A DNA stretch of 64,000 nt from Kaistia defluvii (GTDB taxonomy: Bacteria; Pseudomonadota; Alphaproteobacteria; Rhizobiales; Kaistiaceae), in assembly GCF_026343955.1 (NCBI RefSeq), contig NZ_JAPKNI010000002.1, forward strand, positions 620,001 to 684,000, written 5' to 3'. Both the position numbers and the translations under genes were made by a program. The notes under the pieces are model-generated. The model searched no databases. It worked only from the letters and a program-made list of their open reading frames with translations, and was not told the origin of the DNA. Within the stretch, counting starts at the first letter, position 1, and each line of letters opens with the position of its first letter. Positions 1-64,000 of the stretch are shown here, piece after piece.

Positions 1-377
1 GTCAGGCCAGCGCCGCGCAGCAGCGCGAAGGCGGGGAGCACCAGCGCCACGGGTGGCAGCATCTGGGTCGCCAGCACCGCGAACCGGGCGAAGCGCCCGC
101 CGGTGCGAAAGCGGGCAAAGGCGTAGCCGGTACAGGCGGCGAAGGGGAGGGCCACGATGACCGAGCCAAGCGCCACGATCAGGCTGTTTACATAGAACGT
201 GCCGAACCGGTTCTTGGCGAACAGGCCGGTGTAGTTGTCCAGCGTGAAGGCCGGGAAGATCTCCGTGCTGTAGGACATTGATTCCGGCACCAGGCTGGTG
301 CGCAACGCCCAAAGCGGGGGTAGCAGCACGACCACGCATGCCAGAATCAAACCGAAATGCAGGCCGAACTTGCGCAT
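1..377 (-). CDS. Carbohydrate ABC transporter permease, MalG type (partial)
   Basis: Inner-membrane permease of a sugar importer. Only the first 125 or so codons are present, because the gene runs off the left edge. The start is the ATG whose complement lies at 375-377. A hydrophobic first membrane segment follows, then a periplasmic stretch containing SLVPES and a second segment beginning NSLIVALGSVIVALPFA. This is the N-terminal layout of MalG-like subunits. It lies 12 bases downstream of the ATPase gene on the same strand, so the two are probably co-transcribed. The partner permease and binding protein would lie outside the window. The substrate cannot be inferred. Confidence 0.85.
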   Translation of the reverse strand, partial: MRKFGLHFGLILACVVVLLPPLWALRTSLVPESMSYSTEIFPAFTLDNYTGLFAKNRFGTFYVNSLIVALGSVIVALPFAACTGYAFARFRTGGRFARFAVLATQMLPPVALVLPAFALLRGAGL

Positions 378-389
378 GGAACCCTCGCC

Positions 390-1520
390 TTAGCGACCGA
401 CCGGCAGAGGCGGTCGCGCGACCGCCTTGCCGGTTTCTGAATCGAAGAGATGCATCGGCTCGACATCGACATAGAGGTCGATCATCGAGTCCACCGGCGC
501 GAAGACGTGCCGGCCGAGCCGCGCCTGGATTTCGATCGGCTTGTCGCGACCGAGCTGGCCGATCAGGATGTTTTCGGCGCCCAGCGCTTCGACCGCAACG
601 ACCTTGACGCGAATGTGCTGCCAATCGGGCCGTTCCCGGGTCTCGTAGATGTCCTCGGCGCGGATGCCGGCGGTAATCGGCCCGCCAGCCTTCTGGACAT
701 AGGGCAGATAGTGCTTGTCGGGGACGGTGACGCTGGTCTCGGAATCGATCCGTACCACCAGCTTCTCGCCTTCATGCTCGAGCCGGGCCGGGATCAGGTT
801 CATCGGCGGCGTCGCCAGGAAGCGCGCCACGAAGGTATCGGCGGGATTGGCGTAGACGTCGAGCGGCCGGCCGGTCTGGATCATCCGCCCTTCGCGCATG
901 ATGCAGATGCGATCGCCCATCGTCATCGCTTCGACCTGATCATGCGTCACATGCACGATGGTGCGGCCAAGGCGGCGATGCAGCTTGACCAGTTCCAGAC
1001 GCATCTCGGCGCGAAGCTGTGCATCGAGATTGGAAAGCGGCTCGTCGAGCAGAAAGGCTTCCGGCTCGCGCACGATGGCGCGGCCGAGCGCCACGCGCTG
1101 GCGCTGGCCGCCGGAAAGCGCGCCGGGCTTGCGCTGGAGGAGATGGTTGAGGCCGAGAAGATCGGCAGCCTTGGCGACCTTTGAGTCGATCTCGGAAAGG
1201 GCGACGCCGCGCATCTTCAGGCCGAAGGCCATGTTGTGCCAGACGGACATGTGCGGATAGAGCGCATAGCTCTGGAACACCACGGCGACATTCCGGTCGC
1301 GCGGGGCGACGTTGTTGACGCTCCGGCCGCCGATCCGCAGATCGCCCGCGGACATGCTTTCAAGGCCTGCGATCATGCGTAGCGTGGTGGATTTCCCGCA
1401 GCCGGAGGGGCCCAGGAAAATCACGAATTCGCCGTCCTCGATCTTCAGATCGACGTCGCGCACACCATAGGCGCCGTTGGCGTAGATCTTGGAGACTCGA
1501 TCGAGCTCGATGGATGCCAT
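390..1520 (-). CDS. Sugar ABC transporter ATP-binding protein, UgpC/MsiK/MalK family
   Basis: Cytoplasmic ATPase that powers a carbohydrate importer (376 aa). Walker A GPSGCGKST is near residue 38, followed by Q-loop VFQSYALYPHM, signature LSGGQRQRVALGRA, Walker B AFLLDEPLSNLDAQ and H-loop VTHD. The C-terminal third is the TOBE/OB regulatory domain typical of MalK-like subunits, and the length is normal. The start MASIELDR is preferred over an upstream in-frame ATG at 1583 because GAGGG lies about 7 bases before it. Upstream is a 376-bp divergent region shared with a DeoR regulator. It may also serve the importer at 6017-9138, which has no ATPase of its own; ATPases of this type are known to be shared. 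That sharing is inference. Confidence 0.93.
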   Translation of the reverse strand: MASIELDRVSKIYANGAYGVRDVDLKIEDGEFVIFLGPSGCGKSTTLRMIAGLESMSAGDLRIGGRSVNNVAPRDRNVAVVFQSYALYPHMSVWHNMAFGLKMRGVALSEIDSKVAKAADLLGLNHLLQRKPGALSGGQRQRVALGRAIVREPEAFLLDEPLSNLDAQLRAEMRLELVKLHRRLGRTIVHVTHDQVEAMTMGDRICIMREGRMIQTGRPLDVYANPADTFVARFLATPPMNLIPARLEHEGEKLVVRIDSETSVTVPDKHYLPYVQKAGGPITAGIRAEDIYETRERPDWQHIRVKVVAVEALGAENILIGQLGRDKPIEIQARLGRHVFAPVDSMIDLYVDVEPMHLFDSETGKAVARPPLPVGR

Positions 1521-1896
1521 TGTCGTCCCTCGTAGGGTGAGAACCTTGCGGCTCCCGTTTCGCCCTCCGCAATTTGCCGGCAAGAGGCCGACATCTTCCA
1601 GCGTAAGCGGCGTGATTGTATGCGCACAAATTCAAACGCCTCAAGGATCTTTTTTGGTCGATCGTGTTTAATTTTTGCGCGCGAACCCCGTCGGAAACCC
1701 CAAGCGCAAACCTAACCAATTGAAAATCATACCATAACGGTTTCCTCTGAAACTCGATCGAATGTTGTGCAATTTCAGCAAGGAGCATAATTCAACATAA
1801 TCGCACACATCTTGGCCCGCTGTGTTTGAATTTGTTTATTTTCCTGCTATGCAAGGGGACCGACTCGAGCGTCCTCGCATGCAGCAGGAAAGTTGA
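1521..1896. promoter_or_regulatory. Divergent promoter region with candidate DeoR operator pair
   Basis: This 376-bp non-coding stretch separates the minus-strand ABC ATPase from the plus-strand DeoR gene. It is clearly AT-richer than its surroundings. ACAAATTCAAAC at 1626-1637 recurs as its exact reverse complement GTTTGAATTTGT at 1824-1835, so the two copies face each other about 198 bp apart. A pair of identical sites in a regulator's own divergent promoter region fits autoregulation and repression through looping, as in other DeoR systems. No gene is seen here. Binding is inferred, not shown. Confidence 0.55.
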
Positions 1897-2733
1897 TTGT
1901 CCGAAACCCCGGTTGACGCCCCGAAGCCCGATCCGAACGCCGCAGCCCGCGGTCGTATCTTGCCGGAAATGCGGCACGCGGCCATTCTGGACGCGTTGCG
2001 GGCCACGGGCGCCGTGTTGGTCGCCGAAATCGCCGCGCAGCTTCAGGTCTCCGACATGACGGTGCGGCGCGACCTGGTCGAACTGGAGCGCGCCGGCCGC
2101 CTTGTCCGTACGCATGGCGGCGCCGTGAGCGCGGTCGGGACCACCACGGTATCGATGGACAGCGAGGAACCGAGCTTCGACGCCAGGCTCCGGCGTCAGC
2201 ACGAGGCCAAGGAGCGCATCGCGGTCGCCGCGGCGGGTCTGTCGATGGCGCATCGCACCATCGCGCTCGATGTCGGCACAACTACCTATCTGATCGCCAG
2301 CCATCTGCGCGAGCGGGCGCATGCCAAGGTTTTCACAAATAGCGTCCGCGTCGCCGCTTTGCTCGGCTCCAGCCAGGCCGAGGTCTACCTCGCCGGCGGC
2401 CGGGTGCGGCGCGACGAGCTCTCCGTCGGTGGTGCCGAGGCCGTGGCGCAGTTCGAAAAGCTCTGGTTCGACATCTGCTTCATCGGCCTTTCCGGTCTCA
2501 CCGAGAGCGGGCTGTTCGACTATTCCTTCGAGGATGTCGATCTGAAGCAGGTCTATCTGAACCGGTCCGGCCTGAAGGTTGCATTGTGCGACTCGTCCAA
2601 GTTCCAGCGCATGTCGCTGGTGCATGTCGCACCCTTGACCGAGATCGACGTCCTCATCACCGATGCGCCGCCGCCGGCTGAAATCGCGGCCGCGCTCAAA
2701 GCCGCCAAGGTCGACGTGCACGTCGCCCCCTGA
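1897..2733 (+). CDS. DeoR-family transcriptional regulator
   Basis: Sugar-phosphate-responsive repressor of the DeoR/GlpR type (278 aa). The N-terminal winged helix covers about residues 25-80 and includes VAEIAAQLQVSDMTVRRDL and the hallmark RTHGGA. The C-terminal DeoRC sensor domain carries ALDVGTTTYLIASHL, FTNSVRVAALL and the typical CDSSKFQRMS near the end. A TTG start at 1897 is chosen because AGGAAAG lies 4-5 bases before it; an internal ATG at 1969 would remove residues before the helix. It is followed by the BtpA-like gene after 41 bp. It probably controls the neighbouring importer and the BtpA/Ldh genes. Confidence 0.93.
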   Translation: MSETPVDAPKPDPNAAARGRILPEMRHAAILDALRATGAVLVAEIAAQLQVSDMTVRRDLVELERAGRLVRTHGGAVSAVGTTTVSMDSEEPSFDARLRRQHEAKERIAVAAAGLSMAHRTIALDVGTTTYLIASHLRERAHAKVFTNSVRVAALLGSSQAEVYLAGGRVRRDELSVGGAEAVAQFEKLWFDICFIGLSGLTESGLFDYSFEDVDLKQVYLNRSGLKVALCDSSKFQRMSLVHVAPLTEIDVLITDAPPPAEIAAALKAAKVDVHVAP

Positions 2734-2774
2734 GTTTCCACCCCTTCCCAGTTTCTCTCGCAATGGAGCGGACT

Positions 2775-3575
2775 ATGGTTTTTGACTTTTTCGGCGACAA
2801 GAAGAAGGTCGTCATTTCGATGTCGCATATCGGCGCCCTGCCGGGTTCGCCGCTGTATGACGCCAAGGGTGGCCTCAACAAGCTGATCGACGACGCGCTC
2901 GCCGATGTCGAGAAGCTGCAGGCCGGCGGTGTCGACGCCATCATGTTCGGCAACGAGAACGACCGTCCCTACGTATTCAAGGGCGCGCCGTCGGGCATCG
3001 CGGCCATGTCGGCCATCATCCAGGCGATCAAGCCCGAGCTCAAGGTGCCATTCGGCGTCAACTACCTGTGGGATCCGATCGCCTCCGTCTCGATCGGCGC
3101 CGTCACCGGTGCTTCGTTCGTGCGCGAGATCTTTACCGGCGTGTTCGCCTCCGACATGGGTATCTGGGAGCCGAATTGCGCCGAGGCATCGCGTCTGCGT
3201 CACAATCTCGGCCGCGATGACATGAAGCTGCTGTTCAACATCAACGCCGAATTCGCCCATTCGCTCGACCAGCGTCCGATCGAGTTGCGCGCCAAGAGCG
3301 CCGTCTTCTCGTCGCTCGCCGACGCAATCCTCGTCTCGGGTCCGATCACCGGCGAGCCGGCCGATGCCTCGAATCTGCGCAAGGTCTGCGAGACCGTCAC
3401 CAGCGTGCCGGTCTTCGCCAATACCGGCGTCAACATCGACAACGTCACCGATATCCTGAACCACGCCAGCGGCGTCGTCATCGGCACCCATTTCAAGGTC
3501 GATGGCTACACCTGGAATGCGGTCGACGCCGACCGCGTCAAGCGCTTCATGGACGTCGTCTCGCGCCTGCGCTAG
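2775..3575 (+). CDS. BtpA/SgcQ family TIM-barrel protein
   Basis: Predicted cytosolic (beta/alpha)8-barrel protein of 266 aa. Family features are the opening VVISMSHIGALPGSP, the segment GGVDAIMFGNENDRP, FGVNYLWDP, and the phosphate-binding-like C-terminal half VFANTGVNIDNV followed by GVVIGTHFKVDG. BtpA was named from a role in photosystem I biogenesis in cyanobacteria. Most proteobacterial members, such as SgcQ, lie in sugar operons and have no proven reaction. The start at 2775 is preferred over 2763 because GGAG sits 6 bases upstream of it. It lies between DeoR and an Ldh-family dehydrogenase next to a sugar importer, so a role in sugar or polyol breakdown is likely. Confidence 0.88.
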   Translation: MVFDFFGDKKKVVISMSHIGALPGSPLYDAKGGLNKLIDDALADVEKLQAGGVDAIMFGNENDRPYVFKGAPSGIAAMSAIIQAIKPELKVPFGVNYLWDPIASVSIGAVTGASFVREIFTGVFASDMGIWEPNCAEASRLRHNLGRDDMKLLFNINAEFAHSLDQRPIELRAKSAVFSSLADAILVSGPITGEPADASNLRKVCETVTSVPVFANTGVNIDNVTDILNHASGVVIGTHFKVDGYTWNAVDADRVKRFMDVVSRLR

Positions 3576-3611
3576 GCCCGGTTTCCGGCCGGGTATCCCG
3601 ACCGTGCCTTC

Positions 3612-3653
3612 CCATGCCGGCCCTGCCTCGCGCAGCGGCCGGCATGGTCGTTT
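3612..3653 (+). terminator. Rho-independent terminator after the BtpA-like gene
   Basis: A perfect 11-bp stem, CCATGCCGGCC at 3612-3622 pairing with GGCCGGCATGG at 3637-3647, encloses a 14-base loop. It is followed by TTTT at 3650-3653. It lies 37 bp beyond the BtpA-like stop codon and would end the DeoR-BtpA transcript. Confidence 0.75.
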
Positions 3654-3724
3654 TGGGCCCTCGCGTGTGCCGGAAATCGCACGGCTCCCGAAAATTAGCG
3701 CCTTCGTGCGGTTCCGACGCGCTC

Positions 3725-3756
3725 TGAGGTGTTTCACCTCATTCATCATTTGAATG
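3725..3756. promoter_or_regulatory. Two adjacent dyads upstream of the Ldh-family gene
   Basis: TGAGGTG-TTT-CACCTCA at 3725-3741 is a perfect 7-3-7 palindrome. It directly adjoins CATTCA-TCATT-TGAATG at 3740-3756, a perfect 6-5-6 dyad. They lie about 140-170 bp before the ATG at 3899, in the 323-bp gap after the BtpA-like gene. The rest of that gap (3576-3898) shows only the terminator and no gene. The dyads look like operators for one or two dimeric repressors. The shared TTGAA-like core with the 1626/1824 sites is too weak to assign them to the DeoR protein. Confidence 0.4.
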
Positions 3757-3898
3757 CGGAGCGGTTTCGCCTTAGACGAGGGTTCGCGGCTGCGTTGGCT
3801 CGCGACGAGCACCCTCGCACCCCTTCGCTTTTGTTGAATTGGCGAACCAGGAAGTCGGACCGACGCCTTCCGGTTCAACGCTTGCTTGAGGAATAGAC

Positions 3899-4987
3899 AT
3901 GGCCTTGGAAAAGATCGCCGGCGTTCGTGCTGCGGCCCGTGACGTGGAACCGTTCGTCGCCGACCTGTTCAAGGCAGCCGGCGTTAGCGCGGAGAGCGCG
4001 GAAGCCTGCGCGCGCGCCCTGGTCGACGCCTCGTCGCGCGCGTTCGACACGCATGGCGTCCGCCTGATCCCCTTCTACATGCAGGGCGTCACGGGCGGCC
4101 GGATCAACAAGACGCCGACTCTGTCCGTGACCCAGAAGGCGGCTTCCGCCGTTCATATCGATGCCGATGACGGCTTCGGCCATTTCGCCAGCTACCGCGC
4201 CATCGACGAGGCCGCGAAGCTTGCCGACAAGACCGGCGTCGCGGTTGCGACCGCCGGCCGCTCGACCCATCACGGCGCCACCGGCTGCTATACGCGTTAT
4301 GCCGCCACAAAGGGCTATGTCGCGATCGGCATGACCCATGCCGATGCCATGGTGGTCCCGCATGGCGGCGCCGCCGCCTTCTTCGGCACCAACCCGCTTT
4401 CCTTCGCCGTTCCGGTCGAGGGTGAGGACCCGCTGCTGCTCGACATGGCGACCAGTTCCATCCCGTTCAACCGGGTCGGCCTGCGCCGCGCCACCGGCAC
4501 GCCGCTTCCCGAGGAAGTCGCCGTCGACGATCAGGGCCATTTCACCACCGACCCCAATGCGGCGGTCTGGGTTGCCCCGGTTGGCGGCGCCGGCTTCGGC
4601 TATAAGGGCTCTGGTCTCGCCGCGATGATCGACATTCTCTGCTCGGCCTTCACCGGCATGGGGCATGGCAAGACGATGGCGTCGTTCAACGGCCCGGACT
4701 TCTCCAAGCCCATCCAGATCGGCCATTTCTTCATCCTGTTGTCGCCGGCAATGTTCCAGACGCTGTCGATGTTCGACGCCCGCATCTCCTCCTTCGTCGA
4801 AGACCTGCGCGCCCAGCCGGGCAAGCCGGGCCAGACGGTTCATGCGCCGGGCGATATCGAAAAGGTTGAGGCCAAGAAGCGCGCCGTGGAAGGCATTCCG
4901 GTCGACAATGTCACCTGGGCCGCGCTGGAAGGCTTTGCCGACAAGCTCGGCGTCAAGGTCCCGAGCTCCACCATCGACGCAGTCTGA
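3899..4987 (+). CDS. Ldh-family NAD(P)-dependent oxidoreductase (malate/L-lactate dehydrogenase type 2)
   Basis: Cytosolic dehydrogenase of the MDH/LDH type 2 family (362 aa, normal length). This family oxidises 2-hydroxyacids such as malate, lactate, sulfolactate, ureidoglycolate or 2,3-diketogulonate, and has a fold unrelated to classical LDH. Family signatures are ALVDASSRAFDTHGVRLIP, STHHGATGCYTRYAA, HADAMVVPHGG, FFGTNPLSFAVP and the late GYKGSGLAAMIDILCS. GAGG lies about 8 bases before the ATG. It is on the same strand as DeoR and BtpA but separated from them by a terminator and two dyads, so it may have its own promoter. The substrate is not predictable. Confidence 0.9.
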   Translation: MALEKIAGVRAAARDVEPFVADLFKAAGVSAESAEACARALVDASSRAFDTHGVRLIPFYMQGVTGGRINKTPTLSVTQKAASAVHIDADDGFGHFASYRAIDEAAKLADKTGVAVATAGRSTHHGATGCYTRYAATKGYVAIGMTHADAMVVPHGGAAAFFGTNPLSFAVPVEGEDPLLLDMATSSIPFNRVGLRRATGTPLPEEVAVDDQGHFTTDPNAAVWVAPVGGAGFGYKGSGLAAMIDILCSAFTGMGHGKTMASFNGPDFSKPIQIGHFFILLSPAMFQTLSMFDARISSFVEDLRAQPGKPGQTVHAPGDIEKVEAKKRAVEGIPVDNVTWAALEGFADKLGVKVPSSTIDAV

Positions 4988-4998
4988 AAGACGAACAG

Positions 4999-5028
4999 GG
5001 AGGCGGCGATCTTCCGGCCGCCGCCTCC
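4999..5028. terminator. Hairpin between convergent genes
   Basis: GGAGGCGGC at 4999-5007 pairs with GCCGCCTCC at 5020-5028 in the 51-bp gap between the convergent Ldh-family and dehydratase genes. There is no strong T run on either side, so it is a moderate terminator candidate for both directions. Confidence 0.5.
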
Positions 5029-5038
5029 GTTGTCTCAA

Positions 5039-5983
5039 TCAGGCCTTGATGCCGAGGCCGTCATTGCCGCTGCCGCAGAGGACGACGACCGTCTTTTCGC
5101 CGGCGGCGAGCTTGATGTGGCCGTTGAGAACCGCGGCCGCCGCCGTCGCCGCGCCAAGCTCCACGGCGAGCCCGGTGTTCTTCCACATCCATTCCGCCGC
5201 CGCGACCGGCTCGTCTTCCGGCACCAGCACCAGTTCGTCGACGCAGCGCTCGATGATCTCGAAATTGATCGGCGCGGTCGCGCGCGCTGCCAGGATCGGC
5301 ACGTTGGTGACGACGTTCTCGAGCATGACCGGCTGGCCGGCCTTGCGGGACTCGAAGAGCGTCGGGCAGCCGGCCGCCTCGACGCCGACGATGCGCGTGC
5401 CGGGCTTGCGCTGCTTGATCGCCTCGGCGATGCCGGCGATGAGGCCGCCGCCGCCGATCGAGATCACGACCGTATCAACGTCGGGCATGTCATCGAGGAT
5501 CTCCAGGCCGATCGTCCCCTGGCCGGCGATCGTTGCTTCGTCGGCAAACGGGTGGAGGAGGGCGCCGCCGCGTTCCTCGGCGAGCTTGCGGCCGGCCTCC
5601 CAGGAGAGGTCCCAGAACGCGCCGACCACATGCAGTTCCGCGCCATAGGAGGCGATGCGCTGGCGCGCCAGTTCCGTCGAGGTGGTCATGACGCAGACGC
5701 TCGCTGGCACGCCCAGCTGTTGTCCGGCATAGGCGATCGCCGCGCCGAAATTGCCGCCAGACGCGGTGACCACGCCGCGACTGCGCACTTCTTCCGGCAG
5801 CGACAGCACGGAATTGAAGGCGCCGCGCGCCTTGAACGATCCGGAGACCTGAAGGCATTCCGGCTTGAACCAGAGCTCGGCCACGTCGCCCTTGCGGGGC
5901 GAGGGCGCAGCCGGCACCAGCGGTGTGCGGCGGACATGGTCGCGGATACGGGCGGCGGCGTCGGTATAGGCTGTCGGTTGCAT
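5039..5983 (-). CDS. PLP-dependent threonine/serine dehydratase-like enzyme (EutB-like)
   Basis: Fold-type II PLP enzyme of 314 aa. Lys in SGSFKARGAFN (about residue 52) should form the PLP aldimine. ASGGNFGAAIAYAG is the phosphate and substrate loop, ISIGGGGLIAGIAEAI is the glycine-rich PLP phosphate site, and VVLCGSGNDG closes the protein. It has no ACT regulatory domain, so it is a catabolic type. It is the last gene of a minus-strand run with the 6017-9138 importer (33 bp gap). EutB, the hydroxyectoine-utilisation dehydratase, belongs to this family, and the cluster also holds M24 and AstE-like enzymes. The exact substrate remains open. Enamine or imine products of such enzymes are RidA substrates, and a RidA gene lies at 12318. 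Confidence 0.88.
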   Translation of the reverse strand: MQPTAYTDAAARIRDHVRRTPLVPAAPSPRKGDVAELWFKPECLQVSGSFKARGAFNSVLSLPEEVRSRGVVTASGGNFGAAIAYAGQQLGVPASVCVMTTSTELARQRIASYGAELHVVGAFWDLSWEAGRKLAEERGGALLHPFADEATIAGQGTIGLEILDDMPDVDTVVISIGGGGLIAGIAEAIKQRKPGTRIVGVEAAGCPTLFESRKAGQPVMLENVVTNVPILAARATAPINFEIIERCVDELVLVPEDEPVAAAEWMWKNTGLAVELGAATAAAAVLNGHIKLAAGEKTVVVLCGSGNDGLGIKA

Positions 5984-6016
5984 GATACGCGTTTCCGGGA
6001 ATGGCGGGGCCGAGAG

Positions 6017-6862
6017 CTAGCCCTTGACTGCGCCGGCAAGCATCGACTTGCCGATATAGGGATAGGCGAACAGGCCGAGGATCAGCGGCGGCAGGATGCC
6101 GATCGTCATGGCCGCGGCCGTCGGGCCCCATTCGATGCCGCGCGACGTGACGAAGAAGGTGGCGCCGACCGTCACCGGGACCGCGTTCTTGGTGGTCAGG
6201 ATCAGGCCGAACAGGAACTCGTTCCAGCTGTAGATGAAGGATAGCAGGAAGACGGCGAGCATCACCGGGCGGCTCAGCGGCAGCACGACGTGCCAGAGTG
6301 TCTTCCACATCGATGCGCCGTCGATCTTGGCGGCGTCGTCCAGTTCGCGCGGCACGTCCTGCACGAAGCCGACGAACATCACCAGTGCGATCGGGATGTT
6401 GATGATGCAACTGATCAGGGCGAGGCCGATGCGGGTGTCGAGCAGGCCGACCTGCTTGTACATGAAATAGAACGGGATCGCGAAGATGATCAGCGGTAGC
6501 GCGCGCAGATTGGTGATGATGGGCAACAGCCAGGTCCGGCCGACACCCTGCCGCACCATGGCATAGGCGGCCGGCAGGGTCAGCACGATGGCGAAGATCG
6601 TCCCCAGCGTCGCGATGACGATGCTGTTCATGATGTAGTGCGAATAGTTCACGTTCGGCGAGGCGAGGACCGCGCGATAGTGCTCCAGCGTCGGGGAGAA
6701 GATCCATTTCGGCGGGTAGGCATTGATGTCGGCATTGGTCTTGAACGAGGTCAGCACCGTGGAGAGGATCGGGAAATTGACCAGAAGCGCGACGGCGACG
6801 AACACCACCCAGCGCAGGAAATGGGCGACGCTGTCGATACGGCTGTGACGCGAGACGATCAT
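6017..6862 (-). CDS. Carbohydrate ABC transporter permease, MalG type
   Basis: Inner-membrane subunit of a CUT1-type importer (281 aa, about six membrane segments). It opens with a hydrophobic segment FVAVALLVNFPILSTVL and ends with a segment through LILGLFAYPYIGKSM. The cytoplasmic EAA-like loop, ELDDAAKIDGASMWKTLWHV near residues 185-205, contacts the ATPase. It begins one base after the stop of the partner permease at 6864, so translation is probably coupled. It is followed by the dehydratase gene, which ties transport to catabolism. Confidence 0.93.
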   Translation of the reverse strand: MIVSRHSRIDSVAHFLRWVVFVAVALLVNFPILSTVLTSFKTNADINAYPPKWIFSPTLEHYRAVLASPNVNYSHYIMNSIVIATLGTIFAIVLTLPAAYAMVRQGVGRTWLLPIITNLRALPLIIFAIPFYFMYKQVGLLDTRIGLALISCIINIPIALVMFVGFVQDVPRELDDAAKIDGASMWKTLWHVVLPLSRPVMLAVFLLSFIYSWNEFLFGLILTTKNAVPVTVGATFFVTSRGIEWGPTAAAMTIGILPPLILGLFAYPYIGKSMLAGAVKG

Positions 6863-6863
6863 G

Positions 6864-7736
6864 TCAGCTCCTCCGGACCACGAGACGCATCGCCACCACG
6901 ATCAGGGTGAGCGACATCAAGAGCAGCAGGATCGAGACGGCGACGGCCTCGCCCAGCGTGTTCTGCACGAAGAACAGCTTGTAGATGTAGATGCTGATCG
7001 AGGTAGTCAGGTTGCCAGGCCCGCCGCCCGTGAGCACGTAGATGTGGTCGAACACGCGAAAGCTGTCGATGAAGCGCACGAAGATCACGATCACCAGCGC
7101 CGGCTTCATCATCGGCAGCAGGATGTGGAAGGTCGAGCGGAAGCCCGTCGCGCCGTCGACGGCGGCGGCCTCCTCGAGTTCGTAGGAGACGGTCTGGCGC
7201 GCCGTCAGCAGGATCAGGAACGCGAAGGGCGTCCACTGCAGCACCTCGATGGCGACCACGGTCTTGTAGATGCTGCCGCGCCCGAGGAAGTTGACGGCAT
7301 AGCCCATCATCTCGAGATAGACCGGAACCGCGCCGGTGAATTCGTTGAGGATCAGCCGGTACATCACGCCCATCAGCGCCGGCGACACCATCATCGGCAG
7401 CATCAGGATCGCCGTCATCCACGGCCGCTTGACCAGAAGCGGATGCAAAATGAAGACGAGGATCAGGGCCGCGCCGACCTCGATGGTGGTGCAGATGACG
7501 GCGAACTGCAGCGAGAAGCGCAGCGCCTGCCACATCTTCGGATTGGTCACGGCGGCGACGTAGTTATCGATGCCGACGAAACTGCCGATCATGTTCTGGA
7601 ACGAGACGTCGCTGAACGAGTACCAGAGGTTGATCAGCGTCGGAAAGCCGAGCAGCGCTCCCATGAACAGGCAGAGGGGCACGAGAAGGGCGCGGGCCGA
7701 GGCCTGCTCCTTGGTCTCGAAGCTTGCGTAGGACAT
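6864..7736 (-). CDS. Carbohydrate ABC transporter permease, MalF type
   Basis: Inner-membrane permease of 290 aa, partner of the downstream MalG-type protein. The EAA loop ELEEAAAVDGATGFRSTFHI at about residues 180-200 has the canonical EAA-G spacing. MSYASFETKEQ is taken as the start because AGGAG lies 6 bases upstream; the in-frame ATG at 7793 would run into the inter-gene hairpin. Six hydrophobic segments are visible. A strong stem-loop lies between it and the binding-protein gene upstream, which should lower permease expression relative to binding protein. Confidence 0.93.
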   Translation of the reverse strand: MSYASFETKEQASARALLVPLCLFMGALLGFPTLINLWYSFSDVSFQNMIGSFVGIDNYVAAVTNPKMWQALRFSLQFAVICTTIEVGAALILVFILHPLLVKRPWMTAILMLPMMVSPALMGVMYRLILNEFTGAVPVYLEMMGYAVNFLGRGSIYKTVVAIEVLQWTPFAFLILLTARQTVSYELEEAAAVDGATGFRSTFHILLPMMKPALVIVIFVRFIDSFRVFDHIYVLTGGGPGNLTTSISIYIYKLFFVQNTLGEAVAVSILLLLMSLTLIVVAMRLVVRRS

Positions 7737-7754
7737 TCGGGCTCCTGGGCGCGG

Positions 7755-7785
7755 AGGCTGTCGCGAGGGTTTCCCGCGACAGCCT
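7755..7785 (-). promoter_or_regulatory. Strong stem-loop between binding-protein and permease genes
   Basis: AGGCTGTCGCG at 7755-7765 pairs perfectly with CGCGACAGCCT at 7775-7785 over a 9-base loop. It lies just downstream of the binding-protein stop. It has no T run, so it probably protects the upstream mRNA from 3' exonucleases, or partly terminates, rather than ending transcription fully. Confidence 0.6.
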
Positions 7786-7803
7786 GAGGTCATCGGACGG
7801 AAG

Positions 7804-9138
7804 CTATTGGGCGAAGGCCTTCTTCATGTCGGCGACGACATTGGCAATCGCCTCGTCCTGCTCGATCTCGCCGGTCCAGTAGCCGGTGAAGTTCTCGGCC
7901 ATGTTGGTGTAGATGCCCATCGCCTTGGCGCTGGTGGCGCCGTCCATGACGAAGCCATACTTGGCGGCGTGCTCGCCCATCAGCAGCATTTCCGGCCGGT
8001 CGCCGGCGATCTCCGCCATCAGGCCCTCGGCGAGCGGCGGCGAACCGCCTTCCTTGGCGTAGAGCTTCATCGGCTCGGCGGTGGCGAGCCACGAAAGGAA
8101 CGCCTTGGCTTCGTCCAGCTTCGCGGTGTTCTTGTTGATGCCGAGACCGAGGCTGTGGAAGTGGGTCTTCGGGCCTTCCGAGCCGGCGGGCTCGTGGCTG
8201 AGGCCGAGCTTGCCGGCAACCGTCGGATATTTGGTGGCGTCGTTGAACTCCGGCACGGCGGCGTTCCACTGCAGCATGAACGCGACCTGGCCGGCGCCGA
8301 ATACGCTGTTGGCCTCGCCATATTCATAGGTCGAGCTGTCGCCGGGCGTCGCTTCGTTGTCGGTGATGATCTTGTAGATCTCGAGGCCGCGCTTGAAGGC
8401 GGGCGAGTCGACGGTGATATTGCCGTCCTTGTCGCGCCAGTTGCCGCCATTCGAGGCGACCGTGCCCTGCCACAGCATGATGTTGTAGAGCAGGTTCTTC
8501 ATCTGCAGCACGGTGCCGTAGCGGGTCGGGCTGTCGGGATTGATCGACTTGGTGAAGAACAGGGCCGAGGCGATGAAATCGTCCCAGTCCCACTGGTCTG
8601 CCGGCTTCGGCGACAGCTTCTTGCCGAGGATCTTTTCCGAGATCTCCTCGTATTTCGCCTTCCAGGCCGGATCGGTGTTGAGCTGCTCGATCAGGTCCTT
8701 GCGGTAATACAGGAAATGCAGGCTGAGATCGGTCGGGATGCCGTAGGTCTTGCCTTCATATTTCTGGGTCTCGATCGAGTTCTTCGAAACCACCTTGTAG
8801 ACGTCCTCGGTGACCAGGTCGTCGATCGGCGTCATGAACGGCGCGTAGAGGCCGACGTCATAAGTCGCCGTCAGCATGACGTCGAATTCCTTCGAGCCCG
8901 CGGCGACATCGGCCAGCATCTTCTCCTTGAAGCCCTGCTGGCTGAAATAGATCACCGACGCTTTCGAATTGTTCTTGGCGCCCTCGGTGGAGTTGTAGAG
9001 GTCGAGCACCTTACGAAAGGCGGACTCGGCCGGTTCGCCCGGCCAGGCCAGGATGGTGATGTCGGCGAGCGCCGTCGAGGCGGAGAGCGCGGTCGCCAGG
9101 ATGGCGGCACCGGCGGTCAGGAATCTGGTTTTCAACAT
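7804..9138 (-). CDS. Extracellular solute-binding protein, family 1 (sugar type)
   Basis: Periplasmic binding protein of 444 aa for the importer at 6017-7736. The start MLKTRFLTAGAAILATALSA gives a classical signal peptide, cleaved after STALA. The mature protein begins DITILAWPGEP, and GIPTDLSLHFLYYRKDLIEQL near residue 150 is typical of the MalE/UgpB-like family. The first in-frame ATG at 9234 would put 32 polar residues before the signal sequence, so 9138 is used. It is the first gene of the operon (binding protein, two permeases, dehydratase). The candidate IclR site at 9256-9276 lies 118 bp upstream. No ATPase gene is in this operon. Confidence 0.94.
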   Translation of the reverse strand: MLKTRFLTAGAAILATALSASTALADITILAWPGEPAESAFRKVLDLYNSTEGAKNNSKASVIYFSQQGFKEKMLADVAAGSKEFDVMLTATYDVGLYAPFMTPIDDLVTEDVYKVVSKNSIETQKYEGKTYGIPTDLSLHFLYYRKDLIEQLNTDPAWKAKYEEISEKILGKKLSPKPADQWDWDDFIASALFFTKSINPDSPTRYGTVLQMKNLLYNIMLWQGTVASNGGNWRDKDGNITVDSPAFKRGLEIYKIITDNEATPGDSSTYEYGEANSVFGAGQVAFMLQWNAAVPEFNDATKYPTVAGKLGLSHEPAGSEGPKTHFHSLGLGINKNTAKLDEAKAFLSWLATAEPMKLYAKEGGSPPLAEGLMAEIAGDRPEMLLMGEHAAKYGFVMDGATSAKAMGIYTNMAENFTGYWTGEIEQDEAIANVVADMKKAFAQ

Positions 9139-9255
9139 GTCGTTCCCCGTTGCTGTTCTCTGGACTTCGCTGTCCGGTGCCGACCCATTTCCCGATTGCC
9201 GCGCTTCTGCGAGCCGGTCTGCGGGCAGGGCCATCGGCCCGGCGCGGATTCGATT

Positions 9256-9276
9256 TATTCCATATTTATAGAATTG
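9256..9276. promoter_or_regulatory. Candidate IclR operator, site A
   Basis: ATTCCATATTTATAGAAT, within an AT-rich stretch 118 bp before the binding-protein start, matches two other sites near 12212 and 13679 under the consensus ATTCCATAWWTRTRKAAT. IclR-family dimers commonly bind such TTCCA-type dyads. It lies in the 278-bp gap 9139-9416, where no gene is seen. Confidence 0.55.
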
Positions 9277-9416
9277 AATTCATTACAACAGAAGCCTAGC
9301 ATGGTGACCTCCCGGGTCAAGGCCCGTTTGATCGACCGGTCACCGCAGGAATCTCCGCGATGAGGTGTTGCAGCATCCCGACGGCCGGCCCAGCGGCGGC
9401 CCCCCAACGCGCTGCC

Positions 9417-10421
9417 TCACTCGAACCGGGCGAGGTTCATCAGGCAATCGCCCGATTGGCTGTGGGTGTGCAGGCGGCGGGTCAGAACGATGCCGCCTTC
9501 CTGGAAGCGCAGCACCAGCGGCTCTTCCAGCGGCCGCTCCAGGTCGTGCAGCCAGCCGCAGATGTCGCCGGCAGCCACCGTGTCGCCGATATCGACGGCC
9601 GGCTCGAACCAGCCTTCGCGCTCGGCATAGACGAACAGCGACTGGCCGCCGGTCGACAGGATCACCGTCTCGGGGCCGCGGTCCTCCTTCAGATAGAGGA
9701 TCGGCCGGCTGGTAAGCCCGACGGCCTGCAACAGATTGTCGACAGCGCGCTGGGTGACGGCCATGCTGGTCTTGGTCGCGGTGGCGCCGCCGCCGAATTC
9801 GCCGGACAGCGCAATGCAGCCGGCGCGCAAGGCCGCCGCCATCGAGGTCGGCGAGTCCGGGCCGTTGTCGGCGATCATGCCATAGGGCAGGCGCATCGAG
9901 CGCATCAGTTCCAGGCCGCGCTGGTAGCGTTCGCCATCGCCAAGCCGTTCGATCAGACTGCAGATCAGGTGGTCCATGCTGGTGCCGCCGGAGTGGAGGT
10001 CCAGCACCACCTCGTGGCGCGGGAAGATCTCGTGCTCGATGAAATGCGCCATGCGCTGGGTCGGGCCGCCGAACGCATTGCCGGGGAAGGCGCGGTTCAT
10101 GTTGCCGCCATCGAAGGGCGAGCAACGCTTGGCCGCCATCACCGCCGGCGTGTTGGCGGAGGTAAGAATGGTGAGCGAACCGCTTATGTCGGAGGCCTCG
10201 ATCAGGCGGATCGCCTTCAGCAGCGTCAGTTCGCCCTCATACTCGTCGCCATGATTGCCGGCCATCAGCACCAGGCTGGGCCCATCGCCGTTCTTGATCC
10301 GGCAGACCGGCATCTTGATCTGGTAGTAGGGCGAGCGGTCGATCGAATAGGGGAAGCTGAAGAAGCCGACCTGCTTGCCTTCCTGGTCCCAGGATATGTC
10401 GGAAAAGGCGCCCGTATGCAT
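9417..10421 (-). CDS. Succinylglutamate desuccinylase/aspartoacylase family deacylase (DoeB/EutE-like)
   Basis: Zinc carboxypeptidase-fold N-deacylase of 334 aa. The zinc ligands are the His and Glu in GNHGDEYEGE (about residues 55-64) and the His in LDLHSGGTSMDH (about residue 143). NMNRAFPG and the C-terminal barrel with YAEREGWFEPAVDIGDTVAAG are typical of the AstE/AspA group. Close relatives include DoeB/EutE, which removes acetate from N-acetyl-diaminobutyrate in ectoine breakdown. A catalytic Glu is plausible in the LSGEFGGG segment. It reads away from the divergent MBL-fold gene. With the M24 protein at 13860 it suggests hydrolysis of a cyclic or N-acylated amino compound. The substrate is inferred only from family. 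Confidence 0.88.
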   Translation of the reverse strand: MHTGAFSDISWDQEGKQVGFFSFPYSIDRSPYYQIKMPVCRIKNGDGPSLVLMAGNHGDEYEGELTLLKAIRLIEASDISGSLTILTSANTPAVMAAKRCSPFDGGNMNRAFPGNAFGGPTQRMAHFIEHEIFPRHEVVLDLHSGGTSMDHLICSLIERLGDGERYQRGLELMRSMRLPYGMIADNGPDSPTSMAAALRAGCIALSGEFGGGATATKTSMAVTQRAVDNLLQAVGLTSRPILYLKEDRGPETVILSTGGQSLFVYAEREGWFEPAVDIGDTVAAGDICGWLHDLERPLEEPLVLRFQEGGIVLTRRLHTHSQSGDCLMNLARFE

Positions 10422-10565
10422 TCTCTAGATCCTTCGTGATTCACGATTCTCCAGCGCCCGGGCCGTCGCCCGTTCCGCTGGGATTTCCAAGCTTTCATTG
10501 CATTCTTCAGCCTGCGACGGCATCGGCCGCCGCATCCTCAAAACCGAGCGGGAGTCGAGACGGAC

Positions 10566-11306
10566 GTGCGTATCGAAGAGGGTCTTCATCTGGTGATGAG
10601 CGGCGGCGGCGGGTTCGACCTGACCGATGCTTTTGACTGCAACGTATTCCTCGTCGCGGCCGATGGCGGCTGGCTGATGTTCGACGCCGGGGCAGGACGC
10701 GATCCGCAAGGCGTGTTCGACGTGCTGGCCGAAGACGGCATCGACCCGTCGAGCGTCCGCCATCTGCTGCTGACGCATGGCCATGCCGACCACTCCGGCG
10801 GCGCGGCGGCGCTGCGGGAGAGGCTCGGACTTACCGTTCATGCCGGCGCGGCGACGGCGGCGATGGTTTCCCAGGGCGATGAGGAGGGCATCAGCCTCGG
10901 CAAGGCGAAGCGTGGCGGCGTCTACCCGCCCGACTATGTCTATCACGCCTGTCCGGTCGACAGCGTCTGGCAGCCGGACGAGGTGCGGCGCTTCGGCGAC
11001 GTCGCCGTGCAGATGATCCTGACGCCGGGCCATAGCCATGACCATGTGAGCTATCTCGTCACGACGCCGCGACGAAAAATGCTGGTGGCGGGCGACGCGC
11101 TGTTTCATGGCGGCAAGGTCGCGATCCAGGACATCCGGGACTGCGATGTCGGCGCGATCTGCGAGACCGTCCGCAAGCTCGCGACGATCGAGTTCGACAC
11201 CTTGCTGCCGGGACATCACGCCTTCACGCTGAAGCATGCGCGCCGCCACGCCGACCTGGCCCTTCAATGTGTGGACCGTATGCAAATCCCGCCCTCCATC
11301 ATCTGA
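10566..11306 (+). CDS. MBL-fold metallo-hydrolase
   Basis: Metallo-beta-lactamase-fold hydrolase of 246 aa. The binuclear zinc motif LLLTHGHADHSGG (about residues 70-82) is complete, the next ligand lies in LTPGHSHDHVSY, the bridging Asp in VAGDALFHGG, and the last His in LLPGHHAF. GTG at 10566 is used, with GGGAG 11 bases upstream. Members include glyoxalase II-like thioesterases, lactonases and others, so the reaction is open; a lactone or thioester hydrolysis step would fit a catabolic cluster. It is divergent from the deacylase with a 144-bp gap. Confidence 0.9.
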   Translation: MRIEEGLHLVMSGGGGFDLTDAFDCNVFLVAADGGWLMFDAGAGRDPQGVFDVLAEDGIDPSSVRHLLLTHGHADHSGGAAALRERLGLTVHAGAATAAMVSQGDEEGISLGKAKRGGVYPPDYVYHACPVDSVWQPDEVRRFGDVAVQMILTPGHSHDHVSYLVTTPRRKMLVAGDALFHGGKVAIQDIRDCDVGAICETVRKLATIEFDTLLPGHHAFTLKHARRHADLALQCVDRMQIPPSII

Positions 11307-11338
11307 TGCCCCGCCTGTCGAGATACGCTGTGGCCTGG

Positions 11339-12238
<900 letters not shown>

Positions 12239-12317
12239 CGGGTCACGATTTACGTCGATCCCGCAGCCACCTCGACAGGAAGGGCTCCGATGCGCGGAGC
12301 GGAAAACGGATCATCGA

Positions 12318-12821
12318 ATGCGCCACAATCTGACTGCCGCCCCCGCAGCCGAGGGCGGCTCGCCCTATGACCGCCTGCGCGCGCTCGGCATTGAATTGCC
12401 GCGCGTGCCGCCGCCGGTGGCGAATTTCGTGACTCATGTCCGCGAGGGAAACCTGCTGTTCCTCTCGGGGCAGGGGCCGATGCAGGGCGACGGCTTCGAG
12501 CATCACGGCCGCGTCGGCGACGACGTGACGGTCGAGCAGGCCTATGCGCATGCCCGCATCACCGGCCTCAACCTGCTGGCCGTGATGCAGGAAGCGCTGG
12601 GTTCGCTGGACAAGGTCCGGCGTGTCGTCAAGCTGCTCGGCATGGTCAATGCGGTGCCGCATTTCACCCAGCATCCGCAGGTGATCAACGGCTGTTCGGA
12701 CCTGTTTCTCGATGTGTTCGGCGAGGCCAGGGGCCGGCATGCCCGCTCCGCCGTCGGCATGGGCTCGTTGCCAAACCAGATCACCGTCGAAATCGAGGCG
12801 GTCGTCGCCGTCGAGGATTAG
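12318..12821 (+). CDS. RidA-family reactive intermediate deaminase
   Basis: RidA/YjgF/UK114 family protein of 167 aa, expected to be a trimer that hydrolyses reactive enamines and imines to ketones and ammonia. The catalytic-type Arg is in RHARSAVGMGSLPN, and the late acidic residue in TVEIEAVVAV is conserved. LFLSGQGPMQGDG is the usual early strand, and the 140-155 aa core is normal for the longer subfamily. The start at 12318 begins just before the conserved domain. It fits as a clean-up partner for the PLP dehydratase at 5039. It is divergent from the SDR across the site B operator region. Confidence 0.9.
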   Translation: MRHNLTAAPAAEGGSPYDRLRALGIELPRVPPPVANFVTHVREGNLLFLSGQGPMQGDGFEHHGRVGDDVTVEQAYAHARITGLNLLAVMQEALGSLDKVRRVVKLLGMVNAVPHFTQHPQVINGCSDLFLDVFGEARGRHARSAVGMGSLPNQITVEIEAVVAVED

Positions 12822-12834
12822 GCGCCGTGGGAGC

Positions 12835-13662
12835 CTAGCGCTCGCGCCATCCGAGTTTGCGCTCGATCGATTCCGAGGCGTCGCGGACGGCCTTGCCGTA
12901 AAGCTCGGGATTGGCCACCACCTTGTGCTCCGGCAGCACGATGGAAATTGTCGCGACGCATGCGCCGGACTCGTCGCAGATCGGCGAGGCGACGCAGGAG
13001 ACGAGGAAATCCGTCTCGCTGATCTGGATCGACAGCCTCTTTTCAAACGCCTCGCCGGCCAACTCGGAGAGAGCGGCGGCGTCGGTCTTGGCCTTCTCGG
13101 TCGGCGACGCCTTGGCGCTGCGGCTGAAAATGGCGACCCGCTCGGCATCCGGCAGATGGCCGATCAACAGCCTTCCAGACGCTGTCCAGTTCAGCGGCAC
13201 GCGGGTGCCGACTTCCGACATGACGCGAAAATGGCCGGGGCCATCGGCCATGGCGAGCACCACCATGTGGTCGCCGTCGCGGCCGCAGATCTGCACGGTC
13301 TCGCCGATCTGGCGGCCAAGCTCATGCATGACGTGGCTGGCCTCGCCGAGGAAATCCAGCGACCGGGCATAGACGAGGCCATAATGGTAGAGGCGCGGCC
13401 CGAGCCAGACGAGGCCGTCGCCCCGACGGGACAGCAGCTCGCGTTCCACCAGTTCATCGATGATGACATAGATGGTCGAGAGCGGCGCCCCCACCGCCTT
13501 GGCGATCGCATAGCTGCCGGCCGGTTCGCCGGTCTGGTAGAGGTGGTCGAGGATCTGCAGCGCGCGGTCCATGCCGCTGACGCGCGAGCGGCGCGGCGCC
13601 TTGGCGTCGTTCGCTTCCGGTTCGGCGAGAGGGCGTTGCACGGACTTCATGGCGGAGGACAT
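12835..13662 (-). CDS. IclR-family transcriptional regulator
   Basis: Regulator of 275 aa. The N-terminal winged helix, GMDRALQILDHLYQTGEPAG through PLSTIYVIIDELVERELL, spans about residues 30-95. The C-terminal GAF-like effector domain includes GRQIGETVQICGRDGDHMVV and a late EAFEKRLSIQISETDFLVSC. The start at 13662 follows a GAGAGA ribosome-binding stretch; 13650 is an alternative. The candidate site C begins 17 bp upstream, in keeping with autoregulation, and the same motif lies before the importer operon and between SDR and RidA. The divergent M24 gene begins 198 bp away. Confidence 0.93.
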   Translation of the reverse strand: MSSAMKSVQRPLAEPEANDAKAPRRSRVSGMDRALQILDHLYQTGEPAGSYAIAKAVGAPLSTIYVIIDELVERELLSRRGDGLVWLGPRLYHYGLVYARSLDFLGEASHVMHELGRQIGETVQICGRDGDHMVVLAMADGPGHFRVMSEVGTRVPLNWTASGRLLIGHLPDAERVAIFSRSAKASPTEKAKTDAAALSELAGEAFEKRLSIQISETDFLVSCVASPICDESGACVATISIVLPEHKVVANPELYGKAVRDASESIERKLGWRER

Positions 13663-13678
13663 TCTCTCTGCATGCGAT

Positions 13679-13699
13679 CTATTACATATATATGGAATA
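13679..13699. promoter_or_regulatory. Candidate IclR operator, site C
   Basis: On the minus strand the core reads ATTCCATATATATGTAAT, the same pattern as site A (9256) and site B (12212). It sits 17 bp upstream of the IclR start, between that gene and the divergent M24 gene, where an autorepressor would be expected to bind. Confidence 0.58.
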
Positions 13700-13859
13700 G
13701 TGTTGCTCAACGTCGCCGTCAATCGGATCCGGCGGCGTAAAGCCTGCAAGGCCTTGCGATCGACCCTCCCGCGACGCAAGTTCGGCCTCGCGGCTTGTCA
13801 GAGTCGCCCGGACCGAAGACGGTAGCCGAGCCTCGGCTGTTCCAAGGAAAGATAGAGAC

Positions 13860-15119
13860 ATGTCCGATCTGGATCGCGCGCGCGCCCAGCGTCTGTTGCA
13901 GGAGCGCGGGCTGGACGCGCTGGTGTTGACCCAGCCGGAGAGCTTCACCTACGTAACCGGCTTGCCCGGCGGGGTGCCGGCCATGTGGCGCCGGGCCGGT
14001 GGTGCCACGGCGCTGGTGCCCTCGGATGCAGGCGCCCGGCTTGGCGCGGTTGTCGGCGACCTGAATGCCGATGCGCTGGCGCGCCGCGCCCCGGACATCG
14101 ACATCCGCACCCATCCGCTGTGGATCGACCTCGTCGATATCGAAGGTCTCGGCCCCGATGCCCCGGCCGATACGGCGTCGCGCGTGACCGAAGCCTATCG
14201 TCGCGACAATGGCGGCCAGGATGTCTTTTTGCCTCGTCCGACGACCTTCTCTGCTGCCGGCGCGTTTGCGGTGCTGGGCGATCTGCTGCGCGAGCGCGGA
14301 CTGGCCCGAGCAAGGATCGGCATCGATCTGGAATTCATGCCCGCCGCCGATTTTGCCACGCTGCAGCGGGTCCTGCCCGACATCGAATGGGTCGACGCTT
14401 CCGAGGTCGTGCGCCGGCTTCGGGCGATCAAGTCGGCCCGCGAGATCGACTGCATCCGCCGCGCCTGCTCCCTCGCCGATGCAGGCTTCCATGCGTTGAC
14501 GGCGGGGATCGAGCCCGGCCAGACACCAAAGGACATGACGCGTCTCTGGCGCGATGGCGTCGTGGCCGCCGCTGCTGCGTGCGGCGAGACGGGTCTGACC
14601 GGCATGTGGGACTATATGTCGGTCGGTTCCGATCCCTGGAGCGGCGGCGGCTCGGTGGTTCCGGGCGCGATCCTCAAGGCCGATGTCGGCTGCATCGTCG
14701 AAGGCTACAATTCCGATACCGCGCGCAGCTACGTCTTCGGCGAGCCTGACCGGACTGCGCGGGATGTTCATGCGGCTTTGGAAAGCGCCTTCGAGGCAGG
14801 ATTGACGGCGATCCGGCCGGGTATCGCCATGCGGGACGTGTTCGAAGTCACGGTTGGCGCCATGCGCGCCGCTGGCTATTCTGGCTACCGGCGCGGTCAC
14901 TATGGCCATTCGATCGGCGCCAGCGTCGGCTCGGAGGAATGGCCCTTCTTCGCCGCCGACAGCGACGTCATCCTCGAGCCCGGAATGGCGCTCGCCTTTG
15001 AGACGCCGTTCTACGGCAAGGGCATCGGCGCGCTGACGATCGAGGACAGCCTGATCGTCACCGAAACCGGTATCGAGGTCCTGAACAACCTGCCGCGGGA
15101 ACTCGTCCGTCTCGGATAG
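13860..15119 (+). CDS. M24-family metallopeptidase-like enzyme (Xaa-Pro dipeptidase / DoeA-like)
   Basis: Pita-bread-fold M24 enzyme of 419 aa. The creatinase-type N-terminal domain (about residues 1-165) is followed by the catalytic domain. All five metal ligands can be placed: Asp in KADVGCIVEG and Asp in YNSDTARSY (about 275-286), His in HYGHSIGASVG (about 348), Glu in LAFETPFYG and Glu in LTIEDSLIV. M24 members include Xaa-Pro dipeptidases, creatinase and ectoine hydrolase DoeA/EutD. Given a DoeB-like deacylase and a EutB-like dehydratase nearby, it may hydrolyse a cyclic amidine or amide. A plain dipeptidase is also possible. AAGGAAAG lies upstream of the ATG. Confidence 0.88.
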   Translation: MSDLDRARAQRLLQERGLDALVLTQPESFTYVTGLPGGVPAMWRRAGGATALVPSDAGARLGAVVGDLNADALARRAPDIDIRTHPLWIDLVDIEGLGPDAPADTASRVTEAYRRDNGGQDVFLPRPTTFSAAGAFAVLGDLLRERGLARARIGIDLEFMPAADFATLQRVLPDIEWVDASEVVRRLRAIKSAREIDCIRRACSLADAGFHALTAGIEPGQTPKDMTRLWRDGVVAAAAACGETGLTGMWDYMSVGSDPWSGGGSVVPGAILKADVGCIVEGYNSDTARSYVFGEPDRTARDVHAALESAFEAGLTAIRPGIAMRDVFEVTVGAMRAAGYSGYRRGHYGHSIGASVGSEEWPFFAADSDVILEPGMALAFETPFYGKGIGALTIEDSLIVTETGIEVLNNLPRELVRLG

Positions 15120-15124
15120 ACGGG

Positions 15125-15697
15125 TCAGGCGTCGCGCGGCAGCACCGAGGTGACGCGGGCGATGAAGATGTGGAAGGCTTCCATGTAGTCGCGCAGGAAC
15201 GTCTCGGTCGATGGTTCCGAGACTTCGCCCCTATCGTCGATCAGGCCCGGCTTGAACTGGATATAGGCCTCCGGTGCGTTCATCTGCGGCGCGTTGCAGA
15301 AGGAAAGCACGCTGCGAAGGCTCTGCTGGGCGACCGCCGTGCCGATCGCGCCGGGCGACGTGCCGATCACGGCGGATGGCTTGCGGGCGAAGGAGTTGGT
15401 GCCATAGGGGCGGCTCGCCCAGTCGATGGCGTTCTTCAGCCCGCCGGGGATCGAGCGGTTATATTCCGGCGTGACGAACAGCAGGGCATCGGCCTCGGCG
15501 ATTGCGGCCTTGAATGCCTTGGCGACCGGCGGATAGTCGGCGTCATAGTCGTAGCTGTAGAGTGGCAGGTCCTTGAACGGGATCTCGCTGAACTGGAGGT
15601 TCGGCGGCGACAGCTTGATCAGCGCCGTCGAGAGCTTGCGGTTGATCGAGCCCTTGGCGAGGCTGCCGATGAAATAGCCGACCTTGTAGGTTTTCAT
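15125..15697 (-). CDS. NADPH-dependent FMN reductase family protein
   Basis: Flavodoxin-like FMN reductase of 190 aa. The phosphate-binding loop GSLAKGSINRKLS at residues 11-23 and the isoalloxazine loop FVTPEYNRSIPGGLKNAIDW at about 75-95 are diagnostic. The family (SsuE/ArsH/ChrR-like) transfers electrons from NAD(P)H through FMN to quinones, azo compounds or partner monooxygenases. Its stop is 5 bp from that of the M24 gene (convergent). The partner is unknown and the gene appears monocistronic. Confidence 0.92.
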   Translation of the reverse strand: MKTYKVGYFIGSLAKGSINRKLSTALIKLSPPNLQFSEIPFKDLPLYSYDYDADYPPVAKAFKAAIAEADALLFVTPEYNRSIPGGLKNAIDWASRPYGTNSFARKPSAVIGTSPGAIGTAVAQQSLRSVLSFCNAPQMNAPEAYIQFKPGLIDDRGEVSEPSTETFLRDYMEAFHIFIARVTSVLPRDA

Positions 15698-15797
15698 GAT
15701 CCATCCCGATGGAGAGCGGCGCGAGGGTTCAGCCAGAAAGCATCTGGCTCCCTGTTGCTAAAGAGCGCGCGCGGCTCTCGTTTCAAGACGGGACAGG

Positions 15798-16427
15798 TCA
15801 GCCCCGGGCGGCGCGGATGGCGGAAAGCGAGTCGGCCATCCGGTCCCTGACGCTTTCGGTCGAGCCTTCGGCATACATCCACGAGCCGCCAACCGAGGTG
15901 ATGTTGCGCAGCTTGCCGTAGCCGGCCAGGTGAGAGAGCTGGATCTTGCCACTCGGCATGAAGGTGGCGGTGGTGAAGATATTGGCGAAATCGGCCAGGA
16001 CCAACGTGCCGCCGGCCGGCTCGGACGGGTAGAATTTCAGGAGATCAAAGCCGGCCGCCTGCGCAGCCATGACCTCGCTCGCCGTCTGAACGCCGGGCAC
16101 CAGCGTGATCGGCCCTTTCTTCGCGTGGGCGCAGACGGAAGGCAGGAAGCCGGGGCTGATGCCGAACTGGGCGCCCGCCGCGACGGCGGCGTCATAGTGC
16201 TCATCGGTCAGGATCGTGCCGGCGCCGATCAGCAGGTCCGGGAAATCGCGGCGGCAGGCCGCGATCGACGCCAGCGCCGCCTCGCTGCGCATGACGATCT
16301 CGATCGCCTCCGCGCCGCCCGCGGCGAGTTCCGCCACCAGCGACAGCACGAAGTCGACGGAGCGCGGCTGCACGATCGGCAGGATCGCCGCCTGGCGGAG
16401 GCGGGGTTCGAGAAGGTCGGGTGTCAT
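15798..16427 (-). CDS. 2-dehydro-3-deoxy-6-phosphogalactonate / KDPG-type aldolase
   Basis: Class I aldolase of the KDPG/KDPGal family (209 aa) that cleaves a 2-keto-3-deoxy-6-phospho sugar acid to pyruvate and glyceraldehyde-3-phosphate. The catalytic Glu is in AIEIVMRSE (about residue 43). GAGTILT and FGISPGF form the phosphate site. The Schiff-base Lys is in LLKFYPSEPAGG (about residue 130). It overlaps the kinase stop by an ATGA junction. The kinase-aldolase pair is the core of a De Ley-Doudoroff-type pathway. Which epimer is used cannot be told. Confidence 0.9.
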   Translation of the reverse strand: MTPDLLEPRLRQAAILPIVQPRSVDFVLSLVAELAAGGAEAIEIVMRSEAALASIAACRRDFPDLLIGAGTILTDEHYDAAVAAGAQFGISPGFLPSVCAHAKKGPITLVPGVQTASEVMAAQAAGFDLLKFYPSEPAGGTLVLADFANIFTTATFMPSGKIQLSHLAGYGKLRNITSVGGSWMYAEGSTESVRDRMADSLSAIRAARG

Positions 16428-17344
16428 CCGGCTAGCTGTCCTTCCAGCATGGCGAGGGTTTCGGCCCGGTTGGGCGCGCCGAGGCGACCGCCGAACGTCA
16501 GGCATTTCAAGGCTGCGGCAGCGCTGGCGAAGCGGATGATGCGCTCCATGTCCCAGCCTTCGGCGAGGCCGACGGCAAAGCTGCCATGGAAGACATCGCC
16601 GGCGGCCAGCGTATCGACCGGGGTGATCTTCGGCGCGGGGGTATGGCAGACGCGACCGCTCTCGGAGTCGAGCCAGAACGTGCCGTCGCCACCCGCCGTC
16701 ACCGCGACGAAGACGCCCGTGGGGGTGTGCAGCGCCTGCACGGCCTCTGGCGCTGAAATCTCGTCGCCGCAGAGGATCGCGGCGGCCGGCTGGGAGGCGA
16801 CGATGTGGCTGGCGAAAGGCAGCAGGCCCTCGATCACCGAACGAGCCGCGACATCGGCGTCGAGAATGGCCGGAATGCCCGCCGCCTGGGCTGCCTGCAA
16901 CGCCATCGCAGCCGCCGCAGGCCAGCGGACATCCGCCAGCACGGCGTCGAATTGGCTGATATCGAAGGGCAGCGCGTCCGGTGCGGTGGTGGCGCGCGGA
17001 TCGTAGAACGGCACAATCATGCGTTCGCCGCGCGCGTCGACGAGGATGGTGGCGATGGCCGAGCGCGCGCCGGCGACCCGCCGGATGCCGGAACAATCGA
17101 TGCCCTCGGCCGATAGTTCGGCGATCAGTTCCTGGCCGAGCCAGTCGTCGCCCACGCTGGCCCAGAGCGCGACGTCGGCACCCTGGCGTTTCGCGGCGGT
17201 GGCGGCGCTGGACGCCATGCCGGCGGCATTCTGCACGGCCTCGATCGGGATGAACTTGCCCGGCCCGCGCGGCAGCTCGTCCAGCCGATAGATCGTGTCC
17301 TGCGTCAGCGCGCCGACGGAGAGAATGCGGGGAACGGATGCCAT
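16424..17344 (-). CDS. PfkB-family sugar kinase (2-keto-3-deoxy sugar acid kinase-like)
   Basis: Ribokinase-fold kinase of 306 aa. The C-terminal PfkB motif DTLAAGDVFHGSFAVGLAEG (about residues 242-261) contains the catalytic base Asp in AAGD and the anion hole. The N-terminal glycine-rich substrate motif is weak (FIPIEAVQNAAGMASSAATA). Its stop overlaps the start of the downstream aldolase by 4 bases, so it probably phosphorylates the sugar acid that the aldolase then splits (KDG or KDGal kinase role). Other PfkB substrates are possible. No regulator is adjacent. Confidence 0.9.
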   Translation of the reverse strand: MASVPRILSVGALTQDTIYRLDELPRGPGKFIPIEAVQNAAGMASSAATAAKRQGADVALWASVGDDWLGQELIAELSAEGIDCSGIRRVAGARSAIATILVDARGERMIVPFYDPRATTAPDALPFDISQFDAVLADVRWPAAAAMALQAAQAAGIPAILDADVAARSVIEGLLPFASHIVASQPAAAILCGDEISAPEAVQALHTPTGVFVAVTAGGDGTFWLDSESGRVCHTPAPKITPVDTLAAGDVFHGSFAVGLAEGWDMERIIRFASAAAALKCLTFGGRLGAPNRAETLAMLEGQLAG

Positions 17345-17613
17345 CGATGAACTCGCGACCGGGATCGGGCCGGAACGCTAGCAGAGAATGGGCGCGCCCG
17401 GCATGGTGGCGGCCCGTCCGTCTTGCGACAGCGCACGGCTTTCTGGAGCCTTTCCCCCGCTGGGCGCGAAGGCGACAGGGCGGGGCTCAGGTCATATGCT
17501 GGAATTATGGGCAGCCCGCAGCGACTGAGTCGCGCCGATGCCCGCACACGGCCTGAACGGCCGAATGACGATCCGCCGCCCTGACCGGATGGCGGAAAAG
17601 GCCACGGGGACCC

Positions 17614-18876
17614 ATGTCGTTTCGTTTCATTCATGCCGCCGATATCCATCTCGACAGCCCGCTGCGCGGCCTTGCGCGGCGTGGCGAATTGGCGGGCGCT
17701 TTTCTCGAAGCGTCGCGCAAGGCGCTGGAGAACCTGGTCCAGGCGGCGATCGATGCGAAGGTCCGGTTCGTCGTCATCGCGGGCGATGTCTATGACGGAG
17801 ACTGGAAGGACTACGCCACCGGCCAGTTCTTCGTCCGCGAGATGGGAAGGCTGCATCGCGCGAACATCCGCGTCTTCCTGATCCGGGGCAACCACGACGC
17901 CGATTCCGTCATCAGCCGCGGCCTGACGCTGCCCCCCAATGTCCACAGCTTCTCCGTCCGCACGGTGGAGACCGAGACGATCGAGGACCTGCGCGTCGCC
18001 TTGCATGGGCGCGGTTTTGCCAATCGCCATGTGCCGGAGAATGTCGCGCTCAGCTATCCAGCGGCCCGGCCCAGCTATTTCAACATCGGCGTGCTGCACA
18101 CCTCGCTGACCGGTCGTGATGGGCATGATGTCTATGCGCCGTGCTCGGTCGAGGATCTGCGCGTCGCCGGCTATGATTATTGGGCGCTTGGCCACATCCA
18201 CAGCCGCGAGGTCGTCTCGGAAGACCCGACCATCGTCTTTCCCGGAAATTTGCAGGGGCGGCATGCGCGCGAGACGGGCCCGAAGGGCGCGACGCTGGTC
18301 ACCGTCACCGATGGCCGGATCGAAAGCCTGGAGGCGCTGACGCTCGACGCGGCGCGGTTCGAGGCGATCGAGATCGATGCCTCGGGGATGAGCGAACCCG
18401 CGGCCCTTCTGGCGGAGGCGCGGCGCGTTATCGCTGCCGCGCGCGACGGCGCGGAGGGACGGCCGCTGGCGCTGCGGCTGACGCTCTCCGGCGAAACCGC
18501 GCTGCACGACTATCTCTCCGTGCAGGCGGAACAGGTGCGCGAGGAGATGCAGGCGCTTGCCTGGGAGGCGGGGTCCGATGTCCTGATCGAGAAGGTCCGC
18601 GACAAGACGACGTCCCGGGCCGGCAGCGCGCGGCTTTCGACGCTGCTCGGCTTCGATGCGATCCTCGCCGACATTGCCGCCGATCCGGCCTTTCGTGCCG
18701 AGATCGCCAAAACCCTGGGCGACCTCCGTGCCCGCACGCCGGGCGATGCGCTGGCGCTGATCGACACGGCAGGCACCGAGCCCGAGGCGCTGGCGGGGGG
18801 GGTGATCGGCACCGCCACCGAGGCGATCCTCGCCGGCCTCGGCCATGTCGGCAGCGAGGGGGAGGGCAAGCGATGA
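17614..18876 (+). CDS. Metallophosphoesterase, SbcD/YhaO-like DNA repair nuclease subunit
   Basis: Calcineurin-like phosphoesterase of 420 aa, of the SbcD/Mre11/YhaO type. The metal motifs are in order and complete: HAADIHLDSPL (residues 6-16), VIAGDVYDGDW (about 50-60), IRGNHDADS (about 90), VLHTSLTG (about 155) and ALGHIHSRE (about 190). The C-terminal third is a coiled or capping region. The stop overlaps the next gene's ATG by four bases. Together they resemble YhaO-YhaN, a nuclease-ATPase pair related to SbcDC. The role in this organism is unknown; double-strand end processing is inferred. Confidence 0.9.
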   Translation: MSFRFIHAADIHLDSPLRGLARRGELAGAFLEASRKALENLVQAAIDAKVRFVVIAGDVYDGDWKDYATGQFFVREMGRLHRANIRVFLIRGNHDADSVISRGLTLPPNVHSFSVRTVETETIEDLRVALHGRGFANRHVPENVALSYPAARPSYFNIGVLHTSLTGRDGHDVYAPCSVEDLRVAGYDYWALGHIHSREVVSEDPTIVFPGNLQGRHARETGPKGATLVTVTDGRIESLEALTLDAARFEAIEIDASGMSEPAALLAEARRVIAAARDGAEGRPLALRLTLSGETALHDYLSVQAEQVREEMQALAWEAGSDVLIEKVRDKTTSRAGSARLSTLLGFDAILADIAADPAFRAEIAKTLGDLRARTPGDALALIDTAGTEPEALAGGVIGTATEAILAGLGHVGSEGEGKR

Positions 18877-21800
18877 AGCTTCGTTCCCTCGGACTGGAAT
18901 GCTATGGCCGCTTCACCGGCCGGACGCTGGCATTCGATCCCGAAGCGCGGGTCACCGTCATTGTCGGCGCCAACGAGGCCGGCAAGACGACGGCGCTCGC
19001 CGCCGTCGCTGATGCGCTCTACGGTATCGAGACGCGGTCGCGCTATAATTTCCTGCATGATTACAAGACGATGCGGCTTGCTGCGACTGTCGAGGCGTCG
19101 GATGGCCGCTCTCTCTCGTTTGCCCGGTTGAAGCGACAGAACGCGACCTTGATCGATCCTGCGAGCGAGACGCCGCTGGCCGACGACGTGCTGGCGCCGT
19201 TTCTGGGCGCGCATGACCGGCAGGCGTTCCTCGACATTTTCGGCCTGAACCAGCGCCGTCTGCGCGAGGGTGGCGAAAAGCTGCTGGCCGGCGGCGGCGA
19301 TCTGGCCGAAACGCTGCTGGCGGCAGCGCCCGGCCTGGGCCAGGTGGCGGCGCTGCGGGATCGCTTCCAGGAAAGCGCAGCAAAGATCTTCAATCCGGCG
19401 CGCAAGACCTCCAGCAACGCCTTCCGTGTGGCGGTGGAAAAACGCGCCCAGGCGCAAAAGGCGATCCGCGAGCTGGAGCTTCGGGTCGACGAGGTGACGA
19501 AGCTGCGCAAGGAGGCCGAGCGCACGGCCGAGGCGCGCAGGCTGGCCGAGACGGCGGAACGTGCTGCCGATTTGGCGCTGGCGCGCGCGCGCGCGCTGGT
19601 GCATGGCGCAAAGGAACTGCGTGTCCTCGACGCGCAGGGGCGCGCCCGCGCCGAACTGGGCGACTTGCCGGTTGTTCCTGCAGGCTTCGTGTCGAGAGCG
19701 CGTGGATTGCTGGCGGCGCTCGACAAGGCGCGCGAGGCCGCAGCCCTTGCGGCGAGGGAGGAGGCGGCCGCCAGGGCCGCGCTCGATTCCATCGCCGTCG
19801 ACGACGCCATCCTCGCCTTCGCGGGGACGATCGAAAGCTGCGACGAGGAGCGCGCGGCGGTCGAGAAGGAATTGCAGAGCCTGCCCAAGCGACGCGTCGA
19901 GGCCGGTGAGGCGCAGGCGGCGCTGCACCGGATCGCGTTGGCGCTCGGCCTGGCCGATATCGAGGTTCTGCGCGACCGGCTGCCGGACCTGCCCTTGCTG
20001 GCGCGTGCCGAGGCGCTGGTCGAAAGGATGCGCGCGGCTGCCATTCGCGAGGAGACCGTGTCGCGGGACAGCGCGCGGATCGTCGCCGACCGGCGTGCGA
20101 TCCAAGCGGCCCGCGCGACGCTCGGCTATGTGGTCGACCCGGTGCCGCTGCAGCGGCGGCTGGCGCGGCTCGATGGCGCCGAGGAGCGCGAACGGGCGCT
20201 TCGCACGCTCGATCACCGGCTGGTGGTGCAACGCGCGCAACTGGACGAGCGAGTGGGCCGGCTTGGCCATGGCATGACGGATGCGACGGCGCTAGCCGCT
20301 CTGCCGCTGCCGATTCTGGCCGCTGTCGAGGCGGCGCTCCGAGAGCAGAAGCTGGCGTCCGACGCGCTGGATCGCCAGCGCGAGACGCTGGATGGCTTCG
20401 AGGAACAGCGTGCGCAGGCCGAGGCGCGGCTGGCGGCGCTTCGATCCGGCCGCCCAGCGCCCACCGAGGACGTGATCGCCGCCGCCCGTACCGAGCGCGA
20501 CGCGGCCTGGACGTCGCTTCGCCCGCTGGCCCTCGGCGAGCGCGGCCGGGAGGAAGGCGATGCCGGGCTGGCCCAGCGCATCGACCGCACGCTGATCGAC
20601 GCCGATCGGCTCGCCGATGAACGGCAGGTCGAGACGCAGAGGCTGGCGGCGCTGGCCCAGGCCGAACGCGACATTGCCGAACTCGGCGTTCGGATCGACA
20701 TGGCCGGCAGGCGCGTTGCCGAGGCGCGTGCGCGTCAGGGCGCTTTGGCCGCCGATTGGGGAGCGCTGTGGGCAGCCTCGGGGTTGTCGCTTCCGGCCGA
20801 TGAGCGGTCCACCGCCTTCCTGCGCGATGCGGAACTGGTGCGTCAGGCGCGCGATCTTCTCCGGCAGGACGAGGCGCAGGCCGCTGCGCAGCGCGAGGCG
20901 GTCAATATCGAGCGCGCCGAGACGGATCGGCTTCGTCAGGAGCTTGGCCTGCCCCCCCTTGGCGACGCCCCGCTTCGCATGGCCGATTTGCGCGAGGCGA
21001 TCGCCGCGACCGAGGCGCGTTTCCTGGAGGCGCGCGATCTTGAACGCGATCTGCGCCAGTTGGAGCAGGCCGCGGCCGATCTGGCCGTCCGCCAGCGCGA
21101 CGTGATGCTCGAGACCGAGGCGCAGGCGGTGGAAGCGCAGGAGATTTTCCCTCGCCTCGTCGTTCGTCCCGGTGCGCTGGCCGGCGAAGCGCGGGCGGCG
21201 ATCGATCTCTGGCGCGAGGCGCTCCCCCAGTTTACCGCGCTTCGCTCGCTGGAAACCCGCATTGCCGCCATTGAGCGCGACAAGGCTGTGTTCGTCGGTC
21301 ACGTCGGTGAGCTCCTGGCGGGAGCCGGCGACAGCGCGTCGGCGGGGGACGCCTTTGCCGCCGCGCGCCGGCTTCGGAGTCGGTTGGAGCAGGCAAGGCA
21401 GACGCGCGCCAAGGCGGACACGGCCGGGGAGGCGCTTGCGTCCCGGCGGACGGCGCGGACCGCCGCCGACGAGGCCCTGCTGCAGGCGGAGACGGCGCTG
21501 GCGGAACTGCTGGCGGTCGCCAACTGTCCCAGCGCGGAGGCCTTGCCGGCGCTGCTGGAACGGCTGGACCAGGCTTCGGTTTGCGACGGCAAGCTGGCCG
21601 AGGCGCGGGAGCGGCTAGACGGGCTGCGGGGATCGCGCAGCGAGGAGGAGGTCCGGGTCGCGATCGACGGGCGCGACGACGAGGCCCTGGCGCTGGCAGC
21701 GGCCGAAATCGAGGCGGCGCATTCGGAGGCGCGCGCCGCCCGCGACGCCGCGATCGAGGCGGATACGCAGGCGAGGTCGGCGCTGGCCGCGTTGGACCGC

Positions 21801-22340
21801 CGCGACGGCGCCGCGGCGGCAGCGCAGGACGAGCAGGACGCGGTGGCCGAGATCGCCGAGGCCGTGGAGCGTTTCAGCCGCGACCACGTCGCGGCCCGTC
21901 TGCTTCAGGCGGCGATCGAGCGCTATCGGGCCGAGCACCAGAACCCGATCGTCGAGCGAGCCTCGCGGGCCTTCGCCATGTTGACCGGCGGGCAATGGAG
22001 CGGCATCGGCATTGACTATGATCAGGAGCCGCCCCGGCTGGCGGCCTTGCGCGAGGGCGCGCTTCTCGCCCCCGACGCGCTTTCCGAAGGGACGCGAGAT
22101 CAGCTTTTCCTGGCGCTGCGGATCGCGGCGATCGAGGAGCATGCGCGTCGCGCCACGCCGCTCCCCTTCATCGCCGACGATCTTTTCATAACCTTCGACG
22201 AAGCGCGGACGGCATCCGGTTTCGAGTTGCTGGCGGAACTGGGTGCCGTGACGCAGGTCATCGTCTTCACCCATCACGTCCATGTCGCCGAACAGGCCGC
22301 TCGGGTCTTGGGAAGCCGCGCAGGGCGGATCGAGCTGTGA
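18873..22340 (+). CDS. AAA/SMC-like ATPase, YhaN/SbcC family
   Basis: Large SMC-like ATPase of 1155 aa. Walker A GANEAGKTTA is at about residues 31-40, and FLDIFGLNQRRLREGGEKLL (about 115-135) is typical of YhaN. Long Ala/Arg/Glu-rich coiled coils fill about 180-1000. The C-terminal lobe carries the signature-like LSEGTRDQLFLALRIAAIEE, Walker B PLPFIADDLFITFDE and VIVFTHH. No CxxC zinc hook of Rad50/SbcC type is visible in the coiled coil, which favours YhaN over true SbcC. It overlaps the nuclease gene by ATGA, so the two should form a complex. It converges on the PLP enzyme gene 30 bp away. Confidence 0.9.
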   Translation: MKLRSLGLECYGRFTGRTLAFDPEARVTVIVGANEAGKTTALAAVADALYGIETRSRYNFLHDYKTMRLAATVEASDGRSLSFARLKRQNATLIDPASETPLADDVLAPFLGAHDRQAFLDIFGLNQRRLREGGEKLLAGGGDLAETLLAAAPGLGQVAALRDRFQESAAKIFNPARKTSSNAFRVAVEKRAQAQKAIRELELRVDEVTKLRKEAERTAEARRLAETAERAADLALARARALVHGAKELRVLDAQGRARAELGDLPVVPAGFVSRARGLLAALDKAREAAALAAREEAAARAALDSIAVDDAILAFAGTIESCDEERAAVEKELQSLPKRRVEAGEAQAALHRIALALGLADIEVLRDRLPDLPLLARAEALVERMRAAAIREETVSRDSARIVADRRAIQAARATLGYVVDPVPLQRRLARLDGAEERERALRTLDHRLVVQRAQLDERVGRLGHGMTDATALAALPLPILAAVEAALREQKLASDALDRQRETLDGFEEQRAQAEARLAALRSGRPAPTEDVIAAARTERDAAWTSLRPLALGERGREEGDAGLAQRIDRTLIDADRLADERQVETQRLAALAQAERDIAELGVRIDMAGRRVAEARARQGALAADWGALWAASGLSLPADERSTAFLRDAELVRQARDLLRQDEAQAAAQREAVNIERAETDRLRQELGLPPLGDAPLRMADLREAIAATEARFLEARDLERDLRQLEQAAADLAVRQRDVMLETEAQAVEAQEIFPRLVVRPGALAGEARAAIDLWREALPQFTALRSLETRIAAIERDKAVFVGHVGELLAGAGDSASAGDAFAAARRLRSRLEQARQTRAKADTAGEALASRRTARTAADEALLQAETALAELLAVANCPSAEALPALLERLDQASVCDGKLAEARERLDGLRGSRSEEEVRVAIDGRDDEALALAAAEIEAAHSEARAARDAAIEADTQARSALAALDRRDGAAAAAQDEQDAVAEIAEAVERFSRDHVAARLLQAAIERYRAEHQNPIVERASRAFAMLTGGQWSGIGIDYDQEPPRLAALREGALLAPDALSEGTRDQLFLALRIAAIEEHARRATPLPFIADDLFITFDEARTASGFELLAELGAVTQVIVFTHHVHVAEQAARVLGSRAGRIEL

Positions 22341-22370
22341 GGGCCTACCCGGAACGGCGCCGGGAAAGTC

Positions 22371-23636
22371 CTACCTCTCGGTCGCCCATTCGCCGAAGTT
22401 CTGGATGAAGCGGTCGACCTCGGCGGCCGTGTTGTATTGCGCCAGGCCGACGCGGACGACGCCGCCCTTGTCCATCAGGCCAAGCCGGGTCGTTGGCTCG
22501 ATGCCGTAATTGTGCCCGTGCCAGAGCGAGATGTTTCTTTTCGCCATCGCCTTGCAGATATCGGCCGGATCGGTGCCTTCATAGGTGAAGGAGACGGTGG
22601 GCACACGGCGCGCCAAGGCCTGCTTTTCGGTCAGCCCCTGAATCCTCAGCTTCGGAAAGGATTGCAGTCCGTCGATCAGGCGCGCCGTCAGCACACGCTC
22701 ATGCGCATCGACGGCGTGCATTCCGGCAACGAAGCGCGCGCGCCGGGACCCGCCTTCGGGGGCGTCACCAAACCTCGTGCCGAGCCATTCGAAATGTTCG
22801 ATCGCGCCCAGCACGCCGGCAAGGGACTCGCGGTTGGTCGTGCCGGTCTCGAACTTGCCGGGAGGGATAGTCGACGCGGCGCGCACCTTGTAGGCTTCTA
22901 GGCGGTCGAGAACGTCGCGGCGGCCCCAGAGGACGCCGTGATGCGGCCCGTAGAACTTGTAGGCCGAGCAGACGAGAAAATCGCAGCCGATATCCTGCAC
23001 GTCGATGACGCCATGCGGTGCGAATTGCACGGCGTCGACATAGACGAGCGCGCCGGCCGCCTTCGCCGCCTTGGTGATCGCCTTTACGTCGTGGATGGTG
23101 CCGGTGACGTTGGAGGCATAGCCGATCGCCGCGACCTTGAGCTTGTCGGTGATGACGCTGTCGAGTTGTGTCAGGTCGAATTCGAAGGTCTCTGGATCGA
23201 AGTCGATCCAGCGCACGACCAGACCCTTGTCCTCCGCGAGCATCAGCCAGGGCGCGACATTGGCGTCGTGATCCATGCGGGTCAGCAGGATCTCGTCGCC
23301 TTCCTTCAAGGTCCGGCCGATGGCCCGCGACATCGAGAAGGTGAGGGTGGTCATGTTCTGGCCGAAGATCACCTCGTGCCAGTCATTCGCGTTGAACAGG
23401 TCGCCCATCGCCTTGTGGGCTTCCTGCGCCTGGGCGATGGCGCGCTGCGAGGTGTCGAAATAGCCGCCGAGATTGGCGTTGTCCTCGACCAGCGCCTGCA
23501 TCATCCGGTCGATGACGCGGCGCGGCACCTGGGTGCCGGCCGGATTGTCGAAGAAGACGGGAGCCGCGTCGCCGCGAGTGGCGAGCGCCGGGAATTCCAG
23601 GCGAATGGCGTCGATATCCAGGCGCGAACCAGCCAT
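22371..23636 (-). CDS. Cysteine-desulfurase-like PLP enzyme (class V aminotransferase family)
   Basis: Fold-type I PLP enzyme of 421 aa, resembling the VC1184-like branch of the class V family. VFFDNPAGTQVPRRVIDRM is the N-terminal hallmark. The PLP Lys lies in FLVCSAYKFYGPHHGVLWG (about residue 225). EVIFGQNMTTLTFSMSRAIG is the phosphate loop. True cysteine desulfurases carry a mobile catalytic Cys loop that I do not see here, so another lyase or aminotransferase reaction is possible. It is the last gene of the Liv importer operon, 32 bp after the cyclase-like gene, which suggests action on the imported compound. Confidence 0.87.
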   Translation of the reverse strand: MAGSRLDIDAIRLEFPALATRGDAAPVFFDNPAGTQVPRRVIDRMMQALVEDNANLGGYFDTSQRAIAQAQEAHKAMGDLFNANDWHEVIFGQNMTTLTFSMSRAIGRTLKEGDEILLTRMDHDANVAPWLMLAEDKGLVVRWIDFDPETFEFDLTQLDSVITDKLKVAAIGYASNVTGTIHDVKAITKAAKAAGALVYVDAVQFAPHGVIDVQDIGCDFLVCSAYKFYGPHHGVLWGRRDVLDRLEAYKVRAASTIPPGKFETGTTNRESLAGVLGAIEHFEWLGTRFGDAPEGGSRRARFVAGMHAVDAHERVLTARLIDGLQSFPKLRIQGLTEKQALARRVPTVSFTYEGTDPADICKAMAKRNISLWHGHNYGIEPTTRLGLMDKGGVVRVGLAQYNTAAEVDRFIQNFGEWATER

Positions 23637-23668
23637 GGTCGCTCCCTCCCTCTTGATCTCGTTTGATT

Positions 23669-24415
23669 TCAGCGATGGATGGCGACAACCCGCGCTGGAA
23701 AGCCCGATCCGCCCCTGGCCTTCGGCCAGCTCGCCATGATCAGCGCCCCCGTCTCGGGCACCTTGTCGAGATTGTTCATCAGCTCGATCTGCCAGCGGTC
23801 GAGTGACAGGACATAGTGCTCGAGCGCATAGCTTCCGGCCGAGGTGGCGAGGCCGGGATCGGTATCGATCTGTTCGTGGCCGATAGCCGTGATGCCGCGT
23901 TCCGTGAACAGGTGCTCGAGTACTTCGCGGCTCCAGCCGGGCGTGTGCACGACGCCATCGGCAGAGCGATTGTAGAACCGGTCTGTATCCGGCCAGCGCT
24001 TGTACCAGTCGGTGCGAAGCGCGACGAAGCACTTCTCCAGGATGCGGCCGTTGCGCGCCTCCCATCGGGCGACGTCGTCGAGGGTCGGCGTGGCGTCGGC
24101 ATCCGCCGCCACGCGTTCGCTGATGTCGAGAATGACGAGCGGCAGCAGCATCTCCGAGACCGGGATCTGGTCGAGCGTCCGGCCGCCTTCGATGAAGTGG
24201 ACCGGGGGATCGACATGCGTCCCCCACTGTCCGGGAATGCTGTAGCGATGGACCTGAAATCCATGGCCCTTGGCAAAATCGAACAGGAGTTCCCGCTCCT
24301 CATCCGGGAAAGACGCGAAATGCGGCTGCCCCGGATGGAAGGCGTGGGTGAGGTCCGTGAAGGTCGCGCCGGCAAGGCCGGTGCGATGGAGATCCCAGAG
24401 GCTGCTGCCGCTCAT
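23669..24415 (-). CDS. Cyclase-family metal-dependent hydrolase (kynurenine formamidase-like)
   Basis: Cyclase/KynB superfamily hydrolase of 248 aa. The metal-binding HxGTHxDxPxHF hallmark appears as GQWGTHVDPPVHFIEGG at about residues 62-78, with W in place of the first motif position. IGHEQIDTDPG near residue 180 and LEHYVLSLDRWQIELMNNLD near 205 belong to the longer branch of the family. Members hydrolyse N-formylkynurenine, isatin or cyclic imides and amides. It lies 5 bp after the binding-protein gene of the Liv importer, so its substrate is probably imported by that system. Confidence 0.88.
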   Translation of the reverse strand: MSGSSLWDLHRTGLAGATFTDLTHAFHPGQPHFASFPDEERELLFDFAKGHGFQVHRYSIPGQWGTHVDPPVHFIEGGRTLDQIPVSEMLLPLVILDISERVAADADATPTLDDVARWEARNGRILEKCFVALRTDWYKRWPDTDRFYNRSADGVVHTPGWSREVLEHLFTERGITAIGHEQIDTDPGLATSAGSYALEHYVLSLDRWQIELMNNLDKVPETGALIMASWPKARGGSGFPARVVAIHR

Positions 24416-24420
24416 GGTTC

Positions 24421-25596
24421 CTACGGCTCCGGAACGAAGGTCGGGGCGGCTTCGCTGGCGAGCGTCAGCTTGCCGTCCTTGACGCCGATGACGGAGACGG
24501 ACTTGTCCGGAACGGCGACGCCGGGGCGGTAGCTGATCGTGCCGGTGACGCCGGCGAGGCCCTGCGTGGCGGCGATGGCGTCGCGGATCTTGGCGGGCTC
24601 GGGCGAACCGGCGCGCTTGATCGCATCGGCCATCAGCTTGGTGGCGTCATAGCCGAGCGCTGCGAAGGAGTTCTCCGGAGCGTGGCCGGTTGCCTTCTGG
24701 TAGGCCTCGTTGAAGGCCGCGACGACCGGGCTGGCGCCTTCGCCCATGAAGGCATGGGTGGTGAAGTACGAGTCGTTCGCGGCCGCGCCGCCCACTTCGA
24801 TCAGCAGCGGCGTGTCGTAGCCGTCGCCGCCGACGACCGGCAGGTTGATGCCCGCCTGGCGCAGCTGCTTCAGGATCAGGCCGATTTCCTCGGCATTGGA
24901 CGAGGCATAGATGAAGGCGGGCTGTTCCGGCAGCGCCTTGATCTTGGCGATCTGCGCGGTGAAGTTCTTGTCGCCGATCTTGTAGGTATCCTTGCCGAGC
25001 AGCTTGCCGCCGCCATGCTCATAGGCCGCGACGAAATAGTCGGCCAGCAGGGTGGTGTACTCTGAGCCGATGTCGGTCAGCAGGTAGCCGGTCTTGGCGC
25101 CCAGCTTGTTGAGCGCGAATTCGGCGCCGACGGCCGCCTGGACGTTGTCGCCGAAGGCAGCGAGGAAGACCTGGTCACCGAGCTGGGCCGGCAGCTTGGG
25201 CGAGGTGGCGCCCGGCGTGATGAACGGGATCTTGGCCTTGTCGACCTGCGGGCCGATCGACAGCACGCTGTCGGAATCGGCGAAACCGATGATGCCGACA
25301 ACCTTGTCGCTGTCGATCAGCTGCGAGGCGACGGTCGAGATGACGGTCGCGTCGCTCTTGGAGTCATAGGTGACCAGTTCGAGCGGGCTGCCCAGCACGC
25401 CGCCGGCGGCGTTGATCTCGGCGACCGCCAGCTTGGCGCCGTTCAGCATCGGGCCGTCCAGCGATGCCTGGATGCCGGTCACATTGGCGGGGAAGCCGAT
25501 CTTGATCGGATCGGCCGCGTAGGCCCCTGCGGTGGAGAAGGCAAAGGCGGCGCCGAGCCCGAGGCCGATGGCCGCCCGTCGTGAGAGCTTCATCAT
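24421..25596 (-). CDS. Branched-chain amino acid-type ABC transporter substrate-binding protein
   Basis: Periplasmic binding protein of the LivJ/LivK type I fold (391 aa). The signal peptide is residues 1-28, ending in TAGAYAADP. The mature start is DPIKIGFPANVTGIQASLDG. AVAEINAAGGVLGSPLELV and IGFADSDSVLSIGP are standard family segments. Two ATG codons stand in tandem at the start. It overlaps the LivM-type permease stop by 4 bases and is the fifth gene of the operon, an unusual downstream position for a binding protein. This family transports amino acids, amides, urea and aromatic acids. Confidence 0.92.
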   Translation of the reverse strand: MMKLSRRAAIGLGLGAAFAFSTAGAYAADPIKIGFPANVTGIQASLDGPMLNGAKLAVAEINAAGGVLGSPLELVTYDSKSDATVISTVASQLIDSDKVVGIIGFADSDSVLSIGPQVDKAKIPFITPGATSPKLPAQLGDQVFLAAFGDNVQAAVGAEFALNKLGAKTGYLLTDIGSEYTTLLADYFVAAYEHGGGKLLGKDTYKIGDKNFTAQIAKIKALPEQPAFIYASSNAEEIGLILKQLRQAGINLPVVGGDGYDTPLLIEVGGAAANDSYFTTHAFMGEGASPVVAAFNEAYQKATGHAPENSFAALGYDATKLMADAIKRAGSPEPAKIRDAIAATQGLAGVTGTISYRPGVAVPDKSVSVIGVKDGKLTLASEAAPTFVPEP

Positions 25597-26642
25597 CTGT
25601 CTTTTCCCTCTTTATGATTTTGGTTCGCCGATCTTCCGGAGAGACCGAACGTCAGCTCGCGGTCTCCCATGATCCCCTTCGGCCGGAAGATCATGATCAG
25701 GATGAAGAGGAAGCCGAGCACGATCTGGCTGGCTCCGAAGAGAGCAGGCACGGTGATGTCGCCGATCGTGAAGCCGCGTTCGACCGAGCGCAGCAGTTCC
25801 GACAGGATCGACACGCAGATCACGCCGATGATCGCGCCGGAAAGCGAGCCCATGCCGCCGAGGACCAGCATTGCGATGAGGTTCATCGTCATCGCGAAAT
25901 AGAAGGTGTTGGGCGAGAAAGAGCCGAGATAATGGGCGTAGAGCGAGCCGCCGACCCCGGCGAAGAACGCGCCGATGACGAAGGCGACCAGGCGGGCGCG
26001 CAGCACGCTGATGCCCACCGCGCTCGCCGCGATCGTATCGTCGCGCACCGCCTTCATGCGTCGACCGAATGGGGAATAGACCAGCCGTGCCAGCACCAGC
26101 AGGGTCACCGCCAGCCAGCCGATCACCCAGGGCAGGGTGGTCGCCAGCGGCACGCCGGTGAAGGTGCGGGCGCCGCGGGTGAAGTCGGAGGCGTTGATAA
26201 GCACCACGTTGACGATGATGAGAAAACCCATCGTCGCGACCGAGACGAAATAGCCGGAGAGCCGCATCAGCGGATAGCCGACGATAACGGCCAGAAGGGC
26301 GGCGAACAGGCCGGCCACCAGGGTTGCCGGCAGGAAGGGCAGGCTGAACCAGTTCAGCAGGTCGGGCAGGTGCGGCAGCAGCGCCTTCTTCTGCTGGACA
26401 GTCAGCGACAGGATGCCGGCGGCATAGGCGCCGGCGCCGATGAAGCCGACATGGCCGAGCGAGAACACGCCGGTGAACCCGTTCGAGAGCGACAGCGACA
26501 GCACCAGGATGCTGTTGAGCGCGATCAGCAGCAGGATGCGGACGAAGTAGTCGCCGACCATATGCGGGGCGCCGAAGGCGACCCCGGCGGCGAGGAGGAG
26601 CGCCGCACCGACGGCGATTGGAATGCGCGGATCGGCCTTCAC
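25593..26642 (-). CDS. livM: LivM-type ABC transporter permease
   Basis: Inner-membrane permease of 349 aa with about nine hydrophobic segments. NSILVLSLSLSNGFTGVFSLGHVGFIGAGAYAAG appears as consecutive shorter family motifs (about residues 40-75), and MKAVRDDTIAASAVGIS near 205 is the ATPase contact. GTG at 26642 overlaps the LivH stop (GTGA), so coupling decides the start. An upstream open frame reaching 27146 is only antisense-like read-through of livH. The operon order is LivG, LivF, LivH, LivM, binding protein. Confidence 0.93.
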   Translation of the reverse strand: MKADPRIPIAVGAALLLAAGVAFGAPHMVGDYFVRILLLIALNSILVLSLSLSNGFTGVFSLGHVGFIGAGAYAAGILSLTVQQKKALLPHLPDLLNWFSLPFLPATLVAGLFAALLAVIVGYPLMRLSGYFVSVATMGFLIIVNVVLINASDFTRGARTFTGVPLATTLPWVIGWLAVTLLVLARLVYSPFGRRMKAVRDDTIAASAVGISVLRARLVAFVIGAFFAGVGGSLYAHYLGSFSPNTFYFAMTMNLIAMLVLGGMGSLSGAIIGVICVSILSELLRSVERGFTIGDITVPALFGASQIVLGFLFILIMIFRPKGIMGDRELTFGLSGRSANQNHKEGKDR

Positions 26643-27541
26643 AGCTTGATCTCCCGGTTCGGCTGCAGAAGACCGCCCGGCCGGAACAGCAGGAAGGCGA
26701 TCAGGAGCGCAAAGACGATGGCGTCGCGATAGGGCACGACGGTATCGGGCAGGAAGGCGATGATGAAGATCTCCAGCGCTCCCAGCATGTAGCCGCCGAG
26801 CAGCGCGCCCGAGATCGAGCCGAAGCCGCCGATGATCGCCGCGACGAAGGCCTTGAGCAGCGGTGTGAAGCCCATCTGGGGCTGCACGACGCCCGCCTGG
26901 GCCGCCCACAGAACGCCGGCAAGGCCGGCATAGGCCGAAGCGACGATGAACGCCACGACGATCACCTTGTTGACATTGAGGCCGACCAGCTGCGCCGCCT
27001 GCATGTCCTCCGCGGCCGCCCGCATGCCGAGGCCGATCGTGGTCCGGGTGATGAACCAGCCGAGCCCGATCAGCGACACGAAGGTGAGCAGCACCGTCAG
27101 CACGTTGATATTGGTGAAGGTGATCGCGCCGCCGGAAAGCTGCCACGAGCTGTTCAGGATGTCGGGCAGCGGGAAGTTGCGCGGCGACGAGGTGAACAGC
27201 AGGATGCCGAGGTTTTCCAGGATGTAGGTCACCGCGAGGCTGGTCAGCAACCGCGTCACGTCCGGCGCGTTTCGGATCGGCCGATAGGCAATCCGTTCGA
27301 TCAGGAAGCCGGCGATGGCGGAGGCGGCGATGCCGCAGATCATCGCCGGCACAAAAGGCATGCCGAGGCCGATCAGCAGCACGGTCGTGAAGGCGCCAAC
27401 CATCATGACGTCGCCATGGGCGAAGTTGGTCAGCTTCAGCACGCCGAAGACGATCGAGAGGCCGACGGCCACGAGGGCATAGAGGCTGCCCAGGCTGACG
27501 GCGTTGATCACCTGCTGGAGGATGTATTCAAGCTGGCTCAT
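26639..27541 (-). CDS. livH: LivH-type ABC transporter permease
   Basis: Inner-membrane permease of 300 aa with about eight membrane segments. NAVSLGSLYALVAVGLSIVF at about residues 13-32 and LTNFAHGDVMMVGAF are the typical N-terminus. GMRAAAEDMQAAQLVGLNVN near 175 is the cytoplasmic ATPase-contact loop. It ends by overlap with the LivM gene and starts by an ATGA overlap with LivF, so the whole set is tightly coupled. Confidence 0.93.
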   Translation of the reverse strand: MSQLEYILQQVINAVSLGSLYALVAVGLSIVFGVLKLTNFAHGDVMMVGAFTTVLLIGLGMPFVPAMICGIAASAIAGFLIERIAYRPIRNAPDVTRLLTSLAVTYILENLGILLFTSSPRNFPLPDILNSSWQLSGGAITFTNINVLTVLLTFVSLIGLGWFITRTTIGLGMRAAAEDMQAAQLVGLNVNKVIVVAFIVASAYAGLAGVLWAAQAGVVQPQMGFTPLLKAFVAAIIGGFGSISGALLGGYMLGALEIFIIAFLPDTVVPYRDAIVFALLIAFLLFRPGGLLQPNREIKL

Positions 27542-28266
27542 TCCGCCGCCCCCAGATAGGCCTGAGCCACGCGGTCATCGACGCGCAGTTCGGAGGCGAT
27601 GCCAGACAGCGCGACCTTGCCGGTGCGCAGGACATAGGCGCGGTCGGCGAGTTCGAGCGCCAGCGCGATGTTCTGTTCGACCAGCAGCATGGTCATGCCC
27701 TGCCGTTTCAGTTCCGCCAGCGCGTCGAAGATGTGGCGCACCAGCAGCGGCGCGACGCCCAGCGACGGCTCGTCGAGAAGCAGCAGCCGCGGCGCCGCCA
27801 TCAGGGCGCGTGCGAGCGCCAATTGCTGCTGTTCGCCGCCCGAAAGCGTGCCGGCCAACTGGCGCCAGCGTTCGCGCAGGATCGGGAACAGCACGAACAT
27901 CTTTTCCGTGTCGCGGGCCACGCCTTCGGGATCGGAGCGCGTGCAGGCGCCGAGACGCAGGTTTTCCGCAACCGACAGGCCGCCGAACAGGCGCCGGCCC
28001 TCCGGGCTATGGGCGATGCCGAGGCGGACGATCTGCGGCGCGGTACGCTTGTTGATCACCGTGCCGGCAAAGGTGACGGTGCCGGATTTCGCCCGCGCGA
28101 GGCCGGAGATGCTGCGCAGCGTCGTGCTCTTGCCGGCGCCATTGGCTCCGACCAGCGCGATCACCTCACCCTCATAGACGTCGAGCGAAACGCCCTTCAG
28201 CGCGCGGACGGCGCCGAAATTCACTTCGAGATTGTCGACGCGCAGCAGCGGATCAGCTGTGGCCAA
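27538..28266 (-). CDS. livF: LivF-type ABC transporter ATP-binding protein
   Basis: Cytoplasmic ATPase of 242 aa. Walker A is GANGAGKST (about residues 38-46), the signature TLSGGEQQQLALARAL, and Walker B LLLDEPSLGV. The start is a TTG at 28266 with GGGAGG about 6 bases upstream. It overlaps the end of the LivG gene by 14 bases, and no ATG is available near it. Paired with the other ATPase it drives the Liv-type importer. Confidence 0.92.
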   Translation of the reverse strand: MATADPLLRVDNLEVNFGAVRALKGVSLDVYEGEVIALVGANGAGKSTTLRSISGLARAKSGTVTFAGTVINKRTAPQIVRLGIAHSPEGRRLFGGLSVAENLRLGACTRSDPEGVARDTEKMFVLFPILRERWRQLAGTLSGGEQQQLALARALMAAPRLLLLDEPSLGVAPLLVRHIFDALAELKRQGMTMLLVEQNIALALELADRAYVLRTGKVALSGIASELRVDDRVAQAYLGAAE

Positions 28267-29044
28267 GATACGCCTCCCGCACGCGAGGATGGTTGCGGAC
28301 TTCTTCCGGCGTACCGACGCAGATGACTTCGCCGGTGGCGAGCACCTGAATGCGTTCGCAGAGCCCCATGATCAGGTCCATGTCGTGCTCGACTACGACG
28401 ACCGCGACGCCATAGCGGTCGCGGATCGTGCGGATGAGCCCGGCAAGCACCTTGGTTTCGTTGGAGTCGAGGCCGGCGGCCGGCTCGTCGAGCAGCAGCA
28501 GTTCCGGCTTGGTTGCCAGCGCGCGGGCGATTTCGAGCCTGCGCTGGTCGCCATAGGGCAGGTCGGCGGCGAGCCGGTCTGCCTGGTCCGACAGCCCCAT
28601 CAGGTCGAGCAGTTCGGTCGCCACCACCTCGGCGGCGGCGACGCGGCGCTGGTACAGCGATCCGCGCACGATCGAGGCGATCGGTCCGACCGGCTCGCGC
28701 AACTGCGCCGCGGCCAGCACGTTCTCCCGTACCGTCAGCGTGCCGAACAGGCGCGACCCCTGGAAGGTGCGGGCGATGCCGAGCGCCACGATGCGCGAGG
28801 TGTGCATGCCGACGATCGAGCGGCCCTTGAACTCGATCTGCCCGGAGTTCGGTTGCGAGAAGCCGGTGATCAGGTTGAAGAAGGTGCTCTTGCCCGAGCC
28901 ATTGGGGCCGATGACCCCGACGATCTCGCGGGCCCGGAGCGTGATGGTCTGGTCGCGCAAGGCGACGAGCCCCCGAAAGGCCTTCGTCAGACCTGTCGTT
29001 CTGAGCAGGATCTGCTCATCCGTTTTGCCGTCACGCAATGCCAA
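28253..29044 (-). CDS. livG: LivG-type ABC transporter ATP-binding protein
   Basis: Cytoplasmic ATPase of 263 aa and first gene of the importer operon. Walker A is GPNGSGKST (about residues 46-54), the signature-like LPYGDQRRLEIARAL, Walker B LLLDEPAAGLDSNE, and the LivG-type C-terminus EEVRNHPRVREAYLG. The start is a TTG at 29044 with GAGGGG about 7 bases upstream; a second TTG lies two codons later. The 213-bp upstream gap (29045-29257) should hold the operon promoter. Confidence 0.9.
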   Translation of the reverse strand: MALRDGKTDEQILLRTTGLTKAFRGLVALRDQTITLRAREIVGVIGPNGSGKSTFFNLITGFSQPNSGQIEFKGRSIVGMHTSRIVALGIARTFQGSRLFGTLTVRENVLAAAQLREPVGPIASIVRGSLYQRRVAAAEVVATELLDLMGLSDQADRLAADLPYGDQRRLEIARALATKPELLLLDEPAAGLDSNETKVLAGLIRTIRDRYGVAVVVVEHDMDLIMGLCERIQVLATGEVICVGTPEEVRNHPRVREAYLGHS

Positions 29045-29125
29045 ACTCGACCCCTCAAGAGATGCTCGCGCAGTTCACGATGCTTGCAGAAAATCGTCAA
29101 ATGTTTCTGCGGCGTCTTTCCGGTG

Positions 29126-29140
29126 CCAGATAAAATCTGG
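29126..29140. promoter_or_regulatory. Palindrome upstream of the Liv-type operon
   Basis: CCAGAT-AAA-ATCTGG is a perfect 6-3-6 palindrome, 82 bp before the LivG start in an AT-rich promoter stretch. It is a plausible operator for a dimeric regulator. No regulator gene is adjacent; the nearest is the RpiR protein at 32149. Confidence 0.4.
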
Positions 29141-29257
29141 TCTATGTTTGTTGTTGCGGAACAAAGACTTGCGTCTATTTTGTATTCAATGTTCCGTCCA
29201 TCGTCCTGTCAAGTGATCGCGATCCGATTGATTCAAATTACGATCAAATTCCGTGTT

Positions 29258-29881
29258 TCAGGTCTTGGCGTTCAGTTCCCCGATCAGTGTCGTCGTATCG
29301 GTCAGCCGGCAATAGCCCTTGAAGGCGGCGAGCGCCGCGTCATGGCGCTCGCGGCTGTCGGTGGTGCACGCATCGACGGGGCAGATCATGCGGAATCCCC
29401 GGTCGGCGCCGTCGCGAACCGTGTGGTCGACGCACTGGTCGGTCAGGAAGCCGGTGACGATGACGGTATCGATGCCGATATTGCGCATCAGATATTCGAA
29501 GATCGTCGAATTGAAGAGGCTGGAGGACGTCTTCGGCAGGATGATCTCGTCGTCGCCCGGCTTCAGCGCGTCGATGACGCGGGTCTCCGGCGATCCCGGC
29601 GCGAAATGGAAGTTGGTCTGCTTGTAGTCGAGGCTGCGGTCGCGGCCGTCCCGCGTCAGGCTCTCGATCACCGTGAAGACGATCTCGGCGCCCGCCGCGC
29701 GGCCGGCGGCGAGCAGGCGGGCCATGTTGGGCACGGCGGTATCGCGGGCACTCTGGAAGAAATAGGGACGGGAGGCTTCGGCCCCGGGATGGAAGATGCC
29801 GTCCTGGGTATCGATGAAGAGGATCGCCGTCCGGTTCGCCTCGACGGGCGACAGTCGGGCGAGGGGCGGCGGACGGGTCAT
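29258..29881 (-). CDS. Isochorismatase-family cysteine hydrolase
   Basis: Cysteine hydrolase of 207 aa. The catalytic triad can be placed: Asp in LFIDTQDGIF (about residue 24), Lys in ILPKTSSSLF (about 113), and Cys in TGFLTDQCVDHTVRDG (about 145). The family includes isochorismatase, nicotinamidase, N-carbamoylsarcosine amidase and biuret or ureidoacrylate amidohydrolases. The start overlaps the stop of the N-formylglutamate-amidohydrolase-like gene (ATGA), so both act in one pathway. With an upstream glutamine-synthetase-like ligase and an aminotransferase nearby, it is probably an amidase step. Confidence 0.9.
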   Translation of the reverse strand: MTRPPPLARLSPVEANRTAILFIDTQDGIFHPGAEASRPYFFQSARDTAVPNMARLLAAGRAAGAEIVFTVIESLTRDGRDRSLDYKQTNFHFAPGSPETRVIDALKPGDDEIILPKTSSSLFNSTIFEYLMRNIGIDTVIVTGFLTDQCVDHTVRDGADRGFRMICPVDACTTDSRERHDAALAAFKGYCRLTDTTTLIGELNAKT

Positions 29882-30678
29882 GATGCCACCGTGAAATCGC
29901 GGTGCGCGACGGAAAGCGCGCGGCCGAGACGCGCGGCCCATTCTTCCTGTCCTGCCGTCTCGCCGATCAGATCCTGGCGGATCTCGAACTCGACATAGGG
30001 AAGACCTCGCTCCTCGCCGTGAACGGGGATCGAATAGTCCTTCACCAGATCGACCGAATAGGGTTCGTTGCTGCCGATGACGAGGCCGGCTTCCTGGCCG
30101 AGCGCCGCCAGCACCGGAACGGTAAAGCGCTTGTCATTGCCGTAGCAAAGGCCGATCTGCCAGGGCCGCTGGAACGGCCTCGCCCGAAGCGACGGCGTGA
30201 ACGAGTGCATCGAGACCAGGATGGTCGGCAGGCCAGCCTCGGCGCGGCGGTCCAGGATCGCCACGATCTGGCGATGATAGGGTGCGGAGATTTCGTCGAG
30301 GCGTTGTGCCCGCTGGTCCGGCGAGAGATCGGCATTGGCCGGAACGATCGTGCCATCCGATACCAGCGCGATGCTGTCCGGCGACGTGACGCGACGGTTG
30401 CATTCCACGACCAGGCGCGAATAGCGCTGGAAGATGAGCGAGGCGCCAAGCTGTTCCGCCAGACGCTCGGACACGCCGAGAATGCCGATATCGATGCCGA
30501 TATGCCGATCGAGTTCGGCCTGCGGTAGCCCCAGCCCGGCCAGCGCCTTGGGCACGGCGTTGCCGGCATGGTCGCAGATCAGCACGAAGGGCGAGGCGTC
30601 GCCTCGGTCGACCAGGCCGACCGGTTTGGGATCCTCCGGGCCAAGCAGCGTGCGTGGGGTTTGCAAGGCTTCGCTCAT
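29878..30678 (-). CDS. N-formylglutamate amidohydrolase family protein
   Basis: Zinc amidohydrolase family protein of 266 aa. FVLICDHAGNAVPKAL (about residues 32-47), IGIDIGILGVSERLAE and VECNRR, followed by LVSMHSFTPSL (about 165) with the metal-binding His, match the HutG/FGase-like group. The family deformylates N-formylglutamate in histidine breakdown, but there are no hut genes here. It lies one base downstream of the glutamine-synthetase-like gene, so it may hydrolyse a gamma-glutamyl or other N-acyl amide instead. MSEALQ at 30678 is taken as start; 30696 is possible. Confidence 0.87.
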   Translation of the reverse strand: MSEALQTPRTLLGPEDPKPVGLVDRGDASPFVLICDHAGNAVPKALAGLGLPQAELDRHIGIDIGILGVSERLAEQLGASLIFQRYSRLVVECNRRVTSPDSIALVSDGTIVPANADLSPDQRAQRLDEISAPYHRQIVAILDRRAEAGLPTILVSMHSFTPSLRARPFQRPWQIGLCYGNDKRFTVPVLAALGQEAGLVIGSNEPYSVDLVKDYSIPVHGEERGLPYVEFEIRQDLIGETAGQEEWAARLGRALSVAHRDFTVAS

Positions 30679-30679
30679 C

Positions 30680-31999
30680 CTAATAGGCCCGCGCATAGAT
30701 GCGGCAGAGCTCGTCCATATCGATACCCTCGGCCATCGCGATCTCGCCGCGCTTGTGCATCAGATACGCTTTGGAGAGCACTGGCCCGAGCCAGCCCATG
30801 GCGGCGCCGTCCTGCTCCAGCGCGTCGAGCGCTTCCGGCAGGGTGCGGGGCAGATCGCCAATGCCACGCTCGTCGCGCTCGGCCTGCGAAAGCGTGCCGG
30901 GGTCGCCGCTGGAAAGATAGGGCGCCGGCAGTTTCTCGCGAATGCCGGCAAGGCCGGCATGCACCAGCATGGCCAATTGCAGATAGGGACTGGCCGTTGC
31001 GTCGGCGCCGCGGAACTCGATGTTGTAGCGCTTGGCGACGTTGACGCCCTCGACCTCCGGATAGGGGCAGATGCGCAGCAGCGCCTCGCGGTCCCGATCG
31101 GCAAGGTTGAGGTAATAGGCGGCCCAGGAATGCGGCTTCAGCCGCTCATAGGAGACGACGCTGGGCGCGGCGATGGCGCAGATCGCCCGGCCATGCTTCA
31201 GGATGCCGGCGCAGAACGAGGCGCCGAGCGCGCTGAGCTTACCGGGGGCCTCCGGATCATAGGCGACCGGCTTGCCGTTCTGGTCGATGAGGCTAAAGTG
31301 GATGTGCACGCCATTGCCGACGATGCCGCGGGTCACCACCGGCGAGAAGGAGAGGTGGTAGCCATGCTTCTTCGCGACGGATCGGCCGATTTCGCGCAGC
31401 TTCACCGCTTCGTCGGCGGCCGTCAGCGCCAGCGCCGGATCGACCGTGATCTCGTATTGGCGCGGACCATACTCCGGCAGGAAGGTATCGGGTTGCAGGC
31501 CGTTGGCGCGCAGGGCGCCGACATAATCGCCGATGAACGGCTCGAGGCCGCGCAGCGTGCTCGCGGCATAGGAATCGCCCGGCCTCTCCTCGCCGCCGTC
31601 GAGCCAGAATTCATGTTCGAAGCTCGCGAGAACGCGCAGCCCGGTCTCGGTCTCCAACTGGTCGAGCGCATTTTTCAGGAAGCCGCGCAGGCAGCAATCC
31701 CAGCGCTCGCCGGACAAGGTCAGGATGTCGCCCAGCACGATGCGCTCGACGGGCGTGCCGTCGCCGTAATCGAGCGTGATGTCGCCCTCGGGGCTCGGCA
31801 CAAGCATCAGGTCGCCTTCGGCACCGAAAGGTGTCGCCGGAATGCGGCCGAAACAGTTGATCATGATATTGGTTGGCGTCCAGCCGACGCCGAAACGGCG
31901 CCGATTCTCGAGTTCGCGGGCCGGAAAGCCCTTGCCACGAACCTGCCCAGCGATATCGCTGCAGCAGACTGTGACGATCGTTTCACGCTCGATCGCCAT
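30680..31999 (-). CDS. Glutamine synthetase-like ligase (gamma-glutamylamine synthetase type)
   Basis: Glutamine-synthetase-superfamily ligase of 439 aa. Metal and glutamate-site motifs are ASFEHEFWLDGG (about residues 135-146), EYGPRQYEITVDP (about 190), GNGVHIHFSL (about 240) and IEFRGADATASPYLQL (about 345). The N-terminal beta-grasp is shorter than in GlnA. GlnA-type adenylylation features are not evident, so a PuuA/GlnA4-like role, attaching glutamate to an amine, is more likely than ammonia assimilation. It heads a three-gene run with two amidohydrolases, downstream of an RpiR gene. Confidence 0.9.
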   Translation of the reverse strand: MAIERETIVTVCCSDIAGQVRGKGFPARELENRRRFGVGWTPTNIMINCFGRIPATPFGAEGDLMLVPSPEGDITLDYGDGTPVERIVLGDILTLSGERWDCCLRGFLKNALDQLETETGLRVLASFEHEFWLDGGEERPGDSYAASTLRGLEPFIGDYVGALRANGLQPDTFLPEYGPRQYEITVDPALALTAADEAVKLREIGRSVAKKHGYHLSFSPVVTRGIVGNGVHIHFSLIDQNGKPVAYDPEAPGKLSALGASFCAGILKHGRAICAIAAPSVVSYERLKPHSWAAYYLNLADRDREALLRICPYPEVEGVNVAKRYNIEFRGADATASPYLQLAMLVHAGLAGIREKLPAPYLSSGDPGTLSQAERDERGIGDLPRTLPEALDALEQDGAAMGWLGPVLSKAYLMHKRGEIAMAEGIDMDELCRIYARAY

Positions 32000-32148
32000 T
32001 CTTCCCCCGGATATCCCTCAATCGCAGGCTGCCGTGGCGCGTTGTCGACCGCATCTCTCTCGGCAGCCCCTGACGCTAGCATGTGTGACGAAAATTTTAC
32101 AAGACGCGCAAATAGGCAGTGAAGCTGTAATTTTTCGCACGACTGCGC
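32000..32148. promoter_or_regulatory. Promoter region of the glutamine-synthetase-like operon with facing AT dyad
   Basis: The region before the ligase gene contains ACGAAAATTTTACA around 32089-32102 and, about 25 bp further on, TGTAATTTTTCG, which is close to its reverse complement. RpiR/HexR proteins bind TGTAAT-type dyads, and the RpiR gene ends at 32149. The similar GTAAT-CCCT-ATTAC dyad lies in that gene's own promoter at 33093. Confidence 0.4.
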
Positions 32149-33030
32149 TCAGGGGATGAGCTTGCCTCTCACCTGCTCGATCGCTTCGAAGCGGGAGCGT
32201 CCAATCGGCCATTGGCGGGCATCGATCGAGAGCGCCAGGGTTTCGACCAGGGCGATCAGGCCGATCAGGCTGTCCCAGGGCGAGGGCAGGTCGACCTGGG
32301 CGCGAATGACGATGTCGGCGACCTGGGCGACGTCGGACATCCAGCGGTCGGTGAAAAGCGCGACCACCGCGCCACGTTCCTTGGCGATCTCGGCGGTTCG
32401 GATGGTGTCGAGCTGATACCGGCGGATGTCGAACAGGATGACGACGTCGCGCTTGCGGATATCGGCCAGTTCATCGGCGCGGCGGGGAAGTGCCTGCGAG
32501 AAAAGCCGCACGCGGCTTCGCATCTTGCGCAGGTGGAATTCGAGATGCCGGGCGGCAGGATCGGTAAAATCGCCGCCGAGCAGAAAGATCTCCCGCCGCT
32601 CGTCGATCAGAAGGTCCGTCAGCTTCTCCATGTCGGCCTGGCTGACCATGGCAAGCGAATTCTCGACCGTGGTCACGAGGCTGCGGGTAAAGGCGGAGAA
32701 GGCCGTCGACGTGCCGTCGGCGTGCGGGCGTGTCAGCGGGTATTCGGCCTGCGCCTCCATCTCCTCGCGTAGGGCCCGGCGGAAGTCGGCATAGCCGGCG
32801 AAGCCGAGCTTGGCGACGAAGCGCAGGATGGTTGGCGCGCTGACCTTGGCGCGTTCGGCAAACAGTGCGACAGTTTCCATTCCTGTCGTCGGGTAGCGGG
32901 CAAGGAGCGCCCGCGCGGCCCGCCTTTCCGCCTCGCTGAGCGAGGCCATGCTGGCGGTGACACGATCGGCGAGGGTCGGCTTGCTCGTGCGTTGCGACGG
33001 CCCGTCGGCCGGCTCTGCCTCGTCGTTCAT
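32149..33030 (-). CDS. MurR/RpiR-family transcriptional regulator
   Basis: Regulator of 293 aa with an N-terminal helix-turn-helix (VALFAERAKVSAPTILRFVA, about residues 50-70, then KLGFAGYADFRRAL). The C-terminal SIS domain includes IFLLGGDFTDPAARHLEFHL and VVILFDIRRY, and normally senses a phosphosugar. The start at 33030 has GGGGGAG 5 bases upstream. It sits between the ligase operon and the divergent aminotransferase, which are its likely targets. SIS-type regulators are known for some amino-compound operons as well as sugars. Confidence 0.92.
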   Translation of the reverse strand: MNDEAEPADGPSQRTSKPTLADRVTASMASLSEAERRAARALLARYPTTGMETVALFAERAKVSAPTILRFVAKLGFAGYADFRRALREEMEAQAEYPLTRPHADGTSTAFSAFTRSLVTTVENSLAMVSQADMEKLTDLLIDERREIFLLGGDFTDPAARHLEFHLRKMRSRVRLFSQALPRRADELADIRKRDVVILFDIRRYQLDTIRTAEIAKERGAVVALFTDRWMSDVAQVADIVIRAQVDLPSPWDSLIGLIALVETLALSIDARQWPIGRSRFEAIEQVRGKLIP

Positions 33031-33092
33031 GTCACTCCCCCGGATGATGATGGAATTATTCGAGAACATTCTGGCAGCATCTTCCCAGAACC

Positions 33093-33106
33093 GTAATCCC
33101 TATTAC
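33093..33106. promoter_or_regulatory. Candidate RpiR operator in the aminotransferase promoter
   Basis: GTAAT-CCCT-ATTAC is a perfect 5-4-5 dyad in the 195-bp divergent gap between the RpiR gene (start 33030) and the aminotransferase (start 33226). It resembles TGTAAT-type sites of RpiR/HexR regulators. Confidence 0.42.
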
Positions 33107-33225
33107 ACTGGCGCGGCGCAAACATTGGCGTCGCCACGCAGTCCGACCCCACCTCCCGGTGGATGCTCTTCGGCGCGCCCACGCATCCGTCGCCGGGATA
33201 TCCGGCCAGGTTTTGAAGGACCGAT

Positions 33226-34617
33226 ATGTCAGAACAGCCGACGCTCTCGCACAATGAACTCCACGCCTGGGACCGGGATCACTTCTTCCATCCTTCGACC
33301 CACATGGCGCAGCATGCGCGGGGCGATACGCCCAACCGCATTATCGCCGGCGGCGAGGGTGTCTACATCACCGATGTCGACGGCAAGCGCAGCCTTGATG
33401 CCTTTGCCGGCCTCTATTGCGTCAATGTCGGCTATGGCCGCACCAAGATCAGCGACGCGATCGCCCACCAGGCATCGCAGCTTCCCTATTACCACGCCTA
33501 TGTCGGCCACGCCTCGGAGCCCTCGATCCGGCTCGCCAAGATGGTCATCGACCGCGCGCCGTCGCATATGAGCCGGGTGTTCTTCGGCCTGTCCGGCTCG
33601 GATGCCAACGAGACCAACATCAAGCTGGTCTGGTACATCAACAATGTGCTCGGCCGCCCGGAGAAGAAGAAGATCATCTCGCGCTGGCGCGGCTATCATG
33701 GCTCTGGCGTCATGACCGGCAGCCTGACCGGCCTCGCCGCCTTCCACAATCTGTTCGACCTGCCGCGCGCGCCGGTGCTGCACACCGAGGCGCCGTATTT
33801 CTACCGCCGCGAGGATCGCAGCCTGACCGAGGAGCAGTTCTCGCAGTTCTGCGCCGACAAGCTGGAAGAGATGATCCTGGCCGAAGGGCCCGAGACGATC
33901 GCCGCCTTCATCGGCGAGCCGGTGCTGGGCACGGGCGGCATCGTGCCCCCGCCAGCCGGCTATTGGGCCAGGATCCAGGCCATTCTCGACAAGTACGACA
34001 TCATCCTGATCGCCGATGAAGTGGTGACCGCATTCGGCCGCCTTGGCTCGATGTTCGGCTCCGATCATTACGGGATGAAGCCGGACCTGATCACCATAGC
34101 CAAGGGCCTCACCTCGGCCTATGCGCCGCTTTCCGGCGTCATCGTCTCGGAAAAGCTCTGGCGCATCCTCGAGCAGGGCTCCGATACGTTCGGTCCCATC
34201 GGTCATGGCTGGACCTACTCGTCGCATCCGCTCTGCACGGCGGCGGGCGTTGCCAATCTCGAAGTGGTCGATGAACTCGACCTCGTCAACAATGCCCGCG
34301 AGGTCGGCGCCTATTTCCGCCAGTCGCTGGCAGACGCCGTCGGTGGCCACAGAAACGTCGGCGACGTTCGCGGCGAGGGACTGCTGGCCTCGGTCGAATT
34401 CGTTCGGGATCGCGACGACCGCGTGTTCTTCGACGCCTCCGAAAAGGTCGGCCCGCGCATCTCGACCGCGCTGCTGGGGCAGGGCGTCATCGGCCGTGCC
34501 ATGCCGCAGGGCGATATCCTCGGCTTCGCGCCGCCACTCTGCCTGACGCGCGAGGAGGCGGACATCGTCGTCGCCGCGACGGTCCAGGCGATCGATGAGG
34601 TCGCCGCCACGCTGTAG
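33226..34617 (+). CDS. Class III aminotransferase (omega-amino acid/polyamine:pyruvate type)
   Basis: Fold-type I PLP transaminase of 463 aa. FFGLSGSDANETNIKLVWY (about residues 117-135) is the PLP phosphate region. ILIADEVVTAFGRLGSMFG (about 262-280) carries the PLP-contacting Asp. The Schiff-base Lys lies in LITIAKGLTSAYAPLS (about residue 290). HGWTYSSHPLCTAAGVANLE is typical of the putrescine or beta-alanine:pyruvate group. Divergent from the RpiR regulator, it probably converts an amine or omega-amino acid to an aldehyde or keto acid in the same pathway as the ligase. The amine donor is not fixed. Confidence 0.92.
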   Translation: MSEQPTLSHNELHAWDRDHFFHPSTHMAQHARGDTPNRIIAGGEGVYITDVDGKRSLDAFAGLYCVNVGYGRTKISDAIAHQASQLPYYHAYVGHASEPSIRLAKMVIDRAPSHMSRVFFGLSGSDANETNIKLVWYINNVLGRPEKKKIISRWRGYHGSGVMTGSLTGLAAFHNLFDLPRAPVLHTEAPYFYRREDRSLTEEQFSQFCADKLEEMILAEGPETIAAFIGEPVLGTGGIVPPPAGYWARIQAILDKYDIILIADEVVTAFGRLGSMFGSDHYGMKPDLITIAKGLTSAYAPLSGVIVSEKLWRILEQGSDTFGPIGHGWTYSSHPLCTAAGVANLEVVDELDLVNNAREVGAYFRQSLADAVGGHRNVGDVRGEGLLASVEFVRDRDDRVFFDASEKVGPRISTALLGQGVIGRAMPQGDILGFAPPLCLTREEADIVVAATVQAIDEVAATL

Positions 34618-34646
34618 GCCGCCGCGGCAAAGAACTGCCCAAAGAG

Positions 34647-34681
34647 AAAGGCCGGGCCATACGAGATGGTCCGGCCTTTTT
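34647..34681. terminator. Rho-independent bidirectional terminator
   Basis: AAAGGCCGGGCCAT pairs with ATGGTCCGGCCTTT (one G-T pair) across a 5-base loop and is followed by TTTTT. It lies between the convergent aminotransferase (stop 34617) and DUF983 gene (stop 34701). The A residues on the other flank allow use in both directions. Confidence 0.85.
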
Positions 34682-34700
34682 GGATCGGTGGAGGCCGCGG

Positions 34701-35084
34701 CTACGGGTCGGCCTTGTGCAGCTTGCCCTCTTCGGCGCGGTGCAGGTATTGCGAGCAGACCAGCCACCCCTTGATCGGCCTCAGCAACAGCAGGGTCGGG
34801 AGCAGCAGCAGCGGCAGCGTCGTGAACACGTGCACCCAGAGCGGCGCCGCGAACTTGACCTGAAGCCACAGCGCGAACACCACGGCCGGAATCGCACCGA
34901 TCAGCTGCGCGAAGAAGGCGGGGCCGTCGGCCGGGTCGGCAAAGGAGAAGTCGAGACCGCACACCTCGCATTTCGGCGCCATCTTCAGCCAGCCGCTGAA
35001 AATGTGACCCGACTGGCATCGCGGGCAGCGGCCGGAAACGCCGAGCTTGAAGGCCAGGCGATAGGGAGATTCGGTTTCGCTCAT
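34701..35084 (-). CDS. DUF983-family small membrane protein
   Basis: Protein of 127 aa matching the DUF983 pattern. A zinc-ribbon-like segment, GRCPRCQSGHIFSGWLKMAPKC (four Cys in CxxC...CxxC spacing with CEVCG, about residues 18-45), is followed by two membrane helices (about 58-78 and 82-102). ATG at 35084 with AAGGA upstream is preferred over a GTG at 35114. No function is known for the family, although members often lie near cytochrome oxidase genes, which is not the case here. Confidence 0.8.
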   Translation of the reverse strand: MSETESPYRLAFKLGVSGRCPRCQSGHIFSGWLKMAPKCEVCGLDFSFADPADGPAFFAQLIGAIPAVVFALWLQVKFAAPLWVHVFTTLPLLLLPTLLLLRPIKGWLVCSQYLHRAEEGKLHKADP

Positions 35085-35462
35085 CGGGCGATCCTTCGGT
35101 GCGTATTCGGCCACCCTGCCCGTAAGGGGGCAAGGCCTTGCCTGCGGAAAGAACTTGCCGGCACAGGCGAAAGCAGAATGCCTGCGCGAAATGCCTGTCT
35201 TTCGATCTCAGTGAACAAAATCTAGCCGCTTTTCTTGCGGCGAACGAGGCGACGAAATGTAGCCGGCAACATTTGTCGCAGCCTGCGGCTGTTTCAGGAT
35301 GCAAATGCTCGCGTCGGCGGAGGGATCGTGCCGGTTTCGAGCCGGCTCGGCGGGAGCGCTGGCATCTGGAGCGCCCTCCCTTGGCCTGGGGCCAGGCGTC
35401 GTCAGACCTTCATCCAGACTCGCGGATGCGTGCCGTTCGATCGAATGGGCAAACAAACGAAT

Positions 35463-35488
35463 ACGTGGCCCGGAATTCCGAGCCACGT
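35463..35488. repeat. 26-bp near-perfect palindrome
   Basis: The arms ACGTGGC and GCCACGT flank the self-complementary core CGGAATTCCG, with a single mismatched pair (c/a) between arm and core. With essentially no loop it looks more like a protein-binding dyad or cruciform than an RNA terminator. Confidence 0.6.
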
Positions 35489-35534
35489 CTTTGCAGTTTC
35501 GCGTGGAAGAGCTTGCATTCGTCGAACACGGCGC

Positions 35535-35575
35535 AGCCCCAAGCCCCAAGCCCCAAGCCCCAAGCCCCAAGCCCC
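35535..35575. repeat. Heptanucleotide tandem repeat, G-quadruplex-type on the minus strand
   Basis: Five full copies and a partial sixth of AGCCCCA run over 41 bases. On the minus strand this reads GGGGCTT repeated, giving six G4 runs spaced by three bases, the classic pattern for a G-quadruplex. It begins only 5 bases beyond the stop codon of the acidic small-protein gene, so it would lie in that mRNA's 3' end. Confidence 0.85.
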
Positions 35576-35580
35576 TTGGC

Positions 35581-35784
35581 TCAGGGCTGGATCTCGTCCT
35601 CGTCTTCGAGATCGTCCTCGTCCATCTCCTCTTCCGGCATGTCGACGGCATCGCGCATCGGACGGCCATCGGTATCGATCAGCGCATCGACGAAGGCCTG
35701 ATTGGCGCGCTCGTCGATCTCGGGAACGGCATGCGGGTCGCGGCCCGGCGTCATCGGATCGGGGAAAGGCTTCTTCGGATCCAT
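35581..35784 (-). CDS. Small acidic hypothetical protein
   Basis: Unrecognised 67-aa protein. It starts MDPKKPFPDPMTPGRDPHAV and ends in a strongly acidic tail of Glu and Asp (about residues 48-65, EEEMDEDDLEDEDE). It has no Cys, membrane segment or signal peptide. AAGGAG lies 6 bases before the ATG, a strong ribosome-binding site, which supports real translation. Such Pro-rich to acidic small proteins are widespread in Rhizobiales without assigned function. The stop is followed at once by the GGGGCTT repeat on its own strand. Confidence 0.7.
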   Translation of the reverse strand: MDPKKPFPDPMTPGRDPHAVPEIDERANQAFVDALIDTDGRPMRDAVDMPEEEMDEDDLEDEDEIQP

Positions 35785-35880
35785 GTCGTTCTCCTTGATC
35801 GATGAATAGACTTTCGCACAGCACCCATTGTTCAGCGCCGGGAACCGTCGCTGCCACAGGGCTATTGCCAAAGCGCGCCG

Positions 35881-36153
35881 TCAGTCGGTCAGCAGGTCGT
35901 CACGCACCCGCAGGCCGCGCGCCAGAAGCCGCAAGGCCTCCTTCGAAATCAGCCAACCCGTCTCGCAGCGCATGATTTGCGTCACGGCCACGCCGGTGCG
36001 GTCCGCGAGGTCGGTCTGGCTGATGCAGCGCCACTCACGGATGGCTTTCAGCGGCTGTTCGCCGGCAGCGATTTTTTCCAGAACATGGTCCGGCAGCCCG
36101 GCTGTATCGCGCGGTCCTATATTGGGCTGCTGGCGGAAATGACGAAGCTCCAT
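35881..36153 (-). CDS. Helix-turn-helix (XRE-like) small regulator
   Basis: Protein of 90 aa with a lambda-repressor-like helix-turn-helix near residues 38-75 (REWRCISQTDLADRTGVAV and TQIMRCETGW). The start MELRHFRQQP has GGGAGGGAAAG just upstream. An open frame extending upstream to 37107 is only read-through of other genes. It lies 96 bp upstream of the acidic-protein gene on the same strand. The target is unknown. It has no partner toxin gene, so there is no support for an antitoxin role. Confidence 0.8.
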   Translation of the reverse strand: MELRHFRQQPNIGPRDTAGLPDHVLEKIAAGEQPLKAIREWRCISQTDLADRTGVAVTQIMRCETGWLISKEALRLLARGLRVRDDLLTD

Positions 36154-36275
36154 CTTTCCCTCCCAAATGGCGGCACACTCCTGCCGCCTTGGAAAGAAAC
36201 GCACGAAAGCCGAAACCGTTCCAGACTTCCGTGCCCTCGATAGCAAGATATTGATCGGATGGGCGGGGACGGCGA

Positions 36276-37046
36276 TCAGGCCGTGGGCAATGCGGGCAGA
36301 CCAGCCCGCTCGCGGAATTCCGCATTGCGAATATCGATCTCGCCACCAGCCAGATCCGCGGCGGCATCCGTGCAGAGATAGACGATGGCGCGCGCCGGAT
36401 CGGCCACGCCCGCCAGTTTCTCGCGCGGCAACTGGCTGACCGGATTGATACCCGAGGCTCGGATTTCGACCTGCATGTCGGTATCGACGATTCCAGGCGC
36501 AAAGCCGAAGGCGCGGATGCCGCGCGCGCCATATTCGAGCGCCAGGGATCTGGTCACCATGGCAAGCCCGGCCTTGGCGGCGCAATAGGCGCTCCAGCCC
36601 TCCATGGCATGATGCGCGGCACCCGAGGACAGGTTGACGATGGTGCCGCGCCCTTGGTCGAGCATGGCCGGCAGCACGGCCCGCGCCATCGCCGCCGCGC
36701 CGATCAGCGTCGCGTTGATGTTGGCGGCCCAGGCGTCGGAGTCTGTTTCGTGCAGAAGGCCAATCGGCTGCACCGTGCCGGCATTGTTGACGAGAATCGT
36801 CGGCGCGCCGACGATTGCGGTTGCCTCGCGTACCGCCGAACGGACGGAATCCGGCTCGGCCACATCGCAGGCGAGGCCGACGGCCCGGGCTTCGGCGCAT
36901 TCGCGCGCGATCGCTTCCGCATCGGCAAGGCGGCGGGCGGTGACGATGACCCGGGCGCCGGCCTCGGCAAGCGCCCTGGCGGTCGCTGCGCCGATGCCGC
37001 CCTTGGCGCCGGTGACGAGGGCGATTTCTCCGTCGAGCATGGTCAT
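36276..37046 (-). CDS. SDR-family oxidoreductase (sugar cluster)
   Basis: Short-chain dehydrogenase of 256 aa. Cofactor motif TGAKGGIG (about residues 12-19), ILVNNAGTVQP (about 83), catalytic Ser in VNLSSGAAHH (about 135), and WSAYCAAKAGL with Tyr and Lys (about 150). The start at 37046 overlaps the stop of the mutarotase-like gene (TGATG); MLDGE at 37040 is an alternative. It is the last gene of a run of eight or more on the minus strand. It probably oxidises a sugar, a sugar acid or a 2-keto-3-deoxy acid. Confidence 0.9.
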   Translation of the reverse strand: MTMLDGEIALVTGAKGGIGAATARALAEAGARVIVTARRLADAEAIARECAEARAVGLACDVAEPDSVRSAVREATAIVGAPTILVNNAGTVQPIGLLHETDSDAWAANINATLIGAAAMARAVLPAMLDQGRGTIVNLSSGAAHHAMEGWSAYCAAKAGLAMVTRSLALEYGARGIRAFGFAPGIVDTDMQVEIRASGINPVSQLPREKLAGVADPARAIVYLCTDAAADLAGGEIDIRNAEFRERAGLPALPTA

Positions 37047-37360
37047 CAATCCATGTGCCATTGCAGGGGAAGCATATAGGCGAAACCGGTGCGCGGGTCG
37101 CCCTCAAGCTTCATGATCGGCGCCATGGCCTCGCCCCAGCGCTTGTTGACCGGATCGTCCTTCAGATGGGCGATGGTCTTCTGGAGGTCGTCGGTTTCGA
37201 AATAGCCGATCAGCTTCAGGCCGAGCCGGAAGATCGAATAGTTGCGAATGCCGGCCGCCTTGAGCGTTTCCAGCATTTCCGGCCAGATCTCGTCATGCGC
37301 CTTCTTGTATTCCTCTTCGCATCCCGGACGGACTTCCAGAACCCAGGCGTAGTGACCCAT
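37046..37360 (-). CDS. L-rhamnose mutarotase family protein (RhaM-like)
   Basis: Small dimeric alpha-beta barrel protein of 104 aa that interconverts sugar anomers. MGHYAWVLEVRPGCEEEYKKAH, IWPEMLETLKAAGIRNYSIF, LIGYFETDD and a late RWGEAMAPIM match RhaM, which uses a His/Tyr pair at the active site. The start at 37360 begins the domain exactly. Mutarotases supply the correct anomer to a sugar dehydrogenase, and the gene overlaps an SDR. Rhamnose or fucose are the expected substrates of the family, but this member could use others. Confidence 0.9.
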   Translation of the reverse strand: MGHYAWVLEVRPGCEEEYKKAHDEIWPEMLETLKAAGIRNYSIFRLGLKLIGYFETDDLQKTIAHLKDDPVNKRWGEAMAPIMKLEGDPRTGFAYMLPLQWHMD

Positions 37361-37371
37361 GATTTCCCCCT

Positions 37372-38151
37372 TCAGGCGAGATAGTCGTGAACGATGCGCC
37401 CCGGCACCAGCGTGAAGTCCGCCTTCCAGTGCAGGCCGTCCAGCATGTCGACCACGGGCAGGCGGTGGATTGGCGCCTGGGCGTTGGGCCGCAACTCGAC
37501 CGTGCAAGGGCCGCCCCAGCATTCATGAACCACGACATTCTGGAGCCGTCTCGCCGTCAGCTGCCGGATCGCCGGGCGCTGGTCGATGTGGTCGATGACC
37601 TTCAGATTGATGTTCTCGGCGAAGTCGAAATGCTTGTTGAGACTGGCGAGCGTGTCGGTGCGCTGCTTGTAGGGCAGCGTGCCGGTCAGGACGTCGATGC
37701 CGTTGCGCGCCACCGTGCCGACGACGAGATCGCCGCGCAGTTCCAGCTTCGGCTCCCCCAGTTTCTTGGGCTGGCCATGCAGTTCGCGGCCATGCGCGAC
37801 GCCGGCATCCGATGAAAGGAACAGATAGGGCGAATAGGAGCCTTCCACGACGCCCGGCAGGCGGCAGCCGAGCGAGATATTGCTCTCGCCATAGGGGCCG
37901 AGCCATTCCGTGTCGTTCATGCGGTAGATATGCGCCATGACGATGTCGCTGGCAGGCTCCAGCGGCGGCGGCAGCAGCCGGGCGACGGCCGCCTCGGTGG
38001 TGCGCCAGACCAGCGTCAGCACGTCGACATTGCGGAAGGTGAAGGGGTAGGGCGGCACCATCGGCGCGTCCCACGGCGTCGAGAAGCCTGGCTTCAGGAT
38101 GTCCTCGACCGTCAGCCGGTCGAGCCCGCCATTGCGCAGATCCTTGCTCAT
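37372..38151 (-). CDS. Acetoacetate decarboxylase family protein
   Basis: Acetoacetate-decarboxylase superfamily member of 259 aa. The catalytic Lys pair of the family is present in RELHGQPKKLGEPKLEL (about residues 140-156), where the first Lys would form a Schiff base with a beta-keto substrate. The beta-barrel segments include YPFTFRNVDVLTLVWRTTEA and GSYSPYLFLSSDAGVAHG. It overlaps the upstream SDR by one base and is followed by the mutarotase gene, inside a sugar catabolic operon. True acetoacetate decarboxylation has no obvious role here, so a diketo or beta-keto sugar-acid cleavage or hydrolysis is inferred. Confidence 0.85.
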   Translation of the reverse strand: MSKDLRNGGLDRLTVEDILKPGFSTPWDAPMVPPYPFTFRNVDVLTLVWRTTEAAVARLLPPPLEPASDIVMAHIYRMNDTEWLGPYGESNISLGCRLPGVVEGSYSPYLFLSSDAGVAHGRELHGQPKKLGEPKLELRGDLVVGTVARNGIDVLTGTLPYKQRTDTLASLNKHFDFAENINLKVIDHIDQRPAIRQLTARRLQNVVVHECWGGPCTVELRPNAQAPIHRLPVVDMLDGLHWKADFTLVPGRIVHDYLA

Positions 38152-38954
38152 CAGTCGGCATCCCTTGCGAAGCGCGCTTCCTTCGGCGGCGCGATGCCGT
38201 ATCCGACGAAGCCGCCGGTCACATTGATCAGTTCGCCGGTGACGAAGGAGGCTTCCGGCGAGGCGACATAGGAGACGGCGGCGGCGACGTCGGCCGGCCG
38301 GCACCAGCGGCCGACAGGGATCGTCTTCAGCACCTGCGCCTCGAACGCCTCCCAGGAGAGGCCGAGCTTGTCGGCCTTCTCGCGGAACTGCTTCTCCATG
38401 CCGGTGCCGGGGCCGACATGGCCGGGCGCGACGCCGTTCACCGTGATGCCGTAGGAGGCCAGTTCGACCGCGAGGCACTGGGTCAGGCCCCAGAGCGCGT
38501 TCTTCGACGAGATGTAGGCGCTGGAGTAAGGATTGCCGAAATTGAGCCGGGTGATGATGTTGATGATCCGGCCGCTCTCGGCGCGCATCATCGCGCGTGC
38601 GGCGGCGCGGCAGGTAAGGAACGGCCCGCGTGCGTTGACCGACTGGATCCGGTCCCATTCCTCCGGCGTCGTATCGACCACCAGCTTCTGCAGATGGATG
38701 CCGGCGGCATTGATCAGCACGTCGAGGCGGCCATGCTGCTCCAGCACAGTCTCGAAGGCCAGATCGACGGAGTTCGCGTCCGTGATATCGATGCCGATGG
38801 CGCTGCCGCCGACGCCGTTGGCGATCTCGGCCGCGAGCGCTTCGTTGTGATCGGCGGCGACCACGTGATAGCCGTCGCTTGCCAGCCGTCGCACGATCTC
38901 CGCGCCGATGCCGCCGGCGCCGCCGGTCACGAGCGCAATGCCTTTTGCCGTCAC
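38151..38954 (-). CDS. SDR-family oxidoreductase (second of the sugar cluster)
   Basis: Short-chain dehydrogenase of 267 aa. Cofactor motif TGGAGGIG (about residues 10-17), LINAAGIHLQK (about 82), Ser-containing NIITRLNFGNP, and YISSKNAL with Tyr and Lys (about 150). GTG at 38954 is the start: GAGGGAG lies 8 bases upstream, and it overlaps the isomerase stop by GTGA. Its catalytic Ser position reads ITRLN, so the usual Ser appears replaced by Thr, a mild deviation. It probably acts next to the acetoacetate-decarboxylase-like enzyme on a 3-deoxy keto acid. Confidence 0.88.
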   Translation of the reverse strand: MTAKGIALVTGGAGGIGAEIVRRLASDGYHVVAADHNEALAAEIANGVGGSAIGIDITDANSVDLAFETVLEQHGRLDVLINAAGIHLQKLVVDTTPEEWDRIQSVNARGPFLTCRAAARAMMRAESGRIINIITRLNFGNPYSSAYISSKNALWGLTQCLAVELASYGITVNGVAPGHVGPGTGMEKQFREKADKLGLSWEAFEAQVLKTIPVGRWCRPADVAAAVSYVASPEASFVTGELINVTGGFVGYGIAPPKEARFARDAD

Positions 38955-39763
38955 GCCAGCCACTCCCTCACGCAATCCCGCATGTCGACGGTCTCGGTCA
39001 GCACGTCGTCATGCCGGCCGTCCATGTAGTCCTGATGCACATATTCGATGGAGAGATAGCCGTCATAGCCGGCCGCCTTCAGTGTCCCGAGCATGGCGCC
39101 GAAATTGAGCGTGCCGAGCGACAGCTTGCATTGCAGCACGCCGGCGCGCGCCTGGCGCAGATGCACATGGGCCGCATGCGGCGCCAGCCCATCGATCTCC
39201 TCCTGCCGATAGCCGAGGCAGGCGAAATGCGCGTAGTCGAGCGTCAGCTTCAGCCCCGGCACGCGATCGAGCAGGTCGAGCACCAGGGTCGGGCTTTCGA
39301 GATAGGAATGGACATGCGGCTCGACGGTGAGTTGGATGCCTTCCGGGGCCGCGATCGCCACCAGCCGGCGCAGGCTTTCCGCCGATTCCAATAGCGCCAT
39401 GGCGCGGTCCTGGCCGGGATTGACGACGCCGGGCAGCACGAAGACGGTTTCGAGGCCAGCGCGCTTGGCGAAGCGCACCACCGCCCGGAAATCCGCCTCG
39501 TTGCGCTCGCGGTGGCTGGGATCGGCGAGGTTCCGGTCCGATAGCGAGCCGCCGAACAAGTGGTAGAGATTGGGCAGGGCGACGCCGAGCTGGAGAACGC
39601 GGTCAGCCGTGCCGTCCGGGTCGGCGATCAGAGCCTCGCGGTCGAGGCCGGGCCTGTAGAAATAGCCGAGGTCGAGCGCGCCGATGCCGAGCAGATTGGA
39701 GAGCCCCGACGCTTCTTGCAGTGTCAGGCTGCGCAGGGACCAGGTGGTGAGCGAAAGCTTCAT
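38951..39763 (-). CDS. Sugar phosphate isomerase/epimerase (TIM-barrel AP-endonuclease-2 fold)
   Basis: Xylose-isomerase-like TIM barrel of 270 aa. It begins MKLSLTTWSLRSLTLQEASG. Metal-binding residues of the fold appear in LTVEPHVHSYLES (about residues 143-155), LTLDYAHFACLG (about 175), AAHVHLRQARAG (about 205) and LSIEYVHQDYMDG (about 248). This family includes xylose isomerase-like, IolE and IolI enzymes and keto-sugar epimerases. The gene overlaps the second SDR by GTGA. Substrate unknown; a 3-keto or ketose intermediate made by the Gfo/Idh protein is a fair guess. Confidence 0.9.
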   Translation of the reverse strand: MKLSLTTWSLRSLTLQEASGLSNLLGIGALDLGYFYRPGLDREALIADPDGTADRVLQLGVALPNLYHLFGGSLSDRNLADPSHRERNEADFRAVVRFAKRAGLETVFVLPGVVNPGQDRAMALLESAESLRRLVAIAAPEGIQLTVEPHVHSYLESPTLVLDLLDRVPGLKLTLDYAHFACLGYRQEEIDGLAPHAAHVHLRQARAGVLQCKLSLGTLNFGAMLGTLKAAGYDGYLSIEYVHQDYMDGRHDDVLTETVDMRDCVREWLA

Positions 39764-39768
39764 GGCGC

Positions 39769-40812
39769 TCAGACCTTTTCCATCCGGCCGCTTTCGGCGG
39801 AGCGATACAACGCGTCGAGCACTTCGACGGCGCGCATGCCGACCGTGCCGGGCGAAGCATTCGGCGGATTGAGGCCCCGGCAGATATCGACCAGCAGATT
39901 GACCGGCTCGACGCAGCTATAGGCGCCAGCGCCCGGCTCGATTTCAACGAATACATCGGTCCCGTCGCGCCGGCTTACTTCCAACCGCTCCCGCTCGATA
40001 TCGAGCAGCAGCATCCCTTCCGAGCCGAAGATGCGCAGGTCGATCTGGAAACCGCGATGTTTTGGAACCGTCGAGGCGCCGGAAAGCGAGGCGGTCGCGC
40101 CATTGGCGAAGCGGACGACGGCTGCGTCGTAATAATCGACCCCGGCCGGCGAGCGGCCGACCATGGCAAAGACCTCTTCCGGCGCGATGTCGGCGATCTT
40201 GAACAGCAGGCCCAGCGCATGGACCAGCTGGCCCCAGCCATAGCCGCCGGCGCGCTGCGGATCGGCCCAGGTCGAAGCCGGCGGGCGGAACATGGCGCCT
40301 TCGGTTTCCTTCATCGGCTGGCCGGCCATCAGGTCGCCAAGCGCCGAGGCCATCTGCAGCACGACATGCTCGACCTTGCCGATCGCACCCGACGCGACCA
40401 GTTCGGCGGCGCGCTCGCTGAACGGCTTGAAGTTCCAGCCATAGGGCACGACGACTTCGCGGCCGAAGGCTGCGGCTTCCGTGACGATATCGCGCGCATC
40501 GGCGGCGTTGGTCGCGAGCGGCTTCTCGACCAGCACATGGCAGCCGGCGCGGATCGCGGCGATTGCGTGCTCATGGTGCAGCACATGCGGCGAGGCGATG
40601 ATGACGCCGTCGAGCTCGACCTCGCGCAGCATGTCGCGATAGTCCTCAAACCCGTGCGGGATATCGAACTTGGCCTGGATCTGCGCCAGTTCGGTCTCGC
40701 CCAGCCGGTTGACCGCAACCAGCTCGCAATCCGGGTTCGCCTTCAGGATCGGGATGTGGTTCTCGACCGCCCACCAGCCAGCCCCGATGATGCCTATCCT
40801 GGCGCGCTTCAT
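39769..40812 (-). CDS. Gfo/Idh/MocA-family oxidoreductase
   Basis: NAD(P)-dependent sugar oxidoreductase of 347 aa. The Rossmann motif GIIGAGWWAVENH is at residues 8-20, followed by GVIIASPHVLHHEHA and the catalytic-type VEKPLATNAADA (about residues 95-106), where EKP marks the family. The C-terminal half is the alpha/beta substrate domain with ADPQRAGGYGWGQLVHALG (His at the end). It lies 5 bp before the isomerase gene. Probable role: oxidation of a sugar or inositol-like ring to a keto product. Confidence 0.92.
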   Translation of the reverse strand: MKRARIGIIGAGWWAVENHIPILKANPDCELVAVNRLGETELAQIQAKFDIPHGFEDYRDMLREVELDGVIIASPHVLHHEHAIAAIRAGCHVLVEKPLATNAADARDIVTEAAAFGREVVVPYGWNFKPFSERAAELVASGAIGKVEHVVLQMASALGDLMAGQPMKETEGAMFRPPASTWADPQRAGGYGWGQLVHALGLLFKIADIAPEEVFAMVGRSPAGVDYYDAAVVRFANGATASLSGASTVPKHRGFQIDLRIFGSEGMLLLDIERERLEVSRRDGTDVFVEIEPGAGAYSCVEPVNLLVDICRGLNPPNASPGTVGMRAVEVLDALYRSAESGRMEKV

Positions 40813-40825
40813 GAGTTTCGTTCCA

Positions 40826-41548
40826 TTAGGGAGTGATATCCATGGCGTTGACCGTCGAGAGGTGCACGTTGGTCATGTGCTGCACCATTGCGGCTTCGGC
40901 GGCGTCCGGGTCGCGCGCGTCGAGCGCGGCGACGATCCGTTCGTGATCCTGGAAGGATTGGCCGAGGACGCCGGGGTTTTCGGCGGCGATGCGGCGATAT
41001 TCCATGCCGAGGATGTAGAGCGAGGTCGAGACGCGCACGAGGAACGGGTTGCCTGTCGCGTCGGACAGAACCCGGTGAAACTCGACGTCGGAGACGCGGA
41101 AGCCTATGGGATCGTTGATCAATCCGCGCTGGACGAGAAGCATGTTCTTCATCCGCGTCAAATCTTCCGGCGTGATGCGCTCGGCCGCCATCCGCCCGAT
41201 TCCGCCATCGATCAGCTTTCGCGACTCGTAGAGCGCATTGACGTTGTGCTCGTTCAGCGTGATCAGCAGCTGCAGCGGCCCGAGCAGGTCGGAGGCTTCG
41301 AGCGACGACACATAGATGCCGCCGCCCTGCCGGACCTTGAGCACCCCGAGGATCTGCAGGCCGCGCAGGGCCTCGCGGACGCTGGGCCGGCTGACCTGCA
41401 TGGCGGCCGCCAGTTCGCGTTCGGGCGGAAGCTGGTCGCCCGGCCGGAGGTTCTTCGTCCGCACCAGGTCGAGCAGCTTCTTGGCGACCTGCTCGGCCAC
41501 CGAGCTGCGCTCGATCGGTTCGAAGTCGCCTGCGCCCATCTCCGCCAT
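40826..41548 (-). CDS. FadR-subfamily GntR transcriptional regulator
   Basis: Regulator of 240 aa. The N-terminal winged helix ends with LPPERELAAAMQVSRPSVREALRGL in two adjacent segments (about residues 40-65). The C-terminal FCD ligand domain carries conserved Asp/His positions (VEFHRVLSDATGNPFL near 150 and DPDAAEAAMVQHM near 220). It is flanked by the Gfo/Idh gene and the RbsC-like permease on the same strand, suggesting it is part of the operon it controls. The paired operator sites at 45375 and 45447 are its likely targets. Confidence 0.92.
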   Translation of the reverse strand: MAEMGAGDFEPIERSSVAEQVAKKLLDLVRTKNLRPGDQLPPERELAAAMQVSRPSVREALRGLQILGVLKVRQGGGIYVSSLEASDLLGPLQLLITLNEHNVNALYESRKLIDGGIGRMAAERITPEDLTRMKNMLLVQRGLINDPIGFRVSDVEFHRVLSDATGNPFLVRVSTSLYILGMEYRRIAAENPGVLGQSFQDHERIVAALDARDPDAAEAAMVQHMTNVHLSTVNAMDITP

Positions 41549-41549
41549 C

Positions 41550-42545
41550 TTATTCGCCCAGCGCGCGGGTTCGGATCTGGTCGAGGCTGACGGCCAACAT
41601 CAGGACGACGCCCCGCGTGACATCCTGCCAGAAGCTGGAAACATTGAGCAAAGTCAGGCCGTTATTGAGCGTGCCGAGGATCAGCACCGCGAGCAGGGTG
41701 CCCCAGACGCTGCCGCGCCCGCCATTCAGGCTGGTGCCGCCAAGGATGATCGCGGCGATGACGGTGAGGAGCTGCGAGCCGGCGGCGGTCGGGCCTGCCG
41801 CGCCCAGCATGGCGCCCAGGATGGTGCCGGCGATGGCGCCGGAAATGGCCGAGATCACATAGAGGGTGATGACGGTCTTTTCGAGCGGAATGCCGATCAG
41901 GCGCGAAGCCTCGGCATTGCCGCCGGCGGCGTAGATGTAGCGGCCGAAGCGCATTTTCGTCATGACGACCCAGAGCCCGACGAAGGTCACCATCATGATG
42001 ATGAAGGGGATCGGGATGCCGATGACACGGCCCGAACCAACCCAGTTGAAGCCCGGAACCATCAGCGGCCGGGTCAGGCCGCCGGTCAGCACCAGGGCGA
42101 TGCCCGAGATGATGCTCATCATGCCGAGGGTCACGATCAGCGGGTTCAGGCGTAAGCGCGTTGTAAACAGTCCGTTAACCACGCCGATGGCGGCGGCGAC
42201 GACGATGGCGAGCAGCACGCCGATCCAGATCGGGAAGCCCATGCCGTGCAGCATGGAGATGACGACGCCGGTCAGGCCGGCGATCGCGGCGACCGAGAGG
42301 TCGAGACCGCCGGCGATGATCAGCGGCGTGCCGGCGGCGGCCATCAGGCCGATATAGGCGACGTTGCCGCCGATCTGCAGCATGTTGCGGAGCGTCAGGA
42401 AATAGGGCGACAGGACGGAGAAGACCGCGATCAGGATCAGGTAGAAGATCCCGAGCATGGCGACGCCCGACCACGGCTTGCCGAACAGCTGGATCATCTG
42501 TTCCCTGGCGCCGCCGGTGGAGTGGGTTTCGATGGATTGGGCCAT
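41550..42545 (-). CDS. Ribose-type ABC transporter permease (RbsC family)
   Basis: Inner-membrane permease of 331 aa with about eight membrane segments. Family segments are MLQIGGNVAYIGLMAAAGTP, IIAGGLDLSVAAIAGL (about residues 78-93), ARL-type loop NAEASRLIGIPLEKTVI (about 215) and GGTSLNGGRGSVWGTLLAVL (about 270). It is 11 bp downstream of the ATPase gene. It imports a monosaccharide together with the ATPase at 42557 and the binding protein at 44145. Confidence 0.93.
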   Translation of the reverse strand: MAQSIETHSTGGAREQMIQLFGKPWSGVAMLGIFYLILIAVFSVLSPYFLTLRNMLQIGGNVAYIGLMAAAGTPLIIAGGLDLSVAAIAGLTGVVISMLHGMGFPIWIGVLLAIVVAAAIGVVNGLFTTRLRLNPLIVTLGMMSIISGIALVLTGGLTRPLMVPGFNWVGSGRVIGIPIPFIIMMVTFVGLWVVMTKMRFGRYIYAAGGNAEASRLIGIPLEKTVITLYVISAISGAIAGTILGAMLGAAGPTAAGSQLLTVIAAIILGGTSLNGGRGSVWGTLLAVLILGTLNNGLTLLNVSSFWQDVTRGVVLMLAVSLDQIRTRALGE

Positions 42546-42556
42546 GGGATGGGTCC

Positions 42557-44083
<1,527 letters not shown>

Positions 44084-44110
44084 GCGGCCCTTCCTGGAAA
44101 GTTGAGACAT

Positions 44111-44134
44111 CGGCGGACGCCGCAGCGTCCGCCG
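44111..44134 (-). promoter_or_regulatory. Stem-loop between sugar-binding-protein and ATPase genes
   Basis: CGGCGGACGC at 44111-44120 pairs perfectly with GCGTCCGCCG at 44125-44134 around a 4-base loop, 10 bp after the binding-protein stop. It has no T run. Like the one at 7755 it probably stabilises the upstream mRNA so the binding protein is made in excess. Confidence 0.6.
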
Positions 44135-44144
44135 AAGGATCCGA

Positions 44145-45344
44145 TCAGTTGGTCGGGATCAGGTTCTGGTAGTCGGCGAGGTCCGGCAGCGTGCGGATCT
44201 CGGCCAGATGCTTCTCGAAAGCTTCCTGCGGGAAGGTGAACTGGATCGGGTCCTTGCCCTTGGCGCAGGCGAACTTGTCGTAATAGGTGCAGACATTGTC
44301 CTTGGTGACCATGACATGGTTGACCAGTACCGTGTCCGGCACGTCCTTGCCGGCCAGCTGCATCAGGGCCAGCGGGATCAGGTAGTTGCCGTAGCGCTCG
44401 GGGAAGTAGCCGACCGAGGACACGAAGGCGGGCTCGTCGATCATGGTCTGGATCTCGTCGGCGCCCATGCCGACGACGATCAGGTCCGCCTCGCGGCCAG
44501 CCTGCTTGACGGCGCGCAGCATGCCGGTCGCCGCCTGGTCGTTGATCGCCGTCACCATGATGGGCGCGCCTTCGGGGATGCGCCCGATGACGTTGTTCAT
44601 CTGGGTGAAGCTCTCTTCGAGCGTGTTCTTGGTGTCGATCTTAATGATGTGATCGTCCGAGAAGCCCTCGACGGCCGCCTTGAAGCCGGCGACCTGGCCG
44701 CCGGTGCGCATGGCGGGAATGGCGCCCGATTGCGGCAGTTCGCCGACGACGAAGAAACCTTCCTTGACCTTGTCGGCGCCAAACTTGGCGATCGCCGCCT
44801 GGCCGAGATAGGCGCCGCCCATGAAGCCCGAGCGGGGGTTGTTGGCGCCGAAGAAGGTCGCACCCGGCATCGGGATATCGATCGCCACGACCTTGGTGTT
44901 GGCGTCGTTCATCTGCTGCATGATGGTGGCGCCGAAATTGGCGTCGGTCTGGAATTCGGTGACGTGATCGACCTGGCGCTGCAGGAAGCTCTGCGCATTG
45001 GCGAGGGCGGTTGCGCCGTCGAGGCGGTTGTCGGTGATCTGCAGGTCGACGCCGGCGGCCTTGGCGTTCTCGACCATGCCGTTCTCGACCTTCAGGCAGA
45101 ACGACACGTCGCGCTGCAGATTGGCGAAGCCGAGAACGAGGTTCTTGCCGTTGTTGGGCTTATGGGCGGCGGTGGCGTCGGCGACCATCGCCTTGAGCTG
45201 GTCGGCGCTGAGCATGGCGCCGTCGAACTTCGTCGGGTCGAAGCCGTGGAAGTCCTCGGCATAGGCCGCGCTGCCGAGCAGAAGCGACAGGACCGCGGCG
45301 CTGGCGACACGGCGCATGGCGTGGAACGGAATCCGAGCGTGCAT
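44145..45344 (-). CDS. Sugar ABC transporter substrate-binding protein (RbsB-like, periplasmic)
   Basis: Type I periplasmic binding protein of 399 aa, longer than RbsB (about 300). The signal peptide spans residues 1-29 (RRVASAAVLSLLLGSAAYAE). The mature part carries LVLGFANLQRDVSFCLKVEN, VTEFQTDANFGATIMQQMND and IMVTAINDQAATGMLRA. MHARIPFH at 45344 follows GGAGGAG by 8 bases. It is the first gene of the operon, with a two-site operator-like promoter upstream. Confidence 0.92.
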   Translation of the reverse strand: MHARIPFHAMRRVASAAVLSLLLGSAAYAEDFHGFDPTKFDGAMLSADQLKAMVADATAAHKPNNGKNLVLGFANLQRDVSFCLKVENGMVENAKAAGVDLQITDNRLDGATALANAQSFLQRQVDHVTEFQTDANFGATIMQQMNDANTKVVAIDIPMPGATFFGANNPRSGFMGGAYLGQAAIAKFGADKVKEGFFVVGELPQSGAIPAMRTGGQVAGFKAAVEGFSDDHIIKIDTKNTLEESFTQMNNVIGRIPEGAPIMVTAINDQAATGMLRAVKQAGREADLIVVGMGADEIQTMIDEPAFVSSVGYFPERYGNYLIPLALMQLAGKDVPDTVLVNHVMVTKDNVCTYYDKFACAKGKDPIQFTFPQEAFEKHLAEIRTLPDLADYQNLIPTN

Positions 45345-45374
45345 GGAAAAGTCTCCTCCCTCAAAGAGCATTCT

Positions 45375-45393
45375 GAATTGGTAAGGCCAATTT
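45375..45393. promoter_or_regulatory. Candidate FadR-type operator 1
   Basis: The core ATTGGTAAGGCCAAT lies 31 bp before the binding-protein start. The site at 45447-45465, read on the other strand, has ATTGGTCAGGCCAAT, identical except for one central base. TGGT-N-GGCCA is close to the TNGTNNNACNA theme of FadR-type GntR sites. Confidence 0.6.
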
Positions 45394-45446
45394 CTTGGCG
45401 GCAAAACTGGCACGACATTTCGGATGACGCAAGGGTCACGTTGCAA

Positions 45447-45465
45447 TAATTGGCCTGACCAATTC
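45447..45465. promoter_or_regulatory. Candidate FadR-type operator 2
   Basis: Second copy of the site at 45375, in inverted orientation, with centres 72 bp apart. It lies 80 bp before the dehydratase ATG at 45545, so the pair covers both divergent promoters. Confidence 0.6.
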
Positions 45466-45544
45466 GATTGACGACCTCAGGGTTTTGAATCTAGCCTTGC
45501 TGCAAACGACCGCGCGGCAAGCGCAGGTTTGGGGAGGAAACTGC

Positions 45545-46666
45545 ATGCGTCTCGGCGGAGCTGAGTGCTTTGTGCTGCGTTGGCCAGAGCCGAATGATTT
45601 CAACCACGAGCGGATGACGCTGCTGGTCCGGGTCGATACGGCCGAGGGCATTTCCGGCTGGGGTGAGGCGATCGCCATGTGGCCGGAGGCGCTGCGGGCC
45701 ACCGAAACCATCATCCGCGATGGCCTGCTTCCCGTCCTTGCCGAGCGCGACCTTTCCGATGTCGAAGCCTGCTGGCAGGCGATGAAAAATCACTGCTGGT
45801 GGTATGGCGAGGGCGGCATCGCCTCGATGGCGATCTCGGCGCTCGACATGGCGCTGTGGGACATCAAAGCGAAGGACGCCGGCACGCCGTTGGTCGAGCT
45901 GTTTGGCGCGCATCACAATTCCCTGCCGGTCTGCGCCAGCCTGCATGTGAACCAGGCGACGATCGAGGCGAGTGTCCGCGAGATCGCAGGCCATATCGCC
46001 GCCGGCTTTCGCTCGACCAAGCTGGGGCTTGGAAAACGCGGGCTTTCGAAGGCCGGCCGCGACCCCGATTACGACGTGGCGCTGGTGGCGGCGCTCCGCG
46101 AAGCGATCGGCGGGCAAGCCGGCATCATGGTCGACGCCGGCAACGGCACGAAATGGGACCTCGACACCGCCATCCGCACGGTCAAGCGGATGGAAGAATC
46201 TGATATTGCCTGGATCGAGGAACCCTTCCTGCCGAGCCGGGTCGCTGATCACGTCGCCCTGAAGGCAGCCATTTCGACGCCGGTCGCGGTCGGCGAGCGC
46301 GAATTCACCGTCGCCGGCTATCAGCGCTGGCTCGATACGGGCGCCGCCGACGTGCTCGGCCTCGACCCTGCCCGCATCGAGGGCGTCACCGGGTTCCGTA
46401 AGGCGGCCGCGGTGATCGAGGCGGCCGGCAGGACTGTCAACGCGCATGCCTGGAGCACCGCGGTGCTGACCGGGGCCAGCCTGCATCTGTCGCTCGCCTC
46501 GAAGGCGGCCGAGCTTTTCGAACTGAAGCCGCTGGTCGGGCCGATGCAGTTCGACCTCATAGACGAGCCGTTCTGGCATGAAAACGGGCTGATCTCGGCG
46601 CCAAGCCGCCCCGGCCATGGCGCCGAGCCGCGCGCCGATGTGCTGGCGCGCTATCGCGTGAACTAG
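45545..46666 (+). CDS. Mandelate racemase/muconate lactonizing enzyme family sugar-acid dehydratase
   Basis: Enolase-superfamily enzyme of 373 aa. The N-terminal capping domain (about residues 1-130) is followed by the barrel. Metal ligands lie in GIMVDAGNGTKWD (Asp about 197), IAWIEEPFLPS (Glu about 223) and VAVGEREFTVAGYQ (Glu about 246). A general base lies in FRSTKLGLGKRG (Lys about 162) and a His in VNAHAWSTAVLT (about 300). This arrangement is the mandelate racemase subgroup, mostly sugar-acid dehydratases. GGGGAGGAAA precedes ATG 45545. Divergent from the importer, it probably dehydrates the acid derived from the imported sugar. Confidence 0.9.
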   Translation: MRLGGAECFVLRWPEPNDFNHERMTLLVRVDTAEGISGWGEAIAMWPEALRATETIIRDGLLPVLAERDLSDVEACWQAMKNHCWWYGEGGIASMAISALDMALWDIKAKDAGTPLVELFGAHHNSLPVCASLHVNQATIEASVREIAGHIAAGFRSTKLGLGKRGLSKAGRDPDYDVALVAALREAIGGQAGIMVDAGNGTKWDLDTAIRTVKRMEESDIAWIEEPFLPSRVADHVALKAAISTPVAVGEREFTVAGYQRWLDTGAADVLGLDPARIEGVTGFRKAAAVIEAAGRTVNAHAWSTAVLTGASLHLSLASKAAELFELKPLVGPMQFDLIDEPFWHENGLISAPSRPGHGAEPRADVLARYRVN

Positions 46667-46756
46667 GGGGCATGGATGGCAGGTAGACCCTCACCCCAAC
46701 CCTCTCCCGCGTGGCGGGAGAGGGGGTGGTCGGAGCCCGGTCTCGATGCCTCCGCC

Positions 46757-46820
46757 CCGCCGGCCAAAAAGCCCTCGCCCGCTTGCGGGAGAGGGTGGGG
46801 TGAGGGGCTTGCTTGGACTT
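46757..46820 (-). repeat. Dispersed intergenic repeat, copy 1
   Basis: Read on the minus strand, this has CTCACCCCACCCTCTCCCGC followed by AAGCGGGCGAGGGCTTT. It closely matches the plus strand near 61303-61360 (CTCACCCCATCCTGTCCCGC then GAGCGGGCGAGGGCTTT), including the flanking GCAAGC. A further CCCTCTCCCGC-GGCGGGAGAGGG dyad lies beside it at about 46698-46721. Confidence 0.7.
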
Positions 46821-46861
46821 GCCCTGCCACGGGAAGGGCGGAGACGGGGTCGCCAAAACTG

Positions 46862-46960
46862 CGTCATCCCTGCGAAAGCAGGGATCCTTGCAGCAGGAGC
46901 CTCGCCGAACGAGTTCTTGATGCCTCGGCTGGATGGATCCCTGCTTTCGCAGGGATGACG
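46862..46960. repeat. Perfect 26-bp inverted repeat with 47-base loop
   Basis: The arm at 46862-46887 (starting CGTCATCCCTGCGAAAGCAG) is exactly reverse-complementary to 46935-46960. Each arm also holds a small internal dyad (CCTGC-GAAA-GCAGG). Two imperfect palindromic arms around a spacer resemble REP/BIME- or MITE-type intergenic elements. There is no open reading frame inside. Confidence 0.8.
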
Positions 46961-47141
46961 GCGAGGGTGGGGAAGGGGTGGCGGCAGGGCTGAGGCAGCG
47001 ACCTAGGCTCTGTTTCGAGACTTGTGCCAAGCTGGGGTGTGATGGAACTGGTTGTCTCGGCCCCGTCATTCGCAGCTGGGCGAAGTCCCCACAGTCAAAG
47101 TGAAGGTTAGAATTCAGATGGCTCGTGCCGAGGAAAGCCCG

Positions 47142-47786
47142 ATGAAAACCGTGATGGTCTATGGCGATTCCAATAGCTGGGGCGCGGAACCGCAGCGTGA
47201 GCGCGGCGTCGGCGGCCGGTTCGCGTGGGATGTGCGCTGGCCCGGCGTCATGCAGAAAGTTCTCGGTAATGACGTGCAGGTGGTCGCCGAGGGGCTGAAC
47301 GGCCGCACCACCTGCGTCGATGATCCCGTCGAGGGCCATCACAAGAACGGCTCGCGCTTCCTGCAGGTGGCGATCGAGACGCACATGCCGCTCGACCTCG
47401 TCATCATCAAGCTCGGCACCAATGATCTGAAGGCGCGGCTTTCGATGCAGGCGGGCGACATCGCCGATGGCGCGGTCCGCCTTGCCGACATCGTGCTCGG
47501 CTCCGCGACCGGGCCGCAGGGCAGGGCACCCAGGGTGCTGCTCGTCGTCCCGGCGCCCTTGTCGAAACTCGGCTGGCTGGCCGAGATGTTCGAGGGCGGC
47601 ACGGAGAAATCGCGAAAACTCGCCGCCGAATTTGCGCGCGCGACCAGGGGGCGGAACCTCTCGGTGTTTGATGCAGGCTCGGTGATCACCTCGAGCGAGG
47701 TCGACGGCATCCACCTGGATGCCGACGCACATCGCATTCTGGGCGAGGCGCTGGCCGTTCGCGTCGCAGATATCCTGGCGGATTGA
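47142..47786 (+). CDS. SGNH/GDSL hydrolase (arylesterase-like)
   Basis: Serine hydrolase of 214 aa. Block I with nucleophile Ser is MVYGDSNSWG (Ser about residue 10), then Gly in VVAEGLNGRTT, Asn in IKLGTNDLKAR (about 93), and the catalytic Asp and His in VDGIHLDADAH (about 190-198). No signal peptide is seen with the start at 47142 (GAGGAAA 5 bases upstream); an ATG at 47118 is possible. It lies 12 bp before the isomerase-like gene. It may deacetylate sugars or open lactones. Confidence 0.9.
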   Translation: MKTVMVYGDSNSWGAEPQRERGVGGRFAWDVRWPGVMQKVLGNDVQVVAEGLNGRTTCVDDPVEGHHKNGSRFLQVAIETHMPLDLVIIKLGTNDLKARLSMQAGDIADGAVRLADIVLGSATGPQGRAPRVLLVVPAPLSKLGWLAEMFEGGTEKSRKLAAEFARATRGRNLSVFDAGSVITSSEVDGIHLDADAHRILGEALAVRVADILAD

Positions 47787-47798
47787 GGGGTAAAAGAG

Positions 47799-49229
47799 AT
47801 GGCGCATGACACGCTCAAGGTCGGTCTGTTCGGCATCGGTCTCAACGCCTACTGGCCGCAATTCGCCGGTCTCGAACCGCGCCTGCGCGGCTATATCGAG
47901 CGGGTGGCCGAAAAGCTGGCGCGTCCGGGCGTCGAGATCGTCAATCTCGGCCTGATCGACGATCCGGAAAAGGCGATGGACGCCGGGCACCAGTTCCGCG
48001 CCGCCGATGTCGACCTGATCTTCCTGCATGTGACGACCTACGCGGTTTCATCGACCGTGCTGCCGGTCGTGCAGCGGGCCAAGGTGCCAGTCGTGATCCT
48101 CAACCTGCAGCCCGAAGCGGCGATCGATTACGCCAGCTTCAACGCGCTCGAGGATCGCACCCAGATGACCGGCGAATGGCTCGCCTTCTGCGCCGCCTGT
48201 CCGGTGCCGGAGATCGCCAATGTCTTTCGCCGCTCGGGGATCGATTTCCATCAGGTGACCGGCGTGCTCGATGGCGACACGCACGTCGACCGCGAGATCG
48301 AGGCCTGGATCGAGGCGGCGCGCGTCGCCTATGTGATGTCGCACAATCGCCTGGGCCTGATGGGGCGCTATTACAACGGCATGCTCGACATCTATTCCGA
48401 CACGACGGCGCAGGTCGCGACCTTCGGCGGCCATCTCGAAATCGTCGAGATCGACGAACTGGCGGCGTTGCGCAAACAGGTAACCGAGATCGAGGCGGCG
48501 GCCCGCGTCGACGCCTTTCGCGATGAATTCGAGATCCAGCCCGATTGCGACCCGGCCGAACTGCTGCGTGCGGCGCGGACGTCGGTGGCGCTGGATCGGC
48601 TGGTGGCGAAGCACAGGCTGGGCTCGCTCGCTTATTATTACGAATCGACGCCGGGCCATGACCATGAGGACGTGATTTCCTCGGTCATCCTCGGCTGTTC
48701 CTACCTGACCGCGCGCGGCGTGCCGGTGGCGGGCGAATATGAGGTGAAGAACGCCCAGGCGATGAAGATCCTCGACACCTTCGGCGTCGGCGGCTCGTTC
48801 ACCGAGTACTACGGCATCGATTTCAACGACGACATCGTGCTGATGGGCCATGACGGCCCCGGCCATACGAAGATCGCGGAAGGCAGGACCAAGGTGCGGC
48901 CGCTGAAAGTCTATCACGGCAAGGTCGGCTCGGGCGTCAGCGTCGAGATGTCGGTCCGGCACGGGCCGGTGACGCTGCTCTCGGTCGCCGAGGACGGCGC
49001 CGGCAAGCTGAAGCTGGTCGTGGCGGAAGCGGAATCCGTGCCGGGCCCGATCCTCGAGATCGGCAACACCAACAGCCGCTATCGCTTCTCCGTCGGCGCC
49101 AGAAAATTCGTCGAGACGTGGAACGCCGAGTGTCCGGCGCATCACTGCGCGATCGGCACGGGCCATATCGCGGACAGGATCGAGAAGCTGGGCCTGCTGC
49201 TCGGCATTCGCACCGTGAAGGTCTGCTGA
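47799..49229 (+). CDS. L-fucose/L-arabinose isomerase family protein
   Basis: Protein of 476 aa with the fold and motifs of the fucose/arabinose isomerase superfamily. It opens KVGLFGIGLNAYWPQFAGLE, with VDLIFLHVTTYAVSSTVLPV (about residues 66-85) and GLMGRYYNGMLDIYSD (about 180). ILGCSYLTARGVPVAGEYEV (about 302-321) and GHDGPGHTKIAEG (about 349) hold the metal-binding Glu and His positions. Many relatives in sugar clusters have no proven activity. It probably isomerises the imported aldose or its derivative. Confidence 0.85.
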   Translation: MAHDTLKVGLFGIGLNAYWPQFAGLEPRLRGYIERVAEKLARPGVEIVNLGLIDDPEKAMDAGHQFRAADVDLIFLHVTTYAVSSTVLPVVQRAKVPVVILNLQPEAAIDYASFNALEDRTQMTGEWLAFCAACPVPEIANVFRRSGIDFHQVTGVLDGDTHVDREIEAWIEAARVAYVMSHNRLGLMGRYYNGMLDIYSDTTAQVATFGGHLEIVEIDELAALRKQVTEIEAAARVDAFRDEFEIQPDCDPAELLRAARTSVALDRLVAKHRLGSLAYYYESTPGHDHEDVISSVILGCSYLTARGVPVAGEYEVKNAQAMKILDTFGVGGSFTEYYGIDFNDDIVLMGHDGPGHTKIAEGRTKVRPLKVYHGKVGSGVSVEMSVRHGPVTLLSVAEDGAGKLKLVVAEAESVPGPILEIGNTNSRYRFSVGARKFVETWNAECPAHHCAIGTGHIADRIEKLGLLLGIRTVKVC

Positions 49230-49270
49230 AAAAAAAACGGGCGTCCCGATGCGGGAATCGGGACACCCGT
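49229..49270 (-). terminator. Rho-independent terminator for the alcohol dehydrogenase gene
   Basis: ACGGGCGTCCCGAT pairs with ATCGGGACACCCGT with one mismatch around a GCGGGA-type loop. A run of nine A at 49229-49237 gives the U tract on the minus strand. It begins at the stop codon of the convergent isomerase-like gene. Confidence 0.8.
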
Positions 49271-49279
49271 CTCGAGACC

Positions 49280-50353
49280 TCAGGGGGTGATCGCGACCTT
49301 CAGCACACCGTCGCGCTGGTGCCCGAACAGGTCATAGGCCGCCTCGATATCGTCGAGCTTGAAGCGGTGGGTGACCAGCGACTTCAGATCGACGCGGCCG
49401 GAGGCGACGACGTTCATGAGCCGGCGCATGCGCTCCTTGCCGCCGGGGCAGAGCGACGTGATGATCTTGTTGTCGCCGAGGCCGGACGAGAAGGCGCTGA
49501 GCGGGATCGTCAGGTCTTTCGAATAGACGCCGAGGCTGGAGAGCGTGCCGCCTGGACGCAGCACGCGCAGCGCCGATTCGAACGTGCCCTGGGTGCCGAG
49601 CGCCTCGATCGCGACGTCGACGCCGCGCCCATCGGTGAGCTTCATGATCTGCTCGACCGGATCGCCCTTCTTGAAGTCGACGACGATGTCGGCGCCGAGC
49701 TTCTTGGCGACCTCGAGGCGGGCGGGCACCGTGTCGACGCCGATGATCGTGGTGGCGCCCATCAGCTTGGCGCCGGCGACGGCGCAAAGCCCGATCGGAC
49801 CGAGCGCGAAGACGACGACCGTGTCGCCGATCTTGACGCCGCCGCTCTCGGCGCCGGCGAAGCCCGTCGACATGATGTCGGGACACATCAGGATTTCTTC
49901 GTCCGACAGTCCCTCGGCGACCGGGCTCAGATTGGCCGCGGCGTCCGGGACGAGGACGTATTCGGCCTGGCAGCCATCGATCGAATTGCCGAATTTCCAG
50001 CCGCCCGTGGCCTTGAAGCCGTGCTTGGTGCCGGGGCCATCCTGCGAGCCGCAACCGCAGAGACAGGCATAGCTGTGGCCGCTCGGGGTGATCGCGCCGG
50101 CGATGACGCGCTGGCCTTCCGTGTAGCCCTCGACGGCGGAGCCGAGCTTCTCGATCACGCCGACCGGCTCATGGCCGATGGTCAGCCCCTTGGCGACCGG
50201 ATACTCGCCCTTGAGGATATGAATGTCGGTACCGCAGATCGTCGTCGTGGTGATGCGCATCAGGGCGTCGCGCGGGCCGACATCGGGGATCGGTTTCTCG
50301 TCAAGCACGATGCGACCCGGCTCGACGAAGATGGCGGCTTTCATGCGTGGCAT
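49280..50353 (-). CDS. Zinc-dependent NAD(P)-dependent alcohol dehydrogenase
   Basis: Medium-chain dehydrogenase of 357 aa. Catalytic zinc ligands are Cys in TTICGTDIHILKG (about residue 38) and His-Glu in LTIGHEPVGVIEK (about 58-59). The nucleotide motif is FALGPIGLCAVAGAKLMGA (about 175-193). The structural-zinc lobe is replaced by YACLCGCGSQDG, as in the Clostridium/Thermoanaerobacter secondary-alcohol type. MPRMKAAIF at 50353 follows AGGAGGT by 7 bases. Convergent with the sugar cluster, it may belong to it or act as a general alcohol or aldehyde dehydrogenase. Confidence 0.92.
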   Translation of the reverse strand: MPRMKAAIFVEPGRIVLDEKPIPDVGPRDALMRITTTTICGTDIHILKGEYPVAKGLTIGHEPVGVIEKLGSAVEGYTEGQRVIAGAITPSGHSYACLCGCGSQDGPGTKHGFKATGGWKFGNSIDGCQAEYVLVPDAAANLSPVAEGLSDEEILMCPDIMSTGFAGAESGGVKIGDTVVVFALGPIGLCAVAGAKLMGATTIIGVDTVPARLEVAKKLGADIVVDFKKGDPVEQIMKLTDGRGVDVAIEALGTQGTFESALRVLRPGGTLSSLGVYSKDLTIPLSAFSSGLGDNKIITSLCPGGKERMRRLMNVVASGRVDLKSLVTHRFKLDDIEAAYDLFGHQRDGVLKVAITP

Positions 50354-50474
50354 TTCTGGACCTCCTGCACCCAATGGGAGCGGAAAGGATAGCCGGGCCA
50401 TGCGACAGCCGAATTGATGCACGTCAAGGTAACGAAAATTTGATGCGATCACCCGGATGGGTTGTGCCGGTCGT

Positions 50475-50876
50475 TCAGCCCGGGTCGTCGGGACGAGCGT
50501 CGGAGGCCATTGCCGACGATGGAGGGACGTCGTTCTGGAAGCCCGGTATCTTGGCCTTGCCCTCGGTGCGGTCGCGATAGATCGCGGCTCGCGCCAGCAG
50601 CATCAGCGTCACCGGCGTGGTGACAGTGACGAACAGCGTGATCAGCAGTTCGTGCAGGGCGAGGCGCGATTGCAGCACCGAAAAAAACAGCATCGAGGCG
50701 ATCAGGATACCACCGGCGCCGCAGGTGGTGCCCAGCGTCGGCGCGTGGACGCGCTCGTAGAAGCTCTTGAACCGCACCAGGCCGATGGTACCGAGCAGGG
50801 TCAGCGCGGAGCCGGCCAGCAGCAGCAGCGAGACGAGAATCGCCGCCCAGAGCGGGAAATCGTCGAGGCCGGTCAT
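50475..50876 (-). CDS. phaG: Mrp/Pha cation:proton antiporter subunit G
   Basis: Small membrane subunit of 133 aa with three hydrophobic segments in the first 100 residues. FKSFYERVHAPTLGTTCGAG (about residues 36-55) is the MnhG/PhaG hallmark. The C-terminal 35 residues are polar and variable. It is the last gene of the antiporter operon and overlaps PhaF by ATGA. Confidence 0.92.
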   Translation of the reverse strand: MTGLDDFPLWAAILVSLLLLAGSALTLLGTIGLVRFKSFYERVHAPTLGTTCGAGGILIASMLFFSVLQSRLALHELLITLFVTVTTPVTLMLLARAAIYRDRTEGKAKIPGFQNDVPPSSAMASDARPDDPG

Positions 50877-51154
50877 TCGATCACCTCGCCGCGCATCAGG
50901 AACTTGGCAAGCGCCGCCGTCGAGACGAAGGCGAGCAGCGCGATGACCAGCGCCGCCTCGAAATAGATCGTGCTGCCCGAGCGGATGCCGAAGGTGAGGA
51001 TCAGCAGCATGGCGGCGACATAAAGTGCGTCGAGGCCGAGCACGCGGTCCTGCGCGCGGGGGCCACCAATGACGCGGAAGGCCGCGCAGCCCATGGCCGC
51101 GACCAGCATCCATTGCGACAGGGTGAGGGACCAGAGGAGGATCGTCGCGCTCAT
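50873..51154 (-). CDS. phaF: Mrp/Pha cation:proton antiporter subunit F
   Basis: Membrane subunit of 93 aa with three helices. RVIGGPRAQDRVLGLDALYV (about residues 27-46) is the conserved MnhF/PhaF loop, and FVSTAALAKFLMRGEVIE closes it. It overlaps both neighbours by ATGA, matching the canonical order E-F-G. Confidence 0.92.
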   Translation of the reverse strand: MSATILLWSLTLSQWMLVAAMGCAAFRVIGGPRAQDRVLGLDALYVAAMLLILTFGIRSGSTIYFEAALVIALLAFVSTAALAKFLMRGEVIE

Positions 51155-51636
51155 TCGAAAATCTCCGACAGCATGCGCGCATAGCGGTCGCGGATCAGTT
51201 CGATCCAGGCCTGCTCGTCGACCAGGTCGAGCACATGGATCAGCAGCCGGCCATTGTCCGCGTGATATTCGATCCACGCGGTGCCGGGCGTGGCGGTCAG
51301 GATGCAGGCCAGCACCGCCAGCCCGGTGCGGTCGCGCAGTTGCAGCGGGATGATGACAAAGCCCGGCGTGCGCGCCCGGCGCTTTCCCTGGAGGATGATG
51401 CCGGCGACCGCGATGTTGGAACGGAAAATATCGCCGAGAACGACGAAGAACAGCCGTGGGATCATGTCCCAGCGCCGGATGCGCGGCTTGGCCGGCTGCA
51501 GCGCCGTCATCGCCCAGGACGCACCATAAGCGAAGATCGCGCCGAGGAGCAGATGGCCAAGCGAGAAGCTGTTGAGCAGCAGCCACATCAGGATCAGCGA
51601 CGCGGTCAGCAGCGGATAGGGCAGCACCCGTCTCAT
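51151..51636 (-). CDS. phaE: Mrp/Pha cation:proton antiporter subunit E
   Basis: Membrane subunit of 161 aa. Two N-terminal helices (LTASLILMWLLLNSFSLGHLL) are followed by MIPRLFFVVLGDIFRSNIAV (about residues 58-77), then the C-terminal soluble part with LTATPGTAWIEYHADNGRLL, typical of MnhE/PhaE. It overlaps PhaD by ATGA. Confidence 0.92.
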   Translation of the reverse strand: MRRVLPYPLLTASLILMWLLLNSFSLGHLLLGAIFAYGASWAMTALQPAKPRIRRWDMIPRLFFVVLGDIFRSNIAVAGIILQGKRRARTPGFVIIPLQLRDRTGLAVLACILTATPGTAWIEYHADNGRLLIHVLDLVDEQAWIELIRDRYARMLSEIFE

Positions 51637-53273
51637 GGCGCAGCCTCCCTTGCCGGCGGTGGCACACGCGGCGCGTTCATCACGCCCTCGATATAGGTGC
51701 CGGGTGAATGCAGCGATTGCGCGGTCTGTTCCATATAGCGCATCACCGGGCCGCCGAAGACGGTGAGCCCGACGCAGAGCGTCAGCAGGAAGGCGACCGG
51801 CGCGATCTCCATCAGCAGCACGCGCGGCACGCGGCCCTCGATCGGCGCCCAGAAGGTCTGGATGCCGGATCGGGTGATGGCGATCATCGCCGCGAGACCC
51901 GAGACCACCAGAAGCCCGGCGAAAACCCAGGTCGAAAGCGACAGCGTGCTGCCCTGGGTCAGTCCGTTCGGATTGAACACCGCCGTCAGGATGGCGAACT
52001 TGCCGATGAAGCCGGAGAGCGGCGGCAGGCCGGCCAGCAGTAGGCCGCTGCTCGCAAAGCAGATGCCGAGAATCACCAGCGTCGCGGGAATGGCGACGCC
52101 GACCTCCTCTTCCGCCTCTTCTTCTTCCATGTCGTCGCCATAGGCGTCCATGGTGACGGCCAGCACGTTGGCGGCCGGATCCTGCACGCGGTCGACCAGT
52201 TCGATCAGCAGGAAGAAGGCGCTCACCGCCATGGTCGAGGAGACCAGGTAGTAGAGCGCACCGGCGGTGGTCGGGGCATTGGCCATGCCGATCGCCGCCA
52301 GCAGCGTCCCGGACGAGATCAGGATATAGAAGCCCGCGAGCCGGCCCTTCGCCTGCGAGGCCAGCACGCCGATGATGCCGAAGGCCATGGTCGCCATCCC
52401 TCCGACCAGAAGCCAGCTGTCGCCGAAGCCGGTCGAATCGCCCGCTCCGGCGCCGAACAGCAGCGGCGAAAGCCGCATCAGTGCATAGACGCCCACCTTG
52501 GAGAGGATCGCGAAAATCGCGGCGACCGGCGCTGCCGCGGCGTTATAGGCGGTGGGTAGCCAGAAGCCGAGCGGCCACATGCCTGCCTTGACCAGGAAGG
52601 CGATGCCGAGAATGCCGGCGCCGGCATCGAGCAGCATGCGGTCCGATGCCGGCACCAGCGCGATGCGCACGGACAGATCGGCCATGTTCAGCGTGCCGGC
52701 GACGCCATAGATCATGGCGACGCCGATCAGGAACAGCGACGAGGCGGCCAGGTTGATGACGATATAGTGCAGGCCCGCCTTGACGCGCAGCGGGCCGGAA
52801 CCGTGCAGCATCAGGCCGTAGGACGAGGCGAGCAGCACCTCGAAGAAAACGAACAGGTTGAACAGGTCGCCCGTCAGGAAGGCGCCGTTCAGCCCCATCA
52901 GCAGCAACTGGAACAGGGTGTGGAAATGCGGGCCGCTCTTGTGCCAGCGCGCCAGCGAATAGATCAGCGCCGGCAGCGCCAGCATCGCGGTCAGCACCAG
53001 CATCATCGCCGACAGCCGGTCCAGCACCAGCACGATGCCGAAGGGCGCCGGCCAGTTGCCGAGCAGATAGACGATGGCGGCCGCCTTGTTCGCGGCGGTC
53101 GGCGTGTCGGCGATATCGAGCAGCGATACCGCGACCAGTGCCAGCAGGATGGTCGAGACGACGTTGATCGTTGCCTTCAGCCTGTGCCTTCGCTCGTCGA
53201 ACATCAGCAGCATGGCGCCGGTGACAAGCGGCAGCAGTACCGGAACGATCACCAGATGATCCATCCACCCCAT
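51633..53273 (-). CDS. phaD: Mrp/Pha cation:proton antiporter subunit D
   Basis: NuoN/NuoL-like proton-translocating subunit of 546 aa with about fourteen membrane helices. The functional Glu region is near residue 145 (LFVFFEVLLASSYGLMLHG). LHYIVINLAASSLFLIGVAM and FLVKAGMWPLGFWLPTAYNA (about 228-248) carry conserved Lys. An acidic insert, DAYGDDMEEEEAEEEVGVA (about 378-396), is unusual. The gene starts in a TGATG overlap with PhaC. Confidence 0.92.
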   Translation of the reverse strand: MGWMDHLVIVPVLLPLVTGAMLLMFDERRHRLKATINVVSTILLALVAVSLLDIADTPTAANKAAAIVYLLGNWPAPFGIVLVLDRLSAMMLVLTAMLALPALIYSLARWHKSGPHFHTLFQLLLMGLNGAFLTGDLFNLFVFFEVLLASSYGLMLHGSGPLRVKAGLHYIVINLAASSLFLIGVAMIYGVAGTLNMADLSVRIALVPASDRMLLDAGAGILGIAFLVKAGMWPLGFWLPTAYNAAAAPVAAIFAILSKVGVYALMRLSPLLFGAGAGDSTGFGDSWLLVGGMATMAFGIIGVLASQAKGRLAGFYILISSGTLLAAIGMANAPTTAGALYYLVSSTMAVSAFFLLIELVDRVQDPAANVLAVTMDAYGDDMEEEEAEEEVGVAIPATLVILGICFASSGLLLAGLPPLSGFIGKFAILTAVFNPNGLTQGSTLSLSTWVFAGLLVVSGLAAMIAITRSGIQTFWAPIEGRVPRVLLMEIAPVAFLLTLCVGLTVFGGPVMRYMEQTAQSLHSPGTYIEGVMNAPRVPPPAREAAP

Positions 53274-53614
53274 CAGTTGGGCTCCCGGCCATCGACGTGA
53301 TCGCTACCCGTCAGGCCGCGCGAGACTAGCAGCACGACGAGGAAAAGCGCCGCGGTGGCAAAGCCGATGACGATGGCGGTCAGGACGAGGGCCTGGGGAA
53401 TGGGGTCGGCGTAGTCGGCGGGATTCACGGGCCCTCCCGAGGCCAGCACGGGCGGGGCCGCGATTTTCAGCCGGCCCATCGAGAAGATGAAGAGATTGAC
53501 GCCATAGGCGATCAGGGACAGCCCGATGATGAGCTGGTAGGTGCGCGGCCGGAACAGCAGGAACACACCCGAGCCGATCAGGACGCCGATGCCGATGGCG
53601 AGAACGAATTCCAT
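53273..53614 (-). CDS. phaC: Mrp/Pha cation:proton antiporter subunit C
   Basis: NuoK-like membrane subunit of 113 aa with three helices. GVFLLFRPRTYQLIIGLSLI (about residues 16-35), YGVNLFIFSMGRL and the region DPIPQALVLTAIVIGFA (about 72-88) are MnhC/PhaC hallmarks. It is linked to PhaAB and PhaD by one-base stop/start overlaps. Confidence 0.93.
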   Translation of the reverse strand: MEFVLAIGIGVLIGSGVFLLFRPRTYQLIIGLSLIAYGVNLFIFSMGRLKIAAPPVLASGGPVNPADYADPIPQALVLTAIVIGFATAALFLVVLLVSRGLTGSDHVDGREPN

Positions 53615-56532
53615 CAGGAAGCCTCCTCGCTGGGGCCGGCAGGCGTGCTGGGCGCGCGGAGGCGGCGGATCGACTGGTGGGCCAGCGCGATCAGCATCAG
53701 CGTGGTCGCGCCCAGCACAAGCGAGAACACGCCGAAATCGAACAGCAGCGCGGTCGCCGCCGGAACGGCGCCGATCCAGGGCAGGTCGACATATTGCGAG
53801 TGGGTCGTCAGGAACGGGTAGCCGAAGATCCAGGATCCCGAGCCGACGGCCACGGCGAGCAGCAGGCCGATGCCGATCCAGCGGACCGGCAGCACGCGGA
53901 GCCTGTCTTCGACCCACACGGTTCCCGCCGCCATGTATTGCAGAATGAACGCTGCCGCCAGTGCGATGCCGGCCGCGAAGCCGCCGCCCGGCAGGTCGTG
54001 TCCGCGCATGAACAGATAGGCGGCGAAGACGATGATCACCGGGAACAGCCACTGCATGATGACGGCGGGCACCAGCAGGTAGTCGCTCACCGTATCGCCG
54101 AGCTTGCGGTCCGGCCGCGCATCGTCATCGGCGTTCTGGATCCGCTGCTGCTCGGGCGATTCGACACTGTCGGCGGCCGGGCGGAAGCGGCGCAGCAGCG
54201 CGTAGACCGTCAGCGCCACGACGCCGAGCACCGTCATTTCACCCATGGTGTCGAAACCGCGGAAGTCGACCAGGATGACGTTGACCACATTGCGGCCGCC
54301 GCCCTCCGAATAGGCCTTTTCGAGGAAGTAGTCGGAAATCGTGTCCGGCACCGATCGCGTCATGATCGCATAGGAGATCAGCATCATGCCGGTGCCGGCG
54401 ACGGTGGCGACGATCAGGTCGCGATAGCGTCGCAGCTTGGCGCCGATGCCGGTGTCGCCGGCCGCGATTTCGGGCGAGCGCTTCGGCAGCCAGCGCAGGC
54501 CGAGCAGGATGAGCACGGTGGTGACGATCTCGACCAGGAGCTGCGTGACCGCGAGATCGGGCGCGGAGAACCAGAGGAACGTGATGCAGGTGACAAGTCC
54601 AGCGCCGCCCATCAGCGTCAGCGCGACGAGGCGGTGGAACTTGGCCTGCCAGGCCGCGCCGATGGCACAGACAATACCGATCGCCCAGATGCCGACAAAG
54701 GCGGGATCGGCGCCCGCGAGCGTCAGCTTGTCGCGATCGAAGCCGAGAATGGTCAGCGGCCAGAGGGCGGCGATGATGGCGACCAGGACCAGGAGCCGAA
54801 GCTGCGGCTGCAGGCGGCGGGTGCCGAGGCGGGCTTCCAGGAAACGCGCCCAACGCCACGACATGGTGACCATGGCGCGCTCGAAGATGCGCTGGCCCTT
54901 CAGGCGGCGGAAGTAGGGCGGGCCTTCCTCGCTGGTCGCAAGATAGCGCTTCAGGCAGGCAAACATGATGATGCCCAGGACCAGCGCGCCCATGCTCATC
55001 ATCAGCGGCAGGTTGAAGCCATGCCAGACGGAAAGGCTGTAGTTCGGCGTCCGATCGCCCAGCACGGAGGTGACGGCCGTGTGCAGGTAGGGGCCGATCG
55101 TGATGCCGGGCACGATGCCGACGACCAGGCAGGTGATGACCAGGAGCAGGATCGGGAAGCGCATCCAGAATGCCGGCTCGTGCGGCTGGCTGGGCAGGTC
55201 GGTCGGCGGCGGCCCGAAAAACACGCCGTGGATGAAGCGGACCGAATAGGCCACGGCAAAGGCGCTGCCGACGAAGGCCGCATAGGGAGCGACCGTGTCG
55301 AGGATCGAATTGACATGCGTCTCGATCGTCTCGGCGAAGAACATTTCCTTGGACAGGAAGCCGTTGAGCAGCGGCACGCCCGCCATCGCGGCGCTCGCCA
55401 CCATGGCCAGCGTCGCGGTGAACGGCATGAACCGGAACAGGCCGCTCAGCCGCCGCATGTCGCGGGTTCCCGTCTCGTGATCGATGATGCCGGCCGCCAT
55501 GAACAGCGATGCCTTGAAGGTCGCGTGGTTCATCATGTGGAAAATCGCGGCGACGGCGCCGAGCGGGCTGCCGAGGCTGAGCAGCATGGTGATCAGGCCG
55601 AGATGGCTGATGGTCGAATAGGCGAGCAGGCCTTTGATGTCCTGCTCGAAGATCGCGAAATAGGAGCCGAGCAGGAAGGACATCATGCCGGCGAGGCCGA
55701 TGATCCAGAACCACTCATTGGTCCCCGCCAGCACCGGCCAGAACCGCGCCAGCAGGAAGACGCCCGCCTTGACCATGGTCGCGGAATGCAGGAAGGCCGA
55801 AACCGGGGTGGGCGCCGCCATCGCGTTGGGCAGCCAGAAATGGAACGGGAACTGGGCGCTCTTGGTCAGCGCGCCGAGCGCGATGAAGCAGAGAGTCGGC
55901 ACATAGAGCGGATTCGAGCGGATCAGGTTGCCCGAGGCGAGCACGACGTCCAGCTGGTAGCTGCCGACGATATGGCCGAGCAGCAGCACGCCGGTCAGCA
56001 GCCCCAGGCCGCCAATGCCGGTGATCGTCAGCGCCATGCGCGCGCCATCGCGCGCGCTGGCATTGTGGTGCCAGTAGCCGATCAGCAGGAAGGAGAAGAT
56101 GCTCGTCATTTCCCAGAACACGACGAGCAGGATCAGATTGCCGGACAGAACGATGCCGAGCATCGAGCCCATGAAGGCGAGGAAGAACGAGAAGAAGCGC
56201 GGGACGGGGTCTTCGCGCGACATGTAGTAGCGCGCATAGAGCACCACGAGCAGCCCGATGGCGGCGACCAGCAGCGCGAACATCCAGGCGAAGCCGTCCA
56301 TCCGCAGCGAGAAATTGAGGCCGAGCGCCGGGATCCAGTCGATCTGGTTGCGCACGACGCCCGATGACGCGACCGGGGCGTAGAGCATCAGCGCGAGGGC
56401 GAGACAGATCGTCGTGACGCCGCCAGCCAGGGCCGCGGCGGCGGTGCGGGCATTGGTGGGGAGTGCCGCGGCGAGAATGCTTCCGGCAAATGGAAGGCCG
56501 ACCATCAGAATTAGCGATGCGTCGTCCGTCAT
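53614..56532 (-). CDS. phaAB: Mrp/Pha cation:proton antiporter, fused subunits A and B
   Basis: Large NuoL-like membrane protein of 972 aa. The A part has FWEMTSIFSFLLIGYWHHNA (about residues 138-157), LTKSAQFPFHFWLPNAMAAP (about 222-241, Lys and His), and LLAYSTISHLGLITMLL. The C-terminal 200 residues are the MnhB domain with RGHDLPGGGFAAGIALAAAF (about 860-880). A-B fusion marks group 2 (Pha-type) Mrp systems, which need PhaC-G. No clear ribosome-binding site picks the start; MTDDASL at 56532 fits homologous N-termini, and an ATG at 56565 is possible. Confidence 0.93.
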   Translation of the reverse strand: MTDDASLILMVGLPFAGSILAAALPTNARTAAAALAGGVTTICLALALMLYAPVASSGVVRNQIDWIPALGLNFSLRMDGFAWMFALLVAAIGLLVVLYARYYMSREDPVPRFFSFFLAFMGSMLGIVLSGNLILLVVFWEMTSIFSFLLIGYWHHNASARDGARMALTITGIGGLGLLTGVLLLGHIVGSYQLDVVLASGNLIRSNPLYVPTLCFIALGALTKSAQFPFHFWLPNAMAAPTPVSAFLHSATMVKAGVFLLARFWPVLAGTNEWFWIIGLAGMMSFLLGSYFAIFEQDIKGLLAYSTISHLGLITMLLSLGSPLGAVAAIFHMMNHATFKASLFMAAGIIDHETGTRDMRRLSGLFRFMPFTATLAMVASAAMAGVPLLNGFLSKEMFFAETIETHVNSILDTVAPYAAFVGSAFAVAYSVRFIHGVFFGPPPTDLPSQPHEPAFWMRFPILLLVITCLVVGIVPGITIGPYLHTAVTSVLGDRTPNYSLSVWHGFNLPLMMSMGALVLGIIMFACLKRYLATSEEGPPYFRRLKGQRIFERAMVTMSWRWARFLEARLGTRRLQPQLRLLVLVAIIAALWPLTILGFDRDKLTLAGADPAFVGIWAIGIVCAIGAAWQAKFHRLVALTLMGGAGLVTCITFLWFSAPDLAVTQLLVEIVTTVLILLGLRWLPKRSPEIAAGDTGIGAKLRRYRDLIVATVAGTGMMLISYAIMTRSVPDTISDYFLEKAYSEGGGRNVVNVILVDFRGFDTMGEMTVLGVVALTVYALLRRFRPAADSVESPEQQRIQNADDDARPDRKLGDTVSDYLLVPAVIMQWLFPVIIVFAAYLFMRGHDLPGGGFAAGIALAAAFILQYMAAGTVWVEDRLRVLPVRWIGIGLLLAVAVGSGSWIFGYPFLTTHSQYVDLPWIGAVPAATALLFDFGVFSLVLGATTLMLIALAHQSIRRLRAPSTPAGPSEEAS

Positions 56533-56622
56533 AGATGCCGTGGCCCGTTCGATCACAGGCCCCATTGCCTGATCTCACCCATTATGGTTGACTTGAGGGA
56601 CGTTAGGCAAGGCTTTGAAACG

Positions 56623-56886
56623 ATGAATCTGCTTCCGGAGCAATGTCGTGCGGCGCGGGGACTGCTTAACTGGACACAGGAGCATCTCGCCAACGTCGCG
56701 GGCGTCTCGCGCAGTACGATCAAGGACTTCGAGTGCAATCGCCATGCGATTCACCGGGCTACCGAGGCTCTCCTGGTTCGGGCGTTCGAGGAAGGGGGCG
56801 TCCGGCTGATTCCAGCCCAGGGCGAGGGACCGGGTGTCCGCCTGGCCTGCGTCCATGGCGATGCCCAGTCGGAGACGATCAACTGA
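56623..56886 (+). CDS. XRE-family small transcriptional regulator
   Basis: Regulator of 87 aa. The helix-turn-helix lies in ARGLLNWTQEHLANVAGVS followed by RSTIKDFECNRHAIHRA (about residues 8-45). The rest, LVRAFEEGGVRLIPAQGEGPG, is the usual tail of this small-regulator group. MNLLPEQCR at 56623 follows AAGG by about 10 bases; the in-frame ATG at 56584 is less likely. It is divergent from the antiporter operon with a gap under 100 bp and may control it, which is inference. Confidence 0.82.
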   Translation: MNLLPEQCRAARGLLNWTQEHLANVAGVSRSTIKDFECNRHAIHRATEALLVRAFEEGGVRLIPAQGEGPGVRLACVHGDAQSETIN

Positions 56887-56929
56887 CGCGAGAGCACCGC
56901 TGCGGCCCGGCTGTTTCAAGCCGCCCATG

Positions 56930-56963
56930 AAAAAGGGCTGCCGCGCGGTTGCGGGCAGCCCTT
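56930..56963. terminator. Rho-independent terminator between convergent genes
   Basis: AAGGGCTGCC at 56933-56942 pairs with GGCAGCCCTT at 56954-56963 around a loop of about 11 bases. AAAAA at 56930-56934 gives the U tract for the minus strand (amino-acid binding-protein gene). It can also stop the XRE transcript. Confidence 0.8.
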
Positions 56964-56988
56964 CTTCGTCACACCGGGGGTGTTGACC

Positions 56989-57783
56989 TTACTTGGCTTC
57001 GGTCAGGTACGGGGCCAGGTCGAGCTTGGCGCCCATGTACTTCTCGAAGATCGTCGAGAGCGAGCCGTCATCGGCGCCCTTCTTGACCCAGCCCTGCAGC
57101 CAGGCCTTGAGCTCCGGCTCGTTCTGGCGCAGGCCGATGCCCAGCGGCTGCTGGACGACTTCGGCCTTGGGCTCGAGTTCCTTGGCCGGGTAGCGTTCGG
57201 CCAGCGTCAGATACATGCCGTAGGGCGCGCACATGGCGTCGACCTGGCCGGACATCAGCGCGGTGATGGTGGTCGCGTCATCGTCGAAGCGGACGAGCTT
57301 GGTGTCGGCCGGAGCCTTCTTGGTCAGCTCGGTGTCCTGCAGATTGCCGCGCACGACGCCGACGCGCTTGCCGGAGAGGTCCTCGAGCGACTTGATCTCG
57401 ACGCCCTTGGGTCCGAACACGATCAGGCGGTTGACCGAGTAGGGAACGAAGTCGACGACCTTGGCGCGTTCGGGGGTGATCGCGAAGGACGAGACGACGA
57501 TGTCGGTCTTGCCGGTGAGCAGGAAGGGCACGCGGTTCGGGCCGGTCACTTCGACCAGCTTCATCTTGACGCCGAGATCCTGCGCCAGCTTGTTGGCGAC
57601 TTCGACGTCGGCACCCGCGGGCTTCAGATCGGCATCGGTCATTCCCCATGGCGGCGCGCCGAGGTCGATGGCGATCGCGATCTCGCCCTTGGCCTTGATG
57701 TCGGCCAGAAGATCGGCCTTGGCGACACCGGCGACGCCGATGGCCAGGGTCGCGGCGAGCGCGACGCGCGTCAGAAACTTCAT
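56989..57783 (-). CDS. Polar amino acid ABC transporter substrate-binding protein (family 3)
   Basis: Periplasmic binding protein of 264 aa. The signal peptide is residues 1-23 (VALAATLAIGVAGVAKA). The mature chain includes KGEIAIAIDLGAPPWGMTDA, TGPNRVPFLLTGKTDIVVSS and GKRVGVVRGNLQDTE, all family 3 segments. It is the last gene of permease-permease-ATPase-binding protein, 22 bp after the ATPase. A paralogue with the same GANRVPFLL segment lies at 62545. Confidence 0.94.
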   Translation of the reverse strand: MKFLTRVALAATLAIGVAGVAKADLLADIKAKGEIAIAIDLGAPPWGMTDADLKPAGADVEVANKLAQDLGVKMKLVEVTGPNRVPFLLTGKTDIVVSSFAITPERAKVVDFVPYSVNRLIVFGPKGVEIKSLEDLSGKRVGVVRGNLQDTELTKKAPADTKLVRFDDDATTITALMSGQVDAMCAPYGMYLTLAERYPAKELEPKAEVVQQPLGIGLRQNEPELKAWLQGWVKKGADDGSLSTIFEKYMGAKLDLAPYLTEAK

Positions 57784-57805
57784 GTCATTACCTCCAGTTG
57801 AAACG

Positions 57806-58594
57806 TCAAAGGCCGCTGCTGAGAAACTGGCGCAGTTCCGGTGTCTTCGGATCTGCGAAAATCTCGGCCGGCGGACCTGCCTCCCAGACCTTGCCCTGAT
57901 GCATGAACACGACGACGTCGGCGAGCCGGCGGGCGAACGCCATTTCATGCGTCACCAGAACCATCGTCATGCCCTCGCGGGCGAGGTCTTCCATCACCTT
58001 CAGCACTTCGCCGGTCAGTTCCGGGTCGAGCGCCGAGGTCACTTCGTCGAACAGCAGCACTTTTGGTGAAAGCGCGAGCGAGCGGGCGATGGCGACGCGC
58101 TGCGCCTGGCCGCCCGAAAGCTGTTCGGGATAGGCTTCGGCCTTGTCGGCGAGGCCGACCATGGCGAGCACCTTCTGGGCGATCGCCTCGGCCTCGGCGC
58201 GGCTCTTCTTCTGCACCACCGTCAGCGCCAGCGTGATGTTGCGCAGCACGGTCAGGTGCGGGAACAGGTTGTAGCTCTGGAACACCATGCCGACATCGGT
58301 GCGCAGGCGCTTGACCGACGGGCGGTCGCCCATCGACACCTTGTTGCCGCAGACCTCGATGGTTCCGCCATTGATCTCCTCGAGCGCGTTCATGCAGCGC
58401 AGGAGCGTGCTCTTGCCGGAGCCGGAGCGTCCGACGATGGCGACCATGGTGCCGCGCTCGATGGTCAGCGACACACCGTGCAGCACCTGGAGGGGGCCGA
58501 AACTCTTCGAAACATTGTCGACGACGATGATGGGTTCGGCGCCCGGCACGGCTTCGTTCCGAGGTCTCGTGCCGGTGGCTTCATTTACCGACAT
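57806..58594 (-). CDS. Polar amino acid ABC transporter ATP-binding protein
   Basis: ATPase of 262 aa (GlnQ/HisP type). Walker A GRSGSGKST (about residues 55-63), Q-loop VFQSYNLFPHLTV, signature LSGGQAQRVAIARSL, Walker B VLLFDEVTSALDPE, H-loop VTHEMAFA. It overlaps the second permease by 14 bases. The first 25 residues are a polar extension before the domain. The C-terminal sequence is very like that of the partial ATPase at 63392. Confidence 0.94.
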   Translation of the reverse strand: MSVNEATGTRPRNEAVPGAEPIIVVDNVSKSFGPLQVLHGVSLTIERGTMVAIVGRSGSGKSTLLRCMNALEEINGGTIEVCGNKVSMGDRPSVKRLRTDVGMVFQSYNLFPHLTVLRNITLALTVVQKKSRAEAEAIAQKVLAMVGLADKAEAYPEQLSGGQAQRVAIARSLALSPKVLLFDEVTSALDPELTGEVLKVMEDLAREGMTMVLVTHEMAFARRLADVVVFMHQGKVWEAGPPAEIFADPKTPELRQFLSSGL

Positions 58595-59228
58595 TGAGCT
58601 TCCTTTCGAAATGTCTGCTGGCGAGAGAGAGGGGGTAGCACATGGCGAAATAGATCATCGCCACGAAGACGAAGGTGATGAACGGCTCGAAGGTCGAGTT
58701 GTTGACGATCTGCCCCGCTCTCGCGAGCTCGACGAAGCCGATGATCGAGGTGATCGAAGTGTTCTTGATGATCTGGACCATGAAGCCCACGGTCGGCGGG
58801 ATCGCGATACGGGCCGCCTGCGGCAGGATGACGTAGCGATACTGCTGCAGCCGGTTCAGGCCGATGCAGTTGGAGGCTTCCCACTGCGTCTTCGGCACCG
58901 AGAGGATGCAGCCGCGCCAGATCTCGCCGAGGAAGGCCGAGGTGTAGAGCGTGAGCGACAGGCCGGCGGCGACGATCGGCGGGATGTCGAGGCCGAGGAT
59001 CGACAGGCCGAAATAGGCCAGGAACAGCACCACCAGCAGCGGCGTGCCTTGGATGATCTGGATGTAGGCGGACGACACCCAGCGCAGCCAGCGGATCTGC
59101 GAGACGCGGCCGAGCGCCAGGGCGAGGCCGACAATGCCGCCGCCGATGAAGGCCAGCACGGACAGCAGCAGCGTCCAGCGTGCCGCCTCGATGAGGTAGA
59201 TCAGATGGGTGGAGGAGAACGTGATCAT
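58581..59228 (-). CDS. Polar amino acid ABC transporter permease (second)
   Basis: HisM/GlnP-family inner-membrane permease of 215 aa with about five helices. YTSAFLGEIWRGCILSVPKT (about residues 92-111) followed by QWEASNCIGL is the conserved EAA-like region. QAARIAIPPTVGFMVQIIKN (about 140) is also typical. Its start is 14 bp after the first permease. Confidence 0.92.
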   Translation of the reverse strand: MITFSSTHLIYLIEAARWTLLLSVLAFIGGGIVGLALALGRVSQIRWLRWVSSAYIQIIQGTPLLVVLFLAYFGLSILGLDIPPIVAAGLSLTLYTSAFLGEIWRGCILSVPKTQWEASNCIGLNRLQQYRYVILPQAARIAIPPTVGFMVQIIKNTSITSIIGFVELARAGQIVNNSTFEPFITFVFVAMIYFAMCYPLSLASRHFERKLNVGK

Positions 59229-59242
59229 GGCTTCACCTCACC

Positions 59243-59923
59243 TCACGTGCGCAGCTTGCGGCGGCGGACAAAGGCGACTTCGCCGATGGCCCACAGGACG
59301 ACGCGGAAGAGGACGGAGAGGGCGAGATAGACGGCCGCGACGATCAGGTAGACCTCGAACGAGCGGAACGTTTCGGACTGGATCAGGTTTGCCTCGGCGG
59401 TCAGTTCCTGCGCCGAGATCTGCGAGGTGATCGAGGAGGACAGCATCAGCAGCACGAACTGGCTCGACAGCGCCGGATAGACGCGCTCGACGGCCGGGAT
59501 CAGCACGATGTGCCAGTAGATCTGCAGCTTGTTGAGGCCGAGGCATTCGGCGGCCTCGATCTGCCCCTTGGCGATCGACTCGATGCCGGCGCGGATGATC
59601 TCGCTGCCATAGGCGCCGGTGTTGATCACCAGCGCGATGACGGCGGCCGTCTCGGCCGAGAGCCGCAGGCCGAGGCTGGGCAGACCGAAATAGACGATGA
59701 AGATCTGCACCAGAAGCGGCGTGTTGCGGATCACCTCGACATAGGCGCCGACCAGGCCGGAGGCGAGCTTGCTCTTGCCGGAACGGATGATCGCGCAGAC
59801 CAGCGCGACGACGAAGCCGAGGGCGATCGACGTTCCCGCGAGCAGGATGGTCTGCCAGGCGCCGCGCATGAAGGCAGGCCAGGTCGTCAAGAGAAAAGAG
59901 AAGTCAAACGAGTATGAGATCAT
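59243..59923 (-). CDS. Polar amino acid ABC transporter permease (first)
   Basis: HisQ/GlnP-family permease of 226 aa and first gene of the operon. GAYGSEIIRAGIESIAKGQI (about residues 105-124) and EAAECLGLNKLQIYWHIVLI form the ATPase-contact region. VYFGLPSLGLRLSAETAAV precedes it. The 630-bp upstream region carries the operon promoter and runs up to a divergent GntR gene. Confidence 0.92.
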   Translation of the reverse strand: MISYSFDFSFLLTTWPAFMRGAWQTILLAGTSIALGFVVALVCAIIRSGKSKLASGLVGAYVEVIRNTPLLVQIFIVYFGLPSLGLRLSAETAAVIALVINTGAYGSEIIRAGIESIAKGQIEAAECLGLNKLQIYWHIVLIPAVERVYPALSSQFVLLMLSSSITSQISAQELTAEANLIQSETFRSFEVYLIVAAVYLALSVLFRVVLWAIGEVAFVRRRKLRT

Positions 59924-60553
59924 CCCGTCGCCTGCTGTTGGGGGGCTCGGTAGGGCTTGTGCGAAATCGCGGGTGGGGGCGTTTTTTCGCTACACGGCGC
60001 GGATCTTCGTGGCGGCGTGACCCGTCATGAGGTTGCAGCGGCCCGTTCCATCGACGGCGGCATATTCCCCGCGGACGGCGATCGCAACACCGCATGGCTG
60101 TGGCAATCCGACCTAGGCGGAATCGTAAGGCTCCCGTTCGATGCCCGGTGCGGGACCGGGCGGTTCGGCGTGAAGGCCATCGGGTTCGTGGTGTTCATTG
60201 CGTCGCCTTGGTCGAACCTCCTCCCGGAGGCATGCGTAGTGGAACTGCGCCGGTGAGGGCGGGAACCGCGCGGGCCTTGGCGAGCTGCCAGGACCCGGTG
60301 TCGCGATGGGCTCGCGCAGTCGGGTCACTTCCCGGCGCCGGACCGCTCCGATCCGTTTGCCAGTCAGGCTTGCCTTGCCTCTTTGTGCGTCCCGGCACTA
60401 GTATTCTAGTCTACGGTTCTTGACAATATGGCCCAACAATCGGCTTGTTTGGCCGGAATGGACGGCGGAAACGTTTGGTTTCATTCTAAGATTCATCGTA
60501 TCCACCGAAGGTGGGACGCAAAAAAGCCGAATAAAAAAACAGGGGGCGGAATC
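59924..60553. promoter_or_regulatory. 630-bp divergent region before the GntR regulator, with ACTAG dyad
   Basis: No gene is supported here; the open frames are short and motif-free. ACTAG-TATT-CTAGT at 60397-60410 is a perfect 5-4-5 dyad, 10 bp before TTGACA (60420-60425), a plausible -35 element for the GntR gene, although no clear -10 follows. A dyad of this kind suits an FCD-type GntR dimer. An AT-poor stretch at 59924-60390 shows nothing else. Confidence 0.45.
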
Positions 60554-61300
60554 ATGGAGTCGGGAAGTCACTCGCTCGGGGCGATTCTGGACGACGCCAA
60601 TCTCACGCGAGACCGGCGCGCCTCGCAGCAGGTGTATGACCTGCTGCGGCGGGCGATCCTGTCGCTGCAACTCGAGCCCAATCGTCCGATCTCCGAGCAG
60701 GACGTCGCCAACCGCCTGTCCGTCAGCCGCACGCCCGTGCGCGAGGCCTTCATCCGCCTGTCGGAAGAGGGGCTCCTGACCAGCTATCCGCAACTGGCGA
60801 CGGTGATCGCGCCGATCCGCATGGAGGCGCTGCTGGAGGCGCAGTTCCTGCGCGAGGCGATCGAATGCGCCACGGCGGAACGGGCCGCGCGCATCATCGA
60901 CGAGGACGGCATCCTCCGCCTGCGCGCCGTGCTCGCCCGCCATTCGGCGGCGCTCGAGGCCGAGCGGTGGCCCGAGTTCCACCTGCTCGACGAGGAGACG
61001 CACCGGCTGATCTGCGAGGTCGCCGGCCTGCGCGGTCTTGGCCGTCCCGTGGAGCAGGCGCGCGGCCATCTCGATCGCGTCCGCTACCTTACCCTGCCCG
61101 AACTCGACACGTCGCGCCGGGTCGTCGCCCAGCACACGACGGTGGTCGAGGCGATCTGCGAGCATCGTCCCGAAGATGCGCGCGAGGCGATGCGCGTGCA
61201 TGTCCGGGACCTGCTGCCCCGGCTGGAGGGCCTGCGCGAGCGCTATCCCGACTTCTTCGAGGAAAAACCGCAGTTCGCCCGCCGCGCGTCGACCCGGTAG
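60554..61300 (+). CDS. GntR-family transcriptional regulator (FCD domain)
   Basis: Regulator of 248 aa. The winged helix includes ISEQDVANRLSVSRTPVREA (about residues 44-63), and a C-terminal FCD domain carries EFHLLDEETHRLICEVAGL (about 140-158) and VVAQHTTVVEAICEHRPEDA with the metal-binding His residues. MESGSHSLG at 60554 follows AGGGGGCGGA. An upstream open frame from 60428 has no such site. It lies between two amino-acid importers and beside a shikimate-dehydrogenase-like gene, its probable targets. Confidence 0.92.
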   Translation: MESGSHSLGAILDDANLTRDRRASQQVYDLLRRAILSLQLEPNRPISEQDVANRLSVSRTPVREAFIRLSEEGLLTSYPQLATVIAPIRMEALLEAQFLREAIECATAERAARIIDEDGILRLRAVLARHSAALEAERWPEFHLLDEETHRLICEVAGLRGLGRPVEQARGHLDRVRYLTLPELDTSRRVVAQHTTVVEAICEHRPEDAREAMRVHVRDLLPRLEGLRERYPDFFEEKPQFARRASTR

Positions 61301-61302
61301 GG

Positions 61303-61425
61303 GCAAGCAAGCTCCTCACCCCATCCTGTCCCGCGAGCGGGCGAGGGCTTTCTCCACCGAGGCAGTGTCGACGGGCAGACGGGGTGCGATGGGCTCCCTC
61401 TGCCGTTGCGGGAGAGGGATGGGAT
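61303..61425 (+). repeat. Dispersed intergenic repeat, copy 2
   Basis: GCAAGC, then CTCACCCCATCCTGTCCCGC and GAGCGGGCGAGGGCTTT, matches the minus strand of 46757-46820. A second half with TGCCGTTGCGGGAGAGGGAT around 61400-61421 pairs loosely with the first, giving a long imperfect dyad between the GntR and dehydrogenase-like genes. Confidence 0.7.
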
Positions 61426-61440
61426 AGCGGTCTTCCAGAG

Positions 61441-62241
61441 CTACAGCCCGAAATAGTCGGCCATCAGCTCCAGTTGCTGGTCGAGCATCGGCTTGCCCAG
61501 GTGGATGCGGCAGCCGGCGGCCTCGGCGGCGACCAGCAGGGGCGTCATGGTTGGCTGCATGATCACCTCGGCGACGATCATCTCGGGCTCAAGGCGGGCG
61601 AAATCGAGCGGCGCCGCGTCTTCGGCGCGCATGCCGAGCGAGGTGCCGTTGACGACAAGGTCATGGCCGCTCGGGTCGCTGTCGCCGATAGCGACATTGG
61701 CATCCGGATGAAGGCCCAGGATGCGCTCCCGCAGCGCCTCGGCCTTGGCGCGGGTTCGGTTGGCGATCGTGAGCTTGGACACGCCGCCCTCGACCAGCGC
61801 AAAGGCGATGGCGTTGGCCGCGCCGCCGGCGCCGGCAAGATAGGCGCTGCGCCCGGCGATCGGGATGCCGGCGACCGTCAGGCCCGCGACGAAGCCGAGG
61901 CCGTCCAGCATGTCGCCGACCAGCCGGCCATCCGGCTCGCGGCGGATCACATTGACGGCGCCGATGGCGCGGGCGCTGGCGCTGACCTCGTCGCACAGCG
62001 CGGCCATCGCGCCCTTGTGCGGCACGGTGATGATGGCGCCGTCGAAGCTTCTCAGGTTCCGCAACGCGTCGGCGAAGTGCGGCAGCGTCTCTGGGGAGAT
62101 CTGGAACGGCACCATGACGGCGTCACGGCCGCGCCGGCGGGCGATGCGGTTGATGCCCGGCGGCGCTTTCACATGCGCGATCGGGTCGGCCAGGATGCCG
62201 AGCACGCGGGTCTTGCCGGTGATCTCGCGGGTCTCGGTCAT
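61441..62241 (-). CDS. Shikimate dehydrogenase-like protein with altered substrate motif
   Basis: AroE-fold NAD(P)-dependent dehydrogenase of 266 aa. Catalytic Lys is in IITVPHKGAMAAL (about residue 70) and the Asp in VGDMLDGLGFVAG (about 105). The nucleotide loop AYLAGAGGAANAIAFAL (about 130) and IANRTRAKAEAL follow, then LVVNGTSLGMR. The shikimate-carboxylate SxS motif, normally HSxSP, reads PIAHVKAPPGIN, so both Ser are lost. This argues for quinate, an aminoshikimate or an unrelated hydroxy acid instead of a housekeeping aroE. Start at 62241. Confidence 0.87.
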   Translation of the reverse strand: MTETREITGKTRVLGILADPIAHVKAPPGINRIARRRGRDAVMVPFQISPETLPHFADALRNLRSFDGAIITVPHKGAMAALCDEVSASARAIGAVNVIRREPDGRLVGDMLDGLGFVAGLTVAGIPIAGRSAYLAGAGGAANAIAFALVEGGVSKLTIANRTRAKAEALRERILGLHPDANVAIGDSDPSGHDLVVNGTSLGMRAEDAAPLDFARLEPEMIVAEVIMQPTMTPLLVAAEAAGCRIHLGKPMLDQQLELMADYFGL

Positions 62242-62314
62242 GTCGGTGCGCCTTTGTGGGACGTGGTCTGGAAAACAGAGCGCCGCGCCGATCTCTGCGA
62301 CTCCCAGAACTCGA

Positions 62315-62466
62315 CCATCATCCTGAGGTGCCCGGCAAAGCCGGGCCTCGAAGGAGGGTCCAGGGAACGCTTCTAGGGAGGCGGGATACGGCGTCGTCTG
62401 CAACGAACGAGCTCCGCTGGAACCTCCTTCGAGGCTTCGCTCGCGCGAAGCGCCTCAGGATGATGG
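62315..62466. repeat. Long inverted intergenic repeat (CATCATCCTGAGG family)
   Basis: CCATCATCCTGAGGTGC at 62315-62331 is reverse-complementary, with one mismatch, to GCGCCTCAGGATGATGG at 62450-62466. Inside these arms, GGGCCTCGAAGGAGG pairs with CCTCCTTCGAGGCTTC. The element fills most of the 303-bp gap 62242-62544, where no gene is seen. I recognise this arm sequence as common between genes in Rhizobiales genomes. Confidence 0.75.
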
Positions 62467-62511
62467 CGGAGGCGGTAGATCTGCCTGAAAGGCCTGGACA
62501 TTCCTTGCCTG

Positions 62512-62536
62512 AAAAGGCGGGCCCCGAGGGGCCCGC
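62512..62536 (-). terminator. Terminator after the second amino-acid binding protein
   Basis: GCGGGCCCC-GA-GGGGCCCGC at 62517-62536 is a very stable hairpin, flanked by AAAA at 62512-62515 which gives U4 on the minus strand. It lies 8 bp after the binding-protein stop. Confidence 0.72.
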
Positions 62537-62544
62537 CGCGCTTC

Positions 62545-63345
62545 TTATTCCGGGATGGTTTCCGGCAGGTTCTGGTTGAAATACTTGACGTAGATCTCGT
62601 TCAGCTTGCCGTTCTTCAGGTTGGTCGCGACCCACTCGTCGACCCAGGTCTTGAGTTCGGCGTCGTTCTTGCGCAGGCCGATCGCCATCGGGTAGGCGGC
62701 CAGCGTCAGCTTGACCTCGAGGCCCTTGTCCGCGTTCTGCTCGGCAACCGAATTGGCGGTCGACAGCGCGGCCGCGAACACGTCCTGCTGGCCGGTGGCG
62801 ACGGCGGTATTGGTGGTTGCCTCGTCCTCGTAGCGCACGATGCTGGCGGCGGCGCCGGCTTCCTTGAGGGCGCGTGTCAGCTCGATGTCGGCGGTCGTGC
62901 CGCGGGCGACCGCGATGTTCTTGCCGGCGAGATCCGCGGCCGAGGCGATCGCGACCGCCTTGGGGGCCGAGACGACGACGGGAATGACGCCGTAGGGCTT
63001 CGAGTAGTTGACGACCTTCTTGCGCTCGGCCGTGATCGAGAACGAGGCTATGACGACGTCGGCCTTGTTGGCGAGCAGGAACGGCACGCGGTTGGCGCCC
63101 GAGACCGGCACGACTTCGAGCTTCACGCCGAGGTCGTCTGCCAGAAGCTTGGCGGTCTCGATGTCGGAGCCGGTTGCCTGCGCCTGCGCGTCGAGCATGC
63201 CGTAGGGCGGATGGCCGATATCGACCGCGACGCGCAGCGTGCCGCGCTCCTTGATCTGCGCGGGCGTGTCGGCCTGGGCCGTCGCCGCGCCGGCGCAGAG
63301 CGCCAGCGACAGGGTGAGCCCGCCGACGAGATGCCTGAAGTTCAT
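62545..63345 (-). CDS. Polar amino acid ABC transporter substrate-binding protein (second system)
   Basis: Family 3 periplasmic binding protein of 266 aa. The signal peptide is residues 1-25 (LSLALCAGAATAQA). The mature part includes ERGTLRVAVDIGHPPYGMLD, SGANRVPFLLANKADVVIAS and AGKNIAVARGTTADIEL. It is clearly related to the protein at 56989 in motif order. MNFRHLVGG at 63345 is the start. It follows the partial ATPase gene by 46 bp. Confidence 0.94.
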   Translation of the reverse strand: MNFRHLVGGLTLSLALCAGAATAQADTPAQIKERGTLRVAVDIGHPPYGMLDAQAQATGSDIETAKLLADDLGVKLEVVPVSGANRVPFLLANKADVVIASFSITAERKKVVNYSKPYGVIPVVVSAPKAVAIASAADLAGKNIAVARGTTADIELTRALKEAGAAASIVRYEDEATTNTAVATGQQDVFAAALSTANSVAEQNADKGLEVKLTLAAYPMAIGLRKNDAELKTWVDEWVATNLKNGKLNEIYVKYFNQNLPETIPE

Positions 63346-63391
63346 GGTGTTTCCTCCACTGGGTAGTTCGGTTTGACGCCTGGGGCGTCGC

Positions 63392-64000
63392 CTAGAGACC
63401 GTTGCCGACGAACTGGCGCAGTTCCGGCGTCTGGGGATCTTCGAGCATGTCGCCCTTGCCGCTCTCCCAGATGCGGCCCTGGTGCATGAAGACGATCTGG
63501 TCCGCGACCGAGCGGGCAAAGGCCATCTCGTGGGTCACGAGCATCATGGTCATGCCTTCGGCGGCGAGCTTCGCGATGACGCGCAGCACTTCGCCGGTCA
63601 GTTCCGGGTCGAGGGCGGACGTGACTTCGTCGAACAGGATCAGCTTGGGCCGCATCGCCAGCGAGCGGGCGATCGCGACGCGCTGCTGCTGGCCGCCGGA
63701 AAGCTGCTCGGGATAGTTCTTCGCCTTGTCGGAAAGGCCGACCTGCGCCAGCACCTGGTCGGACAGCTCGCGCGCCTCTTTCGCGCCGATCCTGTGGACC
63801 TTGCGCGGAGCGAGGGTGACGTTCTGCTCGACGGTGAGATGCGGGAACAGGTTGTAGCTCTGGAACACGATGCCGACGTCCTGGCGCAGGTCGCGCAGGT
63901 CGACCTTGCCGTCATGCAGCGTGCGGCCGCAGACGGTGAGTTCGCCGGCGTTGATCCGCTCCAGCCCGTTGACGCAGCGAAGCGCCGTGCTCTTGCCGGA
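63392..64000 (-). CDS. Polar amino acid ABC transporter ATP-binding protein (partial, second system)
   Basis: Truncated at the right edge: the visible 203 codons begin within Walker A (SGKSTALRC) and run to the stop. Q-loop VFQSYNLFPHLTV, signature LSGGQQQRVAIARSL, Walker B LILFDEVTSALDPE and H-loop VTHEMAFA are all present, and the C-terminus is TPELRQFVGNGL. It differs from the ATPase at 57806 mainly in surface positions, so the two systems are probably duplicates with different substrates. Confidence 0.93.
   Translation of the reverse strand, partial: SGKSTALRCVNGLERINAGELTVCGRTLHDGKVDLRDLRQDVGIVFQSYNLFPHLTVEQNVTLAPRKVHRIGAKEARELSDQVLAQVGLSDKAKNYPEQLSGGQQQRVAIARSLAMRPKLILFDEVTSALDPELTGEVLRVIAKLAAEGMTMMLVTHEMAFARSVADQIVFMHQGRIWESGKGDMLEDPQTPELRQFVGNGL

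Follow-up and report, generated by a model that had tools for sequence, protein, structure and literature searches.

The NanK/NanE route phosphorylates N-acetyl-D-mannosamine (ManNAc) first and joins central amino-sugar metabolism at GlcNAc-6-P. N-acylmannosamine 1-dehydrogenase (EC 1.1.1.233) is reportedly termed an 'orphan enzyme' in the literature. According to PMC9537276, catabolism of ManNAc and of the other common amino sugars that it lists begins with phosphorylation. The same paper describes the ong pathway of Pseudoalteromonas, in which GlcNAc1A is broken down by aldosaminate deacetylation, PLP-dependent deamination to 2-keto-3-deoxygluconate (KDG) and a KDG kinase. That system uses a D-aminoacylase-like deacetylase (OngB), a fold type III deaminase (OngC), an SSS importer and a MurR/RpiR regulator, and its RidA gene, ongD, is essential for growth (PMC9537276); the available text of PMC12017989 likewise calls the deacetylase D-aminoacylase-like. 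EC 1.1.1.233 oxidises ManNAc with NAD+ to its lactone and serves as coupling enzyme in a sialic-acid lyase assay (available part of PMC4016182). Its gene was supplied to a sialyllactose-synthesis study that names it together with Flavobacterium sp. 141-8 (available part of PMC9290085), and neither source, in those parts, gives the enzyme a pathway. None of the matches listed in the open-licence literature described an oxidation-first ManNAc route: the available text of PMC8869657 holds passing mentions only, and that of PMC4557933 deals with UDP-ManNAc dehydrogenase, a different enzyme.

We analysed a 64-kb stretch of DNA, the window, in which a preliminary description had placed a catabolic island with a sugar-type (CUT1) importer and an IclR regulator. 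That outline holds, and every gene it named is real and lies within 5039-15119 (Table 1). We propose, with a probability of about 0.78, that the island encodes an inducible pathway in which ManNAc, or an N-acylmannosamine close to it, is degraded by initial oxidation. ManNAc would enter through the CUT1 importer, the short-chain dehydrogenase (SDR) would oxidise its C1 with NAD+ to N-acetylmannosaminolactone, and the MBL-fold hydrolase would open the lactone to N-acetylmannosaminate. AstE would then take off acetate to give mannosaminate, from which the PALP enzyme would eliminate water and ammonia, with RidA hydrolysing the enamine or imine to KDG. The last steps, to pyruvate and glyceraldehyde-3-phosphate, would fall to a KDG kinase and a KDPG aldolase, for which the neighbouring PfkB-Eda pair is a candidate. 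IclR would act on three or more promoters by way of a palindrome that they share, and the module would stand where the NanK/NanE branch otherwise follows this importer family. The deacylation and RidA-assisted ammonia release of the preliminary description, like its possibly polyol-like substrate, thus appear right, with the steps themselves predicted.

Table 1. Features of the proposed ManNAc island and its neighbours (window coordinates)
Feature	Position	Strand	Evidence or remark
MalK-type ATPase of adjacent CUT1 system	390..1583	-	PF00005 + PF17912
PALP gene	5039..5983	-	PF00291 250 bits
CUT1 permease, MalG/UgpE type	6017..6862	-	PF00528; operon order preserved in relatives
CUT1 permease, MalF/UgpA type	6864..7793	-	PF00528
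CUT1 solute-binding protein, proposed ManNAc binder	7804..9138	-	PF01547
Operator-like palindrome 5' of binding-protein operon	9256..9275	no strand	score 36.0
AstE/AspA-family Zn deacylase, proposed N-acetylmannosaminate deacetylase	9417..10421	-	PF24827 138 bits
MBL-fold hydrolase, proposed lactonase	10566..11306	+	PF00753 94 bits
SDR, predicted N-acylmannosamine 1-dehydrogenase (EC 1.1.1.233)	11339..12127	-	PDB 4CR6 match
Operator-like palindrome between divergent SDR and RidA genes	12213..12232	no strand	score 34.3
RidA/YjgF-like protein	12318..12821	+	PF14588 76 bits, PF01042 45.5 bits
IclR-family regulator, presumed cluster regulator	12835..13662	-	PF01614 + PF09339
Operator-like palindrome, IclR/M24 intergenic, 17 bp upstream of IclR	13680..13699		score 37.2
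M24-family (creatinase/prolidase-like) protein, accessory neighbour	13860..15119	+	PF00557
Eda (KDPG-aldolase-like) gene, possible final step, non-core linkage	15798..16427	-	TIGR01182
Sugar kinase of the PfkB family, possible KDG kinase, non-core linkage	16424..17344	-	PF00294 167 bits

The likely substrate is named by the SDR, which had been treated as a side player and turns out to be the key gene. Its product matches PDB 4CR6 (E 1.4e-125, 421.7 bits; next PDB match, 153 bits) with 212 of 252 residues identical (84%), and the two have in common the active-site Ser...Tyr-x3-Lys signature (SVNSF...YVAAK). We take the 4CR6 enzyme (4CR6/4CR7/4CR8) to come from Flavobacterium sp. 141-8. In G298, which belongs to the same genus and carries the complete cluster, the SDR copy shares 97% identity with 4CR6 and branches with it (support 99/99) in a nine-row tree built without four of the ten relatives (G303, G305, G306 and G310). 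These matches suggest that the 4CR6 source strain belongs to the window's alphaproteobacterial genus, or that its gene was taken from there, and that it is not from Bacteroidota as filed. On strong sequence grounds, the window SDR is predicted to be an N-acylmannosamine 1-dehydrogenase carrying out NAD-dependent ManNAc oxidation. Because the product of EC 1.1.1.233 is the ManNAc lactone, a lactonase and then a deacetylase are called for. The SDR was found in 11 of 11 cluster-bearing genomes and in none of six same-genus genomes without the cluster, the whole-genome searches for SDR, NanE and NagA having been run without the AstE-carrying G294 and G315. Across the order it occurs in 10 of 397 genomes, all ten from the window's family.

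The importer's kin point to the same sugar. Outside the cluster, 22 of 23 relatives of the binding protein have a ROK kinase gene and that of NanE, the ManNAc-6-P epimerase, as neighbours (297 order genomes, at most five candidates scored per genome), and all four plasmid matches opened, of 46 records, also adjoin NanE. For one relative, L200, the surrounding 1.5 kb contain no NanE and no AstE, which counts against ManNAc. The G310 copies, which lie beside PALP on another contig than AstE, were counted as presumed cluster copies. NanE was found in none of the 11 cluster-bearing family genomes versus four of six same-genus genomes without the cluster (p 0.006 with shared ancestry ignored; eight other family genomes without AstE stood outside this comparison). 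Its absence from the other two cluster-less genomes, G289 and G295, counts against the ManNAc reading, as does the presence of NagA in all 17 genomes searched, since the GlcNAc route is then present anyway; as a discriminator NagA was uninformative and was set aside. Together, these neighbourhoods suggest that a single importer family works with two catabolic modules that differ greatly. The window cluster has no ATPase of the importer's own, so that the MalK-type ATPase of the adjacent system is possibly shared; in G305, G306 and G310 an ATPase 42–45% identical lies inside the cluster.

The same chemistry might nevertheless act on a different sugar, such as another N-acyl hexosamine, a ManNAc-containing oligosaccharide or a derivative such as N-glycolylmannosamine, with ManNAc just related to the true substrate. 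The window binding protein is 45–53% identical to the NanE-linked ones, leaving room for a changed ligand, and AstE orthologs elsewhere pair with CUT2 or amino-acid importers and with fold-III deaminases, so the AstE family need not fit one epimer. We consider this alternative unlikely, however, as the enzyme that the SDR matches most closely takes its name from N-acylmannosamine, and mannosamine is also indicated by the NanE genes beside the importer's kin. GlcNAc1A, considered as substrate by direct analogy with ong, was dropped in view of the same SDR and NanE evidence.

The preliminary description had made its reading depend on co-occurrence of the families; without M24, the set does recur across the family, more than by chance. 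The G298 locus holds all of it, and in G294 the contig runs out after an incomplete SDR gene. No SDR, MBL or RidA was found in the 14-kb stretch of G315, a fragmented assembly, and MBL is also absent from the G300 locus, which counts against the MBL step. PALP is present in 12 of the 13 genomes of the family that bear the cluster, with identities of ≥72%; in the whole G299 genome it was not found at E 1e-75. Ldh_2, BtpA and DeoR genes, which travel together beside the cluster, were rejected as members.

One palindrome marks three promoters in the window, those of the binding-protein operon, of SDR/RidA and of IclR. The best non-site in the 64 kb scores 11.2 against 36.0, 34.3 and 37.2 for the sites, whose own scores are circular, the model having been built from them; the IclR-proximal site has 11 pairs with one mismatch. 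In relatives (scanned without G294's cut locus), palindromes occur upstream of the binding protein and at the same SDR/RidA place. IclR may act through the palindrome at the cluster promoters. The model scan gave no palindrome at the AstE/MBL promoter, which counts against the proposed pathway and would fit two unrelated modules, with an operon of binding protein, permeases and PALP serving one compound and SDR, MBL, AstE and RidA serving a second. The G299 locus, which keeps AstE, MBL, SDR, RidA and IclR and is missing the binding protein, permeases and PALP, is in line with such a split and likewise counts against the proposed pathway. We nonetheless regard two modules as very improbable: the palindrome is common to the binding-protein operon and SDR/RidA in several genomes, elsewhere in the family both sets occur jointly, and the importer's kin adjoin ManNAc-phosphate enzymes, matching the SDR substrate.

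Within the proposed ManNAc pathway, the later steps are predicted from family and context. The MBL protein, the putative lactonase, has a complete di-metal motif (H71, H73, D75, H76, H156, D177 and H217, each identical in all 11 aligned sequences), and a Foldseek search with its model (mean pLDDT 76, from 11 sequences) recovered the MBL fold without pointing to a function. Its nearest kin are B3 beta-lactamase-like folds and not a known sugar lactonase, which counts against that role. AstE, by analogy with ong, may be an N-acetylmannosaminate deacetylase. At 45 ortholog loci outside the family, all counted although many are close relatives of each other, a fold-III PLP deaminase is present at 42, a RidA-like gene at 40 and a sugar-lactonase-like protein at 29, whereas none of these occurs at any of 37 AstE-paralog loci, one of which has a PALP gene. 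RidA here means any tblastn match to E 1e-5, and the other families matches above 100 bits; Sulfitobacter loci L096 and L097 (43–45% identity) were placed in neither group. The elsewhere-neighbouring fold-III deaminases are of D-amino-acid type, so AstE may have another stereochemical preference, a point against its proposed role.

The PALP protein is a fold-II PLP serine/threonine-dehydratase-like enzyme, scoring better against PRK08246 (287/331 bits) than against EutB. By analogy with ong it may be a mannosaminate dehydratase/deaminase giving KDG and NH3, with RidA as the probable enamine/imine hydrolase for its product; the role of OngD itself is unknown (PMC9537276), which counts against the analogy. 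The PfkB-Eda pair could supply the KDG kinase and KDPG aldolase steps. Eda passes its model (163.6 bits, cut-off 156.05) and the two genes overlap by 4 bases. The kinase scores as ribokinase-like (ribokinase model 133/300 bits, KDG/KDGal kinase 41/400 bits), and the pair was seen in three genomes only, the window's and the fetched stretches of G297 and G290, which counts against its membership.

The preliminary description had framed the island as ectoine-like, with M24 opening a cyclic or N-acylated amino compound before its deacetylation by AstE and its deamination by PALP. Its family assignments stand in so far as the three proteins belong to the superfamilies of DoeA, DoeB and EutB, and the AstE motifs NHGDE, D-x-HSGG, NR and E-x-GGG align with DoeB, but all three fall far below the ectoine model scores: M24 80 bits against 613 (DoeA/EutD, TIGR02993), AstE 215 against 402.7 (DoeB/EutE, TIGR02994) and PALP 210 against 413.35 (TIGR02991) and 226 against 413 (NF005680). 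In a quick-method tree with SH-aLRT support only, AstE and 58 further ortholog rows form a group separate from DoeB (6TWL/3NA6). A second copy in the window's own genome, at C15 (IclR-AstE-PALP-AraC-binding protein-permeases), was rejected as a 'true' ectoine locus, with just 300/402.7 bits for TIGR02994. The supposed ring-opener M24 has proline dipeptidases as its best PDB matches (103 bits, versus 67 for DoeA) and uncharacterised 'putative peptidases' as its nearest models (PRK14575 and PRK14576, 178 and 177 bits). It is full-length in six of 12 cluster-bearing genomes searched and partial in one of six without the cluster; it adjoins the cluster in G000, G297 and G300 and lies on another contig in G294. 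Judged by these relatives and this distribution, M24 is an accessory, neither DoeA-like nor core, even though the other families do co-occur. With the SDR and importer pointing to ManNAc and not ectoine, we give the ectoine frame hardly any credence.

Compared with known systems, the window thus shares the AstE, PALP and M24 superfamilies with ectoine/hydroxyectoine utilisation and differs in its scores, its substrate logic and its non-core M24. With NanK/NanE catabolism it shares the importer family and presumably the sugar, but no NanE accompanies the cluster and oxidation would come first. Another parallel is the Rhizobium IclR-CUT2-lactonase-deaminase-RidA-AstE operon (e.g., R. etli p42c), whose AstE is 59% identical to the window's and which likewise combines RidA and a PLP deaminase with an IclR regulator and an importer of sugar type. 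Unlike the window, it has a CUT2 importer, a fold-III deaminase, no SDR relative above 50% identity and an Amidohydro_2 protein (best NCBIfam match L-fucono-1,5-lactonase, 99/400 bits); it is probably a sister route for another aldosaminate. On balance, we favour the joint view that the window holds an undescribed phosphorylation-free ManNAc route, with a new AstE-family deacetylase and a fold-II dehydratase with RidA, the natural home of EC 1.1.1.233 and, within a single alphaproteobacterial family, a substitute for NanK/NanE downstream of a shared importer, and that the AstE-RidA-deaminase core serves other aldosaminic acids more widely, in rhizobia and relatives. If so, the cluster would be an oxidation-first exception to phosphorylation-first amino-sugar catabolism, would place an enzyme so far seen as a laboratory reagent in a pathway and, probably, in its true genus of origin, and would suggest new substrates for two enzymes, the AstE-family deacylase and the PALP dehydratase, to which family models give only broad or ectoine-like names. 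As in ong, a deacetylase, a PLP deaminase and RidA sit in one cluster, the window's activities being predicted and its families other than those of OngB and OngC, with AstE (AstE_AspA_cat), fold-II PALP, a CUT1 importer and IclR in place of the ong components. The ong pathway starts from an already oxidised sugar, whereas the window puts a dehydrogenase and a putative lactonase first.

We re-annotated the island from open reading frames, codon-position GC, Pfam and NCBIfam, with the starts of several long frames shifted inwards from their prediction (table below). The preliminary description had read these genes as an ectoine-like catabolic island. The named genes are indeed present at 5039-15119, but their likeness to the ectoine-utilisation enzymes holds at superfamily level only, with NCBIfam models scoring 226 bits against a cut-off of 413 (EutB), 215 against 402.7 (DoeB) and 80 against 613 (DoeA), which leaves the ectoine interpretation unsupported. 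The reading that fits the island best is an oxidation-first ManNAc pathway.

Features in and around the island (window positions)
Feature	Position	Remark
MalK-type ATPase, DeoR regulator, BtpA/SgcQ-family protein, Ldh_2 dehydrogenase	390-4987	borders the island; BtpA/SgcQ above NCBIfam cut-off
PALP-family PLP enzyme, two CUT1 permeases, CUT1 binding protein, AstE-family deacylase, MBL-fold hydrolase, SDR, RidA-like protein, IclR regulator	5039-13662	
Palindrome	9256	before binding-protein operon
Palindrome	12213	between SDR and RidA
Palindrome	13680	before IclR
M24 protein	13860-15119	directly after the cluster genes
PfkB kinase and KDPG-aldolase-like gene	15798-17344	adjoin the cluster; 4-base overlap
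Branched-chain-type ABC importer (binding protein, permease, ATPase)	24421-31999	adjoins a glutamine-synthetase-family gene

AstE orthologs sharing 67-97% identity are present in another 12 family genomes, 7 of them from the same genus, and none was found in six same-genus genomes; a further family member, G314, carries a copy 59% identical in a rhizobial-type context. At the family loci with an AstE ortholog one set recurs, namely IclR, RidA, SDR, MBL, AstE and binding protein-permease-permease-PALP, hereafter the cluster. PALP is present in 12 of 13 cluster-bearing family genomes (G299 lacks it), and neither the G300 locus nor the G315 stretch has the MBL gene. The proposed co-occurrence therefore stands for these families but not for M24, although counts among related genomes overstate independence. 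M24 is full-length in 6 of 12 cluster-bearing genomes searched and partial in 1 of 6 without the cluster; it adjoins the cluster in three genomes, lies on another contig in G294, and is a neighbour outside the core set. On the left side, the Ldh_2, BtpA, DeoR and MalK ATPase genes move as a group beside the cluster, occurring together in G297, G299 and G300; no ATPase gene of the cluster's own lies within the window. Three family genomes have an aminotransferase class-V-like gene after AstE and before the binding protein (L147:10339-11517, minus strand, also at loci L146 and L149; Pfam on the L147 copy only).

The SDR best matched N-acylmannosamine 1-dehydrogenase in the PDB (4CR6, 4CR7, 4CR8; E 1.4e-125, 421.7 bits), with dihydroanticapsin dehydrogenase as the runner-up entry at 153 bits. 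It is identical to 4CR6 at 212 of 252 positions. The SDR of a relative, G298, whose locus (L141) holds the full gene set, is identical at 250 of 258 (97%) and pairs with 4CR6 (support 99/99) in a tree of nine rows, four relatives having dropped out. The source of the 4CR6 enzyme is presumably Flavobacterium sp. 141-8, a strain filed under Bacteroidota. EC 1.1.1.233 and this strain are named together in the available part of PMC9290085. Judged by sequence, the 4CR6 gene falls inside the window's alphaproteobacterial genus, so strain 141-8 is probably misnamed, a relative of that genus, or the recipient of a gene acquired from it. Relatives of the SDR were found at E 1e-80 in 10 of 397 order genomes, all 10 in the window's family, at E 1e-85 in 1 of 385 class genomes (the window's own), and at E 1e-50 nowhere in the plasmid collection. 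Of 17 family genomes, the 11 that carry the cluster all have the SDR and the six that do not all lack it.

The binding protein gave 29 matches in 297 order genomes. Six were assigned to AstE clusters, two of these by inference (G310, on a separate contig); 22 of the remaining 23 (loci L176-L197) directly adjoin NanE, the ManNAc-6-P epimerase, and a ROK kinase, the lone exception being a further binding-protein copy in G306 (L200). NanE also lay at all four plasmid loci opened, of 46 records matching the binding protein. It is present in four of the six same-genus genomes without the cluster (G289 and G295 lack it) and in none of the 11 cluster-bearing family genomes, whose matches are confined to the query's ROK half. 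The SDR's identity and the NanE linkage of the importer's relatives thus point, independently of each other, to one sugar.

Three copies of a 20-base palindrome of the form TATTCCATATATATGTAATA lie in the window, scoring 34-37 under a model built from these same three sites, while the next-best score in 64 kb is 11.2 and the top of 20 shuffles 13.8. Independent support is its occurrence in relatives: all three sites are found in G290, G291, G297, G298 and G300 (scores 21-37), three in G305 (15-31), three plus a fourth in G306 (17-21), two each in G303 and G310, and one strong site in G315; G299, where the binding-protein operon is missing, carries the remaining two. None lies between AstE and MBL. 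The IclR protein is the putative binder.

At C2, mannosaminate is configured like an L-amino acid and glucosaminate like a D-amino acid; the former would suit an AstE related to the L-specific DoeB and an L-threonine-dehydratase-like PALP. In the proposed pathway the SDR would oxidise ManNAc with NAD+ to the lactone, the reaction given for EC 1.1.1.233 in the available text of PMC4016182; the MBL hydrolase would open the lactone, AstE would deacetylate the resulting N-acetyl amino acid, the PLP enzyme would carry out dehydration and deamination, and RidA would handle the enamine. The functions proposed for AstE, PALP and MBL rest on gene context. In the MBL protein the di-metal motif is complete and the fold, of MBL type, comes closest to B3-like enzymes; the protein's position suggests lactonase activity. 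The PfkB/KDPG-aldolase-like pair recurs in G297 and G290; because the kinase scores ribokinase-like, the pair's part in the pathway remains a suggestion.

Outside the family, AstE orthologs 49-60% identical occur in Rhizobium, Mesorhizobium, Shinella, Bradyrhizobium, Achromobacter, Azospirillum and others. Their 45 loci carry a fold-III PLP deaminase (42), a RidA-like gene (40), a sugar-lactonase-like Amidohydro_2 protein (29) and a CUT2 binding protein (29), and the type of deaminase varies by lineage. At 37 AstE-paralog loci, deaminase, RidA and lactonase were found in none and a PALP gene in one; the orthologs form a group separate from DoeB. These loci suggest that AstE, a deaminase and RidA form a general module acting on aldosaminic acids; the window cluster may be its version for mannosamine, equipped with a dehydrogenase of its own. 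A 394-aa protein without a Pfam or NCBIfam match (L135:13011-14195, minus strand) also occurs at 29 of the 45 loci.

A paralogous locus of the same genome (L154; G000:C15, ~393-401 kb) reads IclR, AstE (35%), PALP (43%), AraC, binding protein and two permeases, and is not a canonical ectoine locus; the pairing of AstE with PALP behind an importer may be a theme that recurs. On 18 enterobacterial plasmid records there is a PALP that shares 60-61% identity with that of the window: Pantoea pPAT9B02 (L162) has it together with AstE, RidA and an ABC importer of amino-acid type, and a Klebsiella plasmid (L163) with a truncated AstE gene beside an insertion sequence.

The cluster is best read as a new variant of amino-sugar-acid catabolism, and would provide a natural context for N-acylmannosamine 1-dehydrogenase, which the cited literature, in its available parts, leaves without one. 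In the ong pathway for GlcNAc1A, as described in the accessible portion of PMC9537276, OngB deacetylates GlcNAc1A and OngC carries out the deamination to KDG; growth requires ongD, a RidA gene, with the role of OngD in the pathway unknown. The ong pathway is a proven parallel for the deacetylation and deamination proposed here. The same portion of that paper gives phosphorylation as the first step in the breakdown of ManNAc and the other amino sugars it lists, whereas in the window cluster the breakdown of ManNAc would not start that way.
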